A DNA stretch of 64,000 nucleotides from Pararhodobacter zhoushanensis (GTDB lineage Bacteria; Pseudomonadota; Alphaproteobacteria; Rhodobacterales; Rhodobacteraceae): contig NZ_REEZ01000005.1 of the NCBI RefSeq assembly GCF_003990445.1, positions 1-64,000 on the forward strand. The letters are read 5' to 3'. The number at the start of each line of letters is the position of its first letter. Position 1 is the stretch's first letter. The position numbers were made by a program, and so were the translations under genes. Of this stretch, positions 1-64,000 are shown one piece after another. The notes under the pieces were generated by a model. That model made no database searches. It was not told the DNA's origin and saw only the letters and a program-made list of their open reading frames with translations.

Positions 1-77
1 GCATTGAAACCGATCAGCAGGTGCAGGCAGTAGCTTAAACAACCCGGAAATCTGTCCAAGTGTTGGGGAGTAGCTCA
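1..77. mobile_element. Probable end of an IS3-family insertion sequence
   Basis: Read on the complementary strand, the segment ending at 77 begins TGAGCTACTCCCCAACACTT and then continues into GGACAG. This is the form of many IS3-family terminal inverted repeats (TGARCTGMCCCC...TTGGACAG). An open frame running off the left edge stops at about 37-39, as expected for the last residues of a transposase just inside the repeat. The element body and target duplication lie outside the window, so family and orientation are inferred from one end only. Confidence 0.42.
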
Positions 78-104
78 CCGCGGCGCTGACGGGTTCTCCC
101 GATT

Positions 105-132
105 CAGGGGCGTATTTAGGGCAAGATGAAAG
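105..132. repeat. Composite intergenic repeat, copy a (single core arm)
   Basis: The sequence GGGGCGTATTTAGGGCAAGA and the following TGAAAG match the single-arm form of the dispersed core, compare 61506-61527. It lies ten bases beyond the stop codon of the SGNH hydrolase gene that reads leftward. No flanking hairpin module is obvious, possibly because the neighbouring insertion-sequence end truncated it. Confidence 0.5.
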
Positions 133-141
133 CGGGTTCGC

Positions 142-765
142 TCAGAAGAGGGCGTGGGCCACGGCTTGGGCGAGGGTAGCGTGGGACTCGGGCGAGAGGT
201 GGACGCCGTCGAGGGGGCTGGTCTCGATATGGGCGGAGGCGTCGAGGAAGAGGGTATCTCGGGACCGCGCAAGGTCGGCGAGGAGCGGGGTGAGGGCGCG
301 GGATTTGGCGGCACCGCCCCAGAAATCCGCGGCGAGGATGCCGGATTCGGTGACCGGCGGCGGGGCGATCAGCAGCACGCGGAAGCCGCCGTGCCGGGTT
401 TGCATCTCATCCCCCAGCGCGAGGTCGAGGAGGGCCGCGATGCCGCCGGTGATCTGCTCGGGTGTGGCGCCGAAGCGGGTCTTGACGTCATTGGTGCCCA
501 GCATGATCGTCAGCGCGTCAATCGGCCCGTGGCTGCGCAGCGCCTGATAGAGCGCGGGCCAGCCGTTCATGATGCCGCCCATCACCGGATCGTCGAACTG
601 GGCGGTGCGGCCCGGCAACCCCTCTTCCACCAGCGACCAGCCAAGGGTGGCGGCGGCGCGGCTCGGCCAGCGGATGTCGGCGGGGTAACGCTCGTACACG
701 CCGCGCTGATACAGGGGCGGGGTGCCGTGGGTGTTGGAGTCGCCAAAGGTCAGGACGGTTGCCAT
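142..765 (-). CDS. SGNH/GDSL-family hydrolase (arylesterase-like)
   Basis: The 207-residue product starts MATVLTFGDSNTHG, where GDSN is block I of the SGNH fold with the nucleophilic Ser. GTND follows in the middle (block III Asn) and DGVHLS near the C-terminus (catalytic Asp and His). The family covers esterases, lipases and acyl-CoA thioesterases, and the substrate cannot be read from sequence. No signal peptide is visible, so a cytoplasmic location is inferred. The open frame extends 28 codons upstream, but that extension lacks family features; the ATG at 765 places GDSN at the usual distance from the N-terminus. It is divergent from the thioredoxin gene. Confidence 0.85.
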   Translation of the reverse strand: MATVLTFGDSNTHGTPPLYQRGVYERYPADIRWPSRAAATLGWSLVEEGLPGRTAQFDDPVMGGIMNGWPALYQALRSHGPIDALTIMLGTNDVKTRFGATPEQITGGIAALLDLALGDEMQTRHGGFRVLLIAPPPVTESGILAADFWGGAAKSRALTPLLADLARSRDTLFLDASAHIETSPLDGVHLSPESHATLAQAVAHALF

Positions 766-872
766 AGCGCCAAGTTTGCGCGCGAAGCCGTGGCTTGTCC
801 AGAACTTGCCCCTTGGATCGACGCCGCGTCGGTCGCATATAGGGGGCAACGCAGAAACCGCGAGAGGATGCC

Positions 873-1778
873 ATGCTGGGCAATTTTGACGCCGCCCCCG
901 CCGCGGCGGGTCTGATCAAGGATACCACCGAAGCCAGTTTCATGGCCGATGTCGTCGATGCCAGCCAGGAAGTGCCGGTCATCGTCGACTTCTGGGCGCC
1001 GTGGTGCGGGCCGTGCAAGACGCTGGGCCCGCAGCTGGAGGCTGCCGTCACCGCTGCCAAGGGCAAGGTGAAGATGGTCAAGATCAACGTCGACGAGAAC
1101 CAGCAGATCGCCGCGCAGCTGCGCATTCAGTCGATCCCGACGGTCTATGCGTTCTTTCAGGGCCGCCCTGTCGATGCGTTTCAGGGGGCCGTGGCTCCGT
1201 CCGAGTTGAAGACCTTCGTCGACAAGCTGGTCGCGCTGACCGGTGAGGATGAAGGGCTGGAAGCGGCGCTGGACGAGGCCGAGACGATGCTGGGCGCGGG
1301 CGAGGCTGCCGATGCGGCCGAGGTCTTCGCGGCGGTGCTGGGCGAAGAGCCCGAGAACGCGCGGGCGCTGGGCGGGCTGGCGCGGGCGCATATCGCGGCC
1401 GGAACGCTGGATCAGGCCGAGGCGCTGATCAACAACGCGCCTGCGGCGATCGCGACGGCGAAAGAGGTGGAGGCGGCGCGTGCGCAGCTGGCGCTGGCGC
1501 GGCAGGCCGAGACGGCGGGGCCGGTGGATGAGCTGCGCGCGGCGCTGGCGGCCGATCCGGCCAACCATCAGGCGCGGTTCGATCTGGCGGGCGCGTTGCA
1601 CGCCAATGGTGATGTGGCCGGGGCGATTGACGAGCTGCTGGAGCTGTTCCGCCGGGACCGCGAGTGGAACGAGGGCGCGGCTAAGGCGCAGTTGTTCATC
1701 GTGTTCGACGCGCTCAAGCCCAACGATCCGTTGGCGCAGAAGGGCCGTCGCCGTTTGTCGTCGATGATCTTTGCCTAA
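873..1778 (+). CDS. ybbN: Thioredoxin-domain protein with TPR-like C-terminal region (YbbN/CnoX type)
   Basis: The 301-residue protein has an N-terminal thioredoxin domain with an intact WCGPCK active site at residues 44-49. An Ala/Glu-rich helical region from about residue 120 to the end reads as tetratricopeptide-like repeats. This is the architecture of YbbN/CnoX, which in Escherichia coli acts as a chaperedoxin delivering clients to GroEL and DnaK. Some YbbN proteins have lost one active-site Cys; here both are present, so redox activity is plausible. The ATG follows GAGAGG by six bases. It is co-directional with the LON-domain and Trm112-like genes (26 bp gap), suggesting one transcript. 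Confidence 0.88.
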   Translation: MLGNFDAAPAAAGLIKDTTEASFMADVVDASQEVPVIVDFWAPWCGPCKTLGPQLEAAVTAAKGKVKMVKINVDENQQIAAQLRIQSIPTVYAFFQGRPVDAFQGAVAPSELKTFVDKLVALTGEDEGLEAALDEAETMLGAGEAADAAEVFAAVLGEEPENARALGGLARAHIAAGTLDQAEALINNAPAAIATAKEVEAARAQLALARQAETAGPVDELRAALAADPANHQARFDLAGALHANGDVAGAIDELLELFRRDREWNEGAAKAQLFIVFDALKPNDPLAQKGRRRLSSMIFA

Positions 1779-1804
1779 GGGGCCGCGCGCGCTATGTCAG
1801 GATC

Positions 1805-2455
1805 ATGCTGAAAGCCAAAGACCTTCCTGACGCCCTCGCGTTGTTCCCGTTGCCTGGCGCGCTGCTGTTGCCGCGCGCCAAGCTGCCCCTGCATCTGTTC
1901 GAGCCGCGCTATCTGTCGATGCTTGAAGACTGCATGGCCACGCCGCACCGACTGATCGGCATGATCCAGCCGCGCCCGACCCCGGCCGGTGCCGGTGACA
2001 GGCTGCATGCGATCGGCTGCGCCGGGCGTCTGACCGCGATGTCCGAGACCGAGGACGGGCGCTACATGATCACCCTCACCGGGATCAGCCGCTTTCGGCT
2101 GAGCGAGGAATTGCCAGCCGACGGGTTGCCGTACCGGCGGGGGCGGCCCGTGTGGGGCGGGTTCGAGCGTGATCTGGGGCCGGTCGAGCATGACACGGCG
2201 TTTGATCGCGAGCCCTTCCTTGACCTGCTGGCGCGGTATTTTGAGGCCGTGTCGCTGTCGACCGAATGGGACAGCCTGAAGGATGCCGAGGACGAGCTGC
2301 TGATCAACGCGCTGTCCATGCTGTGCCCCTTCCCGCCCGAGGAACGGCAGGCGCTGCTGGAAGCGCCCTCTCTCACCACGCGGCGCGAGACGCTGGTAAC
2401 CTTGATGCAATTTGCCCTGCGCGCGCCGGGCGAGACCGGGGGAACGCTGCAATGA
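1805..2455 (+). CDS. LON peptidase N-terminal (substrate-binding) domain protein
   Basis: This is a 216-residue stand-alone LON N-terminal domain. [20 protein letters not shown] followed by PRYLSML is the conserved opening of the Lon substrate-binding domain, and there is no AAA+ or protease domain. Such orphan domains are common in alphaproteobacteria and their role is not settled; they may bind misfolded segments. AGGATC immediately precedes the ATG. The stop codon overlaps the next start (ATGA at 2452-2455), implying translational coupling with the Trm112-like gene. Confidence 0.85.
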
Positions 2456-2655
2456 GCGATGACGACGACAGGGCGGTGGCCACGCCGCAGGCCGAGCGCC
2501 ACATGCTGGAATCGCTGGTCTGTCCGGTGACGCAGGGCCAGCTGACCTATGACCGGGCTGCGCAAGAGTTGATCTCGGCCACGGCGCATCTGGCCTTTCC
2601 GATTCGCAATGGCATCCCCATCATGCTGGCGTCGGAAGCACGCGAGATCGAGTGA
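2452..2655 (+). CDS. Trm112-family small protein
   Basis: The 67-residue protein resembles Trm112/Yca[20 protein letters not shown], then a hydrophobic segment ending [17 protein letters not shown]. In archaea and eukaryotes Trm112 activates tRNA, rRNA and release-factor methyltransferases; bacterial members are largely uncharacterised. Classical members carry a CPxC pair plus later Cys. Here only the CP of the first knuckle remains, so a zinc site is doubtful. The start is set by the four-base overlap with the preceding LON-domain gene. Confidence 0.8.
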
Positions 2656-2675
2656 ACCGCAAGGAGGGCAAGCGT

Positions 2676-3062
2676 ATGGCACGCAAGACAAGTCTGGCAC
2701 TGGTGACGGTCGGGGTTTTGTTGGCAGGCTGCGCGACGCCCTTGCAGCAATGCCTTTACGACGCCGAGCAACCCGCGCGTGAGATCGAGCGCACCCTGAG
2801 CGAGGAATACGCCACGCTCAGCCGGGGCTATTCGATCGAGCGCATCCGCGTGCCGACGATGTCGATGGGGGTCTGTGGTGGGCCCGGCGGGGCGGCAGTG
2901 CCCTGTGCGCGTCCCGATTACGACATCAACGAAATCCACCACCGCGTCGACCGCGATCTGGTGCGCGAGCGCATCGCGTTGCTGGAGCGGCAACTGGCGC
3001 GCGAACGCCCGCGCGCGGCCGCGGCGAGCGCGCAATGTCAGGCGACTTATCCGGCAGGATGA
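2676..3062 (+). CDS. Small predicted lipoprotein of unknown function
   Basis: The 128-residue protein begins MARKTSLALVTVGVLLAGCA, a signal peptide with lipobox LAGC, so acylation at Cys19 and membrane anchoring are predicted. The mature part is charged and helical, with a GVCGGPGG loop and several Cys; no known domain is recognised. The ATG at 2676 follows AAGGAGGGC by six bases and was preferred to an in-frame GTG at 2652 that overlaps the previous stop. It is probably the last gene of the thioredoxin-LON-Trm112 transcript. Confidence 0.65.
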   Translation: MARKTSLALVTVGVLLAGCATPLQQCLYDAEQPAREIERTLSEEYATLSRGYSIERIRVPTMSMGVCGGPGGAAVPCARPDYDINEIHHRVDRDLVRERIALLERQLARERPRAAAASAQCQATYPAG

Positions 3063-3135
3063 GGGGATCGGGTGCAGCGCAGCCTGTTGATCGGGCAGGG
3101 CGGCATGGGCAGGGTTGGTTGCCGAGCAAACCGCT

Positions 3136-3861
3136 ATGCAGGGTCAAGGCGATGCGCTAACGTCGGATTTTGATCAGATTGCTGCGAAATACATGGCCCT
3201 GACTGATACGTCCCCGCTGCGAGATCCGCATAAACTGCCCGAGCACGAGGCGACCTATCGACGGTTGCGGGACATGGCGATGTTCGGTGAGCTGGAGCCG
3301 GGCCAGAAAGTCACCATTCAGGGGATCACGGCGGTTCTGGGCGCGGGGATGACCCCTGTCCGCGAGGCGATCCGGCGTCTGACCGCAGAGGGCGGGTTGA
3401 TCCTGCATGAAAACCGCCGGGTCTCGGTCCCGCGGCTGACGGCGTCGCAGGCCGATGAGCTGGCCTTCGCCCGTCTGGCGCTGGAGCCCCGGCTGGCCGA
3501 GCTGGCGCTGCCGCGGTTGACGGGCGTGGATATTGCCCGGCTGCAGGCGCTGGATGACGAGATCGACGAGGCCATCGAGATCAGCGATGTGCGCGGGTAT
3601 CTGGCCGGGAACTACCGCTTCCATTTTGCGCTCTATGATCTGGCCGAGGCGCCGATCCTGACGTCGCTGACCCAGTCGCTGTGGCTGCGCTTTGCGCCGT
3701 CGCTCAGGGTGGTGATGACCTGCGACGGCGAGATCGGGCCGGACCGGCACAAGGATGCCGTGGCCGCGATGCGCGCCGGTGATGCGCAGGCGCTGGCGCA
3801 GGCGATCGAGGCGGATATCCGGCAAGGCATCGACCGGGTGCGGGCGGATCTGCACGGGTGA
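3136..3861 (+). CDS. GntR-family transcriptional regulator (FadR/FCD subfamily)
   Basis: The 241-residue protein has an N-terminal winged helix (TYRRLRDMAMFGELEPGQKV...GMTPVREAIRRLTAEGGLI) and a C-terminal all-helical FCD ligand-binding domain (LEPRLAELALPRL..., YRFHFALYDLAEAP). FCD regulators usually bind small organic acids or amines with a metal. It lies directly upstream of, and co-directional with, the putrescine aminotransferase and oxidase genes, so control of polyamine catabolism is a reasonable inference. A TTG seven codons upstream is possible, but the ATG gives a normal N-terminus. Its TGA stop forms the first bases of a repeat hairpin (3859-3876). Confidence 0.85.
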   Translation: MQGQGDALTSDFDQIAAKYMALTDTSPLRDPHKLPEHEATYRRLRDMAMFGELEPGQKVTIQGITAVLGAGMTPVREAIRRLTAEGGLILHENRRVSVPRLTASQADELAFARLALEPRLAELALPRLTGVDIARLQALDDEIDEAIEISDVRGYLAGNYRFHFALYDLAEAPILTSLTQSLWLRFAPSLRVVMTCDGEIGPDRHKDAVAAMRAGDAQALAQAIEADIRQGIDRVRADLHG

Positions 3862-3987
3862 GGGGTTTCGCCCTCAGCCCCTGACGCTTTCAGCGTCATG
3901 TCTTCGGGCGACCGGGCAAGGGGGGCGTTGCCCCCCTCTTTGCTGCGCAAATTCACCCCCCAGGATATTTACGGACAGAAAATGAAG
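3859..3987. repeat. Composite intergenic repeat, copy b (type 1, single core arm)
   Basis: Reading left to right there is a hairpin TGAGGGGTTTCGCCCTCA (3859-3876) that includes the GntR stop codon, then TGACGCT/AGCGTCA (3882-3898). These are followed by GGGGGGC-GTT-GCCCCCC (3920-3936), TTGC-TGC-GCAA (3940-3950), TTCACCCCCC and the core AGGATATTTACGGACAGAAA. The same order in inverse orientation is seen at 31342-31464. It lies between the GntR gene and the aminotransferase, and its hairpins could end transcription of the regulator. Confidence 0.8.
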
Positions 3988-4106
3988 GGGCGCGGGTGCG
4001 GGGCTGATGGGTATTGGAAATTTGATCAAATCGGATTGCGGCGGCGGGCCGTGGGGCGTATCGTGTCCCGAATCCCCGGTTTTGCGGGTCTGAAGGAGTC
4101 TTCGCC

Positions 4107-5504
4107 ATGCGCACGATCACCAATCATTTGCCCACCTCGGAACTGCAGGCGCTGGACGCGGCGCATCATGTTCACCCGTTCACGCAGAATGACGCGTTGG
4201 CCAAGAAGGGGGCGCGGATCATCACGCGGGCGAAGGGTGTGTATCTGACCGACAGCGAGGGCGAGACGCTGATCGACGGCATGGCCGGGTTGTGGTGCGT
4301 CAATGTCGGTTACGGGCGCAAGGAACTGGCCGACGCGGCGGCGCGGCAGATTGAAGAGCTGCCCTATTACAACACGTTCTTTCAGACCAGCCACGTGCCC
4401 GCCATCGCCCTGGCCGCGCGCATTGCCGATCTGGCACCGGGCGATCTGAACCATGTGTTCTTTGCCTCGTCGGGGTCGGAAGCCAATGACACCAACATCC
4501 GTCTGGTGCGCCACTATTGGGCGCTGAAGGGCAAGCCCGAGAAATCGGTGATTATCGCGCGCAAGAACGGCTATCACGGGTCGAGCATGGGCAGTGCCTC
4601 GCTGGGCGGCATGACCGCGATGCACGAGCAGGGTGGCTTGCCGATCCCGGGCATCGTGCATATCGACCAGCCGCACTGGTACGCCGAGGGCGGCGACATG
4701 ACGCCCGAGGAGTTCGGTCTGCAACGCGCCCGCGCGCTGGAGGAGAAGATCCTTGAACTGGGCGCAGACCGGGTGGGTGCGTTCATCGCCGAGCCGGTGC
4801 AGGGCGCGGGCGGGGTGATCATTCCGCCGTCGACCTACTGGCCCGAGATCCAGCGCATTGTCGACAAATACGACATCCTGCTGATCGCCGATGAGGTGAT
4901 CACCGGGTTCGGGCGCACCGGCAACTGGTTCGGCAGTCAGACCTTCGCCATCAAGCCGCATATCATGACGATCGCCAAGGGCCTGTCATCGGGCTATCAG
5001 CCGATCGGCGGCTCGGTGGTCTGTGATGAAGTGGCGGCGGTGATTGCCACGGATGAGTTCAACCACGGCTACACCTATTCCGGCCACCCGGTTGCCGCCG
5101 CTGTGGCGCTGGAGAATCTGCGGATCATCGAGGAAGAGGGCATCGTCGAGCATGTGCGCGACGTGGCACACCCGTATCTGGCCGAGCGCTGGCATGCGCT
5201 GGGCGATCACCCGCTGGTCGAGGACACGCAGTTGGTGGGTCTGATGGGCTCGCTGGCTTTGGTGCCGGTGAAGGGTGAGCGCGCCAAGTTCGCCGCGGGT
5301 GCCGGGACGGCGGGGTACATCACGCGCGAGCGCTGCTTTGCCAATAACGTGGTGATGCGCCATGTCTATGACCGCATGATCATCTCGCCGCCGCTGGTGA
5401 TCACGCCCGCTGAGATCGACATTCTGATCGACCGGGCGACGGTGGCGCTGGATGAGGCGTATAAGCAGCTCAAGGACGAAGGCCTGCTGAAAAAGGCCCA
5501 GTGA
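4107..5504 (+). CDS. spuC: Class III aminotransferase, putrescine/polyamine-pyruvate type
   Basis: The 465-residue PLP-dependent transaminase has the class III hallmarks: GMAGLWCVNVGYGRKELADA near the N-terminus, SSGSEANDTNIRL for phosphate binding, IADEVITGFGRTG with the cofactor Asp, and the Schiff-base Lys at about 291 in IAKGLSSGYQPIGG. The sequence resembles SpuC-type putrescine:pyruvate transaminases, which give 4-aminobutanal and alanine. Related beta-alanine or omega-amino acid transaminases cannot be excluded. A good ribosome site (GAAGGAG) precedes the ATG. The stop is one base from the next start, so it is cotranscribed with the oxidase gene. Confidence 0.8.
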   Translation: MRTITNHLPTSELQALDAAHHVHPFTQNDALAKKGARIITRAKGVYLTDSEGETLIDGMAGLWCVNVGYGRKELADAAARQIEELPYYNTFFQTSHVPAIALAARIADLAPGDLNHVFFASSGSEANDTNIRLVRHYWALKGKPEKSVIIARKNGYHGSSMGSASLGGMTAMHEQGGLPIPGIVHIDQPHWYAEGGDMTPEEFGLQRARALEEKILELGADRVGAFIAEPVQGAGGVIIPPSTYWPEIQRIVDKYDILLIADEVITGFGRTGNWFGSQTFAIKPHIMTIAKGLSSGYQPIGGSVVCDEVAAVIATDEFNHGYTYSGHPVAAAVALENLRIIEEEGIVEHVRDVAHPYLAERWHALGDHPLVEDTQLVGLMGSLALVPVKGERAKFAAGAGTAGYITRERCFANNVVMRHVYDRMIISPPLVITPAEIDILIDRATVALDEAYKQLKDEGLLKKAQ

Positions 5505-5505
5505 C

Positions 5506-6807
5506 ATGGATCTGCTGACCGCCAATGACCAGCTGGGGGCGTATCCCCCCAGCTGGTACGCCGCGACGGCCGAGGCGCTGCCGGGGTTTCCGGCAGCCGC
5601 CGGGGCGCTGAGTTGCGATGTCTGCGTGGTGGGCGGCGGGTTTACCGGGCTGTCGGCGGCGCTGCATCTGGCCGAGCGGGGCTATGACGTCATCCTGCTG
5701 GACGCGCAGCGGGTGGGGTTTGGTGCCTCGGGTCGCAATGGCGGGCAGGTGGGCACCGGGCAGCGGCTGGATCAGGACACGCTGGAAGGCATGGTCGGCA
5801 AGACCCAGGCGCGGGCGCTGTGGGATCTGTCGCTGGAGTCGGTGGCGCTGACGCGGGATCTGGCGGCGCGCCATGCCCCCGAGGCCGGGTTTGCGCCGGG
5901 GATCATCCATGCGGCGCACAAGCCGCGCTATGTCGGCGAGGCGCGGGCCTATGCCGAGAAGCTGGCGCGCGATTATGGCTATGACCAGATCGAGCCGCTG
6001 GACCGGGCGCAGATGCAGGCGCTTGTCGGCTCTCCTGCCTATCATGGCGGCGATATCGACCACGGTGGCGGGCATCTGCACCCGCTGCGCTATGCGTTGG
6101 GGCTGGCGCGGGCGGCGCAGGCGGCGGGGGTGCGGATCTTCGAGCAGTCGCGCGTGACCTCGGTGACCAAGGGTGAGCCGGCGCGGGTAATGACCGACGC
6201 CGCGACGATCACGGCGCGCTTTGTGGCGCTGGGGCTGAACGGCTACATGGGGCGGCTGGAGCCTGCGGTGGCGTCGCGCGTGATGCCGATCAACAATTTC
6301 ATCGCGGCGACCCGCCCGATGAGCGACGCGGAACGCGCGGCGGTGATCAGCGCCGATCATGCGGTGGCGGATACCAAATTCGTGGTGAATTACTTCCGTT
6401 TCTCGCAGGACAACCGGCTGCTGTTTGGCGGCGGCGAGAGTTATGGCTACCGCTTTCCGGCCGATATCGCGGCCAAGGTACGCCGCCCGATGGAAGAGAT
6501 CTTCCCGCATTTGCGCGGGATAGAGATCACCCACGCCTGGGGCGGGACGCTGGGCATCGCCTATAACCGCATGCCGCATTTCGCGCGGCTGGCGGGGAAT
6601 GTGCTGACCGCGTCGGGCTTTTCCGGGCACGGCGTGGCGATGGGCACGCTGGGCGGCAAGCTGATGGCCGAGGCGATTGCCGGGCAGGCCGAGCGGTTCG
6701 ACGTGATGGCCGCTGTGCCCAACCCGCAGTTTCCGGGCGGGGCGAGCCTGCGCTATCCGCTGATGGTGGCCGCGATGCTGTGGTTTTCGCTGCGCGACAA
6801 GCTGTAA
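5506..6807 (+). CDS. puuB: FAD-dependent amine oxidoreductase (gamma-glutamylputrescine oxidase-like)
   Basis: The 433-residue DAO-fold flavoprotein has its Rossmann motif VVGGGFTGLSAALHLAERG at residues 41-59, followed by the GFGASGRNGGQ motif typical of the PuuB/PuuE-type oxidase group, and a C-terminal GFSGHGVAMGTLGGK FAD segment. In Escherichia coli PuuB oxidises gamma-glutamylputrescine; related enzymes act on other secondary amines. Tight coupling to the SpuC-like transaminase supports amine catabolism. I see no glutamylating puuA gene here, so the exact substrate is uncertain. Confidence 0.78.
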   Translation: MDLLTANDQLGAYPPSWYAATAEALPGFPAAAGALSCDVCVVGGGFTGLSAALHLAERGYDVILLDAQRVGFGASGRNGGQVGTGQRLDQDTLEGMVGKTQARALWDLSLESVALTRDLAARHAPEAGFAPGIIHAAHKPRYVGEARAYAEKLARDYGYDQIEPLDRAQMQALVGSPAYHGGDIDHGGGHLHPLRYALGLARAAQAAGVRIFEQSRVTSVTKGEPARVMTDAATITARFVALGLNGYMGRLEPAVASRVMPINNFIAATRPMSDAERAAVISADHAVADTKFVVNYFRFSQDNRLLFGGGESYGYRFPADIAAKVRRPMEEIFPHLRGIEITHAWGGTLGIAYNRMPHFARLAGNVLTASGFSGHGVAMGTLGGKLMAEAIAGQAERFDVMAAVPNPQFPGGASLRYPLMVAAMLWFSLRDKL

Positions 6808-7059
6808 AGCTTGGGTGATTCGGCACGGGCGCTGAGCGTCGCCAGGGTGTTTTAAGCGCCTGAGCGGCAGGGCGCTCATCGCGCTTAAGTTGCGCGCGCG
6901 GGCGAAAACCATCCTTAACAAGCCGTAAACACCCTGTTTTGTGGCAATCGAGCCGCAGGACAGAACGGTCAACAAGTGCTTGACCAGAATCAACTTTTCC
7001 GCGTCGAAGGCTGTCAGTAGGACTCTGGGCAGCTGCTTACACAACTGTCGGGGGACAGT

Positions 7060-7869
7060 GTGACAATCATACATCGTCGGACCTTGCTGTCCGGCCTCGG
7101 TGCGCTGGGCTTTGCCGCCTCGGCGCAGCTGGGGACTGTTAAATCTGCCGTTGCGCAGACCGTGCCTGCTGTTCCGACAACGCCGATGCCTCGGCTGCGC
7201 CGGACGCATGAACTGGTTTCGCTCACGTCCGTTCACACGGATCGTCCGCGCGTGGCGCTGACGTTCGATGACGGCCCGCATCCGCAGAATACGCCGCATT
7301 TGCTGGATATTCTGGCCCGGTATCGCGTCAAGGCGACCTTCTACGTCATCGGCCAGAACGCCCGGCGGTATCCCGAGATCGTGCGCCGGATCGTGGCCGA
7401 GGGGCACGAACTGGGCAACCATACCTGGACGCATCCGGTACTGTCGCGGCAGAGCGACAGCACCATCCTGACCGAGATCGACCGCACCCAGCAAATGATC
7501 TGGGACACGGTCGGCGCGGTGCCGGTCACCATGCGCCCGCCTTATGGCTCGTTCACCCATCGGCAGATGCAGATGCTGTTCGATCAGCGCAATCTGTCGT
7601 CGGTGGTGTGGTCGGTTGACCCTGAGGATTGGCGACGCCCCGGTGTGTCCGTCGTGGCGCAGCGCATGATTCAGGGCGCGCGTCCGGGCGCGGTGATTCT
7701 GGCGCATGACATCCACGGACCGACCATCCGCGCCGTGCCCGCCGCGCTGGACGGCATTCTGGCGCGCGGGTTGCAGCCGGTGACCATGTCGGACCTGCTG
7801 GCCTGGCCGCATTGGGGGCCGCGGGGCTTGCGCTATGTCGGGCGCGCAACGACGCCGTATCAGGGCTGA
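7060..7869 (+). CDS. Secreted polysaccharide deacetylase (NodB homology domain)
   Basis: The 269-residue protein starts with GTG, preceded by GGGGACA. The N-terminus MTIIHRRTLLSGLGALGFAA has an HRRTLL Tat-type signal, and cleavage is likely near AVAQ. The NodB domain follows: TFDDGP at residues 68-73 (metal Asp and catalytic base), HTWTH at 121-125 (metal His pair), RPPYGSF, and a late LAHDIHG. Such enzymes remove N-acetyl or O-acetyl groups from peptidoglycan or exopolysaccharide in the periplasm. It is a single-gene unit ending in a strong terminator at 7896. Confidence 0.88.
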   Translation: MTIIHRRTLLSGLGALGFAASAQLGTVKSAVAQTVPAVPTTPMPRLRRTHELVSLTSVHTDRPRVALTFDDGPHPQNTPHLLDILARYRVKATFYVIGQNARRYPEIVRRIVAEGHELGNHTWTHPVLSRQSDSTILTEIDRTQQMIWDTVGAVPVTMRPPYGSFTHRQMQMLFDQRNLSSVVWSVDPEDWRRPGVSVVAQRMIQGARPGAVILAHDIHGPTIRAVPAALDGILARGLQPVTMSDLLAWPHWGPRGLRYVGRATTPYQG

Positions 7870-7895
7870 AACAGCGATTTTTCTTGTGTATAAAC

Positions 7896-7924
7896 GGCGC
7901 GGCTCCAACGGGGCCGCGCCTTTT
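7896..7924 (+). terminator. Rho-independent terminator of the deacetylase gene
   Basis: GGCGCGGC at 7896-7903 pairs with GCCGCGCC at 7913-7920, followed by TTTT, 26 bases after the stop codon. Confidence 0.8.
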
Positions 7925-7952
7925 GCATGGGCGGCCAAGCGAATAATGCACG

Positions 7953-7975
7953 GGCGAAGAAAATTTTCGCCTTTT
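7953..7975 (+). terminator. Second weaker hairpin with T-run
   Basis: GGCGAA (7953-7958) and TTCGCC (7966-7971) flank an AT-rich loop and are followed by TTTT. It may back up the upstream terminator, or fold near the start of the ugp transcript depending on where that begins. Confidence 0.4.
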
Positions 7976-8002
7976 GACATAAACGCTTCACAAACGAAGA
8001 TT
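7974..8002 (+). promoter_or_regulatory. Candidate promoter of the ugp operon
   Basis: A perfect -35 hexamer TTGACA (7974-7979) is followed after 17 bases by AAGATT (7997-8002), a weak -10 match. It lies 105 bases before the ugpB start. Phosphate-regulated (Pho box) control is known for ugp operons elsewhere, but I could not see a clear Pho box here. Confidence 0.35.
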
Positions 8003-8106
8003 ATCGCATCAAAGTGCTGAAATTCGCGCCCTTCTGGTTTTCCGGGAGGACGCGGTCTCCGCTTTTTTGAGCGCAATCAGAACCAACGTAACCAATGGGG
8101 TTCCCG

Positions 8107-9426
8107 ATGTTGAAACACAGTCTCCTGGCCGCGACCGCGCTGGCGCTCGTTGCGCCCGCCGCGCAGGCGCAGACCGAAATCCAGTGGTGGCACGCAATGG
8201 GCGGCCGTCTGGGCGAGCTGGTCGAAGAGATCGCCGCCAACTTCAACGCCAGCCAGTCCGACTATGTCGTCGTGCCCAGCTTCCGCGGCACCTATGCCGA
8301 AGCGATGAACGGCGCGATCGCCGCGTTCCGCGCGGGCGAACAGCCTGAACTCGTACAGGTTTTTGAAGTCGGCACCGGCACCATGATGGCCGCCGAGGGC
8401 GCGATCTATCCGGTCTATCAGCTGATGGCCGACAATGACGTCGAGTTCGATCCTGAGGCCTATATCCCCACGGTCGTCGGCTACTATACGGACCCCGATG
8501 GCAACATGCTGTCGTTCCCGTTCAACTCGTCGACGCCGATCCTGTACTATAACCGCGACATCTTTGAAGCCGCCGGTCTGGACCCGGACAGCCCGCCGGC
8601 CACCTGGGCCGAGATGGAAACCATGTCGCGTCAGATCGTCGAATCGGGCGCTGCGACCTGTGGTTTCACCACCCGGTGGCCCAGCTGGGTGCAGCTGGAG
8701 AACTTCCTCGCCTATCACAACCTGCCGCTGGGCACACAGCAGAACGGTTTCGCGGGCTTTGACACCGAGCTGGTGCTGAACCAGCACGCGGCGCTGATCA
8801 ATCACTGGGAAAACCTGACCCGTTGGCAAGGCGAAGGCCTGTTCAGCTGGGCGGGTGGCGGCCCCGGCCCCGATGCCGGTCCGAAGTTCTACTCGGGCGA
8901 ATGCGCGATGCTGTTTGAAAGCTCGGGCGGTCGCGCCGGTGTGCTGTCGAACGCCACGTTCAGCGTCGGTTTCGGCATGCAGCCCTATTATGACGACGTA
9001 GAGGGTGCGCCGCAGAACTCGATCATCGGCGGGGCCACGCTGTGGGTTCTGTCGGGTCACTCGGATGAGGAATACGCCGGTGTTGCGCATTTCCTCGAAT
9101 TCCTGTCGCTGCCCGAGCAGCAAGCCTGGTGGCACCAGAACTCGGGCTATCTGCCGATCACGCAGGCTGCCTATGAGCTGACCGAAGAGCAGGGCTACTA
9201 CGCCGAGAACCCGGGTGCTGACACCTCGATCCGTCAGATGAACCTGAACCCGCCGACCGAAAACTCGCGCGGTCTGCGGTTCGGCAACTACGTGCAGATC
9301 CGCGACATCATCTCGGAAGAGATGGAAGCGATGATCATCGGCACGATCAGCGCCCAGCAAGCGGCGGACAACATCGTGGCGCGCGGCAACGACCTGCTGC
9401 GTGAATTCCAAGCGGCGATGCAGTAA
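8107..9426 (+). CDS. ugpB: Glycerol-3-phosphate ABC transporter, periplasmic binding protein UgpB
   Basis: The 439-residue family 1 solute-binding protein has the signal peptide MLKHSLLAATALALVAPAAQ. The mature start TEIQWWHAMGG, then ELVQVFEVGTGTMMAAEGAI and SSTPILYYNRD, are strongly UgpB-like. UgpB delivers sn-glycerol-3-phosphate and glycerophosphodiesters to the UgpAEC transporter. ATG 8107 is preferred to ATG 8095 because it follows GGGG at normal spacing and begins the signal peptide directly. It is the first gene of ugpBAEC, separated from ugpA by a terminator-like hairpin. Confidence 0.9.
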   Translation: MLKHSLLAATALALVAPAAQAQTEIQWWHAMGGRLGELVEEIAANFNASQSDYVVVPSFRGTYAEAMNGAIAAFRAGEQPELVQVFEVGTGTMMAAEGAIYPVYQLMADNDVEFDPEAYIPTVVGYYTDPDGNMLSFPFNSSTPILYYNRDIFEAAGLDPDSPPATWAEMETMSRQIVESGAATCGFTTRWPSWVQLENFLAYHNLPLGTQQNGFAGFDTELVLNQHAALINHWENLTRWQGEGLFSWAGGGPGPDAGPKFYSGECAMLFESSGGRAGVLSNATFSVGFGMQPYYDDVEGAPQNSIIGGATLWVLSGHSDEEYAGVAHFLEFLSLPEQQAWWHQNSGYLPITQAAYELTEEQGYYAENPGADTSIRQMNLNPPTENSRGLRFGNYVQIRDIISEEMEAMIIGTISAQQAADNIVARGNDLLREFQAAMQ

Positions 9427-9442
9427 CCTGAACTGACCTTTG

Positions 9443-9480
9443 CCCGCCCGGTCCCAAGGATCGGGCGGGTCCCTCTTTTT
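9443..9480 (+). terminator. Intercistronic terminator/attenuator between ugpB and ugpA
   Basis: CCCGCCCG (9443-9450) pairs with CGGGCGGG (9462-9469), with inner TCC/GGA pairing around a short loop. CCCTCTTTTT follows at 9471-9480, and the ugpA start is only 15 bases away. Partial termination here would raise binding-protein mRNA over permease mRNA. Confidence 0.75.
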
Positions 9481-9494
9481 GCAGGACGCCCGGC

Positions 9495-10382
9495 ATGCAA
9501 ACCAAGCGCATGACCTTCACCAACAACCGCTGGCTGCCCTATCTTCTGCTGGCGCCGCAGGTGACCATCACGCTGATCTTCTTCGTCTGGCCCGCCAGCC
9601 AGGCCCTGTGGCAATCGATGCTGCGCCAGGACCCGTTCGGGCTGCGCACCACCTTTGTCTGGTTTCGCAATTTCGAGCGTCTGTTTGCCGACCCGCATTA
9701 TCTGGTGTCGATGAAAACGACGCTGATCTTTTCGGTGTCCACCACGCTGCTGGCCATGTCGGTGTCGCTGCTGTTCGCGGTGATGGTGAACCGGATGATC
9801 CGCTCGCGCGATGCCTATACGACGTTTCTGGTCTGGCCCTATGCCGTGGCCCCCGCCGTTGCCGGTGTGCTGTGGTGGTTCATCTTCAACCCGTCGGTCG
9901 GCATCCTGCCCTATATGCTGCGTGGCATCGGGATCGAGTGGAACCACCGGCTGGAAAGCAGCCACGCGATGATATTGGTGGTGATCGCCGCTGCGTGGAA
10001 GCAGATCAGCTATAACTTCCTGTTCTTTCTGGCCGGTCTGCAATCCATCCCGCAATCGCTGATCGAGGCGGCGGCGATTGACGGTGCCAGCCGGTCCAAG
10101 CGCTTCTGGACCATCGTCTTCCCGCTGCTGTCGCCCACCACCTTCTTCCTGATGGTGGTCAATATCGTCTACGCGATGTTCGACACCTTCGGCGTGATCC
10201 ATGCCACCACCGCAGGCGGCCCGGCGCAAGCGACTAATATTCTGGTCTACAAGGTCTATCGCGACGGGTTCATCGGCAACAATCTCGGCTCGTCCGCAGC
10301 GCAATCGGTTGTGCTGATGGGGATCGTCATCGTCCTGACCGTGGTCCAGTTCCGCTGGATCGAGCGTCGGGTGAATTACTGA
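9495..10382 (+). CDS. ugpA: Glycerol-3-phosphate ABC transporter permease UgpA
   Basis: The 295-residue inner-membrane protein has about six transmembrane helices (first in [20 protein letters not shown]). The MalF-type EAA loop [20 protein letters not shown] contacts the ATPase, and [15 protein letters not shown] is typical of UgpA. It forms the membrane channel with UgpE. The ATG lies just past the ugpB-ugpA hairpin with AGGAC upstream. ugpE follows after 10 bp. Confidence 0.9.
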
Positions 10383-10392
10383 GGGCCGCATC

Positions 10393-11241
10393 ATGGTAGA
10401 AAACGACCGCTGGGGCATCTTTCTGGCCCATCTCATCCTGATCGTCGGCGTCGCCATCGTGGTGTTCCCGGTCTATGTGGCGCTGATCGCCTCGACCCAC
10501 GCGCCGGGCACCTTCCTGCAGGGCGTCATGCCGCTGCTGCCGGGCAGCCACGCGATCGAGAACTATTCGACCGTGATCTTCGAGGGGCGCTCGAACGCCG
10601 GTGCGCCGCCCATTGGCCTGATGCTGTGGAACAGCTTCGTCATGGCGATGATGATCGCGGTGGGCAAGATTGCGATCTCGCTGCTCTCGGCCTTCGCCAT
10701 CGTCTATTTCCGCTTCCGGTTCCGCATCTTCTTCTTCTGGATCATCTTCATCACCCTGATGCTGCCGGTCGAGGTGCGCATCGTGCCGACCTATCAGGTG
10801 GTCGCCAATCTGGGCATGCTGAACAGCTACTGGGGCCTGTCGATCCCGCTGATCGCCTCGGCCACGGCGACCTTCTTGTTCCGGCAGTTCTTTATGACCG
10901 TACCCGAGGAAATGCTGGAAGCCGCGCGCGTCGATGGCGCCGGGCCGCTCAAGTTCTTCAAGGACATCCTGCTGCCCCTGTCAGTCACCAACATCGCCGC
11001 GATGTTCGTGATCATGTTCATCTATGGCTGGAACCAGTACCTCTGGCCGCTCTTGGTGACCAATGACGAGGCCTATTACACCGTCGTCATGGGCATTCAG
11101 CGCATGGTGACAGGCGCGGATAGCGAGCCCCTGTGGCATCTGGTGATGGCCACCGTCGTGCTGGCCGCGCTGCCGCCGATTCTGGTGATTTTGTTCATGC
11201 AACGGCTCTTTGTGAAGGGCCTGACCGAGACGGAGAAGTAA
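10393..11241 (+). CDS. ugpE: Glycerol-3-phosphate ABC transporter permease UgpE
   Basis: The 282-residue MalG-type permease has an N-terminal helix [20 protein letters not shown] and a large periplasmic loop with [14 protein letters not shown]. The EAA motif is [20 protein letters not shown], and [20 protein letters not shown] is characteristic of UgpE. It pairs with UgpA in the inner membrane. One base separates its stop from the ugpC start. Confidence 0.9.
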
Positions 11242-11242
11242 T

Positions 11243-12289
11243 ATGGCCCGCATCGTGCTTGATGGCCTGTCCAAGGTCTATCCCGGCGGCGTCCAGGCGG
11301 TGAGCGACGTCAGCCTCGACATCGCCGATGGCGAAATGATTGTGCTTGTCGGCCCCTCGGGCTGCGGCAAGTCCACGCTGTTGCGCATGGTCGCGGGGCT
11401 GGAGACGATCACCGGCGGCACGCTGACCATCGGCGACCGGGTGGTGAATGGTCTGGAACCGGCGCAGCGTGACATCGCCATGGTGTTCCAGAACTACGCG
11501 CTCTACCCGCATATGACGGTTTACAACAACCTCGCGTACGGGCTGCGCAATCAGGGCGTGGACAAGGCCGAGATCGAGCGCCGGGTGCAGGAAGCAGCCT
11601 CGATGCTGCAGATCGGCGAGTACCTCGACCGCAAGCCGCGCAATCTGTCGGGCGGCCAGCGTCAGCGCGTGGCCATGGGGCGGGCGCTGGTGCGTGAGCC
11701 GGCGGCGTTCCTGTTCGACGAGCCGCTGTCGAACCTCGACGCCAAGCTGCGCGTGCAGATGCGGGTCGAGATCCGGCAGTTGCAGAAACGGCTCAAGACC
11801 ACCTCGCTTTACGTGACGCATGACCAACTGGAAGCGCTGACCATGGCCGACCGGCTGGTGGTGCTGAACGGCGGCAGGATCGAGCAGGTCGGCACGCCGA
11901 TGGAGCTGTACTCAAAGCCCGCGACGGTGTTTGTCGCCGGGTTCATCGGCTCTCCGGCGATGAACCTGATCGACATGGCCTATCTGCGCGATAGCGGCAT
12001 CGCCCCGCAGGCGCTGCCTTCGGGCACCGACCTGATCGGCGTGCGGCCCGACGAGCTGCTGCTCACCGCGCCCGCAGAGCCGCATCTGGCGCTGAACGGC
12101 ACAGTGGCGCTGCTGGAACCCGCCGGGGCCGAGAGCCACATCTATGTCACGCTGGGCGGCAGCGATCAGCCGATCACCGTGCGCATCGCTGGCCTGCCGC
12201 AGGTGACCGAAGGCGCGCCGATCACGCTCTACGCCGCGCTGGACGGGTTGCACCCGTTCAACAGCGCCAGCGGTCGGCGCACGGGCTGA
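11243..12289 (+). CDS. ugpC: Glycerol-3-phosphate ABC transporter ATPase UgpC
   Basis: The 348-residue MalK-type ATPase has Walker A GPSGCGKS at residues 37-44, Q-loop [13 protein letters not shown], signature [15 protein letters not shown], Walker [12 protein letters not shown] and H-loop YVTHDQ. A C-terminal TOBE/OB region ([20 protein letters not shown]) has the usual regulatory position. It energises UgpAE. It is the last gene of the operon; its stop is followed by copy c of the composite repeat, and the next gene is convergent. Confidence 0.92.
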
Positions 12290-12297
12290 CGCGGGGC

Positions 12298-12451
12298 AGG
12301 GGGGCCTCGGCCCCCTCTGGCCGTTCCGGCCATTCACCCCCCGAGGATATTTGAAGAGCAAAGAGGGGCGTTAAGCTTTCGTTAACCGCGCCTCATTTTC
12401 TGTCTGAAAATATCCTCCGGGAGGGTCCGGGAGGGTGGAAAACCCTCCCGG
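12298..12451. repeat. Composite intergenic repeat, copy c (full inverted copy between convergent genes)
   Basis: Left module (type 1): GGGGGCC/GGCCCCC hairpin, then GGCC-GTTCC-GGCC, then ATTCACCCCCCGAGGATATT. The centre contains CGTTAACCG. The right arm, TCATTTTCTGTCTGAAAATA followed by TCC, mirrors the left core. The right flank is a 10-bp stem, CCGGGAGGGT (12427-12436) with ACCCTCCCGG (12442-12451), that ends just before the next gene's stop codon. It lies between ugpC and the convergent monooxygenase-like gene, so a two-way terminator role is plausible. Confidence 0.8.
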
Positions 12452-12465
12452 TTCGACAGCGCCGT

Positions 12466-12786
12466 TCAGAACACCATTGCGACCTCATACATCACCGGCT
12501 CGAAATGCGTGCACATCGCCGCGATCGTGCGGTTGCGCTCGCGCATCTCGGCGGTGCGCAGCATGGCCTGAAAGTCGCCGCGCTTTTCCCAGCGCGAATA
12601 GGTCGAGATCCGCGTCTGCGCGTCATTCACATGCAGCGCGCCGCCCAGAAAACCGGGCTGGTGGCGGATCACCGCCTCATAGGCATCCGTCAGCGCGTCA
12701 AGCACGTCGCTGCAGGTGCCGGGGGTCATTTCAAACGTGGTGATGACGGTCTGGCCGTCGAACTCGGGTGTGATGGCGATGGGCAT
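12466..12786 (-). CDS. Antibiotic biosynthesis monooxygenase (ABM)-like small protein
   Basis: The 106-residue protein has a dimeric alpha/beta-barrel (ferredoxin-like) pattern: TVITTFEMTPGTCSDVLDAL, then PGFLGGALHVNDAQTRISTY and SRWEKRGDFQAM, as in ABM-domain proteins. The function is unknown; members include cofactor-free monooxygenases and stress proteins. ATG 12786 follows AAGGGAGG in the reading direction; the open frame continues upstream but without a ribosome site. It is divergent from thiBPQ, 65 bp from the TPP riboswitch, and might share its promoter region. Confidence 0.72.
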   Translation of the reverse strand: MPIAITPEFDGQTVITTFEMTPGTCSDVLDALTDAYEAVIRHQPGFLGGALHVNDAQTRISTYSRWEKRGDFQAMLRTAEMRERNRTIAAMCTHFEPVMYEVAMVF

Positions 12787-12851
12787 GAAGAGCCTCCCTT
12801 TGCTGGGGTCATGGTGCCCCCTTGCGGTCGCTCTGCAAAGCTCTATCTTGC

Positions 12852-12947
12852 CCGCTACCTCGGGGTGCCGGCGCAATCCGGCTGAGATGTGGGCAACCAC
12901 GGACCCGTTGAACCTGAACCGGTTAGGACCGGCGGAGGGAAGGTGAC
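12852..12947 (+). promoter_or_regulatory. TPP (THI-box) riboswitch
   Basis: The conserved aptamer elements are all present: CGGGGTGCC, GGCTGAGATG (12880-12889), ACCCGTTGAACCTGAACCGG (12903-12922), TTAGGACCGGCGGAGGGAAG. TACCT at 12856-12860 can pair with AGGTG at 12941-12945 to close helix P1. It sits 49 bases before thiB. Binding of thiamine pyrophosphate is expected to lower expression of the transporter; the short distance to GGAGGA suggests control of translation initiation. Confidence 0.95.
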
Positions 12948-12995
12948 AGGATGATCCTCCACCCCGACCCCGCCCGTCGCAATGGAGGAATGATC

Positions 12996-13997
12996 ATGAC
13001 CCATCCGACCTTTGCCACGGGATTGCTTGCGGCTTGTGCGCTGGCAGTTCCCCTGATGGCAAACGCCCAGACACCGCAGTTGCGGGTGCTCACCTATGAC
13101 AGTTTCATCGCCGAATGGGGCCCCGGCCCGCAGATCGAGTCCGCGTTCGAGGCGACCTGCGGCTGCGATCTGGTGTTTGAGGCTGCCGGTGACGCCGCCG
13201 CCATGCTGGCCCGGCTGATGCTGGAGGGCGCGCGCAGCGACACCGACGTGGTGCTGGGGCTGGACACCAACCTGACCGCTGCCGCCACCGAGGCCGGCCT
13301 GATCGCGCCGCATGGACTGACGCCGCAGCTGGATCTGCCGGTTGCCTGGGACGATCCGCTGTTCGTGCCCTTCGACTGGAGCTGGTTCGCCTTCGTCTAT
13401 GACACCACCCGCGTTGCCACCCCGCCGCGCAGCTTCGCCGATCTGATCGACAGCGATCTGAGCGTGGTGATTCAAGACCCGCGTTCCTCTACCCCCGGTC
13501 TGGGCCTGCTGATGTGGGTCAAGGCGGTGTACGGCGATCAGGCCGGGGCGATCTGGCAGGGTCTTGCCCCGCGCATCCTGACCGTCACGCCGGGCTGGTC
13601 CGAGGCGTATGGCCTGTTCCTTGAGGGCGAGGCGGATATGGTGCTGAGCTACACCACCTCGCCCGCCTATCACATCATCGCCGAAGGGGATGAGACCAAG
13701 GCCGCCGCGCTGTTCGACGAGGGGCATTACATGCAGGTCGAGGTTGGCGGCATCGTTGCGGGCACCGATCAGCCCGAGCTGGCGGCGCAGTTTCTGGCCT
13801 TCATGACCTCGGACGCCGCGCAGGCGCTGATCCCCGAAACCAACTGGATGTACCCGGCTGTGACGCCCGAGGGGGGGCTGGCCGAGGGTTTCGCGGCGCT
13901 GCCGCGCCCTGAGGTGTCGATCCTGCTGCCCGCCGACGAGGCGCAAGCCCTGCGTGACCCCGCCCTTGCCGAGTGGCGGGATGCGCTGGCGCAGTGA
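12996..13997 (+). CDS. thiB: Thiamine ABC transporter, periplasmic binding protein ThiB
   Basis: The 333-residue protein has the signal peptide MTHPTFATGLLAACALAVPL ending ANAQ. The mature part (LRVLTYDSFIAEWGPGPQIE, DVVLGLDTNLTAAA, FVPFDWSWFAFVYDT) is diagnostic of ThiB, which binds thiamine, TMP and TPP. ATG 12996 is chosen because GGAGGA at 12984-12989 is six bases away; the ATG at 12990 directly abuts it. It is regulated by the upstream TPP riboswitch and overlaps thiP by 17 bp. Confidence 0.93.
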   Translation: MTHPTFATGLLAACALAVPLMANAQTPQLRVLTYDSFIAEWGPGPQIESAFEATCGCDLVFEAAGDAAAMLARLMLEGARSDTDVVLGLDTNLTAAATEAGLIAPHGLTPQLDLPVAWDDPLFVPFDWSWFAFVYDTTRVATPPRSFADLIDSDLSVVIQDPRSSTPGLGLLMWVKAVYGDQAGAIWQGLAPRILTVTPGWSEAYGLFLEGEADMVLSYTTSPAYHIIAEGDETKAAALFDEGHYMQVEVGGIVAGTDQPELAAQFLAFMTSDAAQALIPETNWMYPAVTPEGGLAEGFAALPRPEVSILLPADEAQALRDPALAEWRDALAQ

Positions 13998-15531
13998 GCC
14001 CCTGTGGCTGATCGGGGCCGCCGCGCTGGTCGCGGCGGTCCTTGTCGTGCTGAACCTTGGCGCTTTGGGCGCTGTGGTCTGGCGGGCCGAGGGGAGTGCC
14101 AGTCTGAGCAGTGCCGACTGGTCGGCGCTGCGTTTCACCATGGTGCAGGCGGCGGTGTCGGCGCTGGTCTCGGTCGCGCTGGCGATCCCGGTGGCGCGCG
14201 CGCTGGCGCGGCGGCGCTTTGCCGGGCGGGGCGCGCTGGTCGTGCTGATGGGTGCGCCGTTCATTCTGCCGGTGCTGGTGGCGGTGATCGGTCTGCTGGC
14301 CGTTCTGGGCCGCAATGGCATTGTCAACGAGGCGCTGGTCTGGCTGGGTCTGCCGCGTTTCAGCATCTACGGCTTTCACGGCGTCATTCTGGCGCATGTG
14401 TTCTTCAACCTGCCGCTGTCGGTGCGCCTGCTGTTGCAGGGCTGGGCGCGCATACCGGGCGAGCATCTGCGGCTGTCCTCGGCGCTGGGGTTCGGCGCGG
14501 TCGCGCGCTGGCGGCATATCGAGGGGCCGATGCTGGCCCGCGTGGTGCCCGGCGCGCTGACGGTGGTGTTTCTGATCTGCCTGACCTCGTTCGCGGTGGC
14601 ACTGACGCTGGGCGGCGGCCCGCGCGCGACGACGCTGGAATTGGCGATCTATCAGGCGTTCCGCTTCGATTTCGATTTGGGCCGCGCGGCGCTTTTGGCG
14701 GCGGTGCAGGCGGGCGTCGGGCTGGCGGCGCTGCTGGCGCTGGCGCGCTTCACGCTGCCTGAGGGGGCGAGCACCGGCATGGACCGGGTAGCACCCGCGC
14801 CGCCGGGCGGGCTGGCCAAGGGGCTGGACGCGCTGGCGATTGCGCTGGCGGCGGCGTTTCTGCTCGCGCCGCTGGCGATGGTGGTGATCAAGGGCTTGCC
14901 TGCCGTGGTCGGCCTGCCTGCGGTGGTCTGGTGGGCGACGTTGCGCTCGCTGGTGGTGGCGGGCCTGTCGGTGGTGTTGCTGGCGGTGTTTGCGGCGGCG
15001 CTGACGGCGGCGTCGCTCACCCGCAAAGCGCCCGAGGCGTTGGGGATGGCGGCGTTGATCTCGTCGCCCTTGGTCATTGGCACAGGGCTGTTCGTGCTGG
15101 CGAACCCGTGGATCGACCCGGCGCGGCTGGCGCTGCCGGTGACGGCACTGGTCAATGCGGCGATGGCGCTGCCCTTTGCGTTGCGCGCGCTGGTGCCTGC
15201 CGCGCGGCGGGCCGAGGCGGATTTCGCGCGGCTCTCGGCGGCGCTGGGGCTGAGCACGGCGGCGCATTGGCGGCTGGTGCTCTGGCCGCGCTTGCGCCGC
15301 CCGGCGGGATTTGCGCTAGGGCTGGGGGCGGCATTGTCGCTGGGGGATCTGGGGGTGATCGTGCTTTTCGCGCAGACCGGATCGGAAACGCTGCCGATGC
15401 AGATGCACCGGCTGATGGGGGCGTATCGCAGCGGCGATTCGGCAGGGGCGGCGGTGCTGTTGCTGGCGCTGTCGCTGGGGGCGTTTGTGGCCGTGGAGCG
15501 GCTGGTGGGAGGGCGCGATGCTGACGCTTGA
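13981..15531 (+). CDS. thiP: Thiamine ABC transporter permease ThiP
   Basis: The 516-residue protein has two fused permease halves, each with about six transmembrane helices. EAA-type loops are seen at RIPGEHLRLSSALGFGAVAR and, degenerate, at RAEADFARLSAALGLSTAAH. MGAPFILPVLVAVIGLLAV and LGDLGVIVLFAQTGSETLPM are typical of ThiP. It forms the complete membrane channel with ThiB and ThiQ. The start lies inside the end of thiB; the end overlaps thiQ by 14 bp, so translation is coupled. Confidence 0.92.
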   Translation: MRWRSEPLWLIGAAALVAAVLVVLNLGALGAVVWRAEGSASLSSADWSALRFTMVQAAVSALVSVALAIPVARALARRRFAGRGALVVLMGAPFILPVLVAVIGLLAVLGRNGIVNEALVWLGLPRFSIYGFHGVILAHVFFNLPLSVRLLLQGWARIPGEHLRLSSALGFGAVARWRHIEGPMLARVVPGALTVVFLICLTSFAVALTLGGGPRATTLELAIYQAFRFDFDLGRAALLAAVQAGVGLAALLALARFTLPEGASTGMDRVAPAPPGGLAKGLDALAIALAAAFLLAPLAMVVIKGLPAVVGLPAVVWWATLRSLVVAGLSVVLLAVFAAALTAASLTRKAPEALGMAALISSPLVIGTGLFVLANPWIDPARLALPVTALVNAAMALPFALRALVPAARRAEADFARLSAALGLSTAAHWRLVLWPRLRRPAGFALGLGAALSLGDLGVIVLFAQTGSETLPMQMHRLMGAYRSGDSAGAAVLLLALSLGAFVAVERLVGGRDADA

Positions 15532-16210
15532 CGGGGTAGAGATCACGCTGGGCAGCTTCCGGCTGGCGGCGGCGCTGAGCGTGCCGCAGGGCGCGCGGGT
15601 GGCGGTGATGGGGCCCTCGGGCGCAGGGAAATCGACGCTGATCGGCGCGGTGGCGGGGTTTGTGCCGCTGAGCGCCGGGGCGATCCGCTGGCAGGGCGCG
15701 CGGATTGACGCGCTGGCCCCGGCGCTGCGGCCGCTGAGCATCCTCTTTCAGGACAACAACCTGCTGCCGCATCTGAGCGTCTTTGACAATGTGGCGCTGG
15801 GGGTGGACCCCAACTTGCGCCTGAGCGCCGCGCAGAAGGCGGCGGTGGGGCAGGCGCTGGAGGAGACGGGGCTGAGCGGCCTTGAGGCCCGCAAGCCCGC
15901 GCAGCTGTCGGGCGGGCAGGTCAGCCGGGCCGGGCTGGCGCGGGTTCTCTTGCGCGCGCGGCCGATGATCCTGCTGGACGAGCCGTTCTCGGCGCTGGGA
16001 CCGGCGCTCAAGCGGCAGATGCTGGATCTGGTGGCGAGGATCGCGGACGAGACGGGGGCGACGGTGCTGATGATCACCCATGACCCTGAGGACGCGCTGC
16101 GCCTGTGCGATCAGACCATCGTGGTGGCGGACGGTCAGGCTTCGCCACCTGCGCCCACGGGCGCGTTGCTGGCCGATCCGCCGCCTGCGCTGAAGGCGTA
16201 CTTGGGTTAG
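15518..16210 (+). CDS. thiQ: Thiamine ABC transporter ATPase ThiQ
   Basis: The 230-residue ATPase has Walker A GPSGAGKS at residues 32-39, Q-loop LFQDNNLLPHLSV, signature LSGGQVSRAGLARVL, Walker B ILLDEPFSALGPAL and H-loop MITHDPEDAL. The residues after LSGGQ (VSRAG) differ from the usual RQRVA, and the D-loop reads SALGPALKRQM. It has the short length of ThiQ, without a regulatory domain. The ATG follows GGAGGG. Its stop overlaps tail to tail by four bases with the convergent gene. Confidence 0.9.
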   Translation: MLTLDGVEITLGSFRLAAALSVPQGARVAVMGPSGAGKSTLIGAVAGFVPLSAGAIRWQGARIDALAPALRPLSILFQDNNLLPHLSVFDNVALGVDPNLRLSAAQKAAVGQALEETGLSGLEARKPAQLSGGQVSRAGLARVLLRARPMILLDEPFSALGPALKRQMLDLVARIADETGATVLMITHDPEDALRLCDQTIVVADGQASPPAPTGALLADPPPALKAYLG

Positions 16211-16713
16211 ATCCCGCAGGTCCGTTGCAGGGCGGCACGGGCGGCGCCGCTTCCGTTGAGACGGTACGCGGTGATACGCTCGCCCGCGGCATTGAGCAGC
16301 TCAAGCCGGGTGCCCCACGCGAAGGCGTCGAGCCACGCGGTGTCCAGCAGGTCCGAAGCCACCCAGTCGCGGTCGGCGGGGCGGTAGCGCAGAGTGCGCT
16401 CAAAGCTCTGGCCGTCGATGGCAAAGCGCACGGGCTCGCTGTCCGACAGCCCCAGCCCGTCGCCGTAATAGCGCGACAGGCGCAGCTGCCCGGCGGGGGC
16501 GTCGCGGGTGCACCGCAGCTCGATCCGGCCCGTATGGTTGTCGCCTTCGGCGGTGATCTGCACGCTGTCGCCCTGTTGCAGCACCATCCATGTGCCGGGC
16601 GCGACAAAGCGGAAGCTTTGTTCGCTGCCCCAGCGGCCCACGCCCTGCCATTGCGCGAGGGCGGGCAGGGGGGTGGCGAGGGCGAGAAACAGCGTAAGAA
16701 CCGGGCGCAGCAT
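16207..16713 (-). CDS. Secreted/periplasmic protein of unknown function
   Basis: The 168-residue protein starts MLRPVLTLFLALATPLPALA, a clear signal peptide. The mature part is rich in beta strands (SFRFVAPGTWMVLQQGDSVQ, RIELRCTRDAPAGQLRLSRY) with Cys pairs near residue 70 and at the C-terminus (LQRTCGI) that may form a disulfide. I do not recognise the family. The start at 16713 has GGAGA at better spacing than the in-frame ATG at 16719. It is convergent with thiQ. Confidence 0.65.
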   Translation of the reverse strand: MLRPVLTLFLALATPLPALAQWQGVGRWGSEQSFRFVAPGTWMVLQQGDSVQITAEGDNHTGRIELRCTRDAPAGQLRLSRYYGDGLGLSDSEPVRFAIDGQSFERTLRYRPADRDWVASDLLDTAWLDAFAWGTRLELLNAAGERITAYRLNGSGAARAALQRTCGI

Positions 16714-16780
16714 CGACATTCTCCAAAGATGACAAAACCCTAACGACCGCGCCAGCGCGTTTCCAGACCTGCAAAATGCA

Positions 16781-16804
16781 AAACGCGCCCCGGGGGGCGC
16801 GTTT
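16781..16804 (-). terminator. Rho-independent terminator of the petABC operon
   Basis: AAACGCGCC (16781-16789) pairs with GGCGCGTTT (16796-16804). On the minus strand the hairpin is followed by TTTTGCATTTTGC. It lies 25 bases past the cytochrome c1 stop codon. Confidence 0.8.
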
Positions 16805-16829
16805 CACGGTTCTGTGACGGATCAGCCGA

Positions 16830-17612
16830 TCAGCTGTTCTTGGCCGCGTCCTTGACCGGTGCCCAGAGGCGCTTGTTGGTCAGGTAAAGCAGCGAGGCCA
16901 GCAGCGCCAGGAAGATGACGCCGATAAAGCCCCACATCTTGCGCTCGACCAGCTTGGGTTCGGCAGCCCACATCAGGAAGGCAGCGACGTCCTGCGCCAT
17001 CTGCTCTTCGGTGGCGGCGGTGCCGTCGGAATATTCCACCATGTCTTCGAACAGCTGCGGCGGCATGGCGACGTTGCCGCCAAAGGCCGTGTTTTCATAG
17101 AAGATGGCGCCGCCCTGCTCGGTTTCTTCACCGGTGAAGCCGGTCAGGAACGAAGCGATATACTCAGGGCCACCGATCCCGTGCAGCAGCTGGTTGATCC
17201 CCAGGCCATAGGGGCCGTGGAAACCGGCGCGGGCCTTGGCCATCATGCTGAGGTCCGGTGCGTTCTCGAGCGCCGAGCCGGGGAAGTGGTCGGGCCCAGC
17301 CGCTGGACGGTAGCCGCCATCGCCATCGGGCACTTCCATCGTCGCCGCATAGGCGCGCATCACGTCGTCTTCCAGACCGGGGCCGGTTTCCTCGCTCAGC
17401 GAGCGGAAGGTGACCAGGTCCAGGCCGTGGCAGGCCGCGCACACCTCGGTATAGACTTGCAGACCGCGCTGCAGCTGCGCCCGGTCGTAGGTGCCGAACG
17501 GCCCCTCGAACGAGAACGCGAAGTCGTGGACGTGACCCGCTTCTGCGGCCAGCACAGGGGTGGACCCCAGTGCCAGCACGGTCATCGCCGAAAGGGCAAG
17601 TTTCTTGATCAT
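16830..17612 (-). CDS. petC: Ubiquinol-cytochrome c reductase, cytochrome c1
   Basis: The 260-residue precursor has the signal peptide [20 protein letters not shown] ending LAAEAG, the heme c site CAACH at residues 58-62, a Met-containing [10 protein letters not shown] (sixth ligand region), and a C-terminal anchor helix [20 protein letters not shown]. It passes electrons from the Rieske centre to cytochrome c2/cy in the bc1 complex. The start at 17612 is preferred to a GTG nine codons upstream because the signal peptide begins there and GGAAGAGAG lies upstream. Confidence 0.95.
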
Positions 17613-17635
17613 GATCTTCACTCTCTTCCTTTCGC

Positions 17636-18985
17636 TCACTCGGCCGGGATCTGCTCAGGGGCCGGGCCGCTCTTCTTGGCCTTTGCCTTCACATGGGCCT
17701 TGAAGTCCTGCTCGATGGTCGCCGGCGGAGTCGTCGGACGCTCAAGGACACCCAGCAGCGGCAGGATGATCAGGAAATAGCCGAACCAGTAGGCGGAACC
17801 GATCAGGGAGATATTGGTATAGATCCCTTCTGCCGGCATCGCACCGACCCACATCAGCACCACGAAGTCGACCGCCAGCAGCCAGAAGAACGACTTGAAC
17901 ATCGGGCGGTGGCGACCCGAGCGGACCGACGAGGTGTCGAGCCACGGGGTCAGCGCCATCACCGCGATCGCGCCGAACATCGCCAGCACGCCAAAGAACT
18001 TGGCGTCGATGATGCCGAAGGACAGCCAGTTCGCCGCGATCACCACCCAGACATCGGCGGTAAAGGCACGCAGGATCGCGTAGAACGGCAGGTAATACCA
18101 TTCGGGCACGATATGCGCAGGCGTCGAAAGCGGGTTGGCCATGATGTAGTTGTCGGGGTGGCCCAGGAAGTTCGGCATGAAGGCGACGATTGCCCAGAAC
18201 ACCAGCAGCACGACGACCAGCGCGAACAGATCCTTGATCACGAAGTAGGGCCAGAAGGGCAGCGTGTCCTTCTCGGCTTCTTCCTTGGACCCACGGCGCA
18301 CTTCAACACCCGAGGGGTTGTTGTTGCCGGTGTTGTGGAAGGCCCAGACGTGCAGGATCACCAGGCCGGCGATGACGAAGGGCAGCAGGTAGTGCAGCGA
18401 GAAGAAGCGGTTCAGCGTCGGGTTGCCAACTGCCGGTCCGCCCAGCAGCCACTGCTGGATCGGCTCGCCGATACCGGGGATCGCGCCGAACAGGCCGGTG
18501 ATCACCGTAGCGCCCCAGAACGACATCTGACCCCAGGGCAGAACGTAGCCCATGAAACCGGTCGCCATCATCAGCAGGTAGATCAGCATGCCGATGATCC
18601 AGGTCACTTCGCGCGGGGCTTTGTACGAGCCGTAATACAGACCGCGGAAAATGTGGATGTAGACGGCAAAGAAGAACAGCGACGCGCCATTGGCGTGCAG
18701 GTAGCGCAGCATATAGCCGCCGCGCACGTCGCGCATGATATGCTCAACCGAATTGAACGCCATGTCGGCATGCGGCGTGTAATGCATCACCAGCACAATG
18801 CCGGTAACGATTTGCAGCACCAGGCAGAAAGCCAGCACGATGCCCCAGATCCACCACCAGTTCAGGTTTTTGGGGGTGGGGATCATCAGCGTATTGTAAA
18901 TCAGCCCGACAATCGGCAGGCGGCGGTCAAGCCATTTCTCCGGGCCGGTCTTGGGCTCGTAATGGTCGTGGGGAATCCCGGACAT
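17636..18985 (-). CDS. petB: Ubiquinol-cytochrome c reductase, cytochrome b
   Basis: The 449-residue cytochrome b starts [20 protein letters not shown] as in Rhodobacter. Eight transmembrane helices carry the paired heme-b His. The Qo-site [14 protein letters not shown] motif is intact, and [19 protein letters not shown] marks helix C and the Qo loop. It is longer than mitochondrial cytochrome b by loops and a C-terminal Lys/Ala-rich tail, as in purple bacteria. AGGGAGACTGAAGGT precedes the ATG. It is the middle gene of petABC. Confidence 0.96.
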
Positions 18986-18999
18986 ACCTTCAGTCTCCC

Positions 19000-19560
19000 T
19001 TAGCCGAGCTGGATGGTGGTCTCGTCCACGAACTGGACGAGAGGAATATGCAGGTTCTGCGGCGCAGGACCTTTGCGGATACGGCCAGCCGTATCGTAGT
19101 GCGAACCGTGGCAAGGGCAGAACCAGCCGCCAAAGTCGCCAGCGCCGTTGCCCAGCGGCACGCAGCCCAGGTGGGTGCACACGCCGGTCATGATCAGCCA
19201 CTCGCCGGTTTCGTCGGCAGCGCGGTTGTCATCGGTCGCTTCAGCGTTGGGTTTGTTTGCGTTCTCGGCGCTCGTGTCGATCAGGTCGCTCATCGGCACG
19301 GCACGGGCCGCTTCGATTTCTTCGGGCGTACGACGACGGATAAACACCGGCTTGCCCAGGAAGCTGACGGTCAGCTGCGTGCCAACCGAGACACCGCTGA
19401 TATCGACAAAGATCGAGGACAGGGCCGCAACATCAGCCGAAGGATTCATCTGGTTGACCAGTGGCCAGACCACCGCGCCAGTCGCGACGACACCGGCGCC
19501 GGCTGTCGCGTAATACAGGAAATCCCGGCGAGTGCCTGCGTTGTCATCTGCGTGGGACAC
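19000..19560 (-). CDS. petA: Ubiquinol-cytochrome c reductase, Rieske iron-sulfur protein
   Basis: With the GTG start the product is 186 residues, beginning [20 protein letters not shown]. This matches the remembered Rhodobacter Rieske N-terminus ([16 protein letters not shown]). GGAGA lies six bases before this GTG but abuts the alternative ATG at 19566. A Tat-type RRDFL precedes the single anchor helix. Cluster ligands lie in CTHLGC (128-133) and CPCHGSHY (148-155). It is the first gene of the bc1 operon; cytochrome b follows after 14 bp. Confidence 0.94.
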
Positions 19561-19750
19561 GAGCATTCTCCATTTCAAGGTCATGGGTCCGGCAGATATG
19601 CCGAAACGAGCCGCAGGTCTTGCAGCTTCCAAGGCGGCTGTTTAACGGCGATTTGAACATCAGTCCAGCCGCGAAAATGGGGAATGATGCCGCACCCCGG
19701 CCCTTCAGGGCAGCGGTTGCGGCAGTGCTTGCGTGATGGTCACGCCCGCC

Positions 19751-20416
19751 TCAGATATGTCGCAAAAGCGTTCCTGCAAGGGTCGCGGCGAAGCCTGCAA
19801 AAAACAGGCCGACCCCCAGATTGATCCAGGGTGCGGCCCGCATGAACGCGCGCCCGGCGGCGGGCGTCGAAAACGCCACGGCATAAACCGCGTGAATCGC
19901 CCCGGCGACAAGGCAGGCGCCGACGCAGAGAATCGCCACATCCCAGGGCCCGGCGCGGTCTACCGGGAAGACTGCCGTCATCGTCAGCCAGGTGGTCAGC
20001 GCCTTGGGGTTCATCAGCATGATCGACATCGCGCGCAGCATGCCAGCCCTTGCAGACAGGCCGCGCTTTGCCTCGGGCGCGGGGGCTTGCCCGCGCCGCC
20101 GGGCCACCAGCCCGCTGGCCGCGCGGCGCAGGTAGCGGCTGGCGAACCAGATCAGCAGGCCGGTGGCGACGAGCGTCATCACCAGCCGTGTCGCCGGCAC
20201 CGTCACCAGCAAGGCCGCGACGCCCAGCACCATGCCAAGGCACCACAGCGTGATCGACAGCCCGGTCCCCAGCGCCGCACCCAAAGCCGCGCGACGCCCC
20301 GAGCCGATGGCCAGCGCGATGGTGTTGAGCACATTGGGCCCCGGCGTAAGCACATTCATCGCCAGAAAGGCCCAGGCCGCCAGAAACGCGGCCGGGGGCA
20401 GTAAAGTCGCGGGCAT
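19751..20416 (-). CDS. LysE/RhtB-family amino-acid exporter
   Basis: The 221-residue membrane protein has about six helices. AFLAMNVLTPGPNVLNTIAL with the PGPN motif near the N-terminus is diagnostic of LysE/RhtB translocators, and SIMLMNPKALTTWLTM is the second conserved segment. Members export amino acids such as lysine, homoserine or threonine; the substrate here is unknown. It lies between the bc1 operon and a GST gene, both on the same strand. Confidence 0.85.
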   Translation of the reverse strand: MPATLLPPAAFLAAWAFLAMNVLTPGPNVLNTIALAIGSGRRAALGAALGTGLSITLWCLGMVLGVAALLVTVPATRLVMTLVATGLLIWFASRYLRRAASGLVARRRGQAPAPEAKRGLSARAGMLRAMSIMLMNPKALTTWLTMTAVFPVDRAGPWDVAILCVGACLVAGAIHAVYAVAFSTPAAGRAFMRAAPWINLGVGLFFAGFAATLAGTLLRHI

Positions 20417-20425
20417 TTTATGCGA

Positions 20426-21046
20426 TCAGGCCGCCGGAGGAACCGTGGCCTTGGCCGAATCGCGGGCGGCGAATTTGGCCTCCCACGCGGCAAGGGTCGG
20501 GTGGGACGCGCGCCAGTCACGGTCGGCGTGGCGGAAGTCGAGATAGGTCAGCGCACAGCCCACGGCGATGGACCCCATCGTCAGCGGTCCCTCAAGATGC
20601 GCCATCCAGCGGGTTTCCAGCGCCGTCAGGCTGCGCGCGATCTTCTGCCACTGGCCTTCGATCCATGCGGCGGATTGCTGCTCGGGCGCGCGCAGCGCGG
20701 TTTCGTAGCGCATGAGGATCGCGGCATCGAGGATGCCGTCGCCGGTGGCCTCAAGCGTCAGGGTTTCCCATAGGGCCGGGGCGGCGGGATAGAGCGCCGG
20801 ACCCTTGGTCGCCTGTGCGGCGAGGTACTGGCAGATCACCCGGCTGTCATACAGCGTGCAGCCGTCGTCACGCTCCAGCGCCGGGATCTTGCCCAGCGGG
20901 TTCGCCCCGACCGGCATCGTGCCGGGATCGACCGGGGTGCCCATCGAGGGTGCAAGGGTGACGCTGTCGAGCATGCCGGTCTCGTGCAGCAGGATCATTG
21001 CTTTGCGCACATAGGGCGAGGTCGCAGAGTAGTGCAGGGTCATCAT
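20426..21046 (-). CDS. Glutathione S-transferase family protein
   Basis: The 206-residue protein has an N-terminal thioredoxin-like GST domain (LHYSATSPYVRKAMILLHET, with SPYVRK as the GSH-site loop) and GKIPALERDDGCTLYDSRVI containing the cis-Pro and the binding DSR. An all-helical C-terminal domain follows. Substrate unknown. Either of two adjacent ATGs (21046 or 21043) could start it. Ten bases separate it from the LysE gene, suggesting a shared transcript. Confidence 0.83.
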   Translation of the reverse strand: MMTLHYSATSPYVRKAMILLHETGMLDSVTLAPSMGTPVDPGTMPVGANPLGKIPALERDDGCTLYDSRVICQYLAAQATKGPALYPAAPALWETLTLEATGDGILDAAILMRYETALRAPEQQSAAWIEGQWQKIARSLTALETRWMAHLEGPLTMGSIAVGCALTYLDFRHADRDWRASHPTLAAWEAKFAARDSAKATVPPAA

Positions 21047-21204
21047 CGGCAGGGATCCAATCGCTGGCGCAAGGGTAGGGTGCGGCGAAATGTATCATGC
21101 GGGGCCCAAACGTCCATCGGTGGCGGTGGCGAAAACTTTCCGGCGGGCGGGTGAACGCCACACGGGTGCTTGAAGCGACCGGCGACAACCCGTTTACTGC
21201 GCGC

Positions 21205-21942
21205 ATGGCACGCGCGAGCAGGAAGAAGAAAAAGACCAAGGCGCCGCTAAGGCTGCTGGACCGGACCGCGCAGGCGATCCGGCGCTTGCTGCGTTGGCTG
21301 CTGCTGGGGCTGGCGGCGGGCTTTGTGCTGCTGGTGGCCTGGGTTGGGCTGTACCGTTTCGTCGATCCGCCGGGGGGCTTCTACCAGTGGGGCGAATCGC
21401 GCAAGCTGGGCGGCGTGTCCCGTGAATGGGCCGATTTCGACCAGATCGCGCCGGTCATGGCGCGCTCGGTCGTGGCGGCCGAGGATGTGAATTTCTGCCG
21501 CCACTGGGGCTTTGACATGGGCGCGATCCGCGACGCGCTGGCCGAGGGCGGGGCGCGTGGGGCGTCGACCATCACGCAGCAGGTGGTGAAGAACACCTTC
21601 CTGTGGCACGGGCGCAACATGGTGCGCAAACTGCTTGAGGCAGTGCTGACGCCGGTGGTCGAACTGCTCTGGCCCAAGGAGCGTATCCTAGAGGTTTACC
21701 TCAATATCGCCGAGTTCGATCAGGGCGTGTTCGGGGTTCAGGCCGCCGCGCAACGGTATTTCGGCGTCGATGCCTCGGATCTGAGCGCGCGGCAGGCTGG
21801 CTTGCTGGCCGCCCTGCTTCCCGCGCCGCAGGATCGCGACGCGGCGCGGCCGAGTGAGTTCATGCGCCGCAGGGCCACCTCGATCGCGGACGGGGCGGCG
21901 ACGATCGCCCGCGATGACCGCTCGTCCTGTTTCGGCGGTTGA
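21205..21942 (+). CDS. mtgA: Monofunctional biosynthetic peptidoglycan transglycosylase
   Basis: The 245-residue GT51 enzyme has a Lys-rich cytoplasmic start (MARASRKKKKTK), one membrane helix at residues 31-50, and the glycosyltransferase motif AAEDVNFCRHWGFD with catalytic Glu93. GASTITQQVVKNTFLW and KERILEVYLNIAEFDQGVFG follow. It polymerises lipid II into glycan strands and has no transpeptidase domain. The start was chosen at the Lys-rich ATG because the upstream 36 codons look non-coding; no strong ribosome site is seen. Confidence 0.92.
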   Translation: MARASRKKKKTKAPLRLLDRTAQAIRRLLRWLLLGLAAGFVLLVAWVGLYRFVDPPGGFYQWGESRKLGGVSREWADFDQIAPVMARSVVAAEDVNFCRHWGFDMGAIRDALAEGGARGASTITQQVVKNTFLWHGRNMVRKLLEAVLTPVVELLWPKERILEVYLNIAEFDQGVFGVQAAAQRYFGVDASDLSARQAGLLAALLPAPQDRDAARPSEFMRRRATSIADGAATIARDDRSSCFGG

Positions 21943-21993
21943 ATTTCCGGGGCTGCGGGTGCAAAGACAAGGAAATCCCTGACCCCCAGCACC

Positions 21994-22671
21994 ATGCACT
22001 CACCCGTCGTCCATCTGCACCACGTCCCGTTGTCCCCGTTCTGCCGCAAGGTTCGCCTGACGCTGGCCGAAAAGCGCATACCCTTCACCACCAAGGAAGA
22101 GCGCTATTGGGAGGGTGGCACCGAGTTCCTGCGCCTGAACGCGGCGGGCAAGGTGCCCATCGTGCGCTATGACGGGCGGCTGTTGTCGGAAAGTCAGGCG
22201 ATCTGCGAATTCATCGACGAGGTCCATGTCGACCCGCCCCTGATGCCCGACGACCCGGCGGGCCGCTACGAAGTGCGCCGTCTGTGCGCGTGGTTCGACG
22301 ACAAGTTCCATTCCGAGGTCACGGCGAACCTGCTCTATGAGCGGGTGAACAAGAAGATCACCGGGCAGGGCTATCCCGACAGCCAGAAGATCAAGACCGG
22401 CTCGACGCGGATCAAGTTCCATCTGGACTATATGGGCTGGTTGCTGGAGCACCGCCGCTGGCTGGCCGGCAGTGCGCTGTCGCTGGCCGATTTCGCGGCG
22501 GCGGCGCATCTGAGCTGTCTGGACTATATCTCGGACGTGGACTGGGAGCGCGCCCCGGCGGTCAAGGCCTGGTACGCGACGATCAAGTCGCGCCCGGCGT
22601 TCCGGCCTTTGCTGACCGATCAGGTTCCGGGCTTTCCGCCACCGCGCCGCTATGCCGATCTGGATTTCTGA
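21994..22671 (+). CDS. fzlA: GST-fold FtsZ-binding protein FzlA-like
   Basis: The 225-residue GST-like protein has HHVPLSPFCRKVRLTLAEKR, GKVPIVRYDGRLLSESQAIC, KKITGQGYPDSQKIKTGSTR and a C-terminal QVPGFPPPRRYADLDF. These match the alphaproteobacterial FzlA pattern as I remember it. In Caulobacter FzlA binds FtsZ, curves its filaments and links Z-ring to septal wall synthesis, and does not act as a GST. The adjacent mtgA (peptidoglycan synthesis) fits a division setting. An unrelated GST remains possible. Confidence 0.72.
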   Translation: MHSPVVHLHHVPLSPFCRKVRLTLAEKRIPFTTKEERYWEGGTEFLRLNAAGKVPIVRYDGRLLSESQAICEFIDEVHVDPPLMPDDPAGRYEVRRLCAWFDDKFHSEVTANLLYERVNKKITGQGYPDSQKIKTGSTRIKFHLDYMGWLLEHRRWLAGSALSLADFAAAAHLSCLDYISDVDWERAPAVKAWYATIKSRPAFRPLLTDQVPGFPPPRRYADLDF

Positions 22672-22684
22672 GGCTGGTAGCGGC

Positions 22685-22776
22685 GCGCTTCGGGGGCATC
22701 GAGCCCCCTCAGCGCGCGCAGGGGGCGCTGCCCCCTACGGCCTGCGGCCTACCCCGGGGATATTTGGTGAGCAAAG
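22685..22776. repeat. Composite intergenic repeat, copy d (type 2, single core arm)
   Basis: An outer GCGCT/AGCGC stem (22685-22689, 22711-22715) and a TC/TC internal loop enclose an inner GGGGGC-ATCGA-GCCCCC hairpin (22692-22708). A second hairpin AGGGGGC-GCT-GCCCCCT follows (22720-22736), then CCCCGGGGATATTTGGTGAG. It fills the gap between fzlA and queG and ends at the queG start codon. Confidence 0.78.
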
Positions 22777-23802
22777 ATGGGGCTGACCGCCGCCTTGCGC
22801 GCGCAGGCGTTGGTGGAGGGGTTTTCGGCAATGGGCGTGACGCGCCCGGATGCGGTGCCCGAGATCGCAGGGCGGCTGGCGGCGTTTGTCGCCGAGGGGC
22901 GGCACGGGCAGATGGGCTGGATGGCCGAGCGCATGGCCTGGCGCGGCGATCCGGCGGCGCTGTGGCCTGAGGCGCGCTCGGTGGTGATGCTGGCCGAGGT
23001 GTATTCGCCCGACGATGATCCCCTGGCGGCGATTGAACGGCGCGAGGCCGGGGCGATCAGCGTCTATGCGCGCAACCGCGATTATCATGATGTGGTGAAG
23101 AAGCGGCTCAAGCGGTTGGGGCGGTGGCTGATCGAGGAGGCGGGCGGCGAAATCAAGGTGTTCGTCGATACCGCGCCGGTGATGGAAAAACCGCTGGCGG
23201 CGGCGGCGGGGTTGGGCTGGCAGGGCAAGCACACCAATCTGCTCAGCCGCGAGTTGGGCAACTGGTTCTTTCTGGGCGCGATCTTTACCACGCTTGAGCT
23301 GGAGGTGGATGCACCGGGGCGCGAGTCCTGTGGTTCGTGCACCGCCTGTCTGGACGCCTGCCCGACCAAGGCCTTCCCTGCGCCGTTCCAGCTGGATGCG
23401 CGGCGGTGCATTTCTTATCTGACGATTGAGCATCATGGGCCGGTTGACCCTGAGCTGCGGCCCCTCTTGGGCAACCGCATCTATGGCTGCGACGATTGTC
23501 TGGCCGTCTGTCCGTGGAACAAGTTCGCTGCCACCGCCCGCGAGGCGAAATACGCCGCGCGCGCGGATCTGGTCGCGCCGCCCTTGGCCGAGCTGGCGGG
23601 GCTGGATGATGCCGCGTTCCGGGCGAAATTCTCGGGCTCGCCGATCAAGCGGATCGGGCGGGACCGCTTTGTGCGCAACGTGCTCTATGCCATCGGCAAC
23701 AGCGGCGCGCCGTCTCTGGCCGGGGCGGCGCGCGCGCTGGAGCATGATCCCGATCCGACGGTCAGGGATGCCGCCGTGTGGGCGCTGTCACGGTTGCAGT
23801 AG
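22777..23802 (+). CDS. queG: tRNA epoxyqueuosine(34) reductase QueG
   Basis: The 341-residue protein has the QueG pattern: [40 protein letters not shown] (cobalamin and catalytic region), [18 protein letters not shown], then two 4Fe-4S motifs [16 protein letters not shown] and [16 protein letters not shown]-terminal HEAT-like repeat ([13 protein letters not shown]...) is present. It reduces epoxyqueuosine to queuosine in tRNA using cobalamin. The ATG directly abuts the composite repeat, so the ribosome site would be GGTGAG within the repeat. It overlaps the next gene tail to tail by 15 bases. Confidence 0.93.
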
Positions 23803-24657
23803 CGCCATCGCCTGCGGCCAGGCCTGCGGGTCGGCCACCGTCTTGTCACGGCAGAACGGGTTGCAAAAGCCGATGACCTGCCCGTCGATACGGGCGAAAT
23901 CGGTGACGGGTTTGCCGGAATAGGGACAGGCGGCGTTGATCGAGGGGCCGTCGCAGGCCTCGGCCGCCAGCGGCGCGGGGCCGGGCCAGGGGCGGCGCGG
24001 GTAATCGCGGTCGTAGAACGGCTGATCCGCGCCATCGACCAGACCCATCGCCCGCCAGCGCCGGAACGGCCCATGCGCCAGATGCGCGTCGACATAGGCC
24101 TGCGCTTGGGCGCTCACCGGCAGGCCATAACCTGCGATGCGCCCGGCGACCGGCGCGAAGAACGCATCCGCCGCGCTGTAGTCACCGCAGAGCCACGGCC
24201 CCTGCGCCCCGGTTTCGCGCCGCGCCCAGGACCAGAGCAGATCCAGCCGCGCCAGATCGTCCAGCACCGCCTGCGGTGGGGCGCAGTCGCTATAGCTGAC
24301 GCGCAGGTTCATCGGGCAATGGCTGCGCAGGGCGGTGAAGCCTGCGTGCATCTCGGCCACCAGCGCGCGGGCGATGGCGCGCGCCTTGGGGTCGGCGGGC
24401 CAGTGCCCGGCTTGCGGGTGGCGGGTCGCCAGTTCCTCGGCGATCGCCACGCTCTCGGGGATCACCACCCCCTCGGGCAGGCGCAGGGCCGGAACGGTGC
24501 GCGCCGGGAAGAACCCCTCAAGCGTCTGCGCAAAGCCCGGCTCGTACAGCCGGGTCAGGGTCAGGCGGGGCGTCAGTCCAAAGGCGGCAAACAGTAGCCA
24601 GCCGCGCAGGGACCAGCTGGAATAGCCACGGTCGGCGATGCACAGATCATAACTCAT
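23788..24657 (-). CDS. Glutathione S-transferase with C-terminal Cys-rich domain
   Basis: The 289-residue protein is longer than a usual GST (about 200-220). Residues 1-205 are GST-like ([37 protein letters not shown]). Residues 240-289 form an extra module, [20 protein letters not shown] then FCNPFCRDK, with Cys244, Cys265 and Cys269 and a final DPQAWPQA. This resembles a YHS/TRASH-like metal-binding knuckle. I infer a metal- or redox-sensing appendage; the substrate is unknown. It is convergent with queG and divergent from rpoH. Confidence 0.75.
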
Positions 24658-24807
24658 TCGGGGGCACTCTCTTTGGGTCCTGACAGCATGCCCTGAACGC
24701 TATTCCGGCTCAAATCAGGATTTGTGGGCTGATTCATGTGTTTTTTCGATGATCGGTTGAACCAAACCGGGGGGGTGCGCGTAGTCCTTACGCAACAGGA
24801 GGCGATG

Positions 24808-25686
24808 ATGGCACTCGACAGCACGGGAACCGACCGGATGGCGCGTCAGGCGATGCGCGCTGAACTTCTGGATGCCGAGACCGAAGCGGCGCTCGCGCGC
24901 GCCTGGCGCGACGAGCGTGATGAGCGGGCGCTGCACCGGCTGGTGACGGCGTATATGCGCCTCGCGATCTCGATGGCCTCGCGCTATCGCCGCTATGGCG
25001 CGCCGATGGGCGATCTGATCCAGGAGGCCGGTCTGGGCCTGATGAAAGCGGCCGAGCGGTTTGACCCGGATCGCGGCGTGCGCTTCTCGACCTATGCGGT
25101 GTGGTGGATCAAAGCCTCGGTGCAGGATTTCGTCATGCGCAACTGGTCGATGGTGCGCACCGGCTCGACCACCAGCCAGAAATCGCTGTTCTTCAACCTG
25201 CGCCGCGTGCAGGCCGAGCTGGCGCGCGAGGCGCGGCAACTGGGGGAAGACCCGCGCCCCGAAGAGCTGCTGCAACGCGCTGCCGAGCGGATCGGCGTGC
25301 CGATGCATGACGTGCTGATGATGGATGGCCGACTGTCGGGCGGTGATTTCTCGCTCAACGCCAAGCCTTCGGGCGATGACGACGGCCAGGAATGGATCGA
25401 CACGATCGAGGATGACAGCACGCTGCCCGGCGAAAGCGTCGCGCATCGTCATGACACGCTGGTGTTGCGCGACTGGCTGGCCGAGTCGCTGGCCGCGCTG
25501 AACCCGCGCGAACGGGCGATCGTGGCGGCGCGCAAGCTGGAAGACGAGCCGCGGACGCTGGAGGCCCTGGGGCAAGAGTTGGGGCTGTCGAAAGAGCGGG
25601 TCCGGCAGATCGAAGCGGCGGCGCTGGCCAAGATGAAGCACGATCTTGTCAGCCGCGCACCGGGGGTCTACGCCTTTTTGGCATGA
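24808..25686 (+). CDS. rpoH: RNA polymerase sigma-32 factor RpoH
   Basis: The 292-residue sigma-70 family factor has region 2 (DLIQEAGLGLMKAAERFDPD, FSTYAVWWIKASVQDFVMRN), the RpoH box QKSLFFNLRR that defines heat-shock sigma factors, and region 4 (LGQELGLSKERVRQIEAAAL). Rhodobacter-type organisms carry two RpoH proteins, the second serving photo-oxidative stress. The neighbouring GST is compatible with that second type, but assignment is inferred. ATG 24808 is five bases after AGGAGG; the ATG at 24805 is only two. It overlaps chaN by four bases. Confidence 0.92.
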   Translation: MALDSTGTDRMARQAMRAELLDAETEAALARAWRDERDERALHRLVTAYMRLAISMASRYRRYGAPMGDLIQEAGLGLMKAAERFDPDRGVRFSTYAVWWIKASVQDFVMRNWSMVRTGSTTSQKSLFFNLRRVQAELAREARQLGEDPRPEELLQRAAERIGVPMHDVLMMDGRLSGGDFSLNAKPSGDDDGQEWIDTIEDDSTLPGESVAHRHDTLVLRDWLAESLAALNPRERAIVAARKLEDEPRTLEALGQELGLSKERVRQIEAAALAKMKHDLVSRAPGVYAFLA

Positions 25687-26480
25687 GACATGCCCTATAC
25701 CTGATTCTTTTAGTCGCCATGCCCGCCGGGGCGCAGCCGATCCCTGAAACCACTCTCGATGCCCTGCCGCCTGCGCAGATTACTGTGCTGGGCGAAGTGC
25801 ATGACAACCCCCAGCACCACCGCAATCAGGCGCGCGCGATCACCGCGATCCGCCCGGCGGCGGTGGTCTGGGAGATGCTGACGCCCGATCAGGCCGCCCA
25901 GATGCCTGCCGACCGCAGCGATTTCGCAACCGTTGATGCCGCTTTGGGCTGGGACGGTTCGGGCTGGCCCGATTTCGCCCTCTATTTCCCCATCGTTCAG
26001 GCCGCCGGTGATGCGCGCCACTACGGCGCCGCCGTGCCCCGCCCCCAAGCGCAGCGCGCCTTTGCCGAGGGGGCAGCGGCGGTCTTTGGTCCAGAAGCCG
26101 CGCGCTTTGCCCTCGATCAACCGCTCTCTGAGGCCGAGCAGAACCAGCGCGAAGCTGAGCAGTTCGACGCCCATTGCGAAGCGATGCCGCGCGACCTGAT
26201 GTCCGGCATGGTCGAAGCCCAACGCCTGCGTGATGCGTCGCTTGCGCGCGCCGCCCTACAAGCGCTGGCCGACACCGGCGGCCCCGTCGTCGTGATCGCT
26301 GGTACCGGCCACAGCCGCACCGACTGGGGCGCACCCGCCGCCATCGCCTCCGCTGCGCCCGACTTCAGCGTCTTCGCGCTTGGCCAGATGGAAGCCGATC
26401 CTGACGCCAACGCCCCTTGGGACGCCTGGATCGTCACCCCACCGACCGAGCGCCCGGACCCCTGCGAGGCGTTCCGCTAA
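25683..26480 (+). CDS. ChaN-like haem-binding/iron-regulated protein
   Basis: The 265-residue protein has the signal peptide MRHALYLILLVAMPAGAQ. The mature domain ITVLGEVHDNPQHHRNQARA, VVWEMLTPDQAAQM and GPVVVIAGTGHSRTDWGAP is the ChaN/EreA-like fold with conserved Glu, His and Asp. Campylobacter ChaN binds haem and is a lipoprotein; here no lipobox Cys is seen, so a soluble periplasmic protein is predicted. The four-base ATGA overlap with rpoH implies coupled expression and possible stress control. Confidence 0.78.
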   Translation: MRHALYLILLVAMPAGAQPIPETTLDALPPAQITVLGEVHDNPQHHRNQARAITAIRPAAVVWEMLTPDQAAQMPADRSDFATVDAALGWDGSGWPDFALYFPIVQAAGDARHYGAAVPRPQAQRAFAEGAAAVFGPEAARFALDQPLSEAEQNQREAEQFDAHCEAMPRDLMSGMVEAQRLRDASLARAALQALADTGGPVVVIAGTGHSRTDWGAPAAIASAAPDFSVFALGQMEADPDANAPWDAWIVTPPTERPDPCEAFR

Positions 26481-26500
26481 CCACATCTCGCGGCTCGCAC

Positions 26501-26594
26501 ATCATCTGTCCCTAAATATCCACGGAGGGTGTCCAGAGGGGGGAGCGTGCTCCCCCCTCTGGCGAGGGGGCGCGGGGGGCGAGCAGCCCCCCGC
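26501..26594. repeat. Composite intergenic repeat, copy e (type 3, single core arm)
   Basis: ATCATCTGTCCCTAAATATC and CACGGAGGG form the core. A long hairpin follows: CCAGAGGGGGGAGC (26533-26546) with GCTCCCCCCTCTGG (26549-26562). Then come GCGAGGGGG and a second hairpin, GCGGGGGGC-GAGCA-GCCCCCCGC (26572-26594). The same order in inverse orientation is seen at 61441-61522. It lies 20 bases after the chaN stop and could act as its terminator. Confidence 0.78.
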
Positions 26595-26738
26595 CTCTGC
26601 CAGCAGCAAGCGGCGAAAAAGCCACAGGCCCCTGTTGCAACCTCTCGAAATGCCACCGTTTTTCTGGACCTGAGCGCAAACGCGCGTTATCCTCGCTCGA
26701 AAGCGGGGCGACACGATCCCGTCGATATGAGGCAGTCC

Positions 26739-27917
26739 ATGGCATTTCCTGAGCGGTTTTCGAACCTGCCAGAGTACGCATTTCCGCGTCTGCGCGCGTT
26801 GCTCGATCCCTATGAACCGGGGGGCGAGCCTATTGCGATGACCATCGGCGAGCCGCGTCACGCGATGCCGCCGTTTCTGGCCGAGGTGCTCACCGCCAAT
26901 ATCGCGGGATTCGCGAAGTATCCGTCCAACGACGGCACGCCCGCTTTGCTGGGGGCGATTTCCGCGTGGCTCAAGCGGCGCTACCGCGTCGAGATCGGCA
27001 CCGACCGGCTGATGGTGCTCAACGGCACGCGGGAGGGGCTGTTCAACGCCGCCCTCGCCCTGTCGCCCGAGCGCAAGAAGGGGGGCCAGCCGGTCATCCT
27101 GACGCCCAACCCCTTCTATCAGGTCTATGCCATCGCCGCGCTGACCGCCGGGGCCGAGCCGGTCTATGTGCCCGCCACCGCCGCCACCGGCCATCTGCCC
27201 GATTATACCAGCCTGCCGCCCGCGCTGCTGGACCGCGTCACCATCGCCTATCTGTGCTCGCCAGCCAATCCGCAGGGCGCGGTGGCCAGCCGCGACTACT
27301 GGGCGGCGCTGCTGGCGCTGGCCGAAAAGCACGATTTCCGCATCTTCGCGGATGAATGTTATTCCGAAATTTACCGCGACACGCCGCCGCCGGGCATTCT
27401 GGAGGTCGCGCAGCAGATCGGGGCGGACCCCGAGCGCGTGGTGTCGTTCCATTCGCTGTCGAAGCGCTCGAACCTGCCGGGCCTGCGCTCGGGCTTTGTG
27501 GCGGGCGGGCCTGCCTCGATCAAAGCGATCCGCCAGTTGCGCGCCTATGCCGGTGCGCCCCTGCCTGAACCCTTGCAAGCCGTTGCCGCCGCTGCCTGGG
27601 CCGATGAGGCGCATGTCGATGTCAGCCGCGCGCTCTATCAGCGCAAATACGCGGTGGCCGATGAGATCTTTGGCGGTCTGAACGCCTATCTGCCGCCCGA
27701 GGCAGGCTTTTTCCTGTGGCTGCCGGTCGCCGATGGCGAAGCGGCAACCGTGAAACTCTGGCGCGAAACCGGTCTGCGTGTGCTGCCGGGCGCTTATCTG
27801 TCACGAGACGTTGCGGGTGAGAACCCCGGCGCGGGATACATCCGCGTGGCCCTTGTCGGCCCCGAGGACGAAACCCGCCGCGGCCTGAACAGGCTGCGTA
27901 CCTGCCTTTATGCGTGA
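26739..27917 (+). CDS. dapC: Class I/II aminotransferase, probable N-succinyldiaminopimelate aminotransferase (DapC-like)
   Basis: The 392-residue fold-type I enzyme has [76 protein letters not shown] (PLP Asp/Tyr) and the Schiff-base Lys in [17 protein letters not shown]. This pattern is shared with proteobacterial DapC in lysine/meso-diaminopimelate synthesis. Other aminotransferases of the group cannot be excluded. ATG 26739 follows GAGG by five bases; the frame remains open into the upstream repeat but that part is not coding. It ends 7 bp before the ftsK start. Confidence 0.72.
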
Positions 27918-27924
27918 GGACCCG

Positions 27925-30900
27925 ATGGCCAGCTATCCCAGCCCCCAACGCGAACCCCTGCTCGACCGCCGCCTGCAAGCGGTGCTGAACCAACGTGGCA
28001 AGGAATTGCTCGGCCTGTGCCTGATCGGCCTGGGGCTGATCCTGGCGTTGGTGCTGGGCTCTTATTCTCCCGAGGATCCCTCGTGGATGGCCGCCACCGA
28101 TGCCCCGGTGCACAATGCGCTGGGCCGTGTCGGCGCGGCGCTGGCCGCGCCTTTGGTGACGATCACCGGCAAGGGGGCCTGGGGTCTGGCGCTGGCGCTG
28201 GGGGTCTGGGGCCTGCGTCTGGTGATCCATCAGGGCGAAGAAAACATCATGGGCCGCTCGCTGTTCGTGCCGGTTGCCATTGCGATGGGGTCGGTCTGGC
28301 TGGCCTCGCTGGTGGTGGGGCCGGGCTGGTCGCAGAACTTCGGTCTGGGCGGCATGTTCGGCGATACCGTGCTGGCAGCGGTGATGACCACGCTGCCGAT
28401 GACCACCACGGTGGCCAATATCGTCACGTTGCTGAGCTTTGCAGCGGCGGTTGCGCTGTATCTCTATGTGCTGGGCTCGTCGGTGTCCGAGCTGATCCGC
28501 ATCGCTCAGTTCCTGCTGTCGGGTCTGATCCTGACCTATGCCGGGCTTTTGTCGGTGCTTGGCCTGTCGGCCCGGGGCGTCGGCGGTCTGGCGGCACGCG
28601 GTCACGACCAGTGGCAGTCCCGCCGCGAGACGCGGGCGCAGGCCCGCGCCGCAGCCGAGCACGCGCTGACGCAGTATCAGCCGTGGGAAGAGCCGGCCGC
28701 CCCGGTCTGGCACGCGCCCGAACCGCAGCGCGCGCCGCTGCGCGCCCAGCGTCACGCGACGCCGGACCCGCGCGGCTATGGCCATCCGGCCGAACCTCAG
28801 GTCAGTGCGCGCCGTGCAGCTCCGCCGTCGGATTGGCAGCCTGACCCCTACGCCGCCTATGACGACGAGCCGGACTATACCCCCGATTACGCGCCCTATG
28901 ACGACCGGCCTGCCCGTGCCGCGCAGCACGCCGCACCCCGCCGCGCCGAGGCCCCTGCCTATAGCGCCGAGCCGCCGCAAAGCTGGTCGCAGCCGGACCG
29001 TCAGGGTGTTCTGGGCCGCGTCGCCAGCCTTGGCCGCCGTCCCGAGGCTCCGCAGCAGCCGCCCGCCCGGCAGACCCGTACGGACTGGGCGATGCCTGAG
29101 GGCGAGCTGATCGAGCCGCATTTGTCCGATCCGGCCCAGCAGGCCGAGCGTCCCAGCCCCGAAGGTCTGCGCGCGCGCATCGCCGAGCTGATGACCTCGC
29201 GCACCCGGGCCAAGCCGGTGCTGCGCTTCGATCCCGAAGCCTATCCCAGCAAGCGTGCGAAACCCGCTGCTCAGGAACCCGTGCAACAGGCCGAACCGCC
29301 CCTGACCGGCGGCCGCCGCGAACCTGTGCTGACCGGTCCGGCCGAACCCGCGCCGATGGGCTATGCATTCAGTCACGCGTTCGGCTACCAGCCCGCGCCA
29401 GCGCCTGCGGCCTATCCCGGCGCGTTCGCGCCCGAGACCGCGCGTGCTCCGGTCCGCGCTGCCAGCCCGGCGCCGTCGCAGGATGTTCTGATCGACGATG
29501 ATCAGGATGACTACGACGATTATGACGACCGCTATGATGCGCCGCCGCCGCGTGCCGGGCTTGACCCTGAAACCCGGCCTGCGCCCAGTGCCAGCATGGC
29601 GCGACGCACGCCGGTCCCCTCGCGCCGCGCGCAGGCCGAAGCGCAACCGGTTCTGCCGTTCGAGCCGCCCAGCGACGGGTTCGAACTGCCCCCGCTTGCG
29701 CTGCTGCGCGATCCGCGGCTTGAGCAGCGTCAGGTTGTCTCGCAGGACGCGCTGGATCAGAACTCGCGCATGCTGGAAAGCGTGCTGGAAGATTACGGCG
29801 TGCGCGGCGATATCGTCGATGCGCGCCCCGGCCCGGTGGTCACACAGTACGAGCTGGAACCGGCACCGGGCCTCAAGGCCAGCCGGGTGATCGGCCTGTC
29901 GGATGATATCGCCCGCTCGATGTCGGCGCTGTCCGCGCGGGTGTCGACGGTGCCGGGCCGCTCGGTCATCGGGATCGAGCTGCCCAACGCCCACCGCGAA
30001 ACCGTGGTGCTGCGCGAGATCCTGTCGACCCGCGATTTCGGCGACAGCACGATGCGGCTGCCGCTGGCGCTGGGCAAGGATATCGCCGGGGATCCGGTGG
30101 TGGCCAACCTCGCCAAGATGCCCCACCTGCTGATCGCAGGGACCACGGGCTCGGGTAAATCGGTGGCGATCAACACGATGATCCTGTCGCTGCTCTACAA
30201 GCTGACGCCGGCTGAATGCCGCCTGATCATGATCGACCCCAAGATGCTGGAACTCAGCATCTATGACGGCATCCCGCACCTGCTCTCGCCCGTGGTGACC
30301 GATCCCAAGAAAGCCGTCGTGGCGCTGAAATGGGTCGTCGGCGAGATGGAAGAACGCTATCGCAAGATGTCCAAGACCGGCGTGCGCAACATCGAGGGCT
30401 ATAACGGCCGGGTGCGCGAAGCGCTGGCCAAGGGTGAGATGTTCAAGCGCACCGTGCAGACCGGGTTCGACGATGAAACCGGCGATCCGGTGTTCGAGAC
30501 CGAAGAATTCGCACCCGAAGTGCTGCCGTTCATCGTGGTGATCGTGGACGAGATGGCCGACCTGATGATGGTCGCGGGCAAAGAGATCGAAGCCTGCATC
30601 CAGCGTCTGGCGCAGATGGCGCGGGCGAGCGGCATCCACCTGATCATGGCGACGCAGCGCCCGTCCGTGGACGTGATCACCGGCACGATCAAGGCCAACT
30701 TCCCCACCCGGATCTCGTTCCAGGTGACGTCGAAGATCGACAGCCGGACGATCCTTGGTGAGCAAGGGGCCGAGCAACTGCTGGGTCAGGGCGATATGCT
30801 CTATATGGCGGGCGGATCGAAACTGACCCGCGTGCACGGGCCGTTCGTGTCGGATGCCGAGGTCGAGGAAATCGTCGCGCATCTGAAGAGCTACGGTGAG

Positions 30901-31185
30901 CCGGACTACGTCAACAGCGTCCTCGACGGCCCGGATTCCGAGCGAGAGGCGGATATCGACGCGGTGCTGGGGCTGGGCGATTCCGGCGGCGAAGACGCGC
31001 TCTACGATCAGGCGGTGGCGATCGTCGCGCGGGACCGCAAATGCTCAACCTCGTATATCCAGCGCAAACTGGGCATCGGCTATAACAAGGCCGCGCGTCT
31101 GGTCGAGCAGATGGAGGACGAGGGGGTTGTGTCTACCGCCAACCACGTCGGCAAACGCGAGATCCTGGTGCCCGAGGCGCATTGA
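27925..31185 (+). CDS. ftsK: DNA translocase FtsK
   Basis: The 1086-residue protein has about four N-terminal membrane helices (first near [20 protein letters not shown]) to about residue 220, then a roughly 370-residue Pro/Ala/Gln- and Asp/Tyr-rich linker. The motor domain has Walker A GTTGSGKS at residues 739-746, Walker [15 protein letters not shown], and [20 protein letters not shown]. The C-terminal gamma winged helix ([20 protein letters not shown]) reads KOPS sites. FtsK couples septation to chromosome-dimer resolution. ATG 27925 follows GAGG at proper spacing; an ATG five codons earlier overlaps dapC. Confidence 0.96.
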
Positions 31186-31198
31186 GCGCGGAGGGTGC

Positions 31199-31464
31199 GG
31201 CGCTCGGGGGCATCGAGCCCCCTCGCGCCGCCCGGGCTGCCGCCCGGACCTGCTTCAAGGGGTGCGCACGCGCCCCCCTTGAAAATCCCCCCGTGGATAT
31301 TTTCAGACAGAAAATGAAACAGGGTTAACGAACCCTTATCATCTGTCCTTAAATATCCTGGGGGGTGAATTGGCCGTCAGGCCAAGAGGGGGGCAAGGCC
31401 CCCCTGCCCGGTCGCCCGAGGGCGCGGCGGCGGCAGCCGTCTCGGATGAGGGCGAAACCCCTCA
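31199..31464. repeat. Composite intergenic repeat, copy f (largest full copy, convergent ftsK/pncA junction)
   Basis: The left module (type 2) is GGCGC-TC-GGGGGC-ATCGA-GCCCCC-TC-GCGCC at 31199-31229, then CCGGGC/GCCCGG. The core has CCCCCCGTGGATATTTTCAG and ACAGAAAATG, then GGGTTAACGAACCC in the centre, then CTGTCCTTAAATATCCTGGG. The right module (type 1) is TGAAT, TGGCC-GTCA-GGCCA (31371-31384), AGAG, GGGGGGC-AAG-GCCCCCC, and a final hairpin (31447-31464) that contains the pncA stop codon. No gene lies here. Confidence 0.85.
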
Positions 31465-32070
31465 CCCCTGAAGCGAAACCCCAACCGCGCGCATCTGGTC
31501 CAGCGCGGTTGCCAGCGAGCCCTCCAGATCAATGCCGCGGCAGGCATCGAGGCGGACGGTCACTGCGTAACCCAGTCGAGCGGCGTCCAGCGCCGAGTAG
31601 GCGACGCAAAAATCGGTGGCGAGGCCGGCCAGCGTCAGCGTGGTCACTCCGCGCGACCGCAAATAGCCGTCCAGTCCGGTTGGCGTCACCTTGTCGTTCT
31701 CGAAGAAGGCAGAATAGCTGTCGATCGCCGGGCGGAAGCCCTTGCGGATCACCAGATCGGCGCGGTCCGTGTGCAGCCCCGGATGAAACGCCGCTCCCGT
31801 GCTGCCCTGCACGCAATGCACCGGCCACAGCACCTGCGGGCCATAGGGCATCCGGGTCATCGAATAGGGTGCGGCCCCCGGATGGCTGGCGGCAAACGAG
31901 CTATGGTCCGCCGGGTGCCAGTCCTGCGTCAGCACGCGCACCGTGAATTCGTCCAGCAGGGCGTTGATCGGCGCGACCACCGCCTCCCCGTCGGCCACGG
32001 CCAGCGCGCCACCGGGGCAGAAATCGTTTTGCACGTCGATGGCGATCAGGGCGTGGGTATCGGGCTGCAT
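31462..32070 (-). CDS. pncA: Nicotinamidase PncA
   Basis: The 202-residue isochorismatase-fold enzyme has ALIAIDVQNDFCPGGALAV with the catalytic Asp, TQDWHPADHSSF metal ligands, VIRKGF with the catalytic Lys, and LATDFCVAYSALDA with the nucleophilic Cys. HCVQGSTGAAFHPGL is also typical. It converts nicotinamide to nicotinic acid in NAD salvage. Its stop codon is part of the outer hairpin of repeat copy f. It is divergent from the LysR gene. Confidence 0.93.
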   Translation of the reverse strand: MQPDTHALIAIDVQNDFCPGGALAVADGEAVVAPINALLDEFTVRVLTQDWHPADHSSFAASHPGAAPYSMTRMPYGPQVLWPVHCVQGSTGAAFHPGLHTDRADLVIRKGFRPAIDSYSAFFENDKVTPTGLDGYLRSRGVTTLTLAGLATDFCVAYSALDAARLGYAVTVRLDACRGIDLEGSLATALDQMRAVGVSLQG

Positions 32071-32218
32071 GGCGGTCTCCTGCGGTTTCTGCCGCGATCA
32101 AAGGCGTTCTGCGGCGCGGCGTCAAGCCGGCCGCGAGGGGCGATTGCCCCTTGCAGCCCCCTGCGTGATCTCACAAAATACAGCGAGACTGTGGACCAAT
32201 GCACAGAAAGACCACATC

Positions 32219-33088
32219 ATGAGCATCGAATCCTGGGACGAGATCCGCACGGCCTGGCAGGTTGCGCGCGCAGGCACCGTGAGCGGCGCCGCTGATGCCC
32301 TGGGTGTTCACCACGCCACCGTCATCCGCCATATCGATGCGCTGGAAGCCCGGCTCGGCGTCAAGCTGTTTCAGCGCCATGCCCGCGGCTATACCCCGAC
32401 CGAAGCGGGGAATGCTCTGGCACAGGTCGGGCGGGTAACCGAGGAGCAATTCGCTCAGCTGGGCACCCGCCTGACCGGGGCGGGCACCGGGATCGAGGGC
32501 GATCTGGTCATCACCACGCTGCCTGCCCTGATCCCCATGCTGCGCCCGGCCATCAACGAACTGGCCGAGAACTACCCGGATCTGGTGATCCGCATACAGA
32601 CCGACCGCCGCGTGTTGCGGCTGGAATATGGCGAGGCGCATCTGGCGGTGCGCGCCGGTCAGCGCCCGACGGAACCCGACAACGTGGTGCAGGCGCTGGC
32701 GCAATGCCCGGTCGGCCTGTACGCCAGCGCGGCCTATCTGGCCCGGCACGGGACGCCCGCCGATGACGCGGCCCTGGCGGATCATCGTTTCATCGGTGAG
32801 GAATACGATGACGACCGTGCGCCCTTCGCGCAATGGCTGTCGAAACTCAGCGTCAAGCCGCATGTAGTTTTCCGTTCGAACGAGGCCGGCGCGCGGCGCG
32901 CGGCGATTGTCGACGGGCTGGGGCTGGGTTTTCTGGCGCCGACCGAAGCCGGGTCGGATCTGGTGCAGGTCATGCCCTCGCGTCCCGAATGGGAGTTCAC
33001 CGTCTGGATGGTGACCCATGTCGATCTGCACCGGACGCCCAAGGTTCAGGCGGCGGTTCGGGTGATCAAGGACGCGTTTCGCCAATGA
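32219..33088 (+). CDS. LysR-family transcriptional regulator
   Basis: The 289-residue protein has an N-terminal winged helix-turn-helix (WQVARAGTVSGAADALGVHH, ATVIRHIDALEARLGVKLFQ, RHARGYTPTEAG) and a periplasmic-binding-type effector domain. The effector is unknown. The ATG follows AGAAAG by eight bases; the frame is open far upstream but this includes non-coding sequence. It is divergent from pncA and followed closely by an EamA transporter gene, which may be its target. Confidence 0.85.
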   Translation: MSIESWDEIRTAWQVARAGTVSGAADALGVHHATVIRHIDALEARLGVKLFQRHARGYTPTEAGNALAQVGRVTEEQFAQLGTRLTGAGTGIEGDLVITTLPALIPMLRPAINELAENYPDLVIRIQTDRRVLRLEYGEAHLAVRAGQRPTEPDNVVQALAQCPVGLYASAAYLARHGTPADDAALADHRFIGEEYDDDRAPFAQWLSKLSVKPHVVFRSNEAGARRAAIVDGLGLGFLAPTEAGSDLVQVMPSRPEWEFTVWMVTHVDLHRTPKVQAAVRVIKDAFRQ

Positions 33089-33101
33089 CCGGCTTCGCCC
33101 C

Positions 33102-34031
33102 ATGACCGGCTTTGCGGCATCACGCGGGCGGGCGCAGGCACTGCGGGGCCATGCCGCGATGCTGGGGTTTTCGGCGGCGGTGTCGGGCTCGTTCAGTCTT
33201 GGCGCGATGGTGGCCAATGACATCTCACCCGTCGCGCTGACGGCGGTGCGCTTCTTGCTGGCTTCGCTGGTGCTGGCGCTGCTGGTGAGCGTCGTGCCGG
33301 GTGGCGGGCGGGACGGGCAGCGGGGCTTTACCCGTGACGATTGGCGCGCGCCGTGGCGCTATGCGCTGATGGCGGCGCTCTATACCGGATATTTCGTGCT
33401 GATGTTCGAGGGGCTGAAGACCGCGCAGCCGGTCTCGGCCGGGGCGGTGTTCACGCTGACACCGCTGATGACGGCTGCCGTCGCCTGGCCCTTTCTGGGC
33501 CAGCGCCTGCGCCCGGTGGTCGGCACGGCGCTGGGTGTCGGGGCTGTCGGGGCGCTGTGGGTGATCTTTCGCGGCGACACGGCGGCGTTGCTGGGCTTCG
33601 AGGTCGGGCAGGGCGAGGCGATCTATTTCCTCGGCTGTATCCTGCACGCGGTCTATGCGCCGATGCTGCGCCGCCTCAATCGCGGCGAAAGCGCGCTGGT
33701 CACCGCGTCGATGATCACGGGGGCCGGGTTTTTCGTGTTGCTTGCCTATGGCTGGCGCGATCTGCTGGCGACCGATTGGGCCACTTTGCCCGCGCTGGTC
33801 TGGGTGACGCTGGCCTATCTGGTGGTCTTTGCGACGGCGTTCTCCGCCACCGCGCTTCAGTTCGCCGCCCAGCGGCTGCCGGTGTCCAAGGTCATGGCCT
33901 ATACCTATGCGACACCCTGCTGGATTATCCTGTGGGAGCTGGCTTTGGGCCACGGCGGACCCGGTCTGTTGGTGCTGCCCGGTGTGGCGTTGATCGTTGT
34001 CGCGCTGCTGATCTTGCTCCGCGCCGACTGA
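33102..34031 (+). CDS. EamA/DMT-superfamily transporter
   Basis: The 309-residue protein has about ten hydrophobic helices in two EamA halves (FSAAVSGSFSLGAMVANDIS, PVALTAVRFLLASLVLALLV; second half from EAIYFLGCILHAVYAPMLRR). The TAQPVSAGAVFTLTPLMTAA segment is conserved. It is a drug/metabolite transporter, substrate unknown. It starts 13 bp after the LysR stop; an almost exact copy of its first bases (ATGACCGGCTTCGCC) lies just upstream, overlapping that stop. Confidence 0.85.
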   Translation: MTGFAASRGRAQALRGHAAMLGFSAAVSGSFSLGAMVANDISPVALTAVRFLLASLVLALLVSVVPGGGRDGQRGFTRDDWRAPWRYALMAALYTGYFVLMFEGLKTAQPVSAGAVFTLTPLMTAAVAWPFLGQRLRPVVGTALGVGAVGALWVIFRGDTAALLGFEVGQGEAIYFLGCILHAVYAPMLRRLNRGESALVTASMITGAGFFVLLAYGWRDLLATDWATLPALVWVTLAYLVVFATAFSATALQFAAQRLPVSKVMAYTYATPCWIILWELALGHGGPGLLVLPGVALIVVALLILLRAD

Positions 34032-34187
34032 CCCGCGACCCAAGTGGCTGACTGGCCCCCGGCCTGCCTTCACGCGCAAATTCCTTGATTTCAAGCGCGA
34101 CTCGTCGCAGCATTCCTGTGTTTAAAGCCTATTACTTTTTTCCGGCGACGACGTTTGGCCGGGCTATGTACACTGAGGGAGGACGCC

Positions 34188-36701
34188 ATGCTCCGATTTT
34201 TCGAGCGGCGAGTCACCGGCTTCGGGCTGCTTGCCTGTCTGGGCGCGCTTCTGGTGGTCCTTGGGCTTGCGGCCCCGGTGAGCGCGCAGAACTGTCCCAA
34301 TCCGAACGCCAGCGGTCAGGCGCTGAGCTATACCGGCCAGCAGTTGTGGGTGCCACAAAGCCACCCGGTTACCGCCGGTGGCAACGTCGATCTGCGCCGG
34401 TGCAACCGGGTGCAGGGCAGCGGTTACGTCGCGCGCCGTCCCGACTTTACCCTGAACCTGACGCGGAATCAGCCGGGCTATGATCTGGAGTTCCGCGTCG
34501 AAGGAACCTGTGACACCGTCCTGCTGGTGCGCAGTCCCAGCGGCGGATGGTCGTTCAACGACGACTCCAACGGCGTTAACCCCCGTATCCGTCAGAGCAA
34601 TGCCGAGGTCGGGGCCTATGACATCTGGGTCGGTACCTATGGCTCAAGCCTGTGTCAGGCCACGCTGATCACCGAGACCTTTGGCGGAACCGGCGGCGTC
34701 GCGCCGCCGCTGTCACCGCCGCTTGTTCCGCCGCAGACCGTCGCCTGCCCCAATCCCAACGCCAATGGTCAGCGGCTGACCTACACGGCGCGGCAACTGT
34801 GGACGCCGCAGCGCCATGGCGTGACGGCGGGGGGAACTGTGACGCTGGGCACCTGCCCGAACGTGCCGGGTCATGGCCGCGTTGCGCAGCGACCGGATTT
34901 CACGCTGGACCTGACGCAGAACAACCCGAACTACGATCTGGAATTCCGGGTCGAGGGGACTTGCGACACGGTGTTGCTGGTGCGCGGGCCGGATGGGCAG
35001 TGGACGTATAACGACGACAACGGCGGGGTCGACCCGCGCCTTCGGCTGGGGCGCGCGGCGGTGGGTGAATACGACATCTGGGTTGGCACGTTCGGCTCAA
35101 GCCTGTGTCAGGCGACGCTGATCGCCGAGACTTTCGGCGGCAACAGCGGCGTCGTGCCGCCGGTCTCGCCGCCGCAGGTACCGCGCTGTCCCGATCCCAA
35201 CGCCAATGGCCAGTTGCTGACCTATACAGGCCAGCAACTGTGGACGCCGCAGCGCCATGGTGTGACCGCAGGCGGCGCTGTGACGCTGGGCGCGTGCCCG
35301 AACGTGCCGGGGCATGGGCATGTCGCGCAACGGCCCGACTTCACGCTGAACTTCGCGCGCAACGATCCGCGCTATGATCTGGAGTTCCGGGTCGAGGCGA
35401 ATTGCGATCCGGTGCTGCTGGTGCGCGGACCCTCGGGGCAGTGGTCGTTCAACGATGACAGCGAGGGGCTGAACTCGCGGTTGCGGCTGCCTGCTGCGCC
35501 GACGGGGTCGTATGATGTCTGGGTTGGCACTTTCGGGACCAACACCTGCCCGGCGACGCTGATTGTTGAGACTTTCGGCGGCCAGCCGCAGCAACCGCCT
35601 CAGCCACCGCAACCTGCGCTCTGTCCCGACCCGGGGCAGAACGGCCAGATGCTGACCTATAACGCGCAGGGTCTTGGGGTTCCGCAAAGCCACGGGGTCG
35701 TGGCGGGCGGTTCGCTGGATCTGGGGGCCTGTGGCTCGGTGCCCGGGCATGGGCACATCATCCAGCGGCCCGATTTCACGCTGAACTTCACGGATAACCC
35801 GCAGAACCATGATCTCGAGTTCCGCGTGGATGGCACCTGCGATCCGGTGTTGCTGGTTCACGGGCCCTATGGACAGTGGCTGTTCAACGACGACGACGCC
35901 GGGCTGAACTCGCGCCTGCGGGTCGAGCGCGCGGTGCCGGGGGCCTATGACATCTGGGTCGGTACCTTCGGGTCGAGCACCTGTCAGGCGACGCTGGCGA
36001 TGGAGACGTTTGCACCGCCCGTGCCAGTGCCGCCGGTGCCTGTGACGCCGCCGCTTCCGCAGGGCGTGTTGGCCGATCCCGGCAACATGACCGCCTACCG
36101 GGGGCAGGACGGCCAGACCTTCAGCTTCCGGGTCACTGGGTCGGCCAGTGGCGCGATCTGGGGCACCGGGGTTTATACCGATGACAGCCCGCTGGCCCGC
36201 GCTGCCGTCCATGCCGGGCTGTTGCAGGTCGGGCAGACCGGCGTGGTCACGGTCACTGTGGTGCCGGGCCAGACTTCGTACAACGGAACCAGCAGCAACG
36301 GGGTCGAGAGCCGCGCGTACGGGCGCTGGAACGGCAGTTACCGGCTTGCGATGCCGGTGGCCCCGCCGCCGGTCGACGTGTTGCCCGATCCGGGCAATAT
36401 GACCCGCTACCGGGGCCAGAACGGGCAGGTGTTGCGCTTCGAAGTGACGGGCGCAACCTCGGGCTCGGTCTGGGGCAGCGACGTCTATACCGACGACAGC
36501 ACGATCGCCCGCGCGGCGGTGCATGCGGGCGTTCTGCGGGTCGGTGAGACGGGCGTGGTCGCCGTCACGGTTCTGCCGGGGCGGGACGGCTATGCCGCCA
36601 GCCGTCGCAACGGCATCGACAGTACCGCCTATGGGCGCTGGCAGGGCAGTTACAGTTTTCTGATCGAGCCGGGCGCGCCCTCGCCCGGGGGCAGCAAGTA
36701 A
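34188..36701 (+). CDS. Secreted protein with four Cys-rich PPC-like repeats and two LCCL domains
   Basis: The 837-residue protein has the signal peptide MLRFFERRVTGFGLLACLGA continuing to APVSAQ at 34. Four repeats start near residues 36, 187, 334 and 479. Each opens with CPxP, carries RPDFTLNxT, LEFRV-(D/E)xxCD-VLLV, FNDD and YDIWVGT(Y/F)G, and has four Cys suited to two disulfides. The DFTL...DD...YDIWVG pattern recalls pre-peptidase C-terminal (PPC) beta-sandwiches. Two LCCL domains follow (about 632-725 and 736-830), e.g. WGTGVYTDDSPLARAAVHAG. Pro-rich linkers join the repeats. GAGGGAGGA precedes the ATG. I infer an exported adhesive or carbohydrate/lipid-binding protein; no enzyme motif is seen. 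Confidence 0.82.
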   Translation: MLRFFERRVTGFGLLACLGALLVVLGLAAPVSAQNCPNPNASGQALSYTGQQLWVPQSHPVTAGGNVDLRRCNRVQGSGYVARRPDFTLNLTRNQPGYDLEFRVEGTCDTVLLVRSPSGGWSFNDDSNGVNPRIRQSNAEVGAYDIWVGTYGSSLCQATLITETFGGTGGVAPPLSPPLVPPQTVACPNPNANGQRLTYTARQLWTPQRHGVTAGGTVTLGTCPNVPGHGRVAQRPDFTLDLTQNNPNYDLEFRVEGTCDTVLLVRGPDGQWTYNDDNGGVDPRLRLGRAAVGEYDIWVGTFGSSLCQATLIAETFGGNSGVVPPVSPPQVPRCPDPNANGQLLTYTGQQLWTPQRHGVTAGGAVTLGACPNVPGHGHVAQRPDFTLNFARNDPRYDLEFRVEANCDPVLLVRGPSGQWSFNDDSEGLNSRLRLPAAPTGSYDVWVGTFGTNTCPATLIVETFGGQPQQPPQPPQPALCPDPGQNGQMLTYNAQGLGVPQSHGVVAGGSLDLGACGSVPGHGHIIQRPDFTLNFTDNPQNHDLEFRVDGTCDPVLLVHGPYGQWLFNDDDAGLNSRLRVERAVPGAYDIWVGTFGSSTCQATLAMETFAPPVPVPPVPVTPPLPQGVLADPGNMTAYRGQDGQTFSFRVTGSASGAIWGTGVYTDDSPLARAAVHAGLLQVGQTGVVTVTVVPGQTSYNGTSSNGVESRAYGRWNGSYRLAMPVAPPPVDVLPDPGNMTRYRGQNGQVLRFEVTGATSGSVWGSDVYTDDSTIARAAVHAGVLRVGETGVVAVTVLPGRDGYAASRRNGIDSTAYGRWQGSYSFLIEPGAPSPGGSK

Positions 36702-36849
36702 CCGGGCGGACGCCGGAGGCCGTTCTGGCATGCCGGTTTCCCAGCTCCGGCGCGGTGCTTTTCAACGCGCGCCGCGCCGGGGCTGACACAGAGCAACCCG
36801 GTGCGGCATGCACCGTGGTTTTTAACCTTAACGTCATGAGAGAAGTGCA

Positions 36850-37986
36850 ATGATTTTTTCATTTTCCCCCTTTCGTCCGGCCACCCTTGGCCTTGCCGCG
36901 CTGATTGCGGGCGGTGCGGCCACCTCGGCGCTGGCCTGCCCGGACTGGAGCCAGTCAGGCGCGCCGGTGGCCTTTTCCGCCGATGAAATGTGGGTGCCGC
37001 AAAGCCTGCCGGTCGTTGCGGGCGGCAATGTCGACCTGAGCACCTGCCCGATCGAGGGCCACGGCTGGGTCATCACCGCGCCCGATTTCGACCTGACCGT
37101 GACCGACAATACCGCCGGGCGCGAGCTGGAATTCCGGGTCGAGGCCGAGTGCGACACCGTGCTGCTGGTCAATGACGCCACCGGAGCGTGGCATTTCAAC
37201 GATGATGACGGCGACAGTCTTACCTCGCGCATCCGGCTGACCAATGCACCGGCCGGGGCCTATGACATCTGGGTCGGCACGTTCAATCAGGCCAGCTGTC
37301 AGGCGGCGCTGGTGCTGGAAACCTTCGGCGGTGCCGCCATGACCCCCACCGCGCCGGATGCGCCCGCCAACATGACCGGTCTGCGCAATCAGGTCGGTGA
37401 GACGCTCAGCTTCACCGTGACCGGTGCCAACTCAGGGTCGGTCTGGGGATCGGGTGTCTATACCGATGACAGTTCGGTCGCGCGGGCGGCGGTGCATGCT
37501 GGTGTGCTGCAGGTGGGTGAGACGGGCGTTGTCGAGGTGACGATCCTGCCGGGCCAGCAGTCCTATGCGGGGTCGTCCGCCAATGGCGTGCAATCGTCGA
37601 ACTATGGTACCTGGTCAGGCAGCTACAGCTTTGCAGGTATTCCCGACGCGCCTGAGGCACCGATGGCCCCGACCAACCTGACCGAATACCGCGGGCAGGT
37701 GGGCGAGACGCTCAGCTTCACCGTGACCGGTGCCGGCTCGGGGTCGGTCTGGGGCTCGGGCATCTATACCGATGACAGCTCGGTTGCGCGGGCGGCGGTG
37801 CATGCCGGTGTGCTGCAGGTGGGCGAGACGGGTGTGGTTCAGGTGATGATCCTGCCGGGCGAGCAGAGCTATCAGGGCTCGACGGCCCATGACGTGCAAT
37901 CGTCGAACTATGGTACCTGGCGCGGCAGCTACAGCTTTGTGATGCCCTCGGCGTCTCAGCCCGGTGCCCCGACGCAGGGCAAGTAA
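36850..37986 (+). CDS. Secreted paralogue: one Cys-rich PPC-like repeat and two LCCL domains
   Basis: The 378-residue protein has the signal peptide MIFSFSPFRPATLGLAALIA ending SALA before Cys30. One repeat (about 30-160) shares MWVPQSLPVVAGGNVDLSTC, LEFRVEAECDTVLLV, FNDDDG and YDIWVGTF with the upstream protein. Two LCCL domains (about 175-265 and 280-370) read SVWGSGVYTDDSSVARAAVH and SVWGSGIYTDDSSVARAAVH and are nearly identical to each other, suggesting recent duplication. It is separated from its larger paralogue by 148 bp and ends at a strong terminator. Function unknown. Confidence 0.82.
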   Translation: MIFSFSPFRPATLGLAALIAGGAATSALACPDWSQSGAPVAFSADEMWVPQSLPVVAGGNVDLSTCPIEGHGWVITAPDFDLTVTDNTAGRELEFRVEAECDTVLLVNDATGAWHFNDDDGDSLTSRIRLTNAPAGAYDIWVGTFNQASCQAALVLETFGGAAMTPTAPDAPANMTGLRNQVGETLSFTVTGANSGSVWGSGVYTDDSSVARAAVHAGVLQVGETGVVEVTILPGQQSYAGSSANGVQSSNYGTWSGSYSFAGIPDAPEAPMAPTNLTEYRGQVGETLSFTVTGAGSGSVWGSGIYTDDSSVARAAVHAGVLQVGETGVVQVMILPGEQSYQGSTAHDVQSSNYGTWRGSYSFVMPSASQPGAPTQGK

Positions 37987-38002
37987 GCCATCAGCACAGA
38001 AG

Positions 38003-38032
38003 AAAGGCCCGGCGTCACCGCCGGGCCTTTTT
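38003..38032. terminator. Strong bidirectional-type terminator
   Basis: AAAGGCCCGGCG (38003-38014) pairs perfectly with CGCCGGGCCTTT (38019-38030) around a TCAC loop, followed by TT and GTTT. On the other strand the hairpin is followed by CTTCTGTGC, so it mainly serves the LCCL gene but lies four bases from the stop of the convergent gene. Confidence 0.85.
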
Positions 38033-38035
38033 GTT

Positions 38036-39667
38036 TCAGACGTTTTGACCCAGCCGGGCCAGGGCCGCGTTGAACGGGGCGAACTGCGCGTCATACCGCT
38101 TCCAGCCGCCCACCGAGCGATCCGAGATCGCCTCGCGCACCTGTGCCGCCGAGGCGGTGGTGATGACGCGCTGCGTGTTTTGCGGGGCCAGCATCGCGGC
38201 GTCCCAGTCCAGCCCCAGATGCGCGGCCAGACGGCGGGTTTCTCCCTCGGGGTCGGTGACCAGATCCTCATAGCGGCAGGTCAGGATCGCATCGGGGAAT
38301 TGCGCCTGCCAATGGTCCATCAGCTCGCAATGCTGGGCGTAATAGCTGGCGATATCGTCCAGATCACAGGTCCAGTTCAGGCCCGGAACGGTGAAATGGG
38401 CGCGGTAGACCGACAGCGCGATGTCGCGCGGGTCGCGCAGGGTGCGGATGATGCGGGCCTGCGGGAACAGCGTCAGGATCAGCCCGACCCAATCGGCATT
38501 CTGCGGCATCTTGTCGGTGATGCGCTGGGCGTCGGGGGCGAGTGCGCGCAGGGCGGCAAGCTGCGCCGCCGCCGTGTCGCGCACGAAGCTTTCGTCCAGC
38601 TTGCGCGGGGCTTCCAGCAAGCCTGCGCCCAGCTGCATCATGGCGGGCCGCTCGCCCGCGCCATGCACGGCGGGGTGGCTGGCGAGGATCTGCTCGACCA
38701 GCGTGGTGCCTGAGCGGGGCATGCCGACCACGAAGACCGGCAGCGAACTGGGGTTGCCTGCCTCAGCCAGCCGCGCCACCGTCTGCGGCGTGAAGAGCGC
38801 CTTGAGGCGGGTAATTTCCTTGCGGCGCTGGCCGTGGGAATAGGCGGGCAGCGCGGCGCGGCGGGCGGTATTGGCGGCGGTCAGATGCGTGAAGGCCTGC
38901 GCATCCTCGCCGGTATCCGCCAGCGCCTTGGCCAAAGCGAAGTCCAGATGCATCCTTGTGTCGCCCGTCGCTTGGGCGTGCTGCGCCTGCATCTGCGCGA
39001 TCAGCGGATCGCCGGGGGCAAAGCGGGTGATCATCGCCAGCCCTTCCCAGGCGTTGCCAAGGGCGGGGTCGGCATCCAGCGCGGCGGTGAAGCTGGTGCG
39101 GGCGGCGTCCAGATCGCCCTGCGTGGTGCGGATCTCGCCGGTGATCATCTGCGCCTCGGGGTGGTCGGGCAGCTTGGCCAGCGTCGCCAGTGCCGCGTCC
39201 AGATCGCCCTGCGCTCGCTGGATCGTCGCCAGCATCAAGAGCGTGCCCGCGTGATCGGGTTCCAGCGTCAGTGCCTGCGTGGCGGCGGCCTTGGCGGCGG
39301 CCCAGTTGGCGCGCAAGACCAGCACGCTGGCCAGATTGCGCTGCATCAGGGCATCGTCAGGCTGCTGCGCCAGCGCGGCGCGGATCGGGGCCTCGGCCTC
39401 GGGCAGCGCGCCGGTGGCGATCAGCGCCGAGATCAGGTTGTGGTTCGCCTCGCCATACCCCGGTGCCAGATCGAGCGCGCGGCGAAAGGCGCGCGGAGCC
39501 TCGGCGGCGCGGCCATCCTGCATCAGCGCGACGCCCAGCACGTTGTGCAGCAAGGGCTCACGCGGGAACTGGCGGATCAACGCGCGGGTCTGGGCGATGG
39601 CGGGGGCGAAATCGCCCGCCCGCATCAGCGCTTCGAGGTCGTGCATCTCGCGGTCGGTGGGCGGCAT
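38036..39667 (-). CDS. TPR-repeat sulfotransferase
   Basis: The 543-residue protein has N-terminal tetratricopeptide repeats (about 5-270, e.g. PLLHNVLGVALMQDGRAAEA) and a C-terminal sulfotransferase domain. The PAPS 5'-phosphosulfate loop VVGMPRSGTTLVEQ is at residues 313-326, and the 3'-phosphate site is IIRTLRDPRDIALSVYRAHF. This resembles a family of bacterial proteins that may sulfate proteins, glycans or lipids. The acceptor is unknown. It is convergent with the LCCL pair. Confidence 0.83.
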   Translation of the reverse strand: MPPTDREMHDLEALMRAGDFAPAIAQTRALIRQFPREPLLHNVLGVALMQDGRAAEAPRAFRRALDLAPGYGEANHNLISALIATGALPEAEAPIRAALAQQPDDALMQRNLASVLVLRANWAAAKAAATQALTLEPDHAGTLLMLATIQRAQGDLDAALATLAKLPDHPEAQMITGEIRTTQGDLDAARTSFTAALDADPALGNAWEGLAMITRFAPGDPLIAQMQAQHAQATGDTRMHLDFALAKALADTGEDAQAFTHLTAANTARRAALPAYSHGQRRKEITRLKALFTPQTVARLAEAGNPSSLPVFVVGMPRSGTTLVEQILASHPAVHGAGERPAMMQLGAGLLEAPRKLDESFVRDTAAAQLAALRALAPDAQRITDKMPQNADWVGLILTLFPQARIIRTLRDPRDIALSVYRAHFTVPGLNWTCDLDDIASYYAQHCELMDHWQAQFPDAILTCRYEDLVTDPEGETRRLAAHLGLDWDAAMLAPQNTQRVITTASAAQVREAISDRSVGGWKRYDAQFAPFNAALARLGQNV

Positions 39668-39752
39668 GGCGGCTCCTGTGGGGACTGGCCCCGTGGGTGC
39701 CCGTTGCGGGCCAAGGCGTCAAGTCCCCCGGGGCGCTCGGCCCCGGGGTGGG

Positions 39753-42700
39753 TCAGTGAAAATCCCGGCTGGGGAACAGGATCCTGGCCTGATCGCGCGG
39801 ATGCATCGCCCCGCGCGCGGTCTTCGAGCGCAAGGGATGCTTGCCCGGCAGCTCACGCGCCTGCACCGGGCGGCGGGTCTCGTCGCCGCGGCCTTCGGTC
39901 GGGTCGATGGCCTCCATCCCCAATTCGCCCAGCAGGGCCAGATTGGGTGAGTAATCCTCGACCGTCTCGGCGATCAGGTGGATGATCCCCTGTTCGCGCT
40001 GCAGCCGCCCGGTGATCTTGAGCAGCCGCCCACCGATCACGATGCGGCGGAACTGCTCGTAAACCTTGCGCCAGACCACGACGTTGCAGACACCCGTCTC
40101 ATCCTCGAGCGTGATGAAGATCACGCCCGAGGCCGTGCCGGGCCGCTGCCGGGTGATCACCAGCCCGCAGACGCTGACCCGGTGGCCCGCGCGCGCCAGG
40201 TCGCGATGCGCGGTCAGGCCGGGCAGATGGGGGCGGATGATCTCCATCGGATGCGCCCTGAGCGACAGGCGCAGCGACAGGTAATCGTCGATCACCTGCT
40301 CGCCCAGCGTCATCTGCGGCAGGTCGGCTATGGGTTCGACGATGCCCTCGCCCTCAACCCCGAACAGCGGCAGCGGTTTGGGCGCGCGGATCGCCCGCAC
40401 CGCCCAGAGCGCATCGCGCCGGTTGATGCGCATGCCGGCGAAAGCGTCGGCCTCGGCCAGTGTTTCCAGTGACGGGGGCGGCACCCCGGCGCGGCGCCAC
40501 AGGCTTTCGACATCCGGGTAGCCATTGCCGCGCGCCGCGACGATCCATGAGGCATCCTCTTCGCGCAGCCCCTTGATCTGGCGGAACCCCAGCCGCAGCG
40601 CCAGCGTGCCGTCGGCGCGTTTTTCCAGCGTGTTGTCCCATTGCGAATGGTTCACGCTGACCGGCCGGACCTCGTGCCCATGTTCGCGCAGATCGCGCAC
40701 GATCTGGGCGGGGGCGTAAAAGCCCATCGGCTGCGAGTTCAGCAGCGCGCAGGTGAAGGCCGCCGGGTGATGGCGCTTGAGCCAGGCCGAGGCATAGACC
40801 AGAAGCGCAAAGCTGGCGGCGTGGCTTTCGGGAAAGCCATATTCACCGAAGCCTTCGATTTGGGCAAAGCATTGCTCGGCAAAGGGCAGATCATAGCTGC
40901 GTTCCAGCATGCCGTTGATGAACCGGTCCTTGAAGGTGCTGATCGTGCCCATCCGCTTGAACGTCGCCAGCGAGCGGCGCAAACGGTCGGCCTCTTCGGG
41001 GGTGAAGCCTGCGGCGACCACGGCGATCTGCATCGCCTGTTCCTGAAACAGCGGCACGCCCAGCGTGCGCCCGAGCACATGTTGCAGGTCGGTCGAGGGC
41101 AGGACGATGTCCTCCTTGCCCTGACGGCGGTTGATATAGGGATGCACCATGCCGCCCTGAATGGGACCGGGCCGGATGATCGCCACCTCGATCACCAGAT
41201 CGTAGAATTTGCGCGGTTTCATGCGCGGCAGAAAGTTCATCTGCGCGCGCGATTCCACCTGAAACACCCCCACCGCATCGGCGCGGCAGAGCATGTCATA
41301 GGTCTCGGGGTCCTCGCGCGGCAGGGTTTCCAGACTCCAGTCATGCCCGCCATGCTGGTGCACCATATCAAAGCATTTGCGGATGCAGGTGAGCATGCCC
41401 AGCGACAGCACATCCACCTTCAGGATGCCCAGAGCGTCGATGTCGTCCTTGTCCCACTCGATCACCGTGCGCCCCTCCATCGAGGCGTTCTCGATCGGGC
41501 ACAGCTCGTCCAGCCGGCCCTTGGTGATGACAAACCCGCCGACATGCTGGCTGAGGTGGCGCGGAAAGCCGATGATCTCGGCGATCAGGTCCATGGTCAG
41601 CGCCAGCCGCCGGTCGTCAGGGTTCAGGCCCAGCTCCAGCAGGCTCTCGCGGCTGGGTGGGCGCGAGGACCAGCCCCAGCTGCCCCCGGCAATCGCCGCC
41701 AGCATATCCTCGCTCAGCCCCATCACCTTGCCCACCTCGCGGATCGCGGCGCGGCTGCGGAAATGGATCACCGTTGCGGTCAGCCCGGCGCGGTGGCGGC
41801 CATAGGTCTCATAGATGTGCTGGATCACCTCTTCACGGCGCTCATGCTCGAAATCGACGTCGATGTCGGGCGGCTCGCCGCGCGCCTCGGACATGAAACG
41901 CTCGAACACCATGGAAATCACATCCGGCGAGACCTCGGTGATGCCCAGAACGTAGCAGATCACCGAATTGGCCGCCGAGCCGCGCCCCTGACACAGGATG
42001 CCCCTGCTGCGCGCAAAGGCCACGATGTCATTGACGGTCAGGAAATAGGCGGCAAAGCCCAGCCTGGCGATGATGCGCAGCTCTTTTTCGACCTTCTCCA
42101 TCGTCTTTCGCGGCACGCCATCGGGGAAACGCCACCGCAGCCCCTCTGCCGTCAGCCGTTCCAGCCGCTTTTGCGGCGGTTCGCCGTTGGAAATCTCGTC
42201 GGGGTATTCATAGCTCAGCTCATCGAGCGAGAACGCGCAGCGCCCGGCAATCTCCAGCGAGCGGCGCACCGCTGCCGGGTGGTCGCGGAACATGCGGGCC
42301 ATGTCGGCGGGCGATTTGAGTCGCCGCTCGGCGTTGGGCAGCGACCGGCGGCCGATCTCGTCGATGCGGCATTTCTCGCGCAGGCAGGTCAGCACATCGG
42401 CCAGACGGCGGCGGCGACCGTGATGCATCAGCGCATCGCCCACCGCCACCATCGGCACGCCACTGCGCTGGGCCATCCCGGCAATGGCATCCAGCCGATC
42501 CTCATCGCGCCCGTCATAGCGCGGGGCGGCACCGATAAAGACATGGCCGGGAAAGCGCCGCATCATGTCGCGCAACAGGGTGATGGGGGCGGGGCCCTGC
42601 GTGGGGCCGGGCATGGGGTCAGGGGGCAAGGCGATCAGGATCAGGCCTTCGGCGCCGCCGTGATCGCCGCCCTGCAGATCGTCCAGCCGCAGATCGCAGT

Positions 42701-43151
42701 TGCCCTTCTCGGCGCGCCGCTTGCCGGTGCTCAGCATCCGCGACAGGCGGGCATAGGCGGCCCGGTCGGTGGGCAGCGCCACCCATTCCACGGGCGAATC
42801 GCTCAGCACCAGCCGCGCGCCGATGATCAGCTTGGGCAAGCGCGGCGGCACGGGCAGGCCGGGGCCGCCGTGGCTTTGGCGGCTGGACGGGTCATGCACC
42901 ATCTGTCCGCGGATCGTCACCGGCCCGCCCGTCTCCAGCGCCCGCGCGATCTCGCGCAGGGCCGAATGCGCGCGCACCACCCCGGCCAGCGAGTTGCGGT
43001 CGGTGATGGCGATCCCGGCCAGCCCCAACTCGGCGGCGCGCGCGACCAGTTCCTCAGGGTGCGAGGCCCCGGTGAGGAAGGTGAAGTTCGACGTCACGCA
43101 CAGCTCGGCATAGCCGGTCTCGGGCGTCATATCCTGACCACGTTCGCTCAT
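39753..43151 (-). CDS. dnaE2: Error-prone DNA polymerase DnaE2 (ImuC)
   Basis: The 1132-residue C-family polymerase has an N-terminal PHP domain (YAELCVTSNFTFLTGASHPE), catalytic Asp in PPDIDVDFEHERREEVIQHI, KDDIDALGILKVDVLSLGML, VLPFAEQ-like finger segments (YDLPFAEQCFAQIEGFGEYG, FPESHAASFALLVYASAWLK), and a C-terminal OB fold (GVIFITLEDETGVCNVVVWR). DnaE2 performs SOS-induced translesion synthesis with ImuB. The start ATG overlaps the imuB stop (ATGA) and follows AAGGAGA. It is expected to be under LexA through the box upstream of imuB. Confidence 0.94.
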   Translation of the reverse strand: MSERGQDMTPETGYAELCVTSNFTFLTGASHPEELVARAAELGLAGIAITDRNSLAGVVRAHSALREIARALETGGPVTIRGQMVHDPSSRQSHGGPGLPVPPRLPKLIIGARLVLSDSPVEWVALPTDRAAYARLSRMLSTGKRRAEKGNCDLRLDDLQGGDHGGAEGLILIALPPDPMPGPTQGPAPITLLRDMMRRFPGHVFIGAAPRYDGRDEDRLDAIAGMAQRSGVPMVAVGDALMHHGRRRRLADVLTCLREKCRIDEIGRRSLPNAERRLKSPADMARMFRDHPAAVRRSLEIAGRCAFSLDELSYEYPDEISNGEPPQKRLERLTAEGLRWRFPDGVPRKTMEKVEKELRIIARLGFAAYFLTVNDIVAFARSRGILCQGRGSAANSVICYVLGITEVSPDVISMVFERFMSEARGEPPDIDVDFEHERREEVIQHIYETYGRHRAGLTATVIHFRSRAAIREVGKVMGLSEDMLAAIAGGSWGWSSRPPSRESLLELGLNPDDRRLALTMDLIAEIIGFPRHLSQHVGGFVITKGRLDELCPIENASMEGRTVIEWDKDDIDALGILKVDVLSLGMLTCIRKCFDMVHQHGGHDWSLETLPREDPETYDMLCRADAVGVFQVESRAQMNFLPRMKPRKFYDLVIEVAIIRPGPIQGGMVHPYINRRQGKEDIVLPSTDLQHVLGRTLGVPLFQEQAMQIAVVAAGFTPEEADRLRRSLATFKRMGTISTFKDRFINGMLERSYDLPFAEQCFAQIEGFGEYGFPESHAASFALLVYASAWLKRHHPAAFTCALLNSQPMGFYAPAQIVRDLREHGHEVRPVSVNHSQWDNTLEKRADGTLALRLGFRQIKGLREEDASWIVAARGNGYPDVESLWRRAGVPPPSLETLAEADAFAGMRINRRDALWAVRAIRAPKPLPLFGVEGEGIVEPIADLPQMTLGEQVIDDYLSLRLSLRAHPMEIIRPHLPGLTAHRDLARAGHRVSVCGLVITRQRPGTASGVIFITLEDETGVCNVVVWRKVYEQFRRIVIGGRLLKITGRLQREQGIIHLIAETVEDYSPNLALLGELGMEAIDPTEGRGDETRRPVQARELPGKHPLRSKTARGAMHPRDQARILFPSRDFH

Positions 43152-44647
43152 GCGAATTCTCCTTGGACCCACCAGCCGGGGTCTTGCGGGGTGAAAAACA
43201 GCCACAACCGAGGGCCCTCGACCGTGTCGATGCGCCAGTAATCGCGCACGCCGCTGCGCCAGCCGGGATCGTCCAGCCACCATTCGGGCGTCAGACGTTC
43301 TGGCCCGGTGGTGCGCGCGGCGGTCAGCGCGCGCCGCCGCCAGCGAAAGCGCTGCGGCGGGCCCGAGGCCCGCAACCCGATCAGGGGCTCGGGCGGGAAC
43401 AACACCAAAGGGCGGTCAGGACCGGGGGGCCAGGCGGCAGCGCCGGGGGCCTCGGTATAGGCGGCGGCAGCGATCTGGAAGGCACGCTCGGGGATATGGC
43501 TGTCGGCGGGCAGGAAGCGGGTCAGCGCCTCCAGCCCCAGCCGGTTGCCCAAGCGCGTCATCAGATCGGCCAAAGCGTCTGAATCCGTGGTGCCGCGCGC
43601 GCCCGCGCCCTGTGTGCCGGTGACCTGCGCGGGCGGCAGGGATTCCACCAGCGGCGCGGTCAGCCGCATGGCGTCAAAGCCGAAACCGGCATCCAGCGCC
43701 TCGACCGCGCGCGCGAAGAGCGCGGCCATGGCCGGCGCGTCACGCATCGGGCGGGCGAGGGCGATCTCGGCCTCGGCCCGCGTGCCGTCGCTGCGCTGAA
43801 GCTCCAAATGCAGGCGGCGCGCGCCGTGCTCCTCGGCGCTCAGCCGGGCGCAGAGCCGCACCAGCAGCCGTTCCAGACCCGCCATTACATCGGTGGCCAG
43901 ACCAATCGGCTCGGGCAGGTTGAGGCGGATGGCATAGGGCGCGTCCTCGGGCGGGGCGGCAACCGGCTCGCCCACCGCGCCAATGGCTTGATCATAGCGC
44001 AACAAGAGATCGCCGCCAAAGCGCCGGGCCAGCGTGGCGCGGGAGGCGCGGGCCAGATCCTGCACCTGCCGGATCCCGAGGCGCGACAGCGGCAGGCAGA
44101 TCTCGGCAGGCAGGCGCAAGGCCGCCAGCGGCAGCGCAGCGATCGCCTCGCGCGCCTCGGCGGCCAAGGTCACCGGGGCCGGGGCATGGCGCGCCAGGCC
44201 CCAGGCCGCGCCGCGTGTGGGCGCCACGGCGACCCGCGTCTCGAACCCCATATCGGCCAGCCGCGCGCGCATGTCACGCACCAGCGCGGCCTCCCCGCCC
44301 CACAGATGTGCCGCGCCGCTCAGATCCATCACCAGCCCGTCACTGCCATCGACGGCAATCCACGGTGCATAGCGCAACGCCCAGCGGCGCAGGCCGTTGA
44401 GCGCCTTGAGGGGCCACTCGGGATCGTAAGGCCGGGTGGTGAGCGTCGGCAAAAGCGTGCGCGCCTCGGACAGCGATTGCCCCCGGCGCACCCCCAGTGC
44501 CTCGGCCGAGTGGCTGAGACAGGCCAACACGTCACCCCGCCCCTGCCGCGCGATCAGCGCAAACGGGGTTTTCAGGGCCTTCTCCCGCCGCTGGTGCACA
44601 TCGCTGGCCAGCCGGGGAAGGAACAAGGACAGGGTGCGCGGCTCCAT
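43148..44647 (-). CDS. imuB: Y-family polymerase-like mutagenesis protein ImuB
   Basis: The 499-residue protein resembles Y-family polymerases (RTLSLFLPRLASDVHQRREK, AWIAVDGSDG-type palm segment PWIAVDGSDGLVMDLSGAAH, LGIRQVQDLARASRATLARR) but lacks the full acidic catalytic triad. It has the ImuB C-terminus with RLWLFFTPQDPGWWVQGEFA. ImuB is an adaptor that brings DnaE2 to the beta clamp. A LexA box lies 13 bases before its start. imuA, usually first in such operons, is absent here. Confidence 0.9.
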   Translation of the reverse strand: MEPRTLSLFLPRLASDVHQRREKALKTPFALIARQGRGDVLACLSHSAEALGVRRGQSLSEARTLLPTLTTRPYDPEWPLKALNGLRRWALRYAPWIAVDGSDGLVMDLSGAAHLWGGEAALVRDMRARLADMGFETRVAVAPTRGAAWGLARHAPAPVTLAAEAREAIAALPLAALRLPAEICLPLSRLGIRQVQDLARASRATLARRFGGDLLLRYDQAIGAVGEPVAAPPEDAPYAIRLNLPEPIGLATDVMAGLERLLVRLCARLSAEEHGARRLHLELQRSDGTRAEAEIALARPMRDAPAMAALFARAVEALDAGFGFDAMRLTAPLVESLPPAQVTGTQGAGARGTTDSDALADLMTRLGNRLGLEALTRFLPADSHIPERAFQIAAAAYTEAPGAAAWPPGPDRPLVLFPPEPLIGLRASGPPQRFRWRRRALTAARTTGPERLTPEWWLDDPGWRSGVRDYWRIDTVEGPRLWLFFTPQDPGWWVQGEFA

Positions 44648-44659
44648 TGCTCCTGACGT

Positions 44660-44674
44660 GTTCGCTATATGTTC
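44660..44674 (-). promoter_or_regulatory. LexA (SOS) box upstream of imuB-dnaE2
   Basis: GTTC (44660-44663), seven bases, GTTC (44671-44674): the alphaproteobacterial LexA operator GTTC-N7-GTTC, read GAAC-N7-GAAC in the direction of imuB, 13 bases before the ATG. LexA bound here should repress imuB-dnaE2 until DNA damage. Confidence 0.9.
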
Positions 44675-44720
44675 TCATCTAGCGCGGCCAGGAAAACGAG
44701 TCGAGTCAGGGGGGAGGGGC

Positions 44721-44910
44721 GGCGCTCGGGCCCATCGAGGGCCCTCGCGCCGCTCGGGGGCGCTGCCCCCGCCGGACCGTGCCGGCCCGCCCCCGGGATA
44801 TTTCAGGCATAAAGTTGCAGGTTAACAAACCGTTAACGCCCAACTTTATGCTGCAAATATCCTCGGGGGGTGAATTCGGCTTTAGCCGAAGAGGGGGGCC
44901 GAGGCCCCCC
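44721..44910. repeat. Composite intergenic repeat, copy g (full copy; fills most of 44648-44973)
   Basis: This is the main content of the only gene-free stretch above 300 bases. Left module (type 2): GGCGC-TC-GGGCCC-ATCGA-GGGCCC-TC-GCGCC at 44721-44751, then CGGGGGC-GCT-GCCCCCG. Core: CCCCCGGGATATTTCAGGCA, TAAAGTTG, GTTAACAAACCGTTAACGCC, CAACTTTATGCTGCAAATAT and CC. Right module (type 1): TGAAT, TCGGCT-TT-AGCCGA (44876-44889), AGAGGGGGGCC-GA-GGCCCCCC. It separates the convergence-free junction of the spermidine synthase gene (ending) and imuB (starting), both on the minus strand. No other gene is seen in the stretch. Confidence 0.83.
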
Positions 44911-44973
44911 TGAACGCACGAAAAGGAACGCGCGCGGGCGTGCCCGCGCGCTCAGGTCAGATCCTGCGGAAAC

Positions 44974-46212
44974 TCAGGCGTTCCAGGGGCGGTCGCCGGT
45001 CGCGTCCTTGACGCGGGTGGGCAAGCCGATGCGGTCGAGCACCTCGAAGAACGGCTTGGGGTCCAGTTCTTCGACATTGACCATGCGCGAGACGTCCCAG
45101 ACCCCTTGCGCGATCAGGATCGCGGCGGCGACGGGCGGCACGCCGGCGGTATAGCTGATGCCCTGGCTGCCGACCTCGAGATAGGCCTCTTTGTGGTCGG
45201 CGACGTTATAGACAAAGACCTCGGCCGGTTTGCCGTCCTTGGTCCCCTTCACCAGCGTGCCGATGCAGGTTTTGCCCACATAATCCGGCGCCAGCGAGGA
45301 GGGGTCTGGCAGCACGGCCTTCACGACCTTGAGCGGGATCACTTCCAGCCCTTCGGCCGTTACCACCGGCTTTTCCGACAGCAGGCCCAGATTCTTCAAC
45401 ACGGTGAACACGTTGATGTAGTGATCGCCGAAGCCCATCCAGAAGCGCACATCCGCCTGCGGGTAGTTGGTGGCCAGCGAGTGCACCTCGTCATGCCCGG
45501 TCATATAGGCCTTCTGGGTGCCCACCACCGGCAGGTCCCATTCGCGCCCGACCTCGAACATCGTGTTCGACTGCCACGCGCCCTTCTGCCACGAATACAC
45601 CGTGCCGGTGAATTCGCGGAAGTTGATCTCGGGGTCGAAGTTGGTCGAGAACCAGCGCCCGTGCGAGCCGGCGTTGATGTCGACGATGTCGATCGACTCG
45701 ACCTGCGGGACGAATTCGTCGATGCCAAAGCGCGCAAACGCGTTCACCACGCCCGGGTCAAACCCCACGCCCAAAATCGCCGTCACGCCCTTCTCGGCAC
45801 AGGCGGCGCGGCGTTTCCATTCGTAGTTGCCGTACCACGGCGGGGTTTCGCAGATCTGGTCGGGCTCTTCGTGGATGGCCGTGTCCATATAGGCCACGCC
45901 CGCCTCGATGCAGGCTTCGAGCACCGGCATGTTCACGAAAACTTGAGCGACGTTGATGACGATTTCCGCCCCCGTCTCGCGGATCAGGGCAACCACGGCC
46001 GCCGAATCGCGCGCATTCAACGCATGGGGTTGCAACACGCCCTCGACTTTCATCGCGCCCTTCTCGTGGACCGAGGCAATGATCGCCTCGCATTTCGAAA
46101 GGGTCCGGCTGGCGATATGAATCTCGCCCAGAATGTCGTTGTTCTGCGCGCATTTATGCGCGACGACCTGGGCGACGCCCCCGGCTCCGATGATCAGTAC
46201 GTTGCGTTTCAT
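44974..46212 (-). CDS. Carboxynorspermidine/carboxyspermidine synthase (saccharopine dehydrogenase family)
   Basis: The 412-residue enzyme has an N-terminal Rossmann motif MKRNVLIIGAGGVAQVVAHK and the LYS9-like central region (VAQVFVNMPVLEACIEAGVA, YMDTAIHEEPD, ILGVGFDPGVVNAFARFGID). NAD(P)H-dependent condensation of aspartate semialdehyde with putrescine or diaminopropane gives carboxy(nor)spermidine. A saccharopine dehydrogenase role is unlikely given the next gene. ATG 46212 follows AAGGAGGTG. It is cotranscribed with, and 35 bp downstream of, the decarboxylase gene. Confidence 0.88.
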   Translation of the reverse strand: MKRNVLIIGAGGVAQVVAHKCAQNNDILGEIHIASRTLSKCEAIIASVHEKGAMKVEGVLQPHALNARDSAAVVALIRETGAEIVINVAQVFVNMPVLEACIEAGVAYMDTAIHEEPDQICETPPWYGNYEWKRRAACAEKGVTAILGVGFDPGVVNAFARFGIDEFVPQVESIDIVDINAGSHGRWFSTNFDPEINFREFTGTVYSWQKGAWQSNTMFEVGREWDLPVVGTQKAYMTGHDEVHSLATNYPQADVRFWMGFGDHYINVFTVLKNLGLLSEKPVVTAEGLEVIPLKVVKAVLPDPSSLAPDYVGKTCIGTLVKGTKDGKPAEVFVYNVADHKEAYLEVGSQGISYTAGVPPVAAAILIAQGVWDVSRMVNVEELDPKPFFEVLDRIGLPTRVKDATGDRPWNA

Positions 46213-46247
46213 GCGCCCATGCACCTCCTTGGGTTTGGTGTCTGTGT

Positions 46248-47345
46248 TCACGACAGGGCTGCCGCGAAATCCTCATAGCCGAAATCGCGGACCTGCCGGA
46301 CGGTTCCGTCCAACTCGCGCACCGCAATCGCCGGCATCTTCACGCCGTTGAACCAGTTCTTTTTAACCATTGTGTAACCGGCAGCGTCCTGAATCGACAA
46401 ACGGTCCCCGGCTTTCAGGGCCTCGGGGAAGCGGAACTCGCCGAAAATATCGCCCGCCAGACAGGATTTACCGCAGACCATCCATTCGTGATCGCCCGCG
46501 TTCGGGCTGACCTTGGCCTGTTCGCGGTAGATCAGCAGGTCGAGCATATGGGCCTCGATCGAGCTGTCCACAATCGCCAGATTCTTGCCGTTGTGCAGCG
46601 TGTCCAGCACCGTCACCTCGAGCGTTGCCGCCTTGGTGATCGAGGCTTCTCCCGGCTCCAGATAGACCTGCACGCCGTTCTGGTCGGCAAAGCGTTTCAG
46701 CCGGTCGGCCAGCCGGTCGAGCGGATAGCCCTCACCGGTAAAATGCACGCCGCCGCCCAGACTGATCCACTCCATCGAGCGGATCAGGAAGCCGAATCGC
46801 TGTTCGATCAGCGAGAGCATGGCGTCGAAACGCTCGAAATCGGCGTTCTCGCAGTTGTTGTGGAACATGAAGCCGCTGATCTTGTCGGCGACTTGCGCGA
46901 TCTTTTCGGGGTCATGCTCGCCCAGCCGCGAGAAGGGCCGCGCGGGGTCGGCCAGATCGAAGCTGGAGGTCGACACGCCCGGATTGACGCGCAGCCCGCG
47001 TTTGTGCCCGACGCTTTGCGCCTCGAACCGGGTCAGCTGGCCGATGGTGTTGAAGATGATCTTGTCGGAATGCGACAGCACCTCGTCGATCTCGTTGTCG
47101 GCATAGGCCACGGAATAGGCGTGGGTTTCCTTACCGAACTTCTCGCGTCCCAGACGGACCTCGTACAGCGACGAGCTGGTGGTGCCGTCCATATACTCGC
47201 TCATGAAATCGAACACCGACCATGTCGCGAAGCATTTCAGCGCCAGCAGGGATTTCACGCCCGAGGCCTCACGCAGCCAGGCGATCTTTTCCATGTTCGG
47301 CAGAAGCCGGGATTTGTCGATCAGGTAATAGGGGGTTTGCAGCAT
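46248..47345 (-). CDS. nspC: Carboxynorspermidine/carboxyspermidine decarboxylase
   Basis: The 365-residue alanine-racemase-fold PLP enzyme has the cofactor Lys37 in KSLLALKCFATW, then YADNEIDEVLSHSDKIIFNT, SLGGGVHFTGEGYPLDRLAD (phosphate loop), VYLEPGEASITK, and the active-site Cys in WMVCGKSCLAGDIFGEF. It decarboxylates carboxy(nor)spermidine to (nor)spermidine, completing the SAM-independent route. ATG 47345 follows GGGAGGG. It lies first in a two-gene operon. The 186 bp upstream to fliI show no further gene. Confidence 0.92.
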   Translation of the reverse strand: MLQTPYYLIDKSRLLPNMEKIAWLREASGVKSLLALKCFATWSVFDFMSEYMDGTTSSSLYEVRLGREKFGKETHAYSVAYADNEIDEVLSHSDKIIFNTIGQLTRFEAQSVGHKRGLRVNPGVSTSSFDLADPARPFSRLGEHDPEKIAQVADKISGFMFHNNCENADFERFDAMLSLIEQRFGFLIRSMEWISLGGGVHFTGEGYPLDRLADRLKRFADQNGVQVYLEPGEASITKAATLEVTVLDTLHNGKNLAIVDSSIEAHMLDLLIYREQAKVSPNAGDHEWMVCGKSCLAGDIFGEFRFPEALKAGDRLSIQDAAGYTMVKKNWFNGVKMPAIAVRELDGTVRQVRDFGYEDFAAALS

Positions 47346-47531
47346 CTCGGGCCCTCCCGTTGGCCAGGGGTCAGAGCGGCATCCAGCGCGCGCGGCCCGG
47401 ATACAGGCAACGCCGTCTGCGCACAAATGGTTTTCGGTTGCGCGCCGCTGCTGCAAATCGTGCCACGCAGGGTCGGTCGGCGTCTTGCCCTTCACATAGG
47501 GCAAAACGCGCGGATCACCAGTGCTGCGGTC

Positions 47532-48842
47532 TTACCCCTCAAGCGCCTTGCGCAGCCGGGCGAAGCTGTCGGCGTTGGATTTGGCGGCCTGACCGGCCAG
47601 AAACCCGTCCAGTTTGGGAAAGAGCTTGATCGCCCGGTCGGTCAGCGGGTCCGACCCCTGGGCGTAAAGCCCGGCCTGCACCATCATCTCGGCCCGCTCC
47701 CATGCGCCGATCAGGCGCCGGGCCTCGGCGATCTGGGCGTTCTCGCCGGGCGAGGCGGCGGCGGGCAGGCTGCGCGAGACAGAGCGCATCAGGTCAATCG
47801 CCGGAAAGCGCCCGCGTTCGGCAATCGTGCGGTCCAGAATGACATGGCCGTCCAGAACGCCGCGCAGGATATCGGCCACGGGTTCGTCCATATCCGAGCC
47901 CGCGACCAGCACCGTAAAGACCGCCGTTATGTCGCCCTGCGCCTCTTCGCCGGGGCCCGCGCGTTCGGCCAGGGCCATGATCTGATGCGCGGTCGAGGGG
48001 GGGAAGCCGCGCAGCGAGGGGTGCTCGCCAGCGGACAGGGCGATCTCGCGATGCGCCTCGGCGAAGCGGGTGACGGAATCGCACAGCAGCAGCACATGCT
48101 TGCCCTCATCGCGGAAATGTTCGGCTACGGTCATCGCTGTCAGCGCCGCCCGGCGGCGCGCCAGCGGCGACAGGTCCGAGGTGGCGCTGACCACGACCGA
48201 GCGCGCAAGCCCTTCTTCTCCCAGCACATCTTCCACGAAATCGCGTAGCTCCCGTCCGCGCTCACCCACCAGCGCCAGCACCACCACATCGGCCTCGATC
48301 CCGCGCGCCAACTGGCCCAGCAGCATCGTCTTGCCCACGCCGGACCCGGCGAACAGGCCCACGCGCTGCCCGCGCACCAGCGGCAGCATGGTGTTGAACG
48401 CATCGAGCCCCGTGGACAGCCGCCCGCCCAGCCGCTTGCGCCGCGCGGGTGAGGGCGGTGCTTGCCGTAGGCTGCGGTTGACCGGCCCGAGCGCCAGCGG
48501 ACGGCCGTCCAGCGGCTCGCCATACGGGTCGATGACGCGGCCGATCCAGCTGTCATGCGGGGCGACGCCGTTGCGGCCCAGATGCTCGACCCGGTCGCCG
48601 ATCGCCAGCCCTTCGGTCGCGGCTTCTGGCAAGACCTCGGCCCCGTCGCGGGTCAGGGCAAGGATCTCACCGCCGATCAGCGCGCCTTGCGCCGAATCGA
48701 TCTGCACCCGGTCGCCCAGCCGCGCGCGTTTGGACAGGCCGTGTACCAGCAGCGTCGCGCCCTGCATGGCATGGATGCGTCCGAAATGGCGCACGGGGCG
48801 GACGCTGGCCATCTCGGCCAGCAGGGAATCGAACACGGACAT
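47532..48842 (-). CDS. fliI: Flagellar export ATPase FliI
   Basis: The 436-residue ATPase of the F1-beta/FliI family has Walker A AGSGVGKT at residues 165-172 and Walker B HVLLLCDSVTRFAEAHREIA. LVGERGRELRDFVEDVLGEE and GFPPSTAHQIMALAERAGPG are also typical. It drives the flagellar type III export apparatus in the cytoplasm. It is divergent from flgB, with a 99-bp intergenic region that must hold both promoters. It could be mistaken for a virulence type III ATPase, but the adjacent flagellar genes decide. Confidence 0.93.
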   Translation of the reverse strand: MSVFDSLLAEMASVRPVRHFGRIHAMQGATLLVHGLSKRARLGDRVQIDSAQGALIGGEILALTRDGAEVLPEAATEGLAIGDRVEHLGRNGVAPHDSWIGRVIDPYGEPLDGRPLALGPVNRSLRQAPPSPARRKRLGGRLSTGLDAFNTMLPLVRGQRVGLFAGSGVGKTMLLGQLARGIEADVVVLALVGERGRELRDFVEDVLGEEGLARSVVVSATSDLSPLARRRAALTAMTVAEHFRDEGKHVLLLCDSVTRFAEAHREIALSAGEHPSLRGFPPSTAHQIMALAERAGPGEEAQGDITAVFTVLVAGSDMDEPVADILRGVLDGHVILDRTIAERGRFPAIDLMRSVSRSLPAAASPGENAQIAEARRLIGAWERAEMMVQAGLYAQGSDPLTDRAIKLFPKLDGFLAGQAAKSNADSFARLRKALEG

Positions 48843-48941
48843 GGGGCCTCCTGGCGCAACGCGCGTCTTGGTGACGCTCGATTACGGTTTCTAAACGAAT
48901 CAGCCTTAATCCTTCGTGTAGACCAGCAACGGGAGAATCCC

Positions 48942-49289
48942 ATGTTCCACAGCCTGGAGATCCTGCGCATGGCGCAGGCCTATGCGACCCACGCCTCGAC
49001 CCGCCAACAGGCGATCGCGCAGAACGTGGCCAATGCCAACACGCCCGGCTATCGCTCTCGCGATGCCGTGCCCTTTGCCGACTATTGGCAGGCCAGCCAG
49101 TCCGGCCGGGCAGAGGGGCGCGATCTGATCCGCACGGATGAGCATCCGGCGACCACCTCGCCTGACGGCAACACGGTGTCGGTCGAATTCGAGATGATGC
49201 GCGCGGTCGAGGCCCGCCAACAGCACGAAACCGCGCTGGGCATTTATTCCATGACGCGCGATCTGATTCGCGCCGCAATCGGGCGGTGA
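48942..49289 (+). CDS. flgB: Flagellar basal-body rod protein FlgB
   Basis: The 115-residue proximal rod protein has the rod-family pattern RQQAIAQNVANANTPGYRSR (ANT-PGYR) near the N-terminus and a helical C-terminus NTVSVEFEMMRAVEARQQHE. It has no cleaved signal and is exported by the flagellar apparatus. The ATG follows GGGAGA; the frame is open far upstream over the divergent fliI gene but that part is not coding. It is two bases from flgC and heads the nine-gene flagellar operon. Confidence 0.92.
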   Translation: MFHSLEILRMAQAYATHASTRQQAIAQNVANANTPGYRSRDAVPFADYWQASQSGRAEGRDLIRTDEHPATTSPDGNTVSVEFEMMRAVEARQQHETALGIYSMTRDLIRAAIGR

Positions 49290-49291
49290 GC

Positions 49292-49696
49292 ATGAGCAAC
49301 ACCCTTGGCAATACCCTGATGCTGTCGGCAACCGGCATGCAGGCGCAGGCAATGCGCCTGCGCCATGTCTCCGAGAATATCGCGAACGCCGATACCCCCG
49401 GCTACCACCGCAAATACATCGCCTTTCAGGAGGCGGCGCTGCCCGGCGAACGCATGGGCCAGCGCAGCGGGGTTGAAACCGGCCCGCTGCAACTGGACCG
49501 CAGCGAGCTGACGCAGATCTACGACCCCGGCCATATCCTGGCCGATGAGAGCGGCCATTACGACGGATCGAACGTCGATCTGATGGTCGAAATCGCCGAC
49601 GCGCGCGAAGCGCAGCGTTCCTATGAGGCCAACCTGCGGATGTTCGATCAGGCGCGGCAGATGTCGCAAAGTCTGATCGGCCTTCTGCGCAGATAA
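49292..49696 (+). CDS. flgC: Flagellar basal-body rod protein FlgC
   Basis: The 134-residue rod protein has SATGMQAQAMRLRHVSENIA and NADTPGYHRKYIAFQE at the N-terminus and SNVDLMVEIADAREAQRSYE at the C-terminus. It assembles with FlgB, FlgF and FliE into the proximal rod. An in-frame GTG two codons earlier overlaps the flgB end, but the ATG is preferred. Confidence 0.93.
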   Translation: MSNTLGNTLMLSATGMQAQAMRLRHVSENIANADTPGYHRKYIAFQEAALPGERMGQRSGVETGPLQLDRSELTQIYDPGHILADESGHYDGSNVDLMVEIADAREAQRSYEANLRMFDQARQMSQSLIGLLRR

Positions 49697-49707
49697 GGAG
49701 AATCCTG

Positions 49708-50001
49708 ATGCAAGTCTCTGCCAATGCGGCCGCCCGTTCCTACGGCGCGGCACGACCCCTCACATCCCCGGATCCTGAAGCCGAGGGCGGCCCGGCCAGC
49801 ACCGCAGGCCGTCTGGCCGAAAGCTTCACACAGGTGCTGCAGAACGCCGAAACGACGGCGCAGCAGACGATGACCGGCAACGCCGATCCGCACGCGCTGG
49901 TCTCGGCGCTGAGCGAGGCGCAGATGGCGGTCGAGACCGCTGTGGCCGTGCGCGACAAGGTGGTCGAGGCCTATCTCGAAATCCTGCGGATGCCCGTGTG
50001 A
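49708..50001 (+). CDS. fliE: Flagellar hook-basal body protein FliE
   Basis: The 97-residue protein is of normal FliE length, with a disordered Ala/Pro-rich N-terminus and the conserved C-terminal helices (ALVSALSEAQMAVETAVAVR, DKVVEAYLEILRMPV). It joins the MS ring to the rod and is exported early. AAGGAGA precedes the ATG. Confidence 0.9.
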   Translation: MQVSANAAARSYGAARPLTSPDPEAEGGPASTAGRLAESFTQVLQNAETTAQQTMTGNADPHALVSALSEAQMAVETAVAVRDKVVEAYLEILRMPV

Positions 50002-50032
50002 TGGCCGCGCGTCTGACCGGGGGGGCTGGCCG

Positions 50033-50299
50033 ATGACCGAGATCGCCTTCTTCGACATCCTGCGACAGGGCCTATGGGTCGCCGTCGCCATGTCGGCCCC
50101 GCTGCTGGGCGTCGCGCTGGTGGCCGGCCTGACGGTGGGTCTGTTTCAGGCCTTGACCTCGGTGCAGGAAATGACCCTGACCTTCGTGCCCAAGATCCTG
50201 GCGATGCTGATCGTCTTCTGGGTCTCGATGAGCGCGATGACCGCCATGCTGGTCGATTTCTTTCGCGGGCAGGTCATTCCCATCGTGGCGGGGGGCTGA
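50033..50299 (+). CDS. fliQ: Flagellar export protein FliQ
   Basis: The 88-residue inner-membrane protein has two hydrophobic helices (LWVAVAMSAPLLGVALVAGL, ILAMLIVFWVSMSAMTAMLV) around TVGLFQALTSVQEMTLTFVP, the FliQ/SctS signature. It is part of the FliPQR export gate. fliP and fliR are not in the window. Confidence 0.92.
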   Translation: MTEIAFFDILRQGLWVAVAMSAPLLGVALVAGLTVGLFQALTSVQEMTLTFVPKILAMLIVFWVSMSAMTAMLVDFFRGQVIPIVAGG

Positions 50300-50302
50300 G
50301 CC

Positions 50303-51019
50303 ATGGATAACGCCGGTTACACCCAGCTTGCCCGCCAGTCCGGGCTCTTGCGCGAAATCCAGATGATCGCGCATAACATCGCCAATCTGTCCACCACCGG
50401 CTTCCGGCGCGAGGGGCTGCTCTTTTCGGAATATGTGCAGGATCTGGATCATCAGGAGGAATCCCTCTCGATGGCCGCCGCCCGCGCGCATCAGACCTAT
50501 CTGACGCAGGGACCGCTCACCATGACCGGCGCGCCGCTGGATCTGGGGATCGAGGGTGAGGGTTTCTTCACCATCCAGACCCCGGATGGCGAACGCCTGA
50601 CCCGCGCCGGGCATTTCACCCCCAACCAGAACGGCGAGCTGGTCACGCCCGATGGCCACGCGCTGCTCGATATCGGCGGGGCGGCGGTCTTCATCCCGCC
50701 CGAGGCTGCGCAGATCTCCATCGCCCGCGACGGCACGATCAGCGCCGATGGCCAGCCGCTGGCCCAGATCGGGCTGGTCCTGCCCGAAGACCCGTCCGAG
50801 CTGCGCCGCGAGACCGGTGTGCTGCACGAGGCGACGGGGGCGACGGTCCCGGTTGAGTTTCCGGTGATCCTGCAGGGGTTTCTGGAGGAATCCAACGTCA
50901 ACGCGATTTCGGAAATGGCCCGCATGATCGAGGTCCAGCGCGCCTATGAGATCGGTCAGAAATTCCTCGACCGCGAGGATGAACGCATCCGCGCCGTCGT
51001 CCAGACCCTTGGGAAATAG
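50303..51019 (+). CDS. flgF: Flagellar basal-body rod protein FlgF
   Basis: The 238-residue proximal rod protein has an N-terminal rod segment (LREIQMIAHNIANLSTTGFR) and a central LGIEGEGFFTIQTPDGERLT. The C-terminus is EESNVNAISEMARMIEVQRA. It is shorter than FlgG, as expected for FlgF. It sits three bases after fliQ. Confidence 0.92.
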   Translation: MDNAGYTQLARQSGLLREIQMIAHNIANLSTTGFRREGLLFSEYVQDLDHQEESLSMAAARAHQTYLTQGPLTMTGAPLDLGIEGEGFFTIQTPDGERLTRAGHFTPNQNGELVTPDGHALLDIGGAAVFIPPEAAQISIARDGTISADGQPLAQIGLVLPEDPSELRRETGVLHEATGATVPVEFPVILQGFLEESNVNAISEMARMIEVQRAYEIGQKFLDREDERIRAVVQTLGK

Positions 51020-51028
51020 GAGAGTTCC

Positions 51029-51814
51029 ATGCGTGCCCTACAGATTGCCGCCACCGGCATGAGCGCCCAGCAGATGCGGGTCGATACCGTGGCCAACAAC
51101 CTCGCCAACATGTCGACCACCGGCTACAACGCCCGCCGCGCCGAATTCGCCGACCTGCATTATCAGCAGCATACGCGGGCCGGGACGATCTCAGCCTCGG
51201 ATGGCACGTTGGTGCCGACCGGCGTGCAGCTGGGGCTTGGCGCGCGGCCTTCGGCGGTGGCGATGCAGGTTCAGCAGGGGGTGCTCAGCGCGACCGGCGG
51301 AGATCTCGATCTGGCGATCGAGGGGCGCGGCTGGTTCGAGGTCACGCTGCCCGATGGCCGCTCGGCCTATACCCGCGATGGCGGGCTGAAACGGACGGGC
51401 GAGGGGCTGATCGTCACCTCGGACGGGTATGAGGTCGCGCCGGGCATCACCATTCCCGTCGATGCGCGGCAAATCTCGATCAACGCGCAGGGCGAGGTTT
51501 ACGCCTATTTCGCCGACCGGGTGCAGCCCGAGCGGCTGGGCCAGTTGATCCTTACCGGGTTCACCAACGAGCGCGGGCTTGAGGCGCTGGGCTCGAACCT
51601 GTTTGTCGAGACCGAAGCCTCGGGCCCGCCGGTGCAATCGGCCCCCGGTGAGGACGGGCTGGGCACCGTGCGGCAGGGGTATCTTGAGGAAAGCTCGGTC
51701 GATCCGGTGCGTGAGTTGACCGAGATGATCAAGGCGCAGCGCGGCTATGAGCTGAATGCCAAGGTGATCACCGCCGCCGACCAGATGCTCGCTGCCACCA
51801 CGCAGGTGCGCTGA
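51029..51814 (+). CDS. flgG: Flagellar basal-body rod protein FlgG
   Basis: The 261-residue distal rod protein starts MRALQIAATGMSAQQMRVDT and has VANNLANMSTTGYNARRAEF, LAIEGRGWFEVTLPDGRSAY and EESSVDPVRELTEMIKAQRG, all textbook FlgG. AGGAGAG precedes the ATG. Its stop shares one base with the flgA start. Confidence 0.94.
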   Translation: MRALQIAATGMSAQQMRVDTVANNLANMSTTGYNARRAEFADLHYQQHTRAGTISASDGTLVPTGVQLGLGARPSAVAMQVQQGVLSATGGDLDLAIEGRGWFEVTLPDGRSAYTRDGGLKRTGEGLIVTSDGYEVAPGITIPVDARQISINAQGEVYAYFADRVQPERLGQLILTGFTNERGLEALGSNLFVETEASGPPVQSAPGEDGLGTVRQGYLEESSVDPVRELTEMIKAQRGYELNAKVITAADQMLAATTQVR

Positions 51815-52227
51815 TGATCCGCGTCGCGCTGCTGTTGCTGCTGGCCGCCCCGGCGCAGGCCGATGTCCTGCTGGCGGCGCGCACGCTCAGGGCCGGCGCG
51901 CAGCTGGGACCGGGCGACATCATCTTTCAGCCCGACCCGGCCCCGGTCGGCACGGCTTCCAACCCCGACGACGTGATCGGCCTTGAGGCCCGCGTCACGC
52001 TCTATGCAGGCCGCCCCATCCCGCTGGCCAGCCTTGGCCCGCCCGCCATGGTCGAACGGAACCAGCTGGTCACGCTGGTTTTCCAGCAGGGCGGCTTGCT
52101 GATCCGCGCCGATGGCCGCGCGCTGGGCCGGGGCGCCGAGGGCGACGCGGTCCGCATCATGAACCTTGCGTCACGCAGCACGGTCTCCGGCACGATTGTC
52201 GGCCCGGCGCTGGTGAGCGTGCCCTGA
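51814..52227 (+). CDS. flgA: Flagella basal body P-ring formation protein FlgA
   Basis: The 137-residue periplasmic protein has the signal peptide MIRVALLLLLAAPAQA, then an SAF domain (LLAARTLRAGAQLGPGDIIF, VIGLEARVTLYAGRPI) and the FlgA C-terminus (ASRSTVSGTIVGPALVSV). It is a chaperone for P-ring (FlgI) assembly. flgI itself is not in the window. Confidence 0.9.
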   Translation: MIRVALLLLLAAPAQADVLLAARTLRAGAQLGPGDIIFQPDPAPVGTASNPDDVIGLEARVTLYAGRPIPLASLGPPAMVERNQLVTLVFQQGGLLIRADGRALGRGAEGDAVRIMNLASRSTVSGTIVGPALVSVP

Positions 52228-52238
52228 AAGGACGATCC

Positions 52239-52955
52239 ATGCGACGCCTTCTGCTGATCCTGCCGCTCGCCGCCTGTACCGATCTGGCGTCGGTGGGCAG
52301 CCCGCCCGAATTCGCTCCGCTCGACCCCAATCTCGAACACCACGCGCTCTATAACGTGCCGCTGCCCGAGGTGACCGAGCGGCGCAGCGTGGTCGATACG
52401 GCCTCGCTCTGGTCGTCCAGCCAGCGCTCGCTGTTTGGTGACCGGCGGGCGCGCGGGGCCGGGGATATTCTGACCGTGGTGATCGAGATCAACGATTCGG
52501 CGCAGATTTCCAACTCTACCGCGCGGGGGCGCTCGGGCTCGCAAAGCATGGGGGTGCCGCAGCTCTTTGGCTTGCCGCAAGCGATTGACGACCGCTTGCC
52601 GGCCGGGGCCAGCATGGCCGATGCGGTGTCGATGGATTCCGCGTCCAGCTTTCAGGGGCAGGGCACGGTCAGCCGCAATGAACAGCTGACCCTGCGCGTG
52701 GCGACCACGATCATCGAGACGCTGCCGAACGGGGTACTCAGGATCGAGGGCAGTCAGGAGGTCCGCGTGAACAACGAGCTGCGCGAGCTGATCGTGACCG
52801 GCTACATCCGGCCCGAGGATATCTCGCGCCGCAACGACATCGCCTATGACCGCATCGCAGGCGCGCGCATCAGCTATGGCGGGCGCGGGCAGATCAGCCA
52901 GATGCAGCAACCGCGCTATGGCCAGCAGATCGCTGACATCGTGCTGCCGTTCTGA
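52239..52955 (+). CDS. flgH: Flagellar L-ring lipoprotein FlgH
   Basis: The 238-residue outer-membrane lipoprotein has the lipobox LAAC with acyl Cys13. SLWSSSQRSLFGDRRARGAG, DILTVVIEINDSAQISNST and NGVLRIEGSQEVRVNNELRE are conserved FlgH blocks, ending GYIRPEDISRRNDIAYDRIA. It forms the L ring around the rod. AAAGGA precedes the ATG. Confidence 0.93.
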   Translation: MRRLLLILPLAACTDLASVGSPPEFAPLDPNLEHHALYNVPLPEVTERRSVVDTASLWSSSQRSLFGDRRARGAGDILTVVIEINDSAQISNSTARGRSGSQSMGVPQLFGLPQAIDDRLPAGASMADAVSMDSASSFQGQGTVSRNEQLTLRVATTIIETLPNGVLRIEGSQEVRVNNELRELIVTGYIRPEDISRRNDIAYDRIAGARISYGGRGQISQMQQPRYGQQIADIVLPF

Positions 52956-52964
52956 GGAGGCGTT

Positions 52965-53498
52965 ATGATACGCAAACTGCTGCCCGTTCTGTTGCTGCTG
53001 GTCGGTCTGGGCGCCGGTGTCGGGGCCGGGATCTTTCTGAAGCCCGCCGCCGAGGACCATGGCGAGACGGCTGATGCAGGGCATGGGGCCGAGGCCGCGC
53101 ATGGCGCGGAGGCGGGGCATGGAGACGACACCGGCCACGGTGAGACCCCCAGCCATTACACTCCGTCCAGCGGCCCCACGGAAACCGTCCGGCTGCCCAA
53201 CCAGTTCGTCGTGCCGGTGATCGCGGATGGTCAGGTGCATGCGATGGTGGTGATCGGGCTGGCGTTGGAAATGTCGGTGGGCAACACGTTCAGCCTGGTT
53301 GAAAACGAGCCGCGGCTCAGGGCGGTGCTGCTGCAACTGCTGTTCGACCACGCCAATATCGGCGGGTTCGATGGCATCTTCACCTCGGGCGAAGCGCTGC
53401 TCGCGCTCCGCCGCACGCTGCGCGAAGCGGCGCGGGCAGAGCTTGGGGACGAGGTGCAGGACGTGCTGATCACCGACTTGCTGCGGCAGGAGAGCTAG
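52965..53498 (+). CDS. fliL: Flagellar basal body-associated protein FliL
   Basis: The 177-residue protein has an N-terminal helix (LLPVLLLLVGLGAGVGAGIF) and a periplasmic FliL domain (VRLPNQFVVPVIADGQVHAM, LLQLLFDHANIGGFDGIFTS). Between them is a His/Gly/Glu-rich linker (about 31-66) with repeated HGAE/GHG units and six His, unusual for FliL and suggestive of metal binding. FliL stabilises the stator around the motor. It is the last gene of the operon; AGGAGGC precedes the ATG. Confidence 0.87.
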   Translation: MIRKLLPVLLLLVGLGAGVGAGIFLKPAAEDHGETADAGHGAEAAHGAEAGHGDDTGHGETPSHYTPSSGPTETVRLPNQFVVPVIADGQVHAMVVIGLALEMSVGNTFSLVENEPRLRAVLLQLLFDHANIGGFDGIFTSGEALLALRRTLREAARAELGDEVQDVLITDLLRQES

Positions 53499-53519
53499 GC
53501 GGGCAGAGATCGGGCAGGG

Positions 53520-53587
53520 GTGGGGTGAAACCCCACCCTACGGCGCGCACGCGGGGGCATACCACGTAGGGTGGGGTTTCACCCCAC
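53520..53587. repeat. REP-like inverted repeat after fliL
   Basis: A perfect 23-base inverted repeat has arms at 53520-53542 and 53565-53587 with a 22-base spacer. Each arm is itself palindromic (GTGGGGTTTCACCCCAC on one strand) next to CCTACG/CGTAGG. A related arm occurs at 63981-63999. It may end the flagellar transcript or be a REP-type mobile repeat. Confidence 0.8.
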
Positions 53588-53701
53588 CTTGCCCAAGGCG
53601 TCACGCGATCCCCGCGCGCGGTGCCACCGCCATTTGCCCGCGCGATGCGCTGGCGGGTGCCTGCCATCTGACCTAAGCCGTTAGCCCGGCCCCCAAACGC
53701 A

Positions 53702-53733
53702 ACGCGCCGCGAGAGGGGGCTCTCGCGGCGCGT
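53702..53733 (-). terminator. Terminator of carB
   Basis: ACGCGCCGCGAGAG (53702-53715) pairs with CTCTCGCGGCGCGT (53720-53733) around a four-base loop. On the carB strand it is followed by TGCGTTT. It lies 21 bases after the carB stop. Confidence 0.75.
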
Positions 53734-53753
53734 CGGTTCTTTCGGGGGCGGGA

Positions 53754-56700
53754 TCAGCCCTGCAGGGTGCGAACCCCGTAGCCTTCGCGCCGGGCCATCA
53801 TCGCCTGCGTCGCGGCAATCGAACCGGCGGCGGTGGTGAAGTAGGGGATCTTGTCCATCAGCGCGACGCGGCGGATGTCGCGGCTGTCGGCGACGGCCTG
53901 CGCGCCCTCGGTGGTGTTGAACACCAGCGCGATATCACCGTTTTTCAGCCGGTCGACGATGTTCGGACGGCCCTCATAGACCTTGGCAACGCGCGTGGTG
54001 GCGACGCCTTCGGCGGCCAGCCAGGCGGCGGTGCCCCCCGTGGCGACCAGCTCAAAGCCCATGCCCGCCAGATCGCGCAGCGCGCCGGCCAGTGCGTCGG
54101 TCTTGTCACCGTCGCGCACCGAGACAAACACCCGGCCCTCTTCGGGCAGGATGGTGCCCGCGCCCATCTGCGCCTTGAGGAAGGCCAGCGGGAAGGAGCG
54201 GTCCCAGCCCATGACTTCGCCGGTCGAGCGCATTTCCGGCCCGAGCAGCGTGTCGACGCCGGGGAAGCGGGCGAAGGGCAGCACGGCTTCCTTGACCGAG
54301 AACCACGGGGTGATCGGGTCGGCCAGCGTGTTGGGATCGGCCAGCGGCAGCGGGCTGTCGGGGCCGACGCCAGCCGGATAGGCGGCGCGCATCGGGAAAT
54401 TCGCCATCGGCTCGCCGGCCATAAGGCGCGCGGCAATCGAGGCGATCGCGCTGTCGGTCGCCTTGGCGACAAACGGCACGGTACGGCTGGCGCGCGGGTT
54501 GACCTCGAGCACGTAGATCGCGCCGTCCTTGATCGCGAACTGCACGTTCATCAGACCGACAACACCCAGCGCCAGCGCCATCTTCTCGGTCTGCACCTTG
54601 AGTTCGGCCACCGTCTCAGCCGACAGCGAGTGCGGCGGCAGGCAGCAGGCGCTGTCGCCCGAGTGCACACCGGCCTCTTCGATATGCTCCATGATACCCG
54701 CGACATGCACGGTCTTGCCATCGCTCAGCGCATCGACGTCGACCTCGATCGCGCCCGAAAGGTAGCTGTCCAGCAGCACCGGGTTCTTGCCCGAGACGGT
54801 CACGGCGTTGGTGATGTAGCGCCGCAGATGGTCCATGTCGCGCACGATTTCCATCGCGCGGCCGCCCAGAACATAGGACGGGCGGATCACCAGCGGGAAG
54901 CCGATACGCTCGGCGATCTCGATCGCCTGCGCGTCGGTCGAGGCGATGCCGTTGATCGGCTGCTTGAGGTCCAGCTTTTGCAGCAGTTGCTGGAACCGCT
55001 CGCGGTCTTCGGCCAGGTCGATGGCGTCGGGGCTGGTGCCCAGAATCGGGATGCCTTCATCGTGCAGGGCATTGGCCAGTTTCAGCGGCGTCTGACCGCC
55101 GAACTGCACGATGACCCCGTGCAGCGTGCCATTCGACTGCTCGACGCGCAGGATTTCCAGCACGTGCTCCAGCGTCAGCGGCTCGAAATACAGCCGGTCC
55201 GAGGTGTCATAGTCGGTCGACACGGTCTCGGGGTTGCAGTTGACCATGATGGTTTCATAGCCCGCATCGGTCAGCGCATAGCAGGCGTGACAGCAGCAGT
55301 AGTCGAACTCGATCCCCTGACCGATCCGGTTGGGTCCGCCGCCCAGAATGACGACTTTCTTCTTGTCCGAGGGCCGCGCTTCGCATTCGACCTCACCCAT
55401 CGCGGGCTGCTCATAGGTCGAATACATATAGGGCGTCTGCGCTTCGAATTCGGCGGCGCAGGTGTCGATGCGTTTGAACACGGCGTGGACACCCGCGCTA
55501 AGCCGGACGCGGCGCACTTCGGTCTCGGTGGTGTCCGTCAGCGCGGCAAGGCGGGCGTCGGTGAAGCCCAGCACCTTGAGCGCGCGCATGCCCTTGGCAT
55601 CCTGCGGCAAACCATTGGCGCGGACCTGTGCCTCGGCGTCGACGATTTCGCGGATGCGGGCCAGGAACCACGGATCGAAGGCGGTGACCTGATTGATGTC
55701 GGCATCGCTCAGCCCGTGGCGCATCGCCTGCGCGATGACACGCAGGCGGTCCGGGGTCTGCTCGCTGAGCGCCTTGAAAATCGCCGCCTTGTCGGGCGCG
55801 CCGGGGATGGCGATCTCGTCAAAGCCGTTGAGGCCGGTTTCCAGCGAGGCCAGCGCTTTTTGCAACGATTCGTGGATCGTGCGGCCAATCGCCATGGCCT
55901 CGCCCACCGATTTCATCGCGGTGGTCAGCTCGGGCTTGGAGCCGGGGAATTTCTCGAAGGCAAAGCGCGGGATCTTGGTGACGACATAGTCGATGGTCGG
56001 CTCGAAGCTGGCGGGCGTGACCTTTGTGATGTCGTTGTCCAGCTCGTCGAGCGTATAGCCCACAGCCAGTTTCGCCGCGATCTTGGCAATCGGGAAACCC
56101 GTCGCCTTGGACGCCAGCGCCGAGGAGCGCGACACGCGCGGGTTCATCTCGATCACCACCATGCGGCCGTCGGCCGGGTTGATCGCCCACTGCACGTTCG
56201 ACCCGCCGGTTTCCACGCCGATCTCACGCAGCACGGCAATCGAGCCGTTGCGCATGATCTGGTATTCCTTGTCGGTCAGGGTCAGCGCCGGGGCGACGGT
56301 GATGGAGTCGCCCGTGTGCACGCCCATCGGGTCGATGTTCTCGATCGCGCAGACGATGATGGCGTTATCCGCTTTGTCGCGGACCACTTCCATCTCGAAT
56401 TCTTTCCAGCCCAGCAGGCTTTCATCAATCAGCACCTGTGCCATCGGGCTGGCTTCCAGACCCGAGCGCACGATGGCCTCATAGTCGTCGCGGTTATACG
56501 CAACGCCGCCGCCGGTGCCGCCAAGGGTAAAGGCCGGGCGGATGATCGCGGGCAGGCCGACGTATTCAATCGCCACCATCGCTTCGGCTACACCGGCGGC
56601 GATGTCGTATTTGCCGTTGGGCTTCTTGGGCGCGGCGATGATCGTCGCCTTGGGGTTTTCCAGCCCGATCCGGTCCATCGCCTCGCGGAACAGCTTGCGA

Positions 56701-57083
56701 TCCTCGGCCATCTCGATGGCCTCGCGGTTCGCGCCGATCAGCTGCACGCCGAATTTCTCCAGCACCCCCATGTCGGCCAGCGACAGCGCGGTGTTCAGGC
56801 CGGTCTGCCCGCCCATCGTCGGCAGCAGGGCGTCGGGGCGTTCGGCCTCGATGATCTTGGCGACGACTTCGGGGGTGATCGGCTCGATATAGGTGGCATC
56901 GGCCAGTTGCGGATCGGTCATGATCGTCGCAGGGTTCGAGTTGACCAGGATGACCCGGTAACCCTCTTCACGCAGGGCTTTGCAGGCCTGGGCGCCCGAG
57001 TAGTCAAACTCGCAGGCCTGACCGATCACAATGGGGCCGGCGCCGATGATCATGATCGATTTGATATCGGTTCTTTTCGGCAT
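53754..57083 (-). CDS. carB: Carbamoyl-phosphate synthase large subunit
   Basis: The 1109-residue enzyme starts [20 protein letters not shown] and has two homologous ATP-grasp halves (first with [20 protein letters not shown], second with [20 protein letters not shown]). The oligomerisation region and a C-terminal MGS allosteric domain ([20 protein letters not shown]) are present. It makes carbamoyl phosphate from bicarbonate, glutamine-derived ammonia and ATP, for arginine and pyrimidines. The small subunit gene carA is not adjacent. It is divergent from pabB. Confidence 0.97.
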
Positions 57084-57285
57084 ATCTCGGCCCCTTCCAA
57101 GGCAGCGCGCGGGACAAAGAGCCCGGGCCTGCGGATTCGTGCTGTTAGCAAATTGCGCAGGGTTTAGGGCCTCGAACGGCGCTTCGCAACCCCGCTTTCA
57201 GCGCTTTGAAACGGGGGCGGTCGCGCGGCTCTGTCACCCGGCCTGTCACCGTGTTACGGGGCAGCGCAGATGGCGGAAACCGGCA

Positions 57286-58401
57286 ATGATCCTGATCGAA
57301 CACGGCCCCTACGGGCAACCCGCTCTTTTCAAGGGTACGCAGCAGCTGTTGACCGCCTGGACCGCAGATGAGGTGATGCCGGTTCTCGCCGCCGCCGACG
57401 CAGCGCGGCGGCGCGGGCTGTGGGTGGCCGGGATGCTGGCCTATGAGGCGGGCTATGCGCTGGAACCGCGCCTGTTGCCGCTGATGCCGCCGGACCGACC
57501 GGGGCCGCTGGTGCAGCTGGGGCTGTATGAGGGGCCGGCAGCGGTGGCGCCGATGGGGACCGACGGCAGGCTCGGGCCGATCCGGCCGGGTTTGACGCAA
57601 GCCGCCTATGACCGCGCGATCGGGCAGGTGCTGGACTATATAGCGGCGGGCGATTGCTATCAGATCAACCTGACCTTCCCGCTGCATACCCGGCTGGAAA
57701 CCGGCACGGCAGTGGGGCTTTACGCCGCGTTGCGCGACCGGCAGGCGGTGGGATTTGGCGCGCTGGTCGATCTGGGGGCAGGGCCGGTGGTGATCTCGCG
57801 CAGCCCCGAGCTGTTCTTTCGCATCCGCGACGGGCTGATCGAGAGCCGCCCGATGAAGGGCACCCGCCCGCGCTCCCCCGATCCGGTCGAGGATGCGCGG
57901 CTGGCGCAAGAGTTGCAAAGCAGCCCCAAGGACCGGGCCGAGAACCTGATGATCGTCGATCTCCTGCGCAACGACATCGCGCGGATCAGCGTGATCGGGT
58001 CGGTCCGCGTGCCCGAACTTTACGCCATCGACAGCTTCGCCACGGTGCATCAGATGTCCTCGACCATTCAGGGCCAGCTCTTGCCGGAGGTGGGTCTGCC
58101 CGAGGTTATGCAGGCGCTGTTTCCCTGCGGCTCGATCACTGGCGCGCCGAAAATCCGCGCGATGCAGATCATCCGCGAGATCGAAGCGCAGCCGCGCGGG
58201 GCGTATTGCGGCGCGATTGGCTGGGCCGCGCCGGATGGGGATCAGGAATGGAGCGTGGCGATCCGCACGCTGTCGCTGTCAGCGGACGGATCGGTGGTGT
58301 TCAATGTTGGCGGCGGGGTGGTCTCCGATTCCACACCGCAAGGGGAATGGGAGGAAGCGCTATGGAAAGCCGCCTTCGCGGGGCCGACGCGCCCGGTCTG
58401 A
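57286..58401 (+). CDS. pabB: Aminodeoxychorismate synthase component I
   Basis: The 371-residue chorismate-binding enzyme has AAGDCYQINLTFPLHTRLET, SPELFFRIRDGLIESRPMKG, SPKDRAENLMIVDLLRNDIA and PCGSITGAPKIRAMQIIREI, typical of PabB rather than TrpE. It aminates chorismate for folate synthesis, normally with PabA, which is not in the window. The start at 57286 begins MILIEHGPYGQPALFKG with GGCGGAAA upstream; the open frame extends back to carB but is not coding. It overlaps pabC by 40 bases. Confidence 0.9.
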   Translation: MILIEHGPYGQPALFKGTQQLLTAWTADEVMPVLAAADAARRRGLWVAGMLAYEAGYALEPRLLPLMPPDRPGPLVQLGLYEGPAAVAPMGTDGRLGPIRPGLTQAAYDRAIGQVLDYIAAGDCYQINLTFPLHTRLETGTAVGLYAALRDRQAVGFGALVDLGAGPVVISRSPELFFRIRDGLIESRPMKGTRPRSPDPVEDARLAQELQSSPKDRAENLMIVDLLRNDIARISVIGSVRVPELYAIDSFATVHQMSSTIQGQLLPEVGLPEVMQALFPCGSITGAPKIRAMQIIREIEAQPRGAYCGAIGWAAPDGDQEWSVAIRTLSLSADGSVVFNVGGGVVSDSTPQGEWEEALWKAAFAGPTRPV

Positions 58402-58967
58402 AACTGATCGAAACGATGCTGTGGGACGGTTCGGGCGTCGCGCTGGAACCCCTGCACCGCGCGCGGCTCTTGGCGGGGGCGCAGGCGCTGGGCTGGACGT
58501 GTCCCGCGTTTGTGCTCAAGGGGCCCTCACACCCCGCCCGCCTGCGCCTGACGCTGGATGCCGAGGGCGTCGTCACACTGGAACCCGGCCCGCTGCCGCC
58601 GCCGAAAGAGATCTGGCGTCTCGCTCTCTCACCCGAGCGCCTGACCTCCAGCGACCCCTGGCTGCGCGTCAAATCCACGCGCCGCGCCGCGTATGACCGC
58701 GCCCGCGCAGCGCTCCCCGAAGGCATTGATGAAGTCCTCCTGCTCAATGAACGCGGCGAGGTCTGCGACGGCTCGATTACCACTCTGTTCTTCGACCGGG
58801 GAAACGGCCTGCGCACCCCGCCGCTTTCAGCCGGTGTGCTGCCGGGCGTCCTGCGCGCCTCGCTCGCAGTGCCTGAGGAAACACTGCTGCCGGACGATCT
58901 GCCCTTTGTGCGCCTCTGGATCGGCAACGCTTTGCGCGGGTTCTGCCCGGCGCTCTGGGTCGGGTGA
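58362..58967 (+). CDS. pabC: Aminodeoxychorismate lyase-like class IV aminotransferase
   Basis: The 201-residue fold-type IV PLP enzyme has IETMLWDGSGVALEPLHRAR, the PLP Lys in LRVKSTRRAAYDRARAALP, DEVLLLNERGEVCDGSITTL and PPLSAGVLPGVLRASL. It releases pyruvate from aminodeoxychorismate to give 4-aminobenzoate. It is shorter than Escherichia coli PabC (269). It starts within the end of pabB after GGAGGAAG, so the two are translationally coupled. Confidence 0.83.
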   Translation: MESRLRGADAPGLKLIETMLWDGSGVALEPLHRARLLAGAQALGWTCPAFVLKGPSHPARLRLTLDAEGVVTLEPGPLPPPKEIWRLALSPERLTSSDPWLRVKSTRRAAYDRARAALPEGIDEVLLLNERGEVCDGSITTLFFDRGNGLRTPPLSAGVLPGVLRASLAVPEETLLPDDLPFVRLWIGNALRGFCPALWVG

Positions 58968-58971
58968 CCGG

Positions 58972-59134
58972 GCAGGGGGGCCAGCCCCCCGCCGCGCCCA
59001 GGGGCGCGACTCCCCCCGGGATACTTAGAGACAGAAAATGCGGCGTTCAGGTTTTGTTAACCATGCCCATTTTCTGTCCTTAAATATCCTGGGGGGTGAA
59101 TTGGCCGTCAGGCCAAGAGGGGGGCAAGGCCCCC
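58972..59134. repeat. Composite intergenic repeat, copy h (full copy between convergent genes)
   Basis: Left hairpin GGGGGGC-CA-GCCCCCC follows the pabC stop (TGACCGGGCA...), then GCGCCC/GGCGC pairing. Core: CCCCCCGGGATACTTAGAGA, CAGAAAATG, TTTTGTTAACC, CCATTTTCTGTCCTTAAATA and TCC. Right module (type 1): TGAAT, TGGCC-GTCA-GGCCA (59102-59115), AGAG, GGGGGGC-AAG-GCCCCC. The segment 59073-59134 is identical to 31342-31403 over 62 bases. Confidence 0.82.
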
Positions 59135-59161
59135 TTTTCCGACCCCTTTAGCCGCGCAGCC

Positions 59162-59866
59162 TCAGACCTTGGGCGGCGGGTCGAGCAGCACTGCGCGCGA
59201 GTGCGAGGCGAATTCGCGCGACCAGATCAGCCAACTGACCACGGCGCTTGCCATCAGCAATGCCCAGGGCCCCAGCAGCCAGGCCATCGACGCCAGCGCG
59301 AAATAGGTCGCGCGCAGGCCGCGGTTGAAGTTGAAGGCAGCGCGGATGTTGATCTCGGCCGACTGCGCGGCACGGGGATAGGCGAGGGGGTCGTCGGTGT
59401 CGTTGGGCACCGCCGACATCACGATCAGCGCATAGCCGAACAGCCGGTTCGACCACAGGAACTTGAGAAACGCGTGGCTCAGGAACAGCGCGGGCAGCAG
59501 CAGTCGCGCTTCGAGAATCCGCGCCGAGGGATCGGTGAGCACCAGATCCTCGGCCACACCGACCAGCCGCTCGGTATTGCCGATCAGCGCGAACAGCCCG
59601 CCCAGCGCCAGCAATGTGGTCGAGGCCAGCCAGTTGGCGCTTTGGCGCAGACTGCTGAGCACCGAAGCGTCATACATCCGTGGCATCCGCGTGACGAACT
59701 CGCGCAGCCATTCGCGTCGGTAATCAGCCATCAGCACGGTTACCGAAAGCTTTTTCGCCCTGATCGATTCGATGCGCGCCTGCAGCCCGAACCAGGTGGC
59801 GGCGATCAGGATCAGGGCCAGCAGGTCGGGCCAGCTGAATACCGAGAGCAACGACGTGAGGGTCAT
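59162..59866 (-). CDS. DUF599-family membrane protein
   Basis: The 234-residue protein has about four hydrophobic helices (LLALILIAATWFGLQARIES, STTLLALGGLFALIGNTERL, LFGYALIVMSAVPND, and ASMAWLLGPWALLMASAVVS). MADYRREWLREFVTRMPRMY matches the DUF599 pattern. No function is established for the family. It is convergent with pabC and divergent from glcD. Confidence 0.82.
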   Translation of the reverse strand: MTLTSLLSVFSWPDLLALILIAATWFGLQARIESIRAKKLSVTVLMADYRREWLREFVTRMPRMYDASVLSSLRQSANWLASTTLLALGGLFALIGNTERLVGVAEDLVLTDPSARILEARLLLPALFLSHAFLKFLWSNRLFGYALIVMSAVPNDTDDPLAYPRAAQSAEINIRAAFNFNRGLRATYFALASMAWLLGPWALLMASAVVSWLIWSREFASHSRAVLLDPPPKV

Positions 59867-59964
59867 GGGCGGTCCCTGTTCGTGAGGCTCAAGATGTCCG
59901 ACGCTGCGACCGGGGTGTCAAGGCGCTGTGCGGCCAGGGGATTGGCGCTGGACTTTTCGGCGCA

Positions 59965-59987
59965 ATTGGTGACATTTTCTTACCAAT
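59965..59987. promoter_or_regulatory. Candidate operator before glcD
   Basis: ATTGGT (59965-59970) and ACCAAT (59982-59987) form a perfect inverted repeat with an 11-base spacer, 21 bases before the glcD start. TTGGT/ACCAA half-sites are typical of FadR-type GntR regulators such as GlcC, although the usual spacing is three bases. No regulator gene is adjacent. Confidence 0.35.
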
Positions 59988-60007
59988 AAGGCGAGGAGAC
60001 CCCAGTC

Positions 60008-61438
60008 ATGCAGATGCCAGTCCCCCGGGCCGATGTCATCGCCCAGCGTGCGCGCCTGTTCGAGCAGTTGCGGGCGGTGTTGCCCGATGAAGCGGTGATC
60101 GTCGATCCGACCGAAACGCGGGCCTATGAATGCGACGGCCTGACCGCCTATCGCTGCCCGCCGCTGGCCGCCGTGTTGCCTGCCACCACTGCCGAGGTCG
60201 CCGCCGTTTTGCGCATTTGCCACGCGGCGGGCGTGCCGGTGGTGCCGCGCGGAGCGGGGACGTCGCTGGCCGGGGGTGCGTTGCCAACGGCGGATTGCGT
60301 GATTCTGGGCGTGGCGCGGATGCGCGATGTGTTGGAGACCGATTATGCCAACCGTTTCATCCGCGTGCAGACCGGGCGCACCAATCTGAGCGTAACCGGC
60401 GCGGTCGAGGCCGATGGCTTCTTTTACGCGCCCGATCCGTCAAGCCAGCTTGCCTGCGCCATCGCCGGGAATATCGCGATGAACTCGGGCGGGGCGCATT
60501 GTCTGAAATATGGCGTGACGACCAACAACCTGCTGGGCGTCACGCTGGTGCAGATGGACGGCACGGTGGTGGAGATTGGCGGGCCGTTCATGGATGCAGG
60601 CGGGCTCGATCTGCTGGGAGTGATTTGCGGCAGCGAGGGGCAGCTCGGCGTGGTGACCGAGGCGACCCTGCGCATTCTGCCCAAACCCGAGGGCGCGCGC
60701 CCGGTGCTGATCGGCTTTGATGCCAACGAAGTGGCCGGGGCCTGTGTGTCGGACATCATCAAGGCCGGTATCCTGCCCGTCGCCATCGAGTTCATGGACC
60801 GCCCCTGCATCCGCGCGACCGAAGCTTTCGCCCACGCCGGCTATCCCGATTGCGAGGCGTTGCTGATTGTCGAGGTCGAGGGCTCGGATGCCGAGATCGA
60901 CGAGCAGCTGGGCCTGATCCGCCAGATCGCCGAGCGGCATAACCCGGTCGAATTCCGCGAAAGCCAGTCGGAAGAGGAAGCGCGCAAGATCTGGCTGGGG
61001 CGCAAATCGGCCTTTGGCGCCATGGGCCAGATCAATGATTACATCTGTCTGGATGGCACGATCCCGGTCAGCGAATTGCCGCATGTGCTGCGCCGGATCG
61101 GTGAGCTGTCCAAGCAATACGGGCTGGACGTGGCGAATGTGTTCCACGCGGGCGACGGCAACATGCACCCGCTGATCCTGTTTGACGCCAATAAACCCGG
61201 CGATCTGGAGACCTGCGAGGCGATGGGCGCCGAAATCCTCAAGCTGTGCGTGGAGGTCGGCGGCTGTCTGACCGGCGAACATGGTGTCGGCGTGGAAAAG
61301 CGCGATCTGATGAGTGTGCAGTTTGCCCAGGCTGATCTTGAGGCGCAGATGCGGGTCAAGGATGTGTTTGATCCGATGTGGTTGCTGAACCCGGCCAAGG
61401 TGTTTCCGCTGGCGGCGTCGGAGGGGCGGCGCGGGTGA
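60008..61438 (+). CDS. glcD: Glycolate oxidase, FAD-linked subunit GlcD
   Basis: The 476-residue FAD-binding oxidase has VVPRGAGTSLAGGALPTADC and PSSQLACAIAGNIAMNSGGA in the PCMH-type FAD domain, and a C-terminal NVFHAGDGNMHPLILFDANK and GCLTGEHGVGVEKRDLM. It oxidises glycolate to glyoxylate with GlcE and GlcF at the membrane. GAGGAGA precedes the ATG. D-lactate dehydrogenase-like activity is an alternative, but the glcE/glcF context decides. Confidence 0.95.
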   Translation: MQMPVPRADVIAQRARLFEQLRAVLPDEAVIVDPTETRAYECDGLTAYRCPPLAAVLPATTAEVAAVLRICHAAGVPVVPRGAGTSLAGGALPTADCVILGVARMRDVLETDYANRFIRVQTGRTNLSVTGAVEADGFFYAPDPSSQLACAIAGNIAMNSGGAHCLKYGVTTNNLLGVTLVQMDGTVVEIGGPFMDAGGLDLLGVICGSEGQLGVVTEATLRILPKPEGARPVLIGFDANEVAGACVSDIIKAGILPVAIEFMDRPCIRATEAFAHAGYPDCEALLIVEVEGSDAEIDEQLGLIRQIAERHNPVEFRESQSEEEARKIWLGRKSAFGAMGQINDYICLDGTIPVSELPHVLRRIGELSKQYGLDVANVFHAGDGNMHPLILFDANKPGDLETCEAMGAEILKLCVEVGGCLTGEHGVGVEKRDLMSVQFAQADLEAQMRVKDVFDPMWLLNPAKVFPLAASEGRRG

Positions 61439-61440
61439 GG

Positions 61441-61522
61441 TTGGGGGGCTGCTCGCCCCCCAAACCCCCTCGCCCAAGGGGGCCACGGCCCCCTTGGGGA
61501 ACCCCGTGAGTATTTGGAACAA
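61441..61522. repeat. Composite intergenic repeat, copy i (type 3, single core arm, inside the glc operon)
   Basis: TTGGGGGGC-TGCTC-GCCCCCCAA (61441-61463), then CCCCCTCGC, then CCCAAGGGGGCC-AC-GGCCCCCTTGGG (61473-61498), then CCCCGTGAGTATTTGGAACA. It is the inverse of copy e with both stems altered but paired. It begins three bases after the glcD stop and precedes glcE. Confidence 0.78.
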
Positions 61523-61553
61523 GATGATGCCCGAAGCGGGCTGGGAGGGGCGA

Positions 61554-62660
61554 ATGCGTCCACAAACAGAGGCGGAGCTGGCAGAGGCGGTGCGCGGTGC
61601 GGCGGGGCCTCTGGTCGTGCGCGGCGGTGGCACGCGCGGCATCGGGCGACCGGTGGCGGGCGAGGTGCTGGAGACGGGCGGGTTATCGGGCGTGACGCTC
61701 TATGAGCCGGGGGCGTTGACGCTGGTGGCCCGCGCGGGGACGCCGTTGGCCGAGGTCGAGGCGGTACTGGCGGCTGAGGGGCAGCGCTTGCCCTTCGAGC
61801 CGATGGATCATCGCGGATTACTGGGGCAGGGCGGGGAGCCGACGCTGGGCGGGATGGTCGCCGCCAATGCGAGCGGGCCGCGCCGGGTTCAGGCCGGGGC
61901 GTGTCGCGACAGTCTGATCGGTGTGCGCTTTGTCGATGGCAGGGGCGCGGTGGTGAAGAATGGCGGGCGGGTGATGAAGAACGTCACCGGCTATGATCTG
62001 GTCAAGCTGATGGCCGGGAGCTGGGGCACCCTGGGGGTGCTCAGCGAGGTGGCGTTCAAGCTGCTGCCCGCGCCGGAAAGCGCCGCGACGCTGGTGTTTG
62101 ACGGTTTGGACAGCGTGCAGGCCGTCGAGATGTTCGCGGCGGCGCTGGGCTCGCCGTTCGAGGTCAATGGCGCGGCGCATTTGCCTGACGGGCGTTCGGT
62201 GCTGCGGGTTGAAGGGTTTGCGAGTTCGGTGACTTACCGCGCGGGGGCTTTGGGCCGGCATCTGGCGCGGTTTGGCGCGCCGGGAGTGCTCGACAGCGAA
62301 GAAAGCGCTGCCTTGTGGGTCTCGGTGCGCGATGTGGCGCCGTTTCATAATGGGGGCGGTGATGTGTGGCGGCTTTCGGTGAAACCCACGGACGCGCCGG
62401 GGCTGGTGGCCAAGGCGGGGGGCGAGGCGCTCTATGACTGGGGCGGCGGGCTGGTCTGGCTGCGGGTCGCTGTCGGCACCGATCTGCGGGGGGCTTTGGG
62501 CGGTTTTCAGGGCCACGCGACGCTGGTGCGCGCCAGTGCGGACACGCGGCGGGCACTCGCTCCGTTCCAGCCCGAACCCGCGCCGGTGGCGGCGCTGACC
62601 CAAGGTCTGCGCGCCAAGTTCGACCCGCGCGGCATACTGAATCCCGGGCTGATGGAGTAA
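61554..62660 (+). CDS. glcE: Glycolate oxidase subunit GlcE
   Basis: The 368-residue FAD-binding protein starts MRPQTEAELAEAVRGAAGPL and has PLVVRGGGTRGIGRP, GEPTLGGMVAANASGPRRVQ, GACRDSLIGVRFVDGRGAVV and GGRVMKNVTGYDLVKLMAGS, typical of GlcE. GGGAGGGG precedes the ATG; the frame is open 20 codons further but this lies in the repeat. It is required for glycolate oxidation with GlcD and GlcF. Confidence 0.94.
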   Translation: MRPQTEAELAEAVRGAAGPLVVRGGGTRGIGRPVAGEVLETGGLSGVTLYEPGALTLVARAGTPLAEVEAVLAAEGQRLPFEPMDHRGLLGQGGEPTLGGMVAANASGPRRVQAGACRDSLIGVRFVDGRGAVVKNGGRVMKNVTGYDLVKLMAGSWGTLGVLSEVAFKLLPAPESAATLVFDGLDSVQAVEMFAAALGSPFEVNGAAHLPDGRSVLRVEGFASSVTYRAGALGRHLARFGAPGVLDSEESAALWVSVRDVAPFHNGGGDVWRLSVKPTDAPGLVAKAGGEALYDWGGGLVWLRVAVGTDLRGALGGFQGHATLVRASADTRRALAPFQPEPAPVAALTQGLRAKFDPRGILNPGLME

Positions 62661-62663
62661 GCC

Positions 62664-63974
62664 ATGCAGACAACCTTCACGCCCGATCAGTTGCAAGTCC
62701 CGGCGCTCAAACGCGCCAATGAGGTGCTGCGCGCCTGTGTGCATTGCGGCTTTTGTACCGCGACCTGCCCGACCTATCAGGTGCTGGGCGACGAGTTGGA
62801 CAGCCCGCGCGGGCGGATCTATCTGATCAAGGACATGCTGGAACAGGGCCGCCCTGCCGATGCCAAGACGGTCAAGCATATCGACCGCTGTCTGAGCTGC
62901 CTGTCGTGCATGACCACCTGCCCCTCGGGCGTGCATTACATGCATCTGGTTGATATTGCCCGGGATCATATCGAGAAGACCTACAAGCGCCCCCTCGGCG
63001 ACCGCTTTCTGCGCTGGGTGCTGGCCAAGGTGCTGCCGCATCCGACGCGGTTCCGGTTGGCGCTGCTGGGGGCCAAGTTCGGGCGGCCCTTCGCCTTTCT
63101 GATGCCCGACGCGCGGCTCAAGGCGATGCTGGCGATGGCGCCACGGGTGATCCCGCCGGTCAGCCGCAACGACGCGCCGCAGGTCTTTGCCGCGCAGGGC
63201 GCGCGGCGGATGCGCGTCGCGCTGATGACCGGCTGCGCGCAGCGGGCGCTCAACACCGATATCAACGACGCGACGATCCGCGTGCTGACCCGGCTGGGCT
63301 GCGAGGTGGTCGTTGCCCGGGGCGCGGGCTGCTGCGGGGCGCTGACCCATCACATGGGCAAGACGGACGAGAGCCACGCGGCGGCGGCAAAGAACATCCG
63401 CGCATGGATGGCCGAGGTGCAGGGCGCGGGGCTGGATGCGGTGGTGATCAACACCTCGGGCTGCGGCACCACGGTCAAGGATTACGGCCATATGTTCCGC
63501 AACGCTCCGCTGGCCGCCGATGCGGCGGTGATCGCGGGACTGGCGAAGGACGTGAGCGAAGTGCTGACAGCGCTCAAGCCCGAGGGCGCTGCACCGGAGC
63601 CTTTGCGCGTCGCCTACCATGCGGCGTGTTCGCTCCAGCACGGCCAGCAGATCAAGGATGCGCCCAAGGCGCTGCTGAAACGGCTGGGGTTCGAGGTGGT
63701 CGAACCGGCAGACGCGCATCTGTGTTGCGGGTCGGCGGGGACGTATAACCTGCTGCAACCCGAGATTTCGGGCAAGTTGAAGCGCCGCAAGGTGGCGACA
63801 CTGGAGGCGAAGGCGCCCGACGTGATCGCCGCCGGGAACATCGGCTGCATGATGCAGATCGGCTCGGGGACGGGGGTGCCGGTGGTGCATACGGTCGAGC
63901 TGGTGGACTGGGCGACGGGCGGCGTGCGGCCGCGGGGGTTGGGCGCGCGGGGCGGGGTGCCACGTTTGCGGTGA
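62664..63974 (+). CDS. glcF: Glycolate oxidase iron-sulfur subunit GlcF
   Basis: The 436-residue protein has two 4Fe-4S motifs: CVHCGFCTATCP (Cys25, 28, 31, 35) and CLSCLSCMTTCP (Cys76, 79, 82, 86). Two CCG domains follow (GCCGALTHHMGKTDESHAAA, and CCGSAGTYNLLQPE late). It transfers electrons from GlcDE toward quinone at the membrane. It starts three bases after glcE and is complete within the window. Confidence 0.95.
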   Translation: MQTTFTPDQLQVPALKRANEVLRACVHCGFCTATCPTYQVLGDELDSPRGRIYLIKDMLEQGRPADAKTVKHIDRCLSCLSCMTTCPSGVHYMHLVDIARDHIEKTYKRPLGDRFLRWVLAKVLPHPTRFRLALLGAKFGRPFAFLMPDARLKAMLAMAPRVIPPVSRNDAPQVFAAQGARRMRVALMTGCAQRALNTDINDATIRVLTRLGCEVVVARGAGCCGALTHHMGKTDESHAAAAKNIRAWMAEVQGAGLDAVVINTSGCGTTVKDYGHMFRNAPLAADAAVIAGLAKDVSEVLTALKPEGAAPEPLRVAYHAACSLQHGQQIKDAPKALLKRLGFEVVEPADAHLCCGSAGTYNLLQPEISGKLKRRKVATLEAKAPDVIAAGNIGCMMQIGSGTGVPVVHTVELVDWATGGVRPRGLGARGGVPRLR

Positions 63975-63980
63975 CCGGGT

Positions 63981-63999
63981 GGTGGGGTTTAACCCCACC
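63981..63999. repeat. Palindromic repeat arm after glcF
   Basis: GGTGGGGTTTAACCCCACC is a near-perfect palindrome seven bases past the glcF stop. It matches the arms of the REP-like repeat at 53520-53587 (GTGGGGT...ACCCCAC). A second arm may lie beyond the window. Confidence 0.7.
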
Positions 64000-64000
64000 G

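Follow-up and report, generated by a model that had tools for sequence, protein, structure and literature searches.

Dispersed composite repeats at gene 3′ ends of Pararhodobacter zhoushanensis, with terminator-like geometry and an association with chromosome breakpoints

In the sequences compared here, a family of repeats located at gene ends in Pararhodobacter zhoushanensis is associated with breakpoints of gene order, and one relocated block of 31 kb is bounded by these elements in both of the genomes in which it was followed. The intergenic element at positions 31,199–31,464 of the window (the whole stretch of DNA analysed, 64,000 nucleotides long) is one member of the family. With confidence a little above even, the elements are read as BIME-like, terminator-type repeats at gene 3′ ends which serve as recombination joints.

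The half-unit of the family is arranged in the order of GC hairpins, C-run, GGATATTT, a spacer of three bases (N3) and a body. Its 5′ part opens with a hairpin containing a G-run and a C-run, to which another small hairpin is often added, and closes with a second C-run; between the latter and GGATATTT stands G(A/T), G or A, by which the core given in the earlier sequence-only reading, CCCC(C/G) plus a fixed sequence, is corrected. In the form adopted for the best explanation, the core is GGA(G)TATTT, followed by three unconstrained bases and a body rich in purines, and the main body kinds are three, namely GACAGAAAATG, GAGCAAAGA(TG) and GCATAAAGTTG. The upstream modules, assigned by simple text rules, fall into at least four types (A–D) and not into the three proposed before. 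A full element is defined as two inverted half-units whose core starts are 25–90 bp apart; the spacing is 62–73 bp in 39 of the 40 full elements and 49 bp in the remaining one. When the eight full elements with an untyped arm are left out, exactly one A module is present in 29 of the 32 typed ones (16.2 expected), and the body types of the two arms agree in 28/40 (17.5 expected) and differ in 12/40. The N3 spacers of paired half-units are identical in only 3/40, with a mean of 0.9 of 3 bases in agreement, which is the chance level. A single long stem is therefore not simply what is selected, and the idea of a purely palindromic stem under selection is not supported. The half-unit consensus contains neither a GTAG nor a CGTC tag. 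A small hairpin, GAGGGGTTTCGCCCTC, recurs 5′ of some units (window 31440–31470 and 3862–3880; L200).

Of the nine copies listed for the window by the sequence-only reading, seven have weight-matrix scores above 10, one (61441–61522) is a variant with a score of 8, and one (105–132) is below 4. The seven solid copies (3.9, 12.3, 22.7, 26.5, 31.2, 44.7 and 59.0 kb) make up 11 half-units, and the description of two inverted cores around a GTTAAC-bearing centre is right for all four of the copies that had been called full. The features are as follows:

31199..31464, no strand assigned: full element, B arm left, A arm right (from cores on both strands, gene ends and families)
31295..31302, plus strand: core GGATATTT, then body GACAGAAAATG (weight-matrix scan)
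31351..31358, minus strand: inverted core, body GACAGATGATA (weight-matrix scan)
12298..12451, no strand assigned: full element, A arm left, D arm right; convergent junction; centre TTAA-N7-TTAA
44721..44910, no strand assigned: full element, C arm left, A arm right; CATAAAG bodies; centre TTAA-N7-TTAA
58972..59134, no strand assigned: full element at a convergent junction; left core GGATACTT
3859..3987, plus strand: single half-unit (A), behind a plus-strand gene
22685..22776, plus strand: single half-unit (C); body AAAGATG
26501..26594, minus strand: single half-unit (B), antisense to the preceding gene; non-colinear joint against genome G187
61441..61522, plus strand: variant half-unit CCCCGTGAGTATTTGGAACAAGATGATG, score 8
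105..132, plus strand: doubtful remote variant GCGTATTTAGGGCAAGATGAAA, below score 4, read by eye

The element at 31199..31464 lies between the convergent ftsK gene (ending at 31185) and a nicotinamidase-like gene (3′ end at 31462), and its RNA fold has a z of −7.8. The 26.5-kb copy is one half-unit only, and the 61.4-kb copy is a GAGTATTT variant, one of two such variants in 619 kb of own sequence. At 22.7 kb (window 22758–22780), the next gene seems to take its start codon from the half-unit body, here AAAGATG, in three species. A TPP riboswitch (RF00059, 73.5 bits) lies at window 12851–12957, ahead of the gene at 12990.

The abundance of the repeat was compared with several controls. In the 64-kb window, CCCCSGGATATTT with at most two mismatches has nine matches where 1.88 are expected, and none of 100 shuffles of the window reached nine or more. 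Across the 4.83-Mb genome, the pattern GGATATTT-N(2-12)-ACAGAAAATG has 66 matches and its reversed control none. The strict half-unit pattern has 135 matches in the whole genome and none for its reversed control, which confirms that the family is real and not a set of chance GC-rich matches. A 32-column weight matrix gave 75 matches with scores above 14 in 464 kb of own sequence; in Markov resamplings of the same sequence (three resamplings per round, three rounds), the best score was 2.9. In 619 kb of own sequence, the weight matrix found 129 units and the strict pattern 86, and from this ratio, together with the 135 strict matches genome-wide, roughly 200 units per genome are estimated. At the gathering score, Rfam contains no family for the element, its sole match in the window being the TPP riboswitch, so that a known RNA family is ruled out as the identity of the element. 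Two full elements (L172 1437–1509 and L176 1425–1500) match mir-5615 at 38 and 40 bits, where the gathering score is 82, and this likeness is probably a chance resemblance of hairpins. No description of the repeat was found in the open literature searched, which omits most subscription papers, and a Rhodobacter-type repeat family is absent from the available parts of PMC3733652, PMC12306157 and PMC1590033. In a plasmid search, two Paracoccus records had about 55 bases in common with the element at 88%.

Genes were called by a script based on codon usage, so gene starts are approximate. All 129 units found in the 619 kb fall outside called genes; 80 of them stand in inverted pairs and 49 are single. 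At least one neighbouring gene ends toward the unit in 47 of the 49 singles, and the other two lie between divergent genes. In the window together with C12:50001-210000, units are carried by 11/14 convergent and 15/42 co-directional junctions of 100–400 bp, and by only 2/32 divergent junctions of at least 40 bp; the pieces of contig 12 and C1 were picked as rich in hits, and the window was not. The upstream gene reads toward the unit in 35/49 singles and 61/80 paired units of the 619 kb; in the window and C12 alone, the corresponding figures are 12/20 (no bias) and 15/20 (a weak bias). Among the 32 singles facing an opposing gene end, that end is at most 40 bp from the core start in 22. The suggestion of a structured 3′ element is thus supported, units being placed at gene ends and rarely at divergent junctions, and full elements having a terminator-like geometry.

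Gene ends were scanned for terminator-like geometry, defined as a hairpin with a folding energy of −8 kcal/mol or lower and a T-rich stretch behind it, and the scan was repeated at −12. At −8, full elements were positive at 18/22 convergent and 6/9 co-directional gene ends, and sense half-units at 11/13 and 9/11, respectively (20/24 together); the counts for unit-free ends were 12/26 and 22/97, and those for antisense half-units 5/13 and 0/8 (5/21 together). At −12, full elements gave 10/22 and 4/9, sense half-units 11/13 and 8/11 (19/24 together), unit-free ends 10/26 and 19/97, and antisense half-units 3/13 and 0/8. With 10/22 against 10/26 at the stricter limit, the contrast for full elements at convergent ends hinges on the hairpin limit, while sense half-units remain high. 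For several full elements the scan picked up the element's own centre as the hairpin, with the reverse complement of the partner arm's body as the T-stretch; for a few, it counted a hairpin outside the element. Over the 40 full elements, the bodies contain on average 5.6 A and 5.7 T in 11 positions, compared with 1.8 expected. Taken by itself, the centre has little folding stability (mean −5.4 kcal/mol, z −1.6), and the hairpin of body, centre and body has a mean z of −3.8 over the 40 elements, 28 of which are below −2 (single-base shuffles).

Two face-to-face half-units give the succession of A-rich body, centre and U-rich body, with which the full element would end transcription from both sides, as a bidirectional intrinsic terminator separating adjacent transcription units. 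The sequence-only reading had found no fit to a single Rho-independent terminator; this is fair as to form, yet the full element has such geometry in both directions. Bidirectional Rho-independent terminators likewise have an A-rich stretch, a hairpin and a U-rich stretch between convergent genes, but, unlike plain ones, the present element has a sequence that is family-wide within the genome and is tied to chromosome breakpoints. RNase E cleavage sites are AU-rich according to PMC6238624, and the processing of GGAUAUUU by RNase E is put forward as an idea only; the available part of PMC7866481 contains nothing on it.

The comparison of orthologous junctions, which had been proposed as a check, revealed presence and absence of units in G098 and G187, two relatives in the genus, whose junctions with inserts of more than 1 kb were read at the ends only. 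At the 22.7-kb junction, core and body are at the same place in three species (own, G098 and G187), and the upstream modules differ. In L012, the single units at 1529 and 12606 are missing from G098 and the one at 13115 is missing from G187, which carries a GAGTATT variant at 12606. Behind the 3′ end of ftsK there are several variant units in G098 and a plain hairpin in G187. The edges of empty sites in these two genomes are too diverged for target-site duplications to be read.

Such presence and absence, the differing modules at 22.7 kb, the recurrence of about 200 bp of the element 44721..44910 at 13 other genome places (82–90% identity) and the genus-specific bodies all favour a selfish, REP/BIME- or MITE-like non-autonomous repeat moved by some enzyme, for which the 3′-end location would be tolerated insertion and the breakpoints a by-product. 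This reading is unlikely, although it keeps some weight. The Y1/RAYT transposase (PF01797), the sole transposase type searched, has no match in the own genome or in 16 others of the genus (17/19 without, 2/19 with), and 5/14 control genomes were positive; the consensus is without the tags; and the polarity of A and non-A arms is kept in most typed full elements. A RAYT-driven REP is therefore rejected for this genome, and, of the non-autonomous mobile repeat once proposed, the dispersal is supported, while the search for Y1/RAYT gave no mobilising enzyme. In E. coli and other bacteria, BIME/REP sequences are high-copy, extragenic, inverted palindromic mosaics with variable modules at gene 3′ ends, as known generally and in part from PMC2817692, and the present units resemble them in being extragenic, of high copy number and of alternating orientation (129/129 extragenic, 80 paired). 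Unlike them, the unit is longer, is bipartite (GGATATTT-N3-body) and has a CtrA-like centre. RAYT-linked REPs have a GTAG or CGTC tag beside a palindrome of 20–40 bp (tag classes from PMC3733652), and both the tag and the RAYT are lacking here.

A separate dispersed palindrome, GTAGGGTGGGGTT(C/T/G)AACCCCACCC, occurs at window 53498–53753 and at L013 11205–11325, has a GTAG head as in true REPs and is the REP-like repeat of this genome; GTAGGGTGGGG has nine matches in the 619 kb, in a genome without Y1 transposase. Genome G308 carries about 430 bp extra at window 53590–53677.

The centre of the element offers a further reading. The spaced motif TTAA-N7-TTAA occurs 27 times in the 619 kb, and no other spacing between 0 and 20 is found more than four times; 20 of the 27 motifs are inside full elements and six beside single units. 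The motif matches, as a sequence, the CtrA consensus TTAAC-N5-GTTAAC given in PMC7232146, and it is also present in elements of G185 and G200. The element might accordingly be bound by CtrA, by some other regulator or by a nucleoid protein, at sites remote from promoters, a possibility to which only a minor probability is assigned. On its side are the 26 of 27 motifs that lie at units and the identity with the consensus; against it, the exact motif is present in just 20/40 full elements and does not occur in exact form in the elements examined in G062, G018, G281 and G103 (one G062 locus has a near match), and GTTAAC is self-complementary, so that the motif may be a mere hairpin tip. In a study of a different regulator, CenR (PMC9275681), ChIP sites between convergent genes were left without further analysis, which shows that such sites can be missed. 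In such a genome, most perfect CtrA-consensus sites (26/27 in the 619 kb) may sit in these repeats and not in promoters.

The association with breakpoints is new and was not foreseen by the sequence-only reading. Six DNA queries (window 12050–32049 and 44001–64000, L012, L023, L035 and L027) were compared with G187, and a joint was called non-colinear when the flanks were on another contig, on the other strand or more than 6 kb apart; junctions within stretches absent from G187 (three unit-free, one half) were excluded. All 11 non-colinear joints, four of which (12.3, 44.7, L012 271 and L012 19067) have a flank that is short, 70%-identical or multi-copy, are at unit-bearing junctions: 9/12 junctions with full elements, 2/9 with half-units and 0/75 unit-free ones. 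The element 12298..12451 is one of these joints. Among junctions of at least 100 bp, joints are found at 9/12 full, 2/7 half and 0/20 unit-free junctions (Fisher p = 8e-6 for full versus unit-free, p = 0.07 for full versus half), only one of the 20 unit-free junctions being convergent; the eight unit-free convergent junctions of any length are all intact. The association has exceptions. Of six colinear indels longer than 1 kb against G187, three lie at a junction that carries a unit and the other three elsewhere. When block edges in G187 and G098 were read outward, 17/23 were without a unit, as were 3/6 further edges in G187, so some elements may postdate the rearrangement. An orientation change at about 47.4 kb of the window in other members of the genus (e.g., G301) is at a unit-free junction. 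In L027, a stretch of 3.7 kb missing from G187 lies between a half-unit at 7781 and a full element at 11357, and G187 carries at this site one element with variant cores between the same genes; two other L027 stretches absent from G187 are not bounded by units.

It is rather unlikely that the elements are ordinary, vertically inherited terminators and that rearrangements merely favour operon ends. The 3′-end location and the plain hairpin behind ftsK in G187, where the own genome has an element, fit this explanation; against it stand the absence of breakpoints from the 20 longer unit-free junctions (though only one is convergent, so that the explanation keeps some weight), a 31-kb block moved from element to element, and the sequence likeness of elements within one genome.

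This block was followed in G308, which is 93–95% identical to the own genome (G000). In G308 3,928,001–4,088,000, contig C23 is found reversed, then a 31-kb block of C12, then C23 again; in G000 the block is C12:97957-129130. The joint in G308 lies inside the orthologue of the C23 full element (L040), and the C12 locus of G308, without the block, is closed by one element which both flanking alignments cover. G000 thus carries a pair of full elements flanking the block and a single one at C23, and G308 carries a single one at C12 and a pair flanking the block, whose left member has a degenerate right arm; that is, each empty site has one element and each occupied site two in both genomes. Two of three right arms match the prediction of a swap (c2 105/108, d3 86/105); the third (b1), degenerate in G308, gives only 22/24, with 37/42 for E1–E3, and matches no better than others. 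The left arms are all of A type and barely discriminate (E1–E3 81/100, predicted pairs 79–85). Read by eye, the centres of E1 and F1 are equal, as are those of E3 and F0, and E2 and F2 differ; this sharing lends mild support to exchange by homology rather than at a fixed base. Of 15 full elements compared with G308, 12 are colinear and the other three all belong to one event, the apparent transfer of a chromosome segment out of one element and into another.

In integrons, attC sites are inverted-repeat sites at gene 3′ ends which bound segments able to leave and re-enter. The present element is similar in being an inverted repeat at gene 3′ ends that bounds relocatable segments, but it differs in having no fixed crossover base that was seen, and the usual sequence of the attC R-box does not fit GTTAAC. 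That the centre is the site of a dedicated recombinase, which excises and re-inserts element-bounded segments in a cassette-like manner, is improbable: one element at empty and two at occupied sites in both genomes, the second element-bounded segment (L027, 3.7 kb) and the near-fixed core spacing speak for it, but the shared centres E1/F1 and E3/F0 would put the exchanges in the arms (a weak argument, because the E3/F0 centre is also found in L036 and L037), and several genera lack the GTTAAC centre. On the weak evidence of centres read by eye, one fixed central crossover point is likewise not supported.

Under the preferred reading, that of terminator-type repeats serving as recombination joints, whole inter-element segments would be moved by homologous recombination between elements, because some 200 (estimated) similar, near-symmetric copies are present at harmless places. 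The gene-adjacent arm would tend to stay with its gene while the partner arm is exchanged. The mechanism would be of RecA type, and the elements would spread by recombination and gene conversion.

The family consists of dispersed composite repeats in many Rhodobacteraceae, placed at gene 3′ ends. The search of related Rhodobacterales, advised earlier and made here with patterns in 293 genomes of the order, showed the same layout, with different bodies, in further genera of the Rhodobacteraceae. The GGATATTT pattern has at least one match in 84/293 genomes and none in 209, many of the 84 having merely one or two matches, similar to an occasional control match. Rich in the pattern are G098 (114) and G187 (121) of the same genus, and further enriched genomes are G031 (58), G175 (67), G191 (74), G292 (31), G281 (29), G284 (25), G200 (21) and G062 (20). 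The GGAGTATTT pattern is present in 47/293 genomes and enriched in G128 (43), G103 (35), G257 (16) and G203 (12). In twenty loci of 14 genomes from 10 genera, selected by their pattern matches, the core was seen, mostly together with the grammar of C-run and hairpin, and bodies and centres differ among them. Across the 80 best loci for the ftsK/nicotinamidase junction, the ftsK end was located in part only, with other sequence behind it where read by eye; units are still visible in four of the 80 loci (Kangsaoukella, Gemmobacter, a Sulfitobacter MAG and Arenibacterium). Longer elements in G062, G072, G185 and G200 (centres of L175, L180, L181 and L182) have an inner segment CACGG(T/C)CATCGGCGTCCCCGCCTGTACCG on either strand, which no Rfam family explains. 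The uptake-sequence terminators (DUS/USS) are also dispersed motifs, often in inverted pairs at gene ends and with lineage dialects; the present family is alike in both respects, and its unit is longer.

It is an improbable extension of these results that Rhodobacteraceae chromosomes would be made of element-bounded segments, whose bidirectional terminators would also serve as recombination joints and, within this genus, as CtrA boxes, allowing whole transcription units to leave and re-enter like cassettes under a regulator of the cell cycle or of gene transfer. If the preferred reading is true, a terminator-like repeat in part of a large bacterial family would mark the places where chromosomes break and rejoin, and this would offer a testable reason why gene order is shuffled at operon ends without operons being broken.
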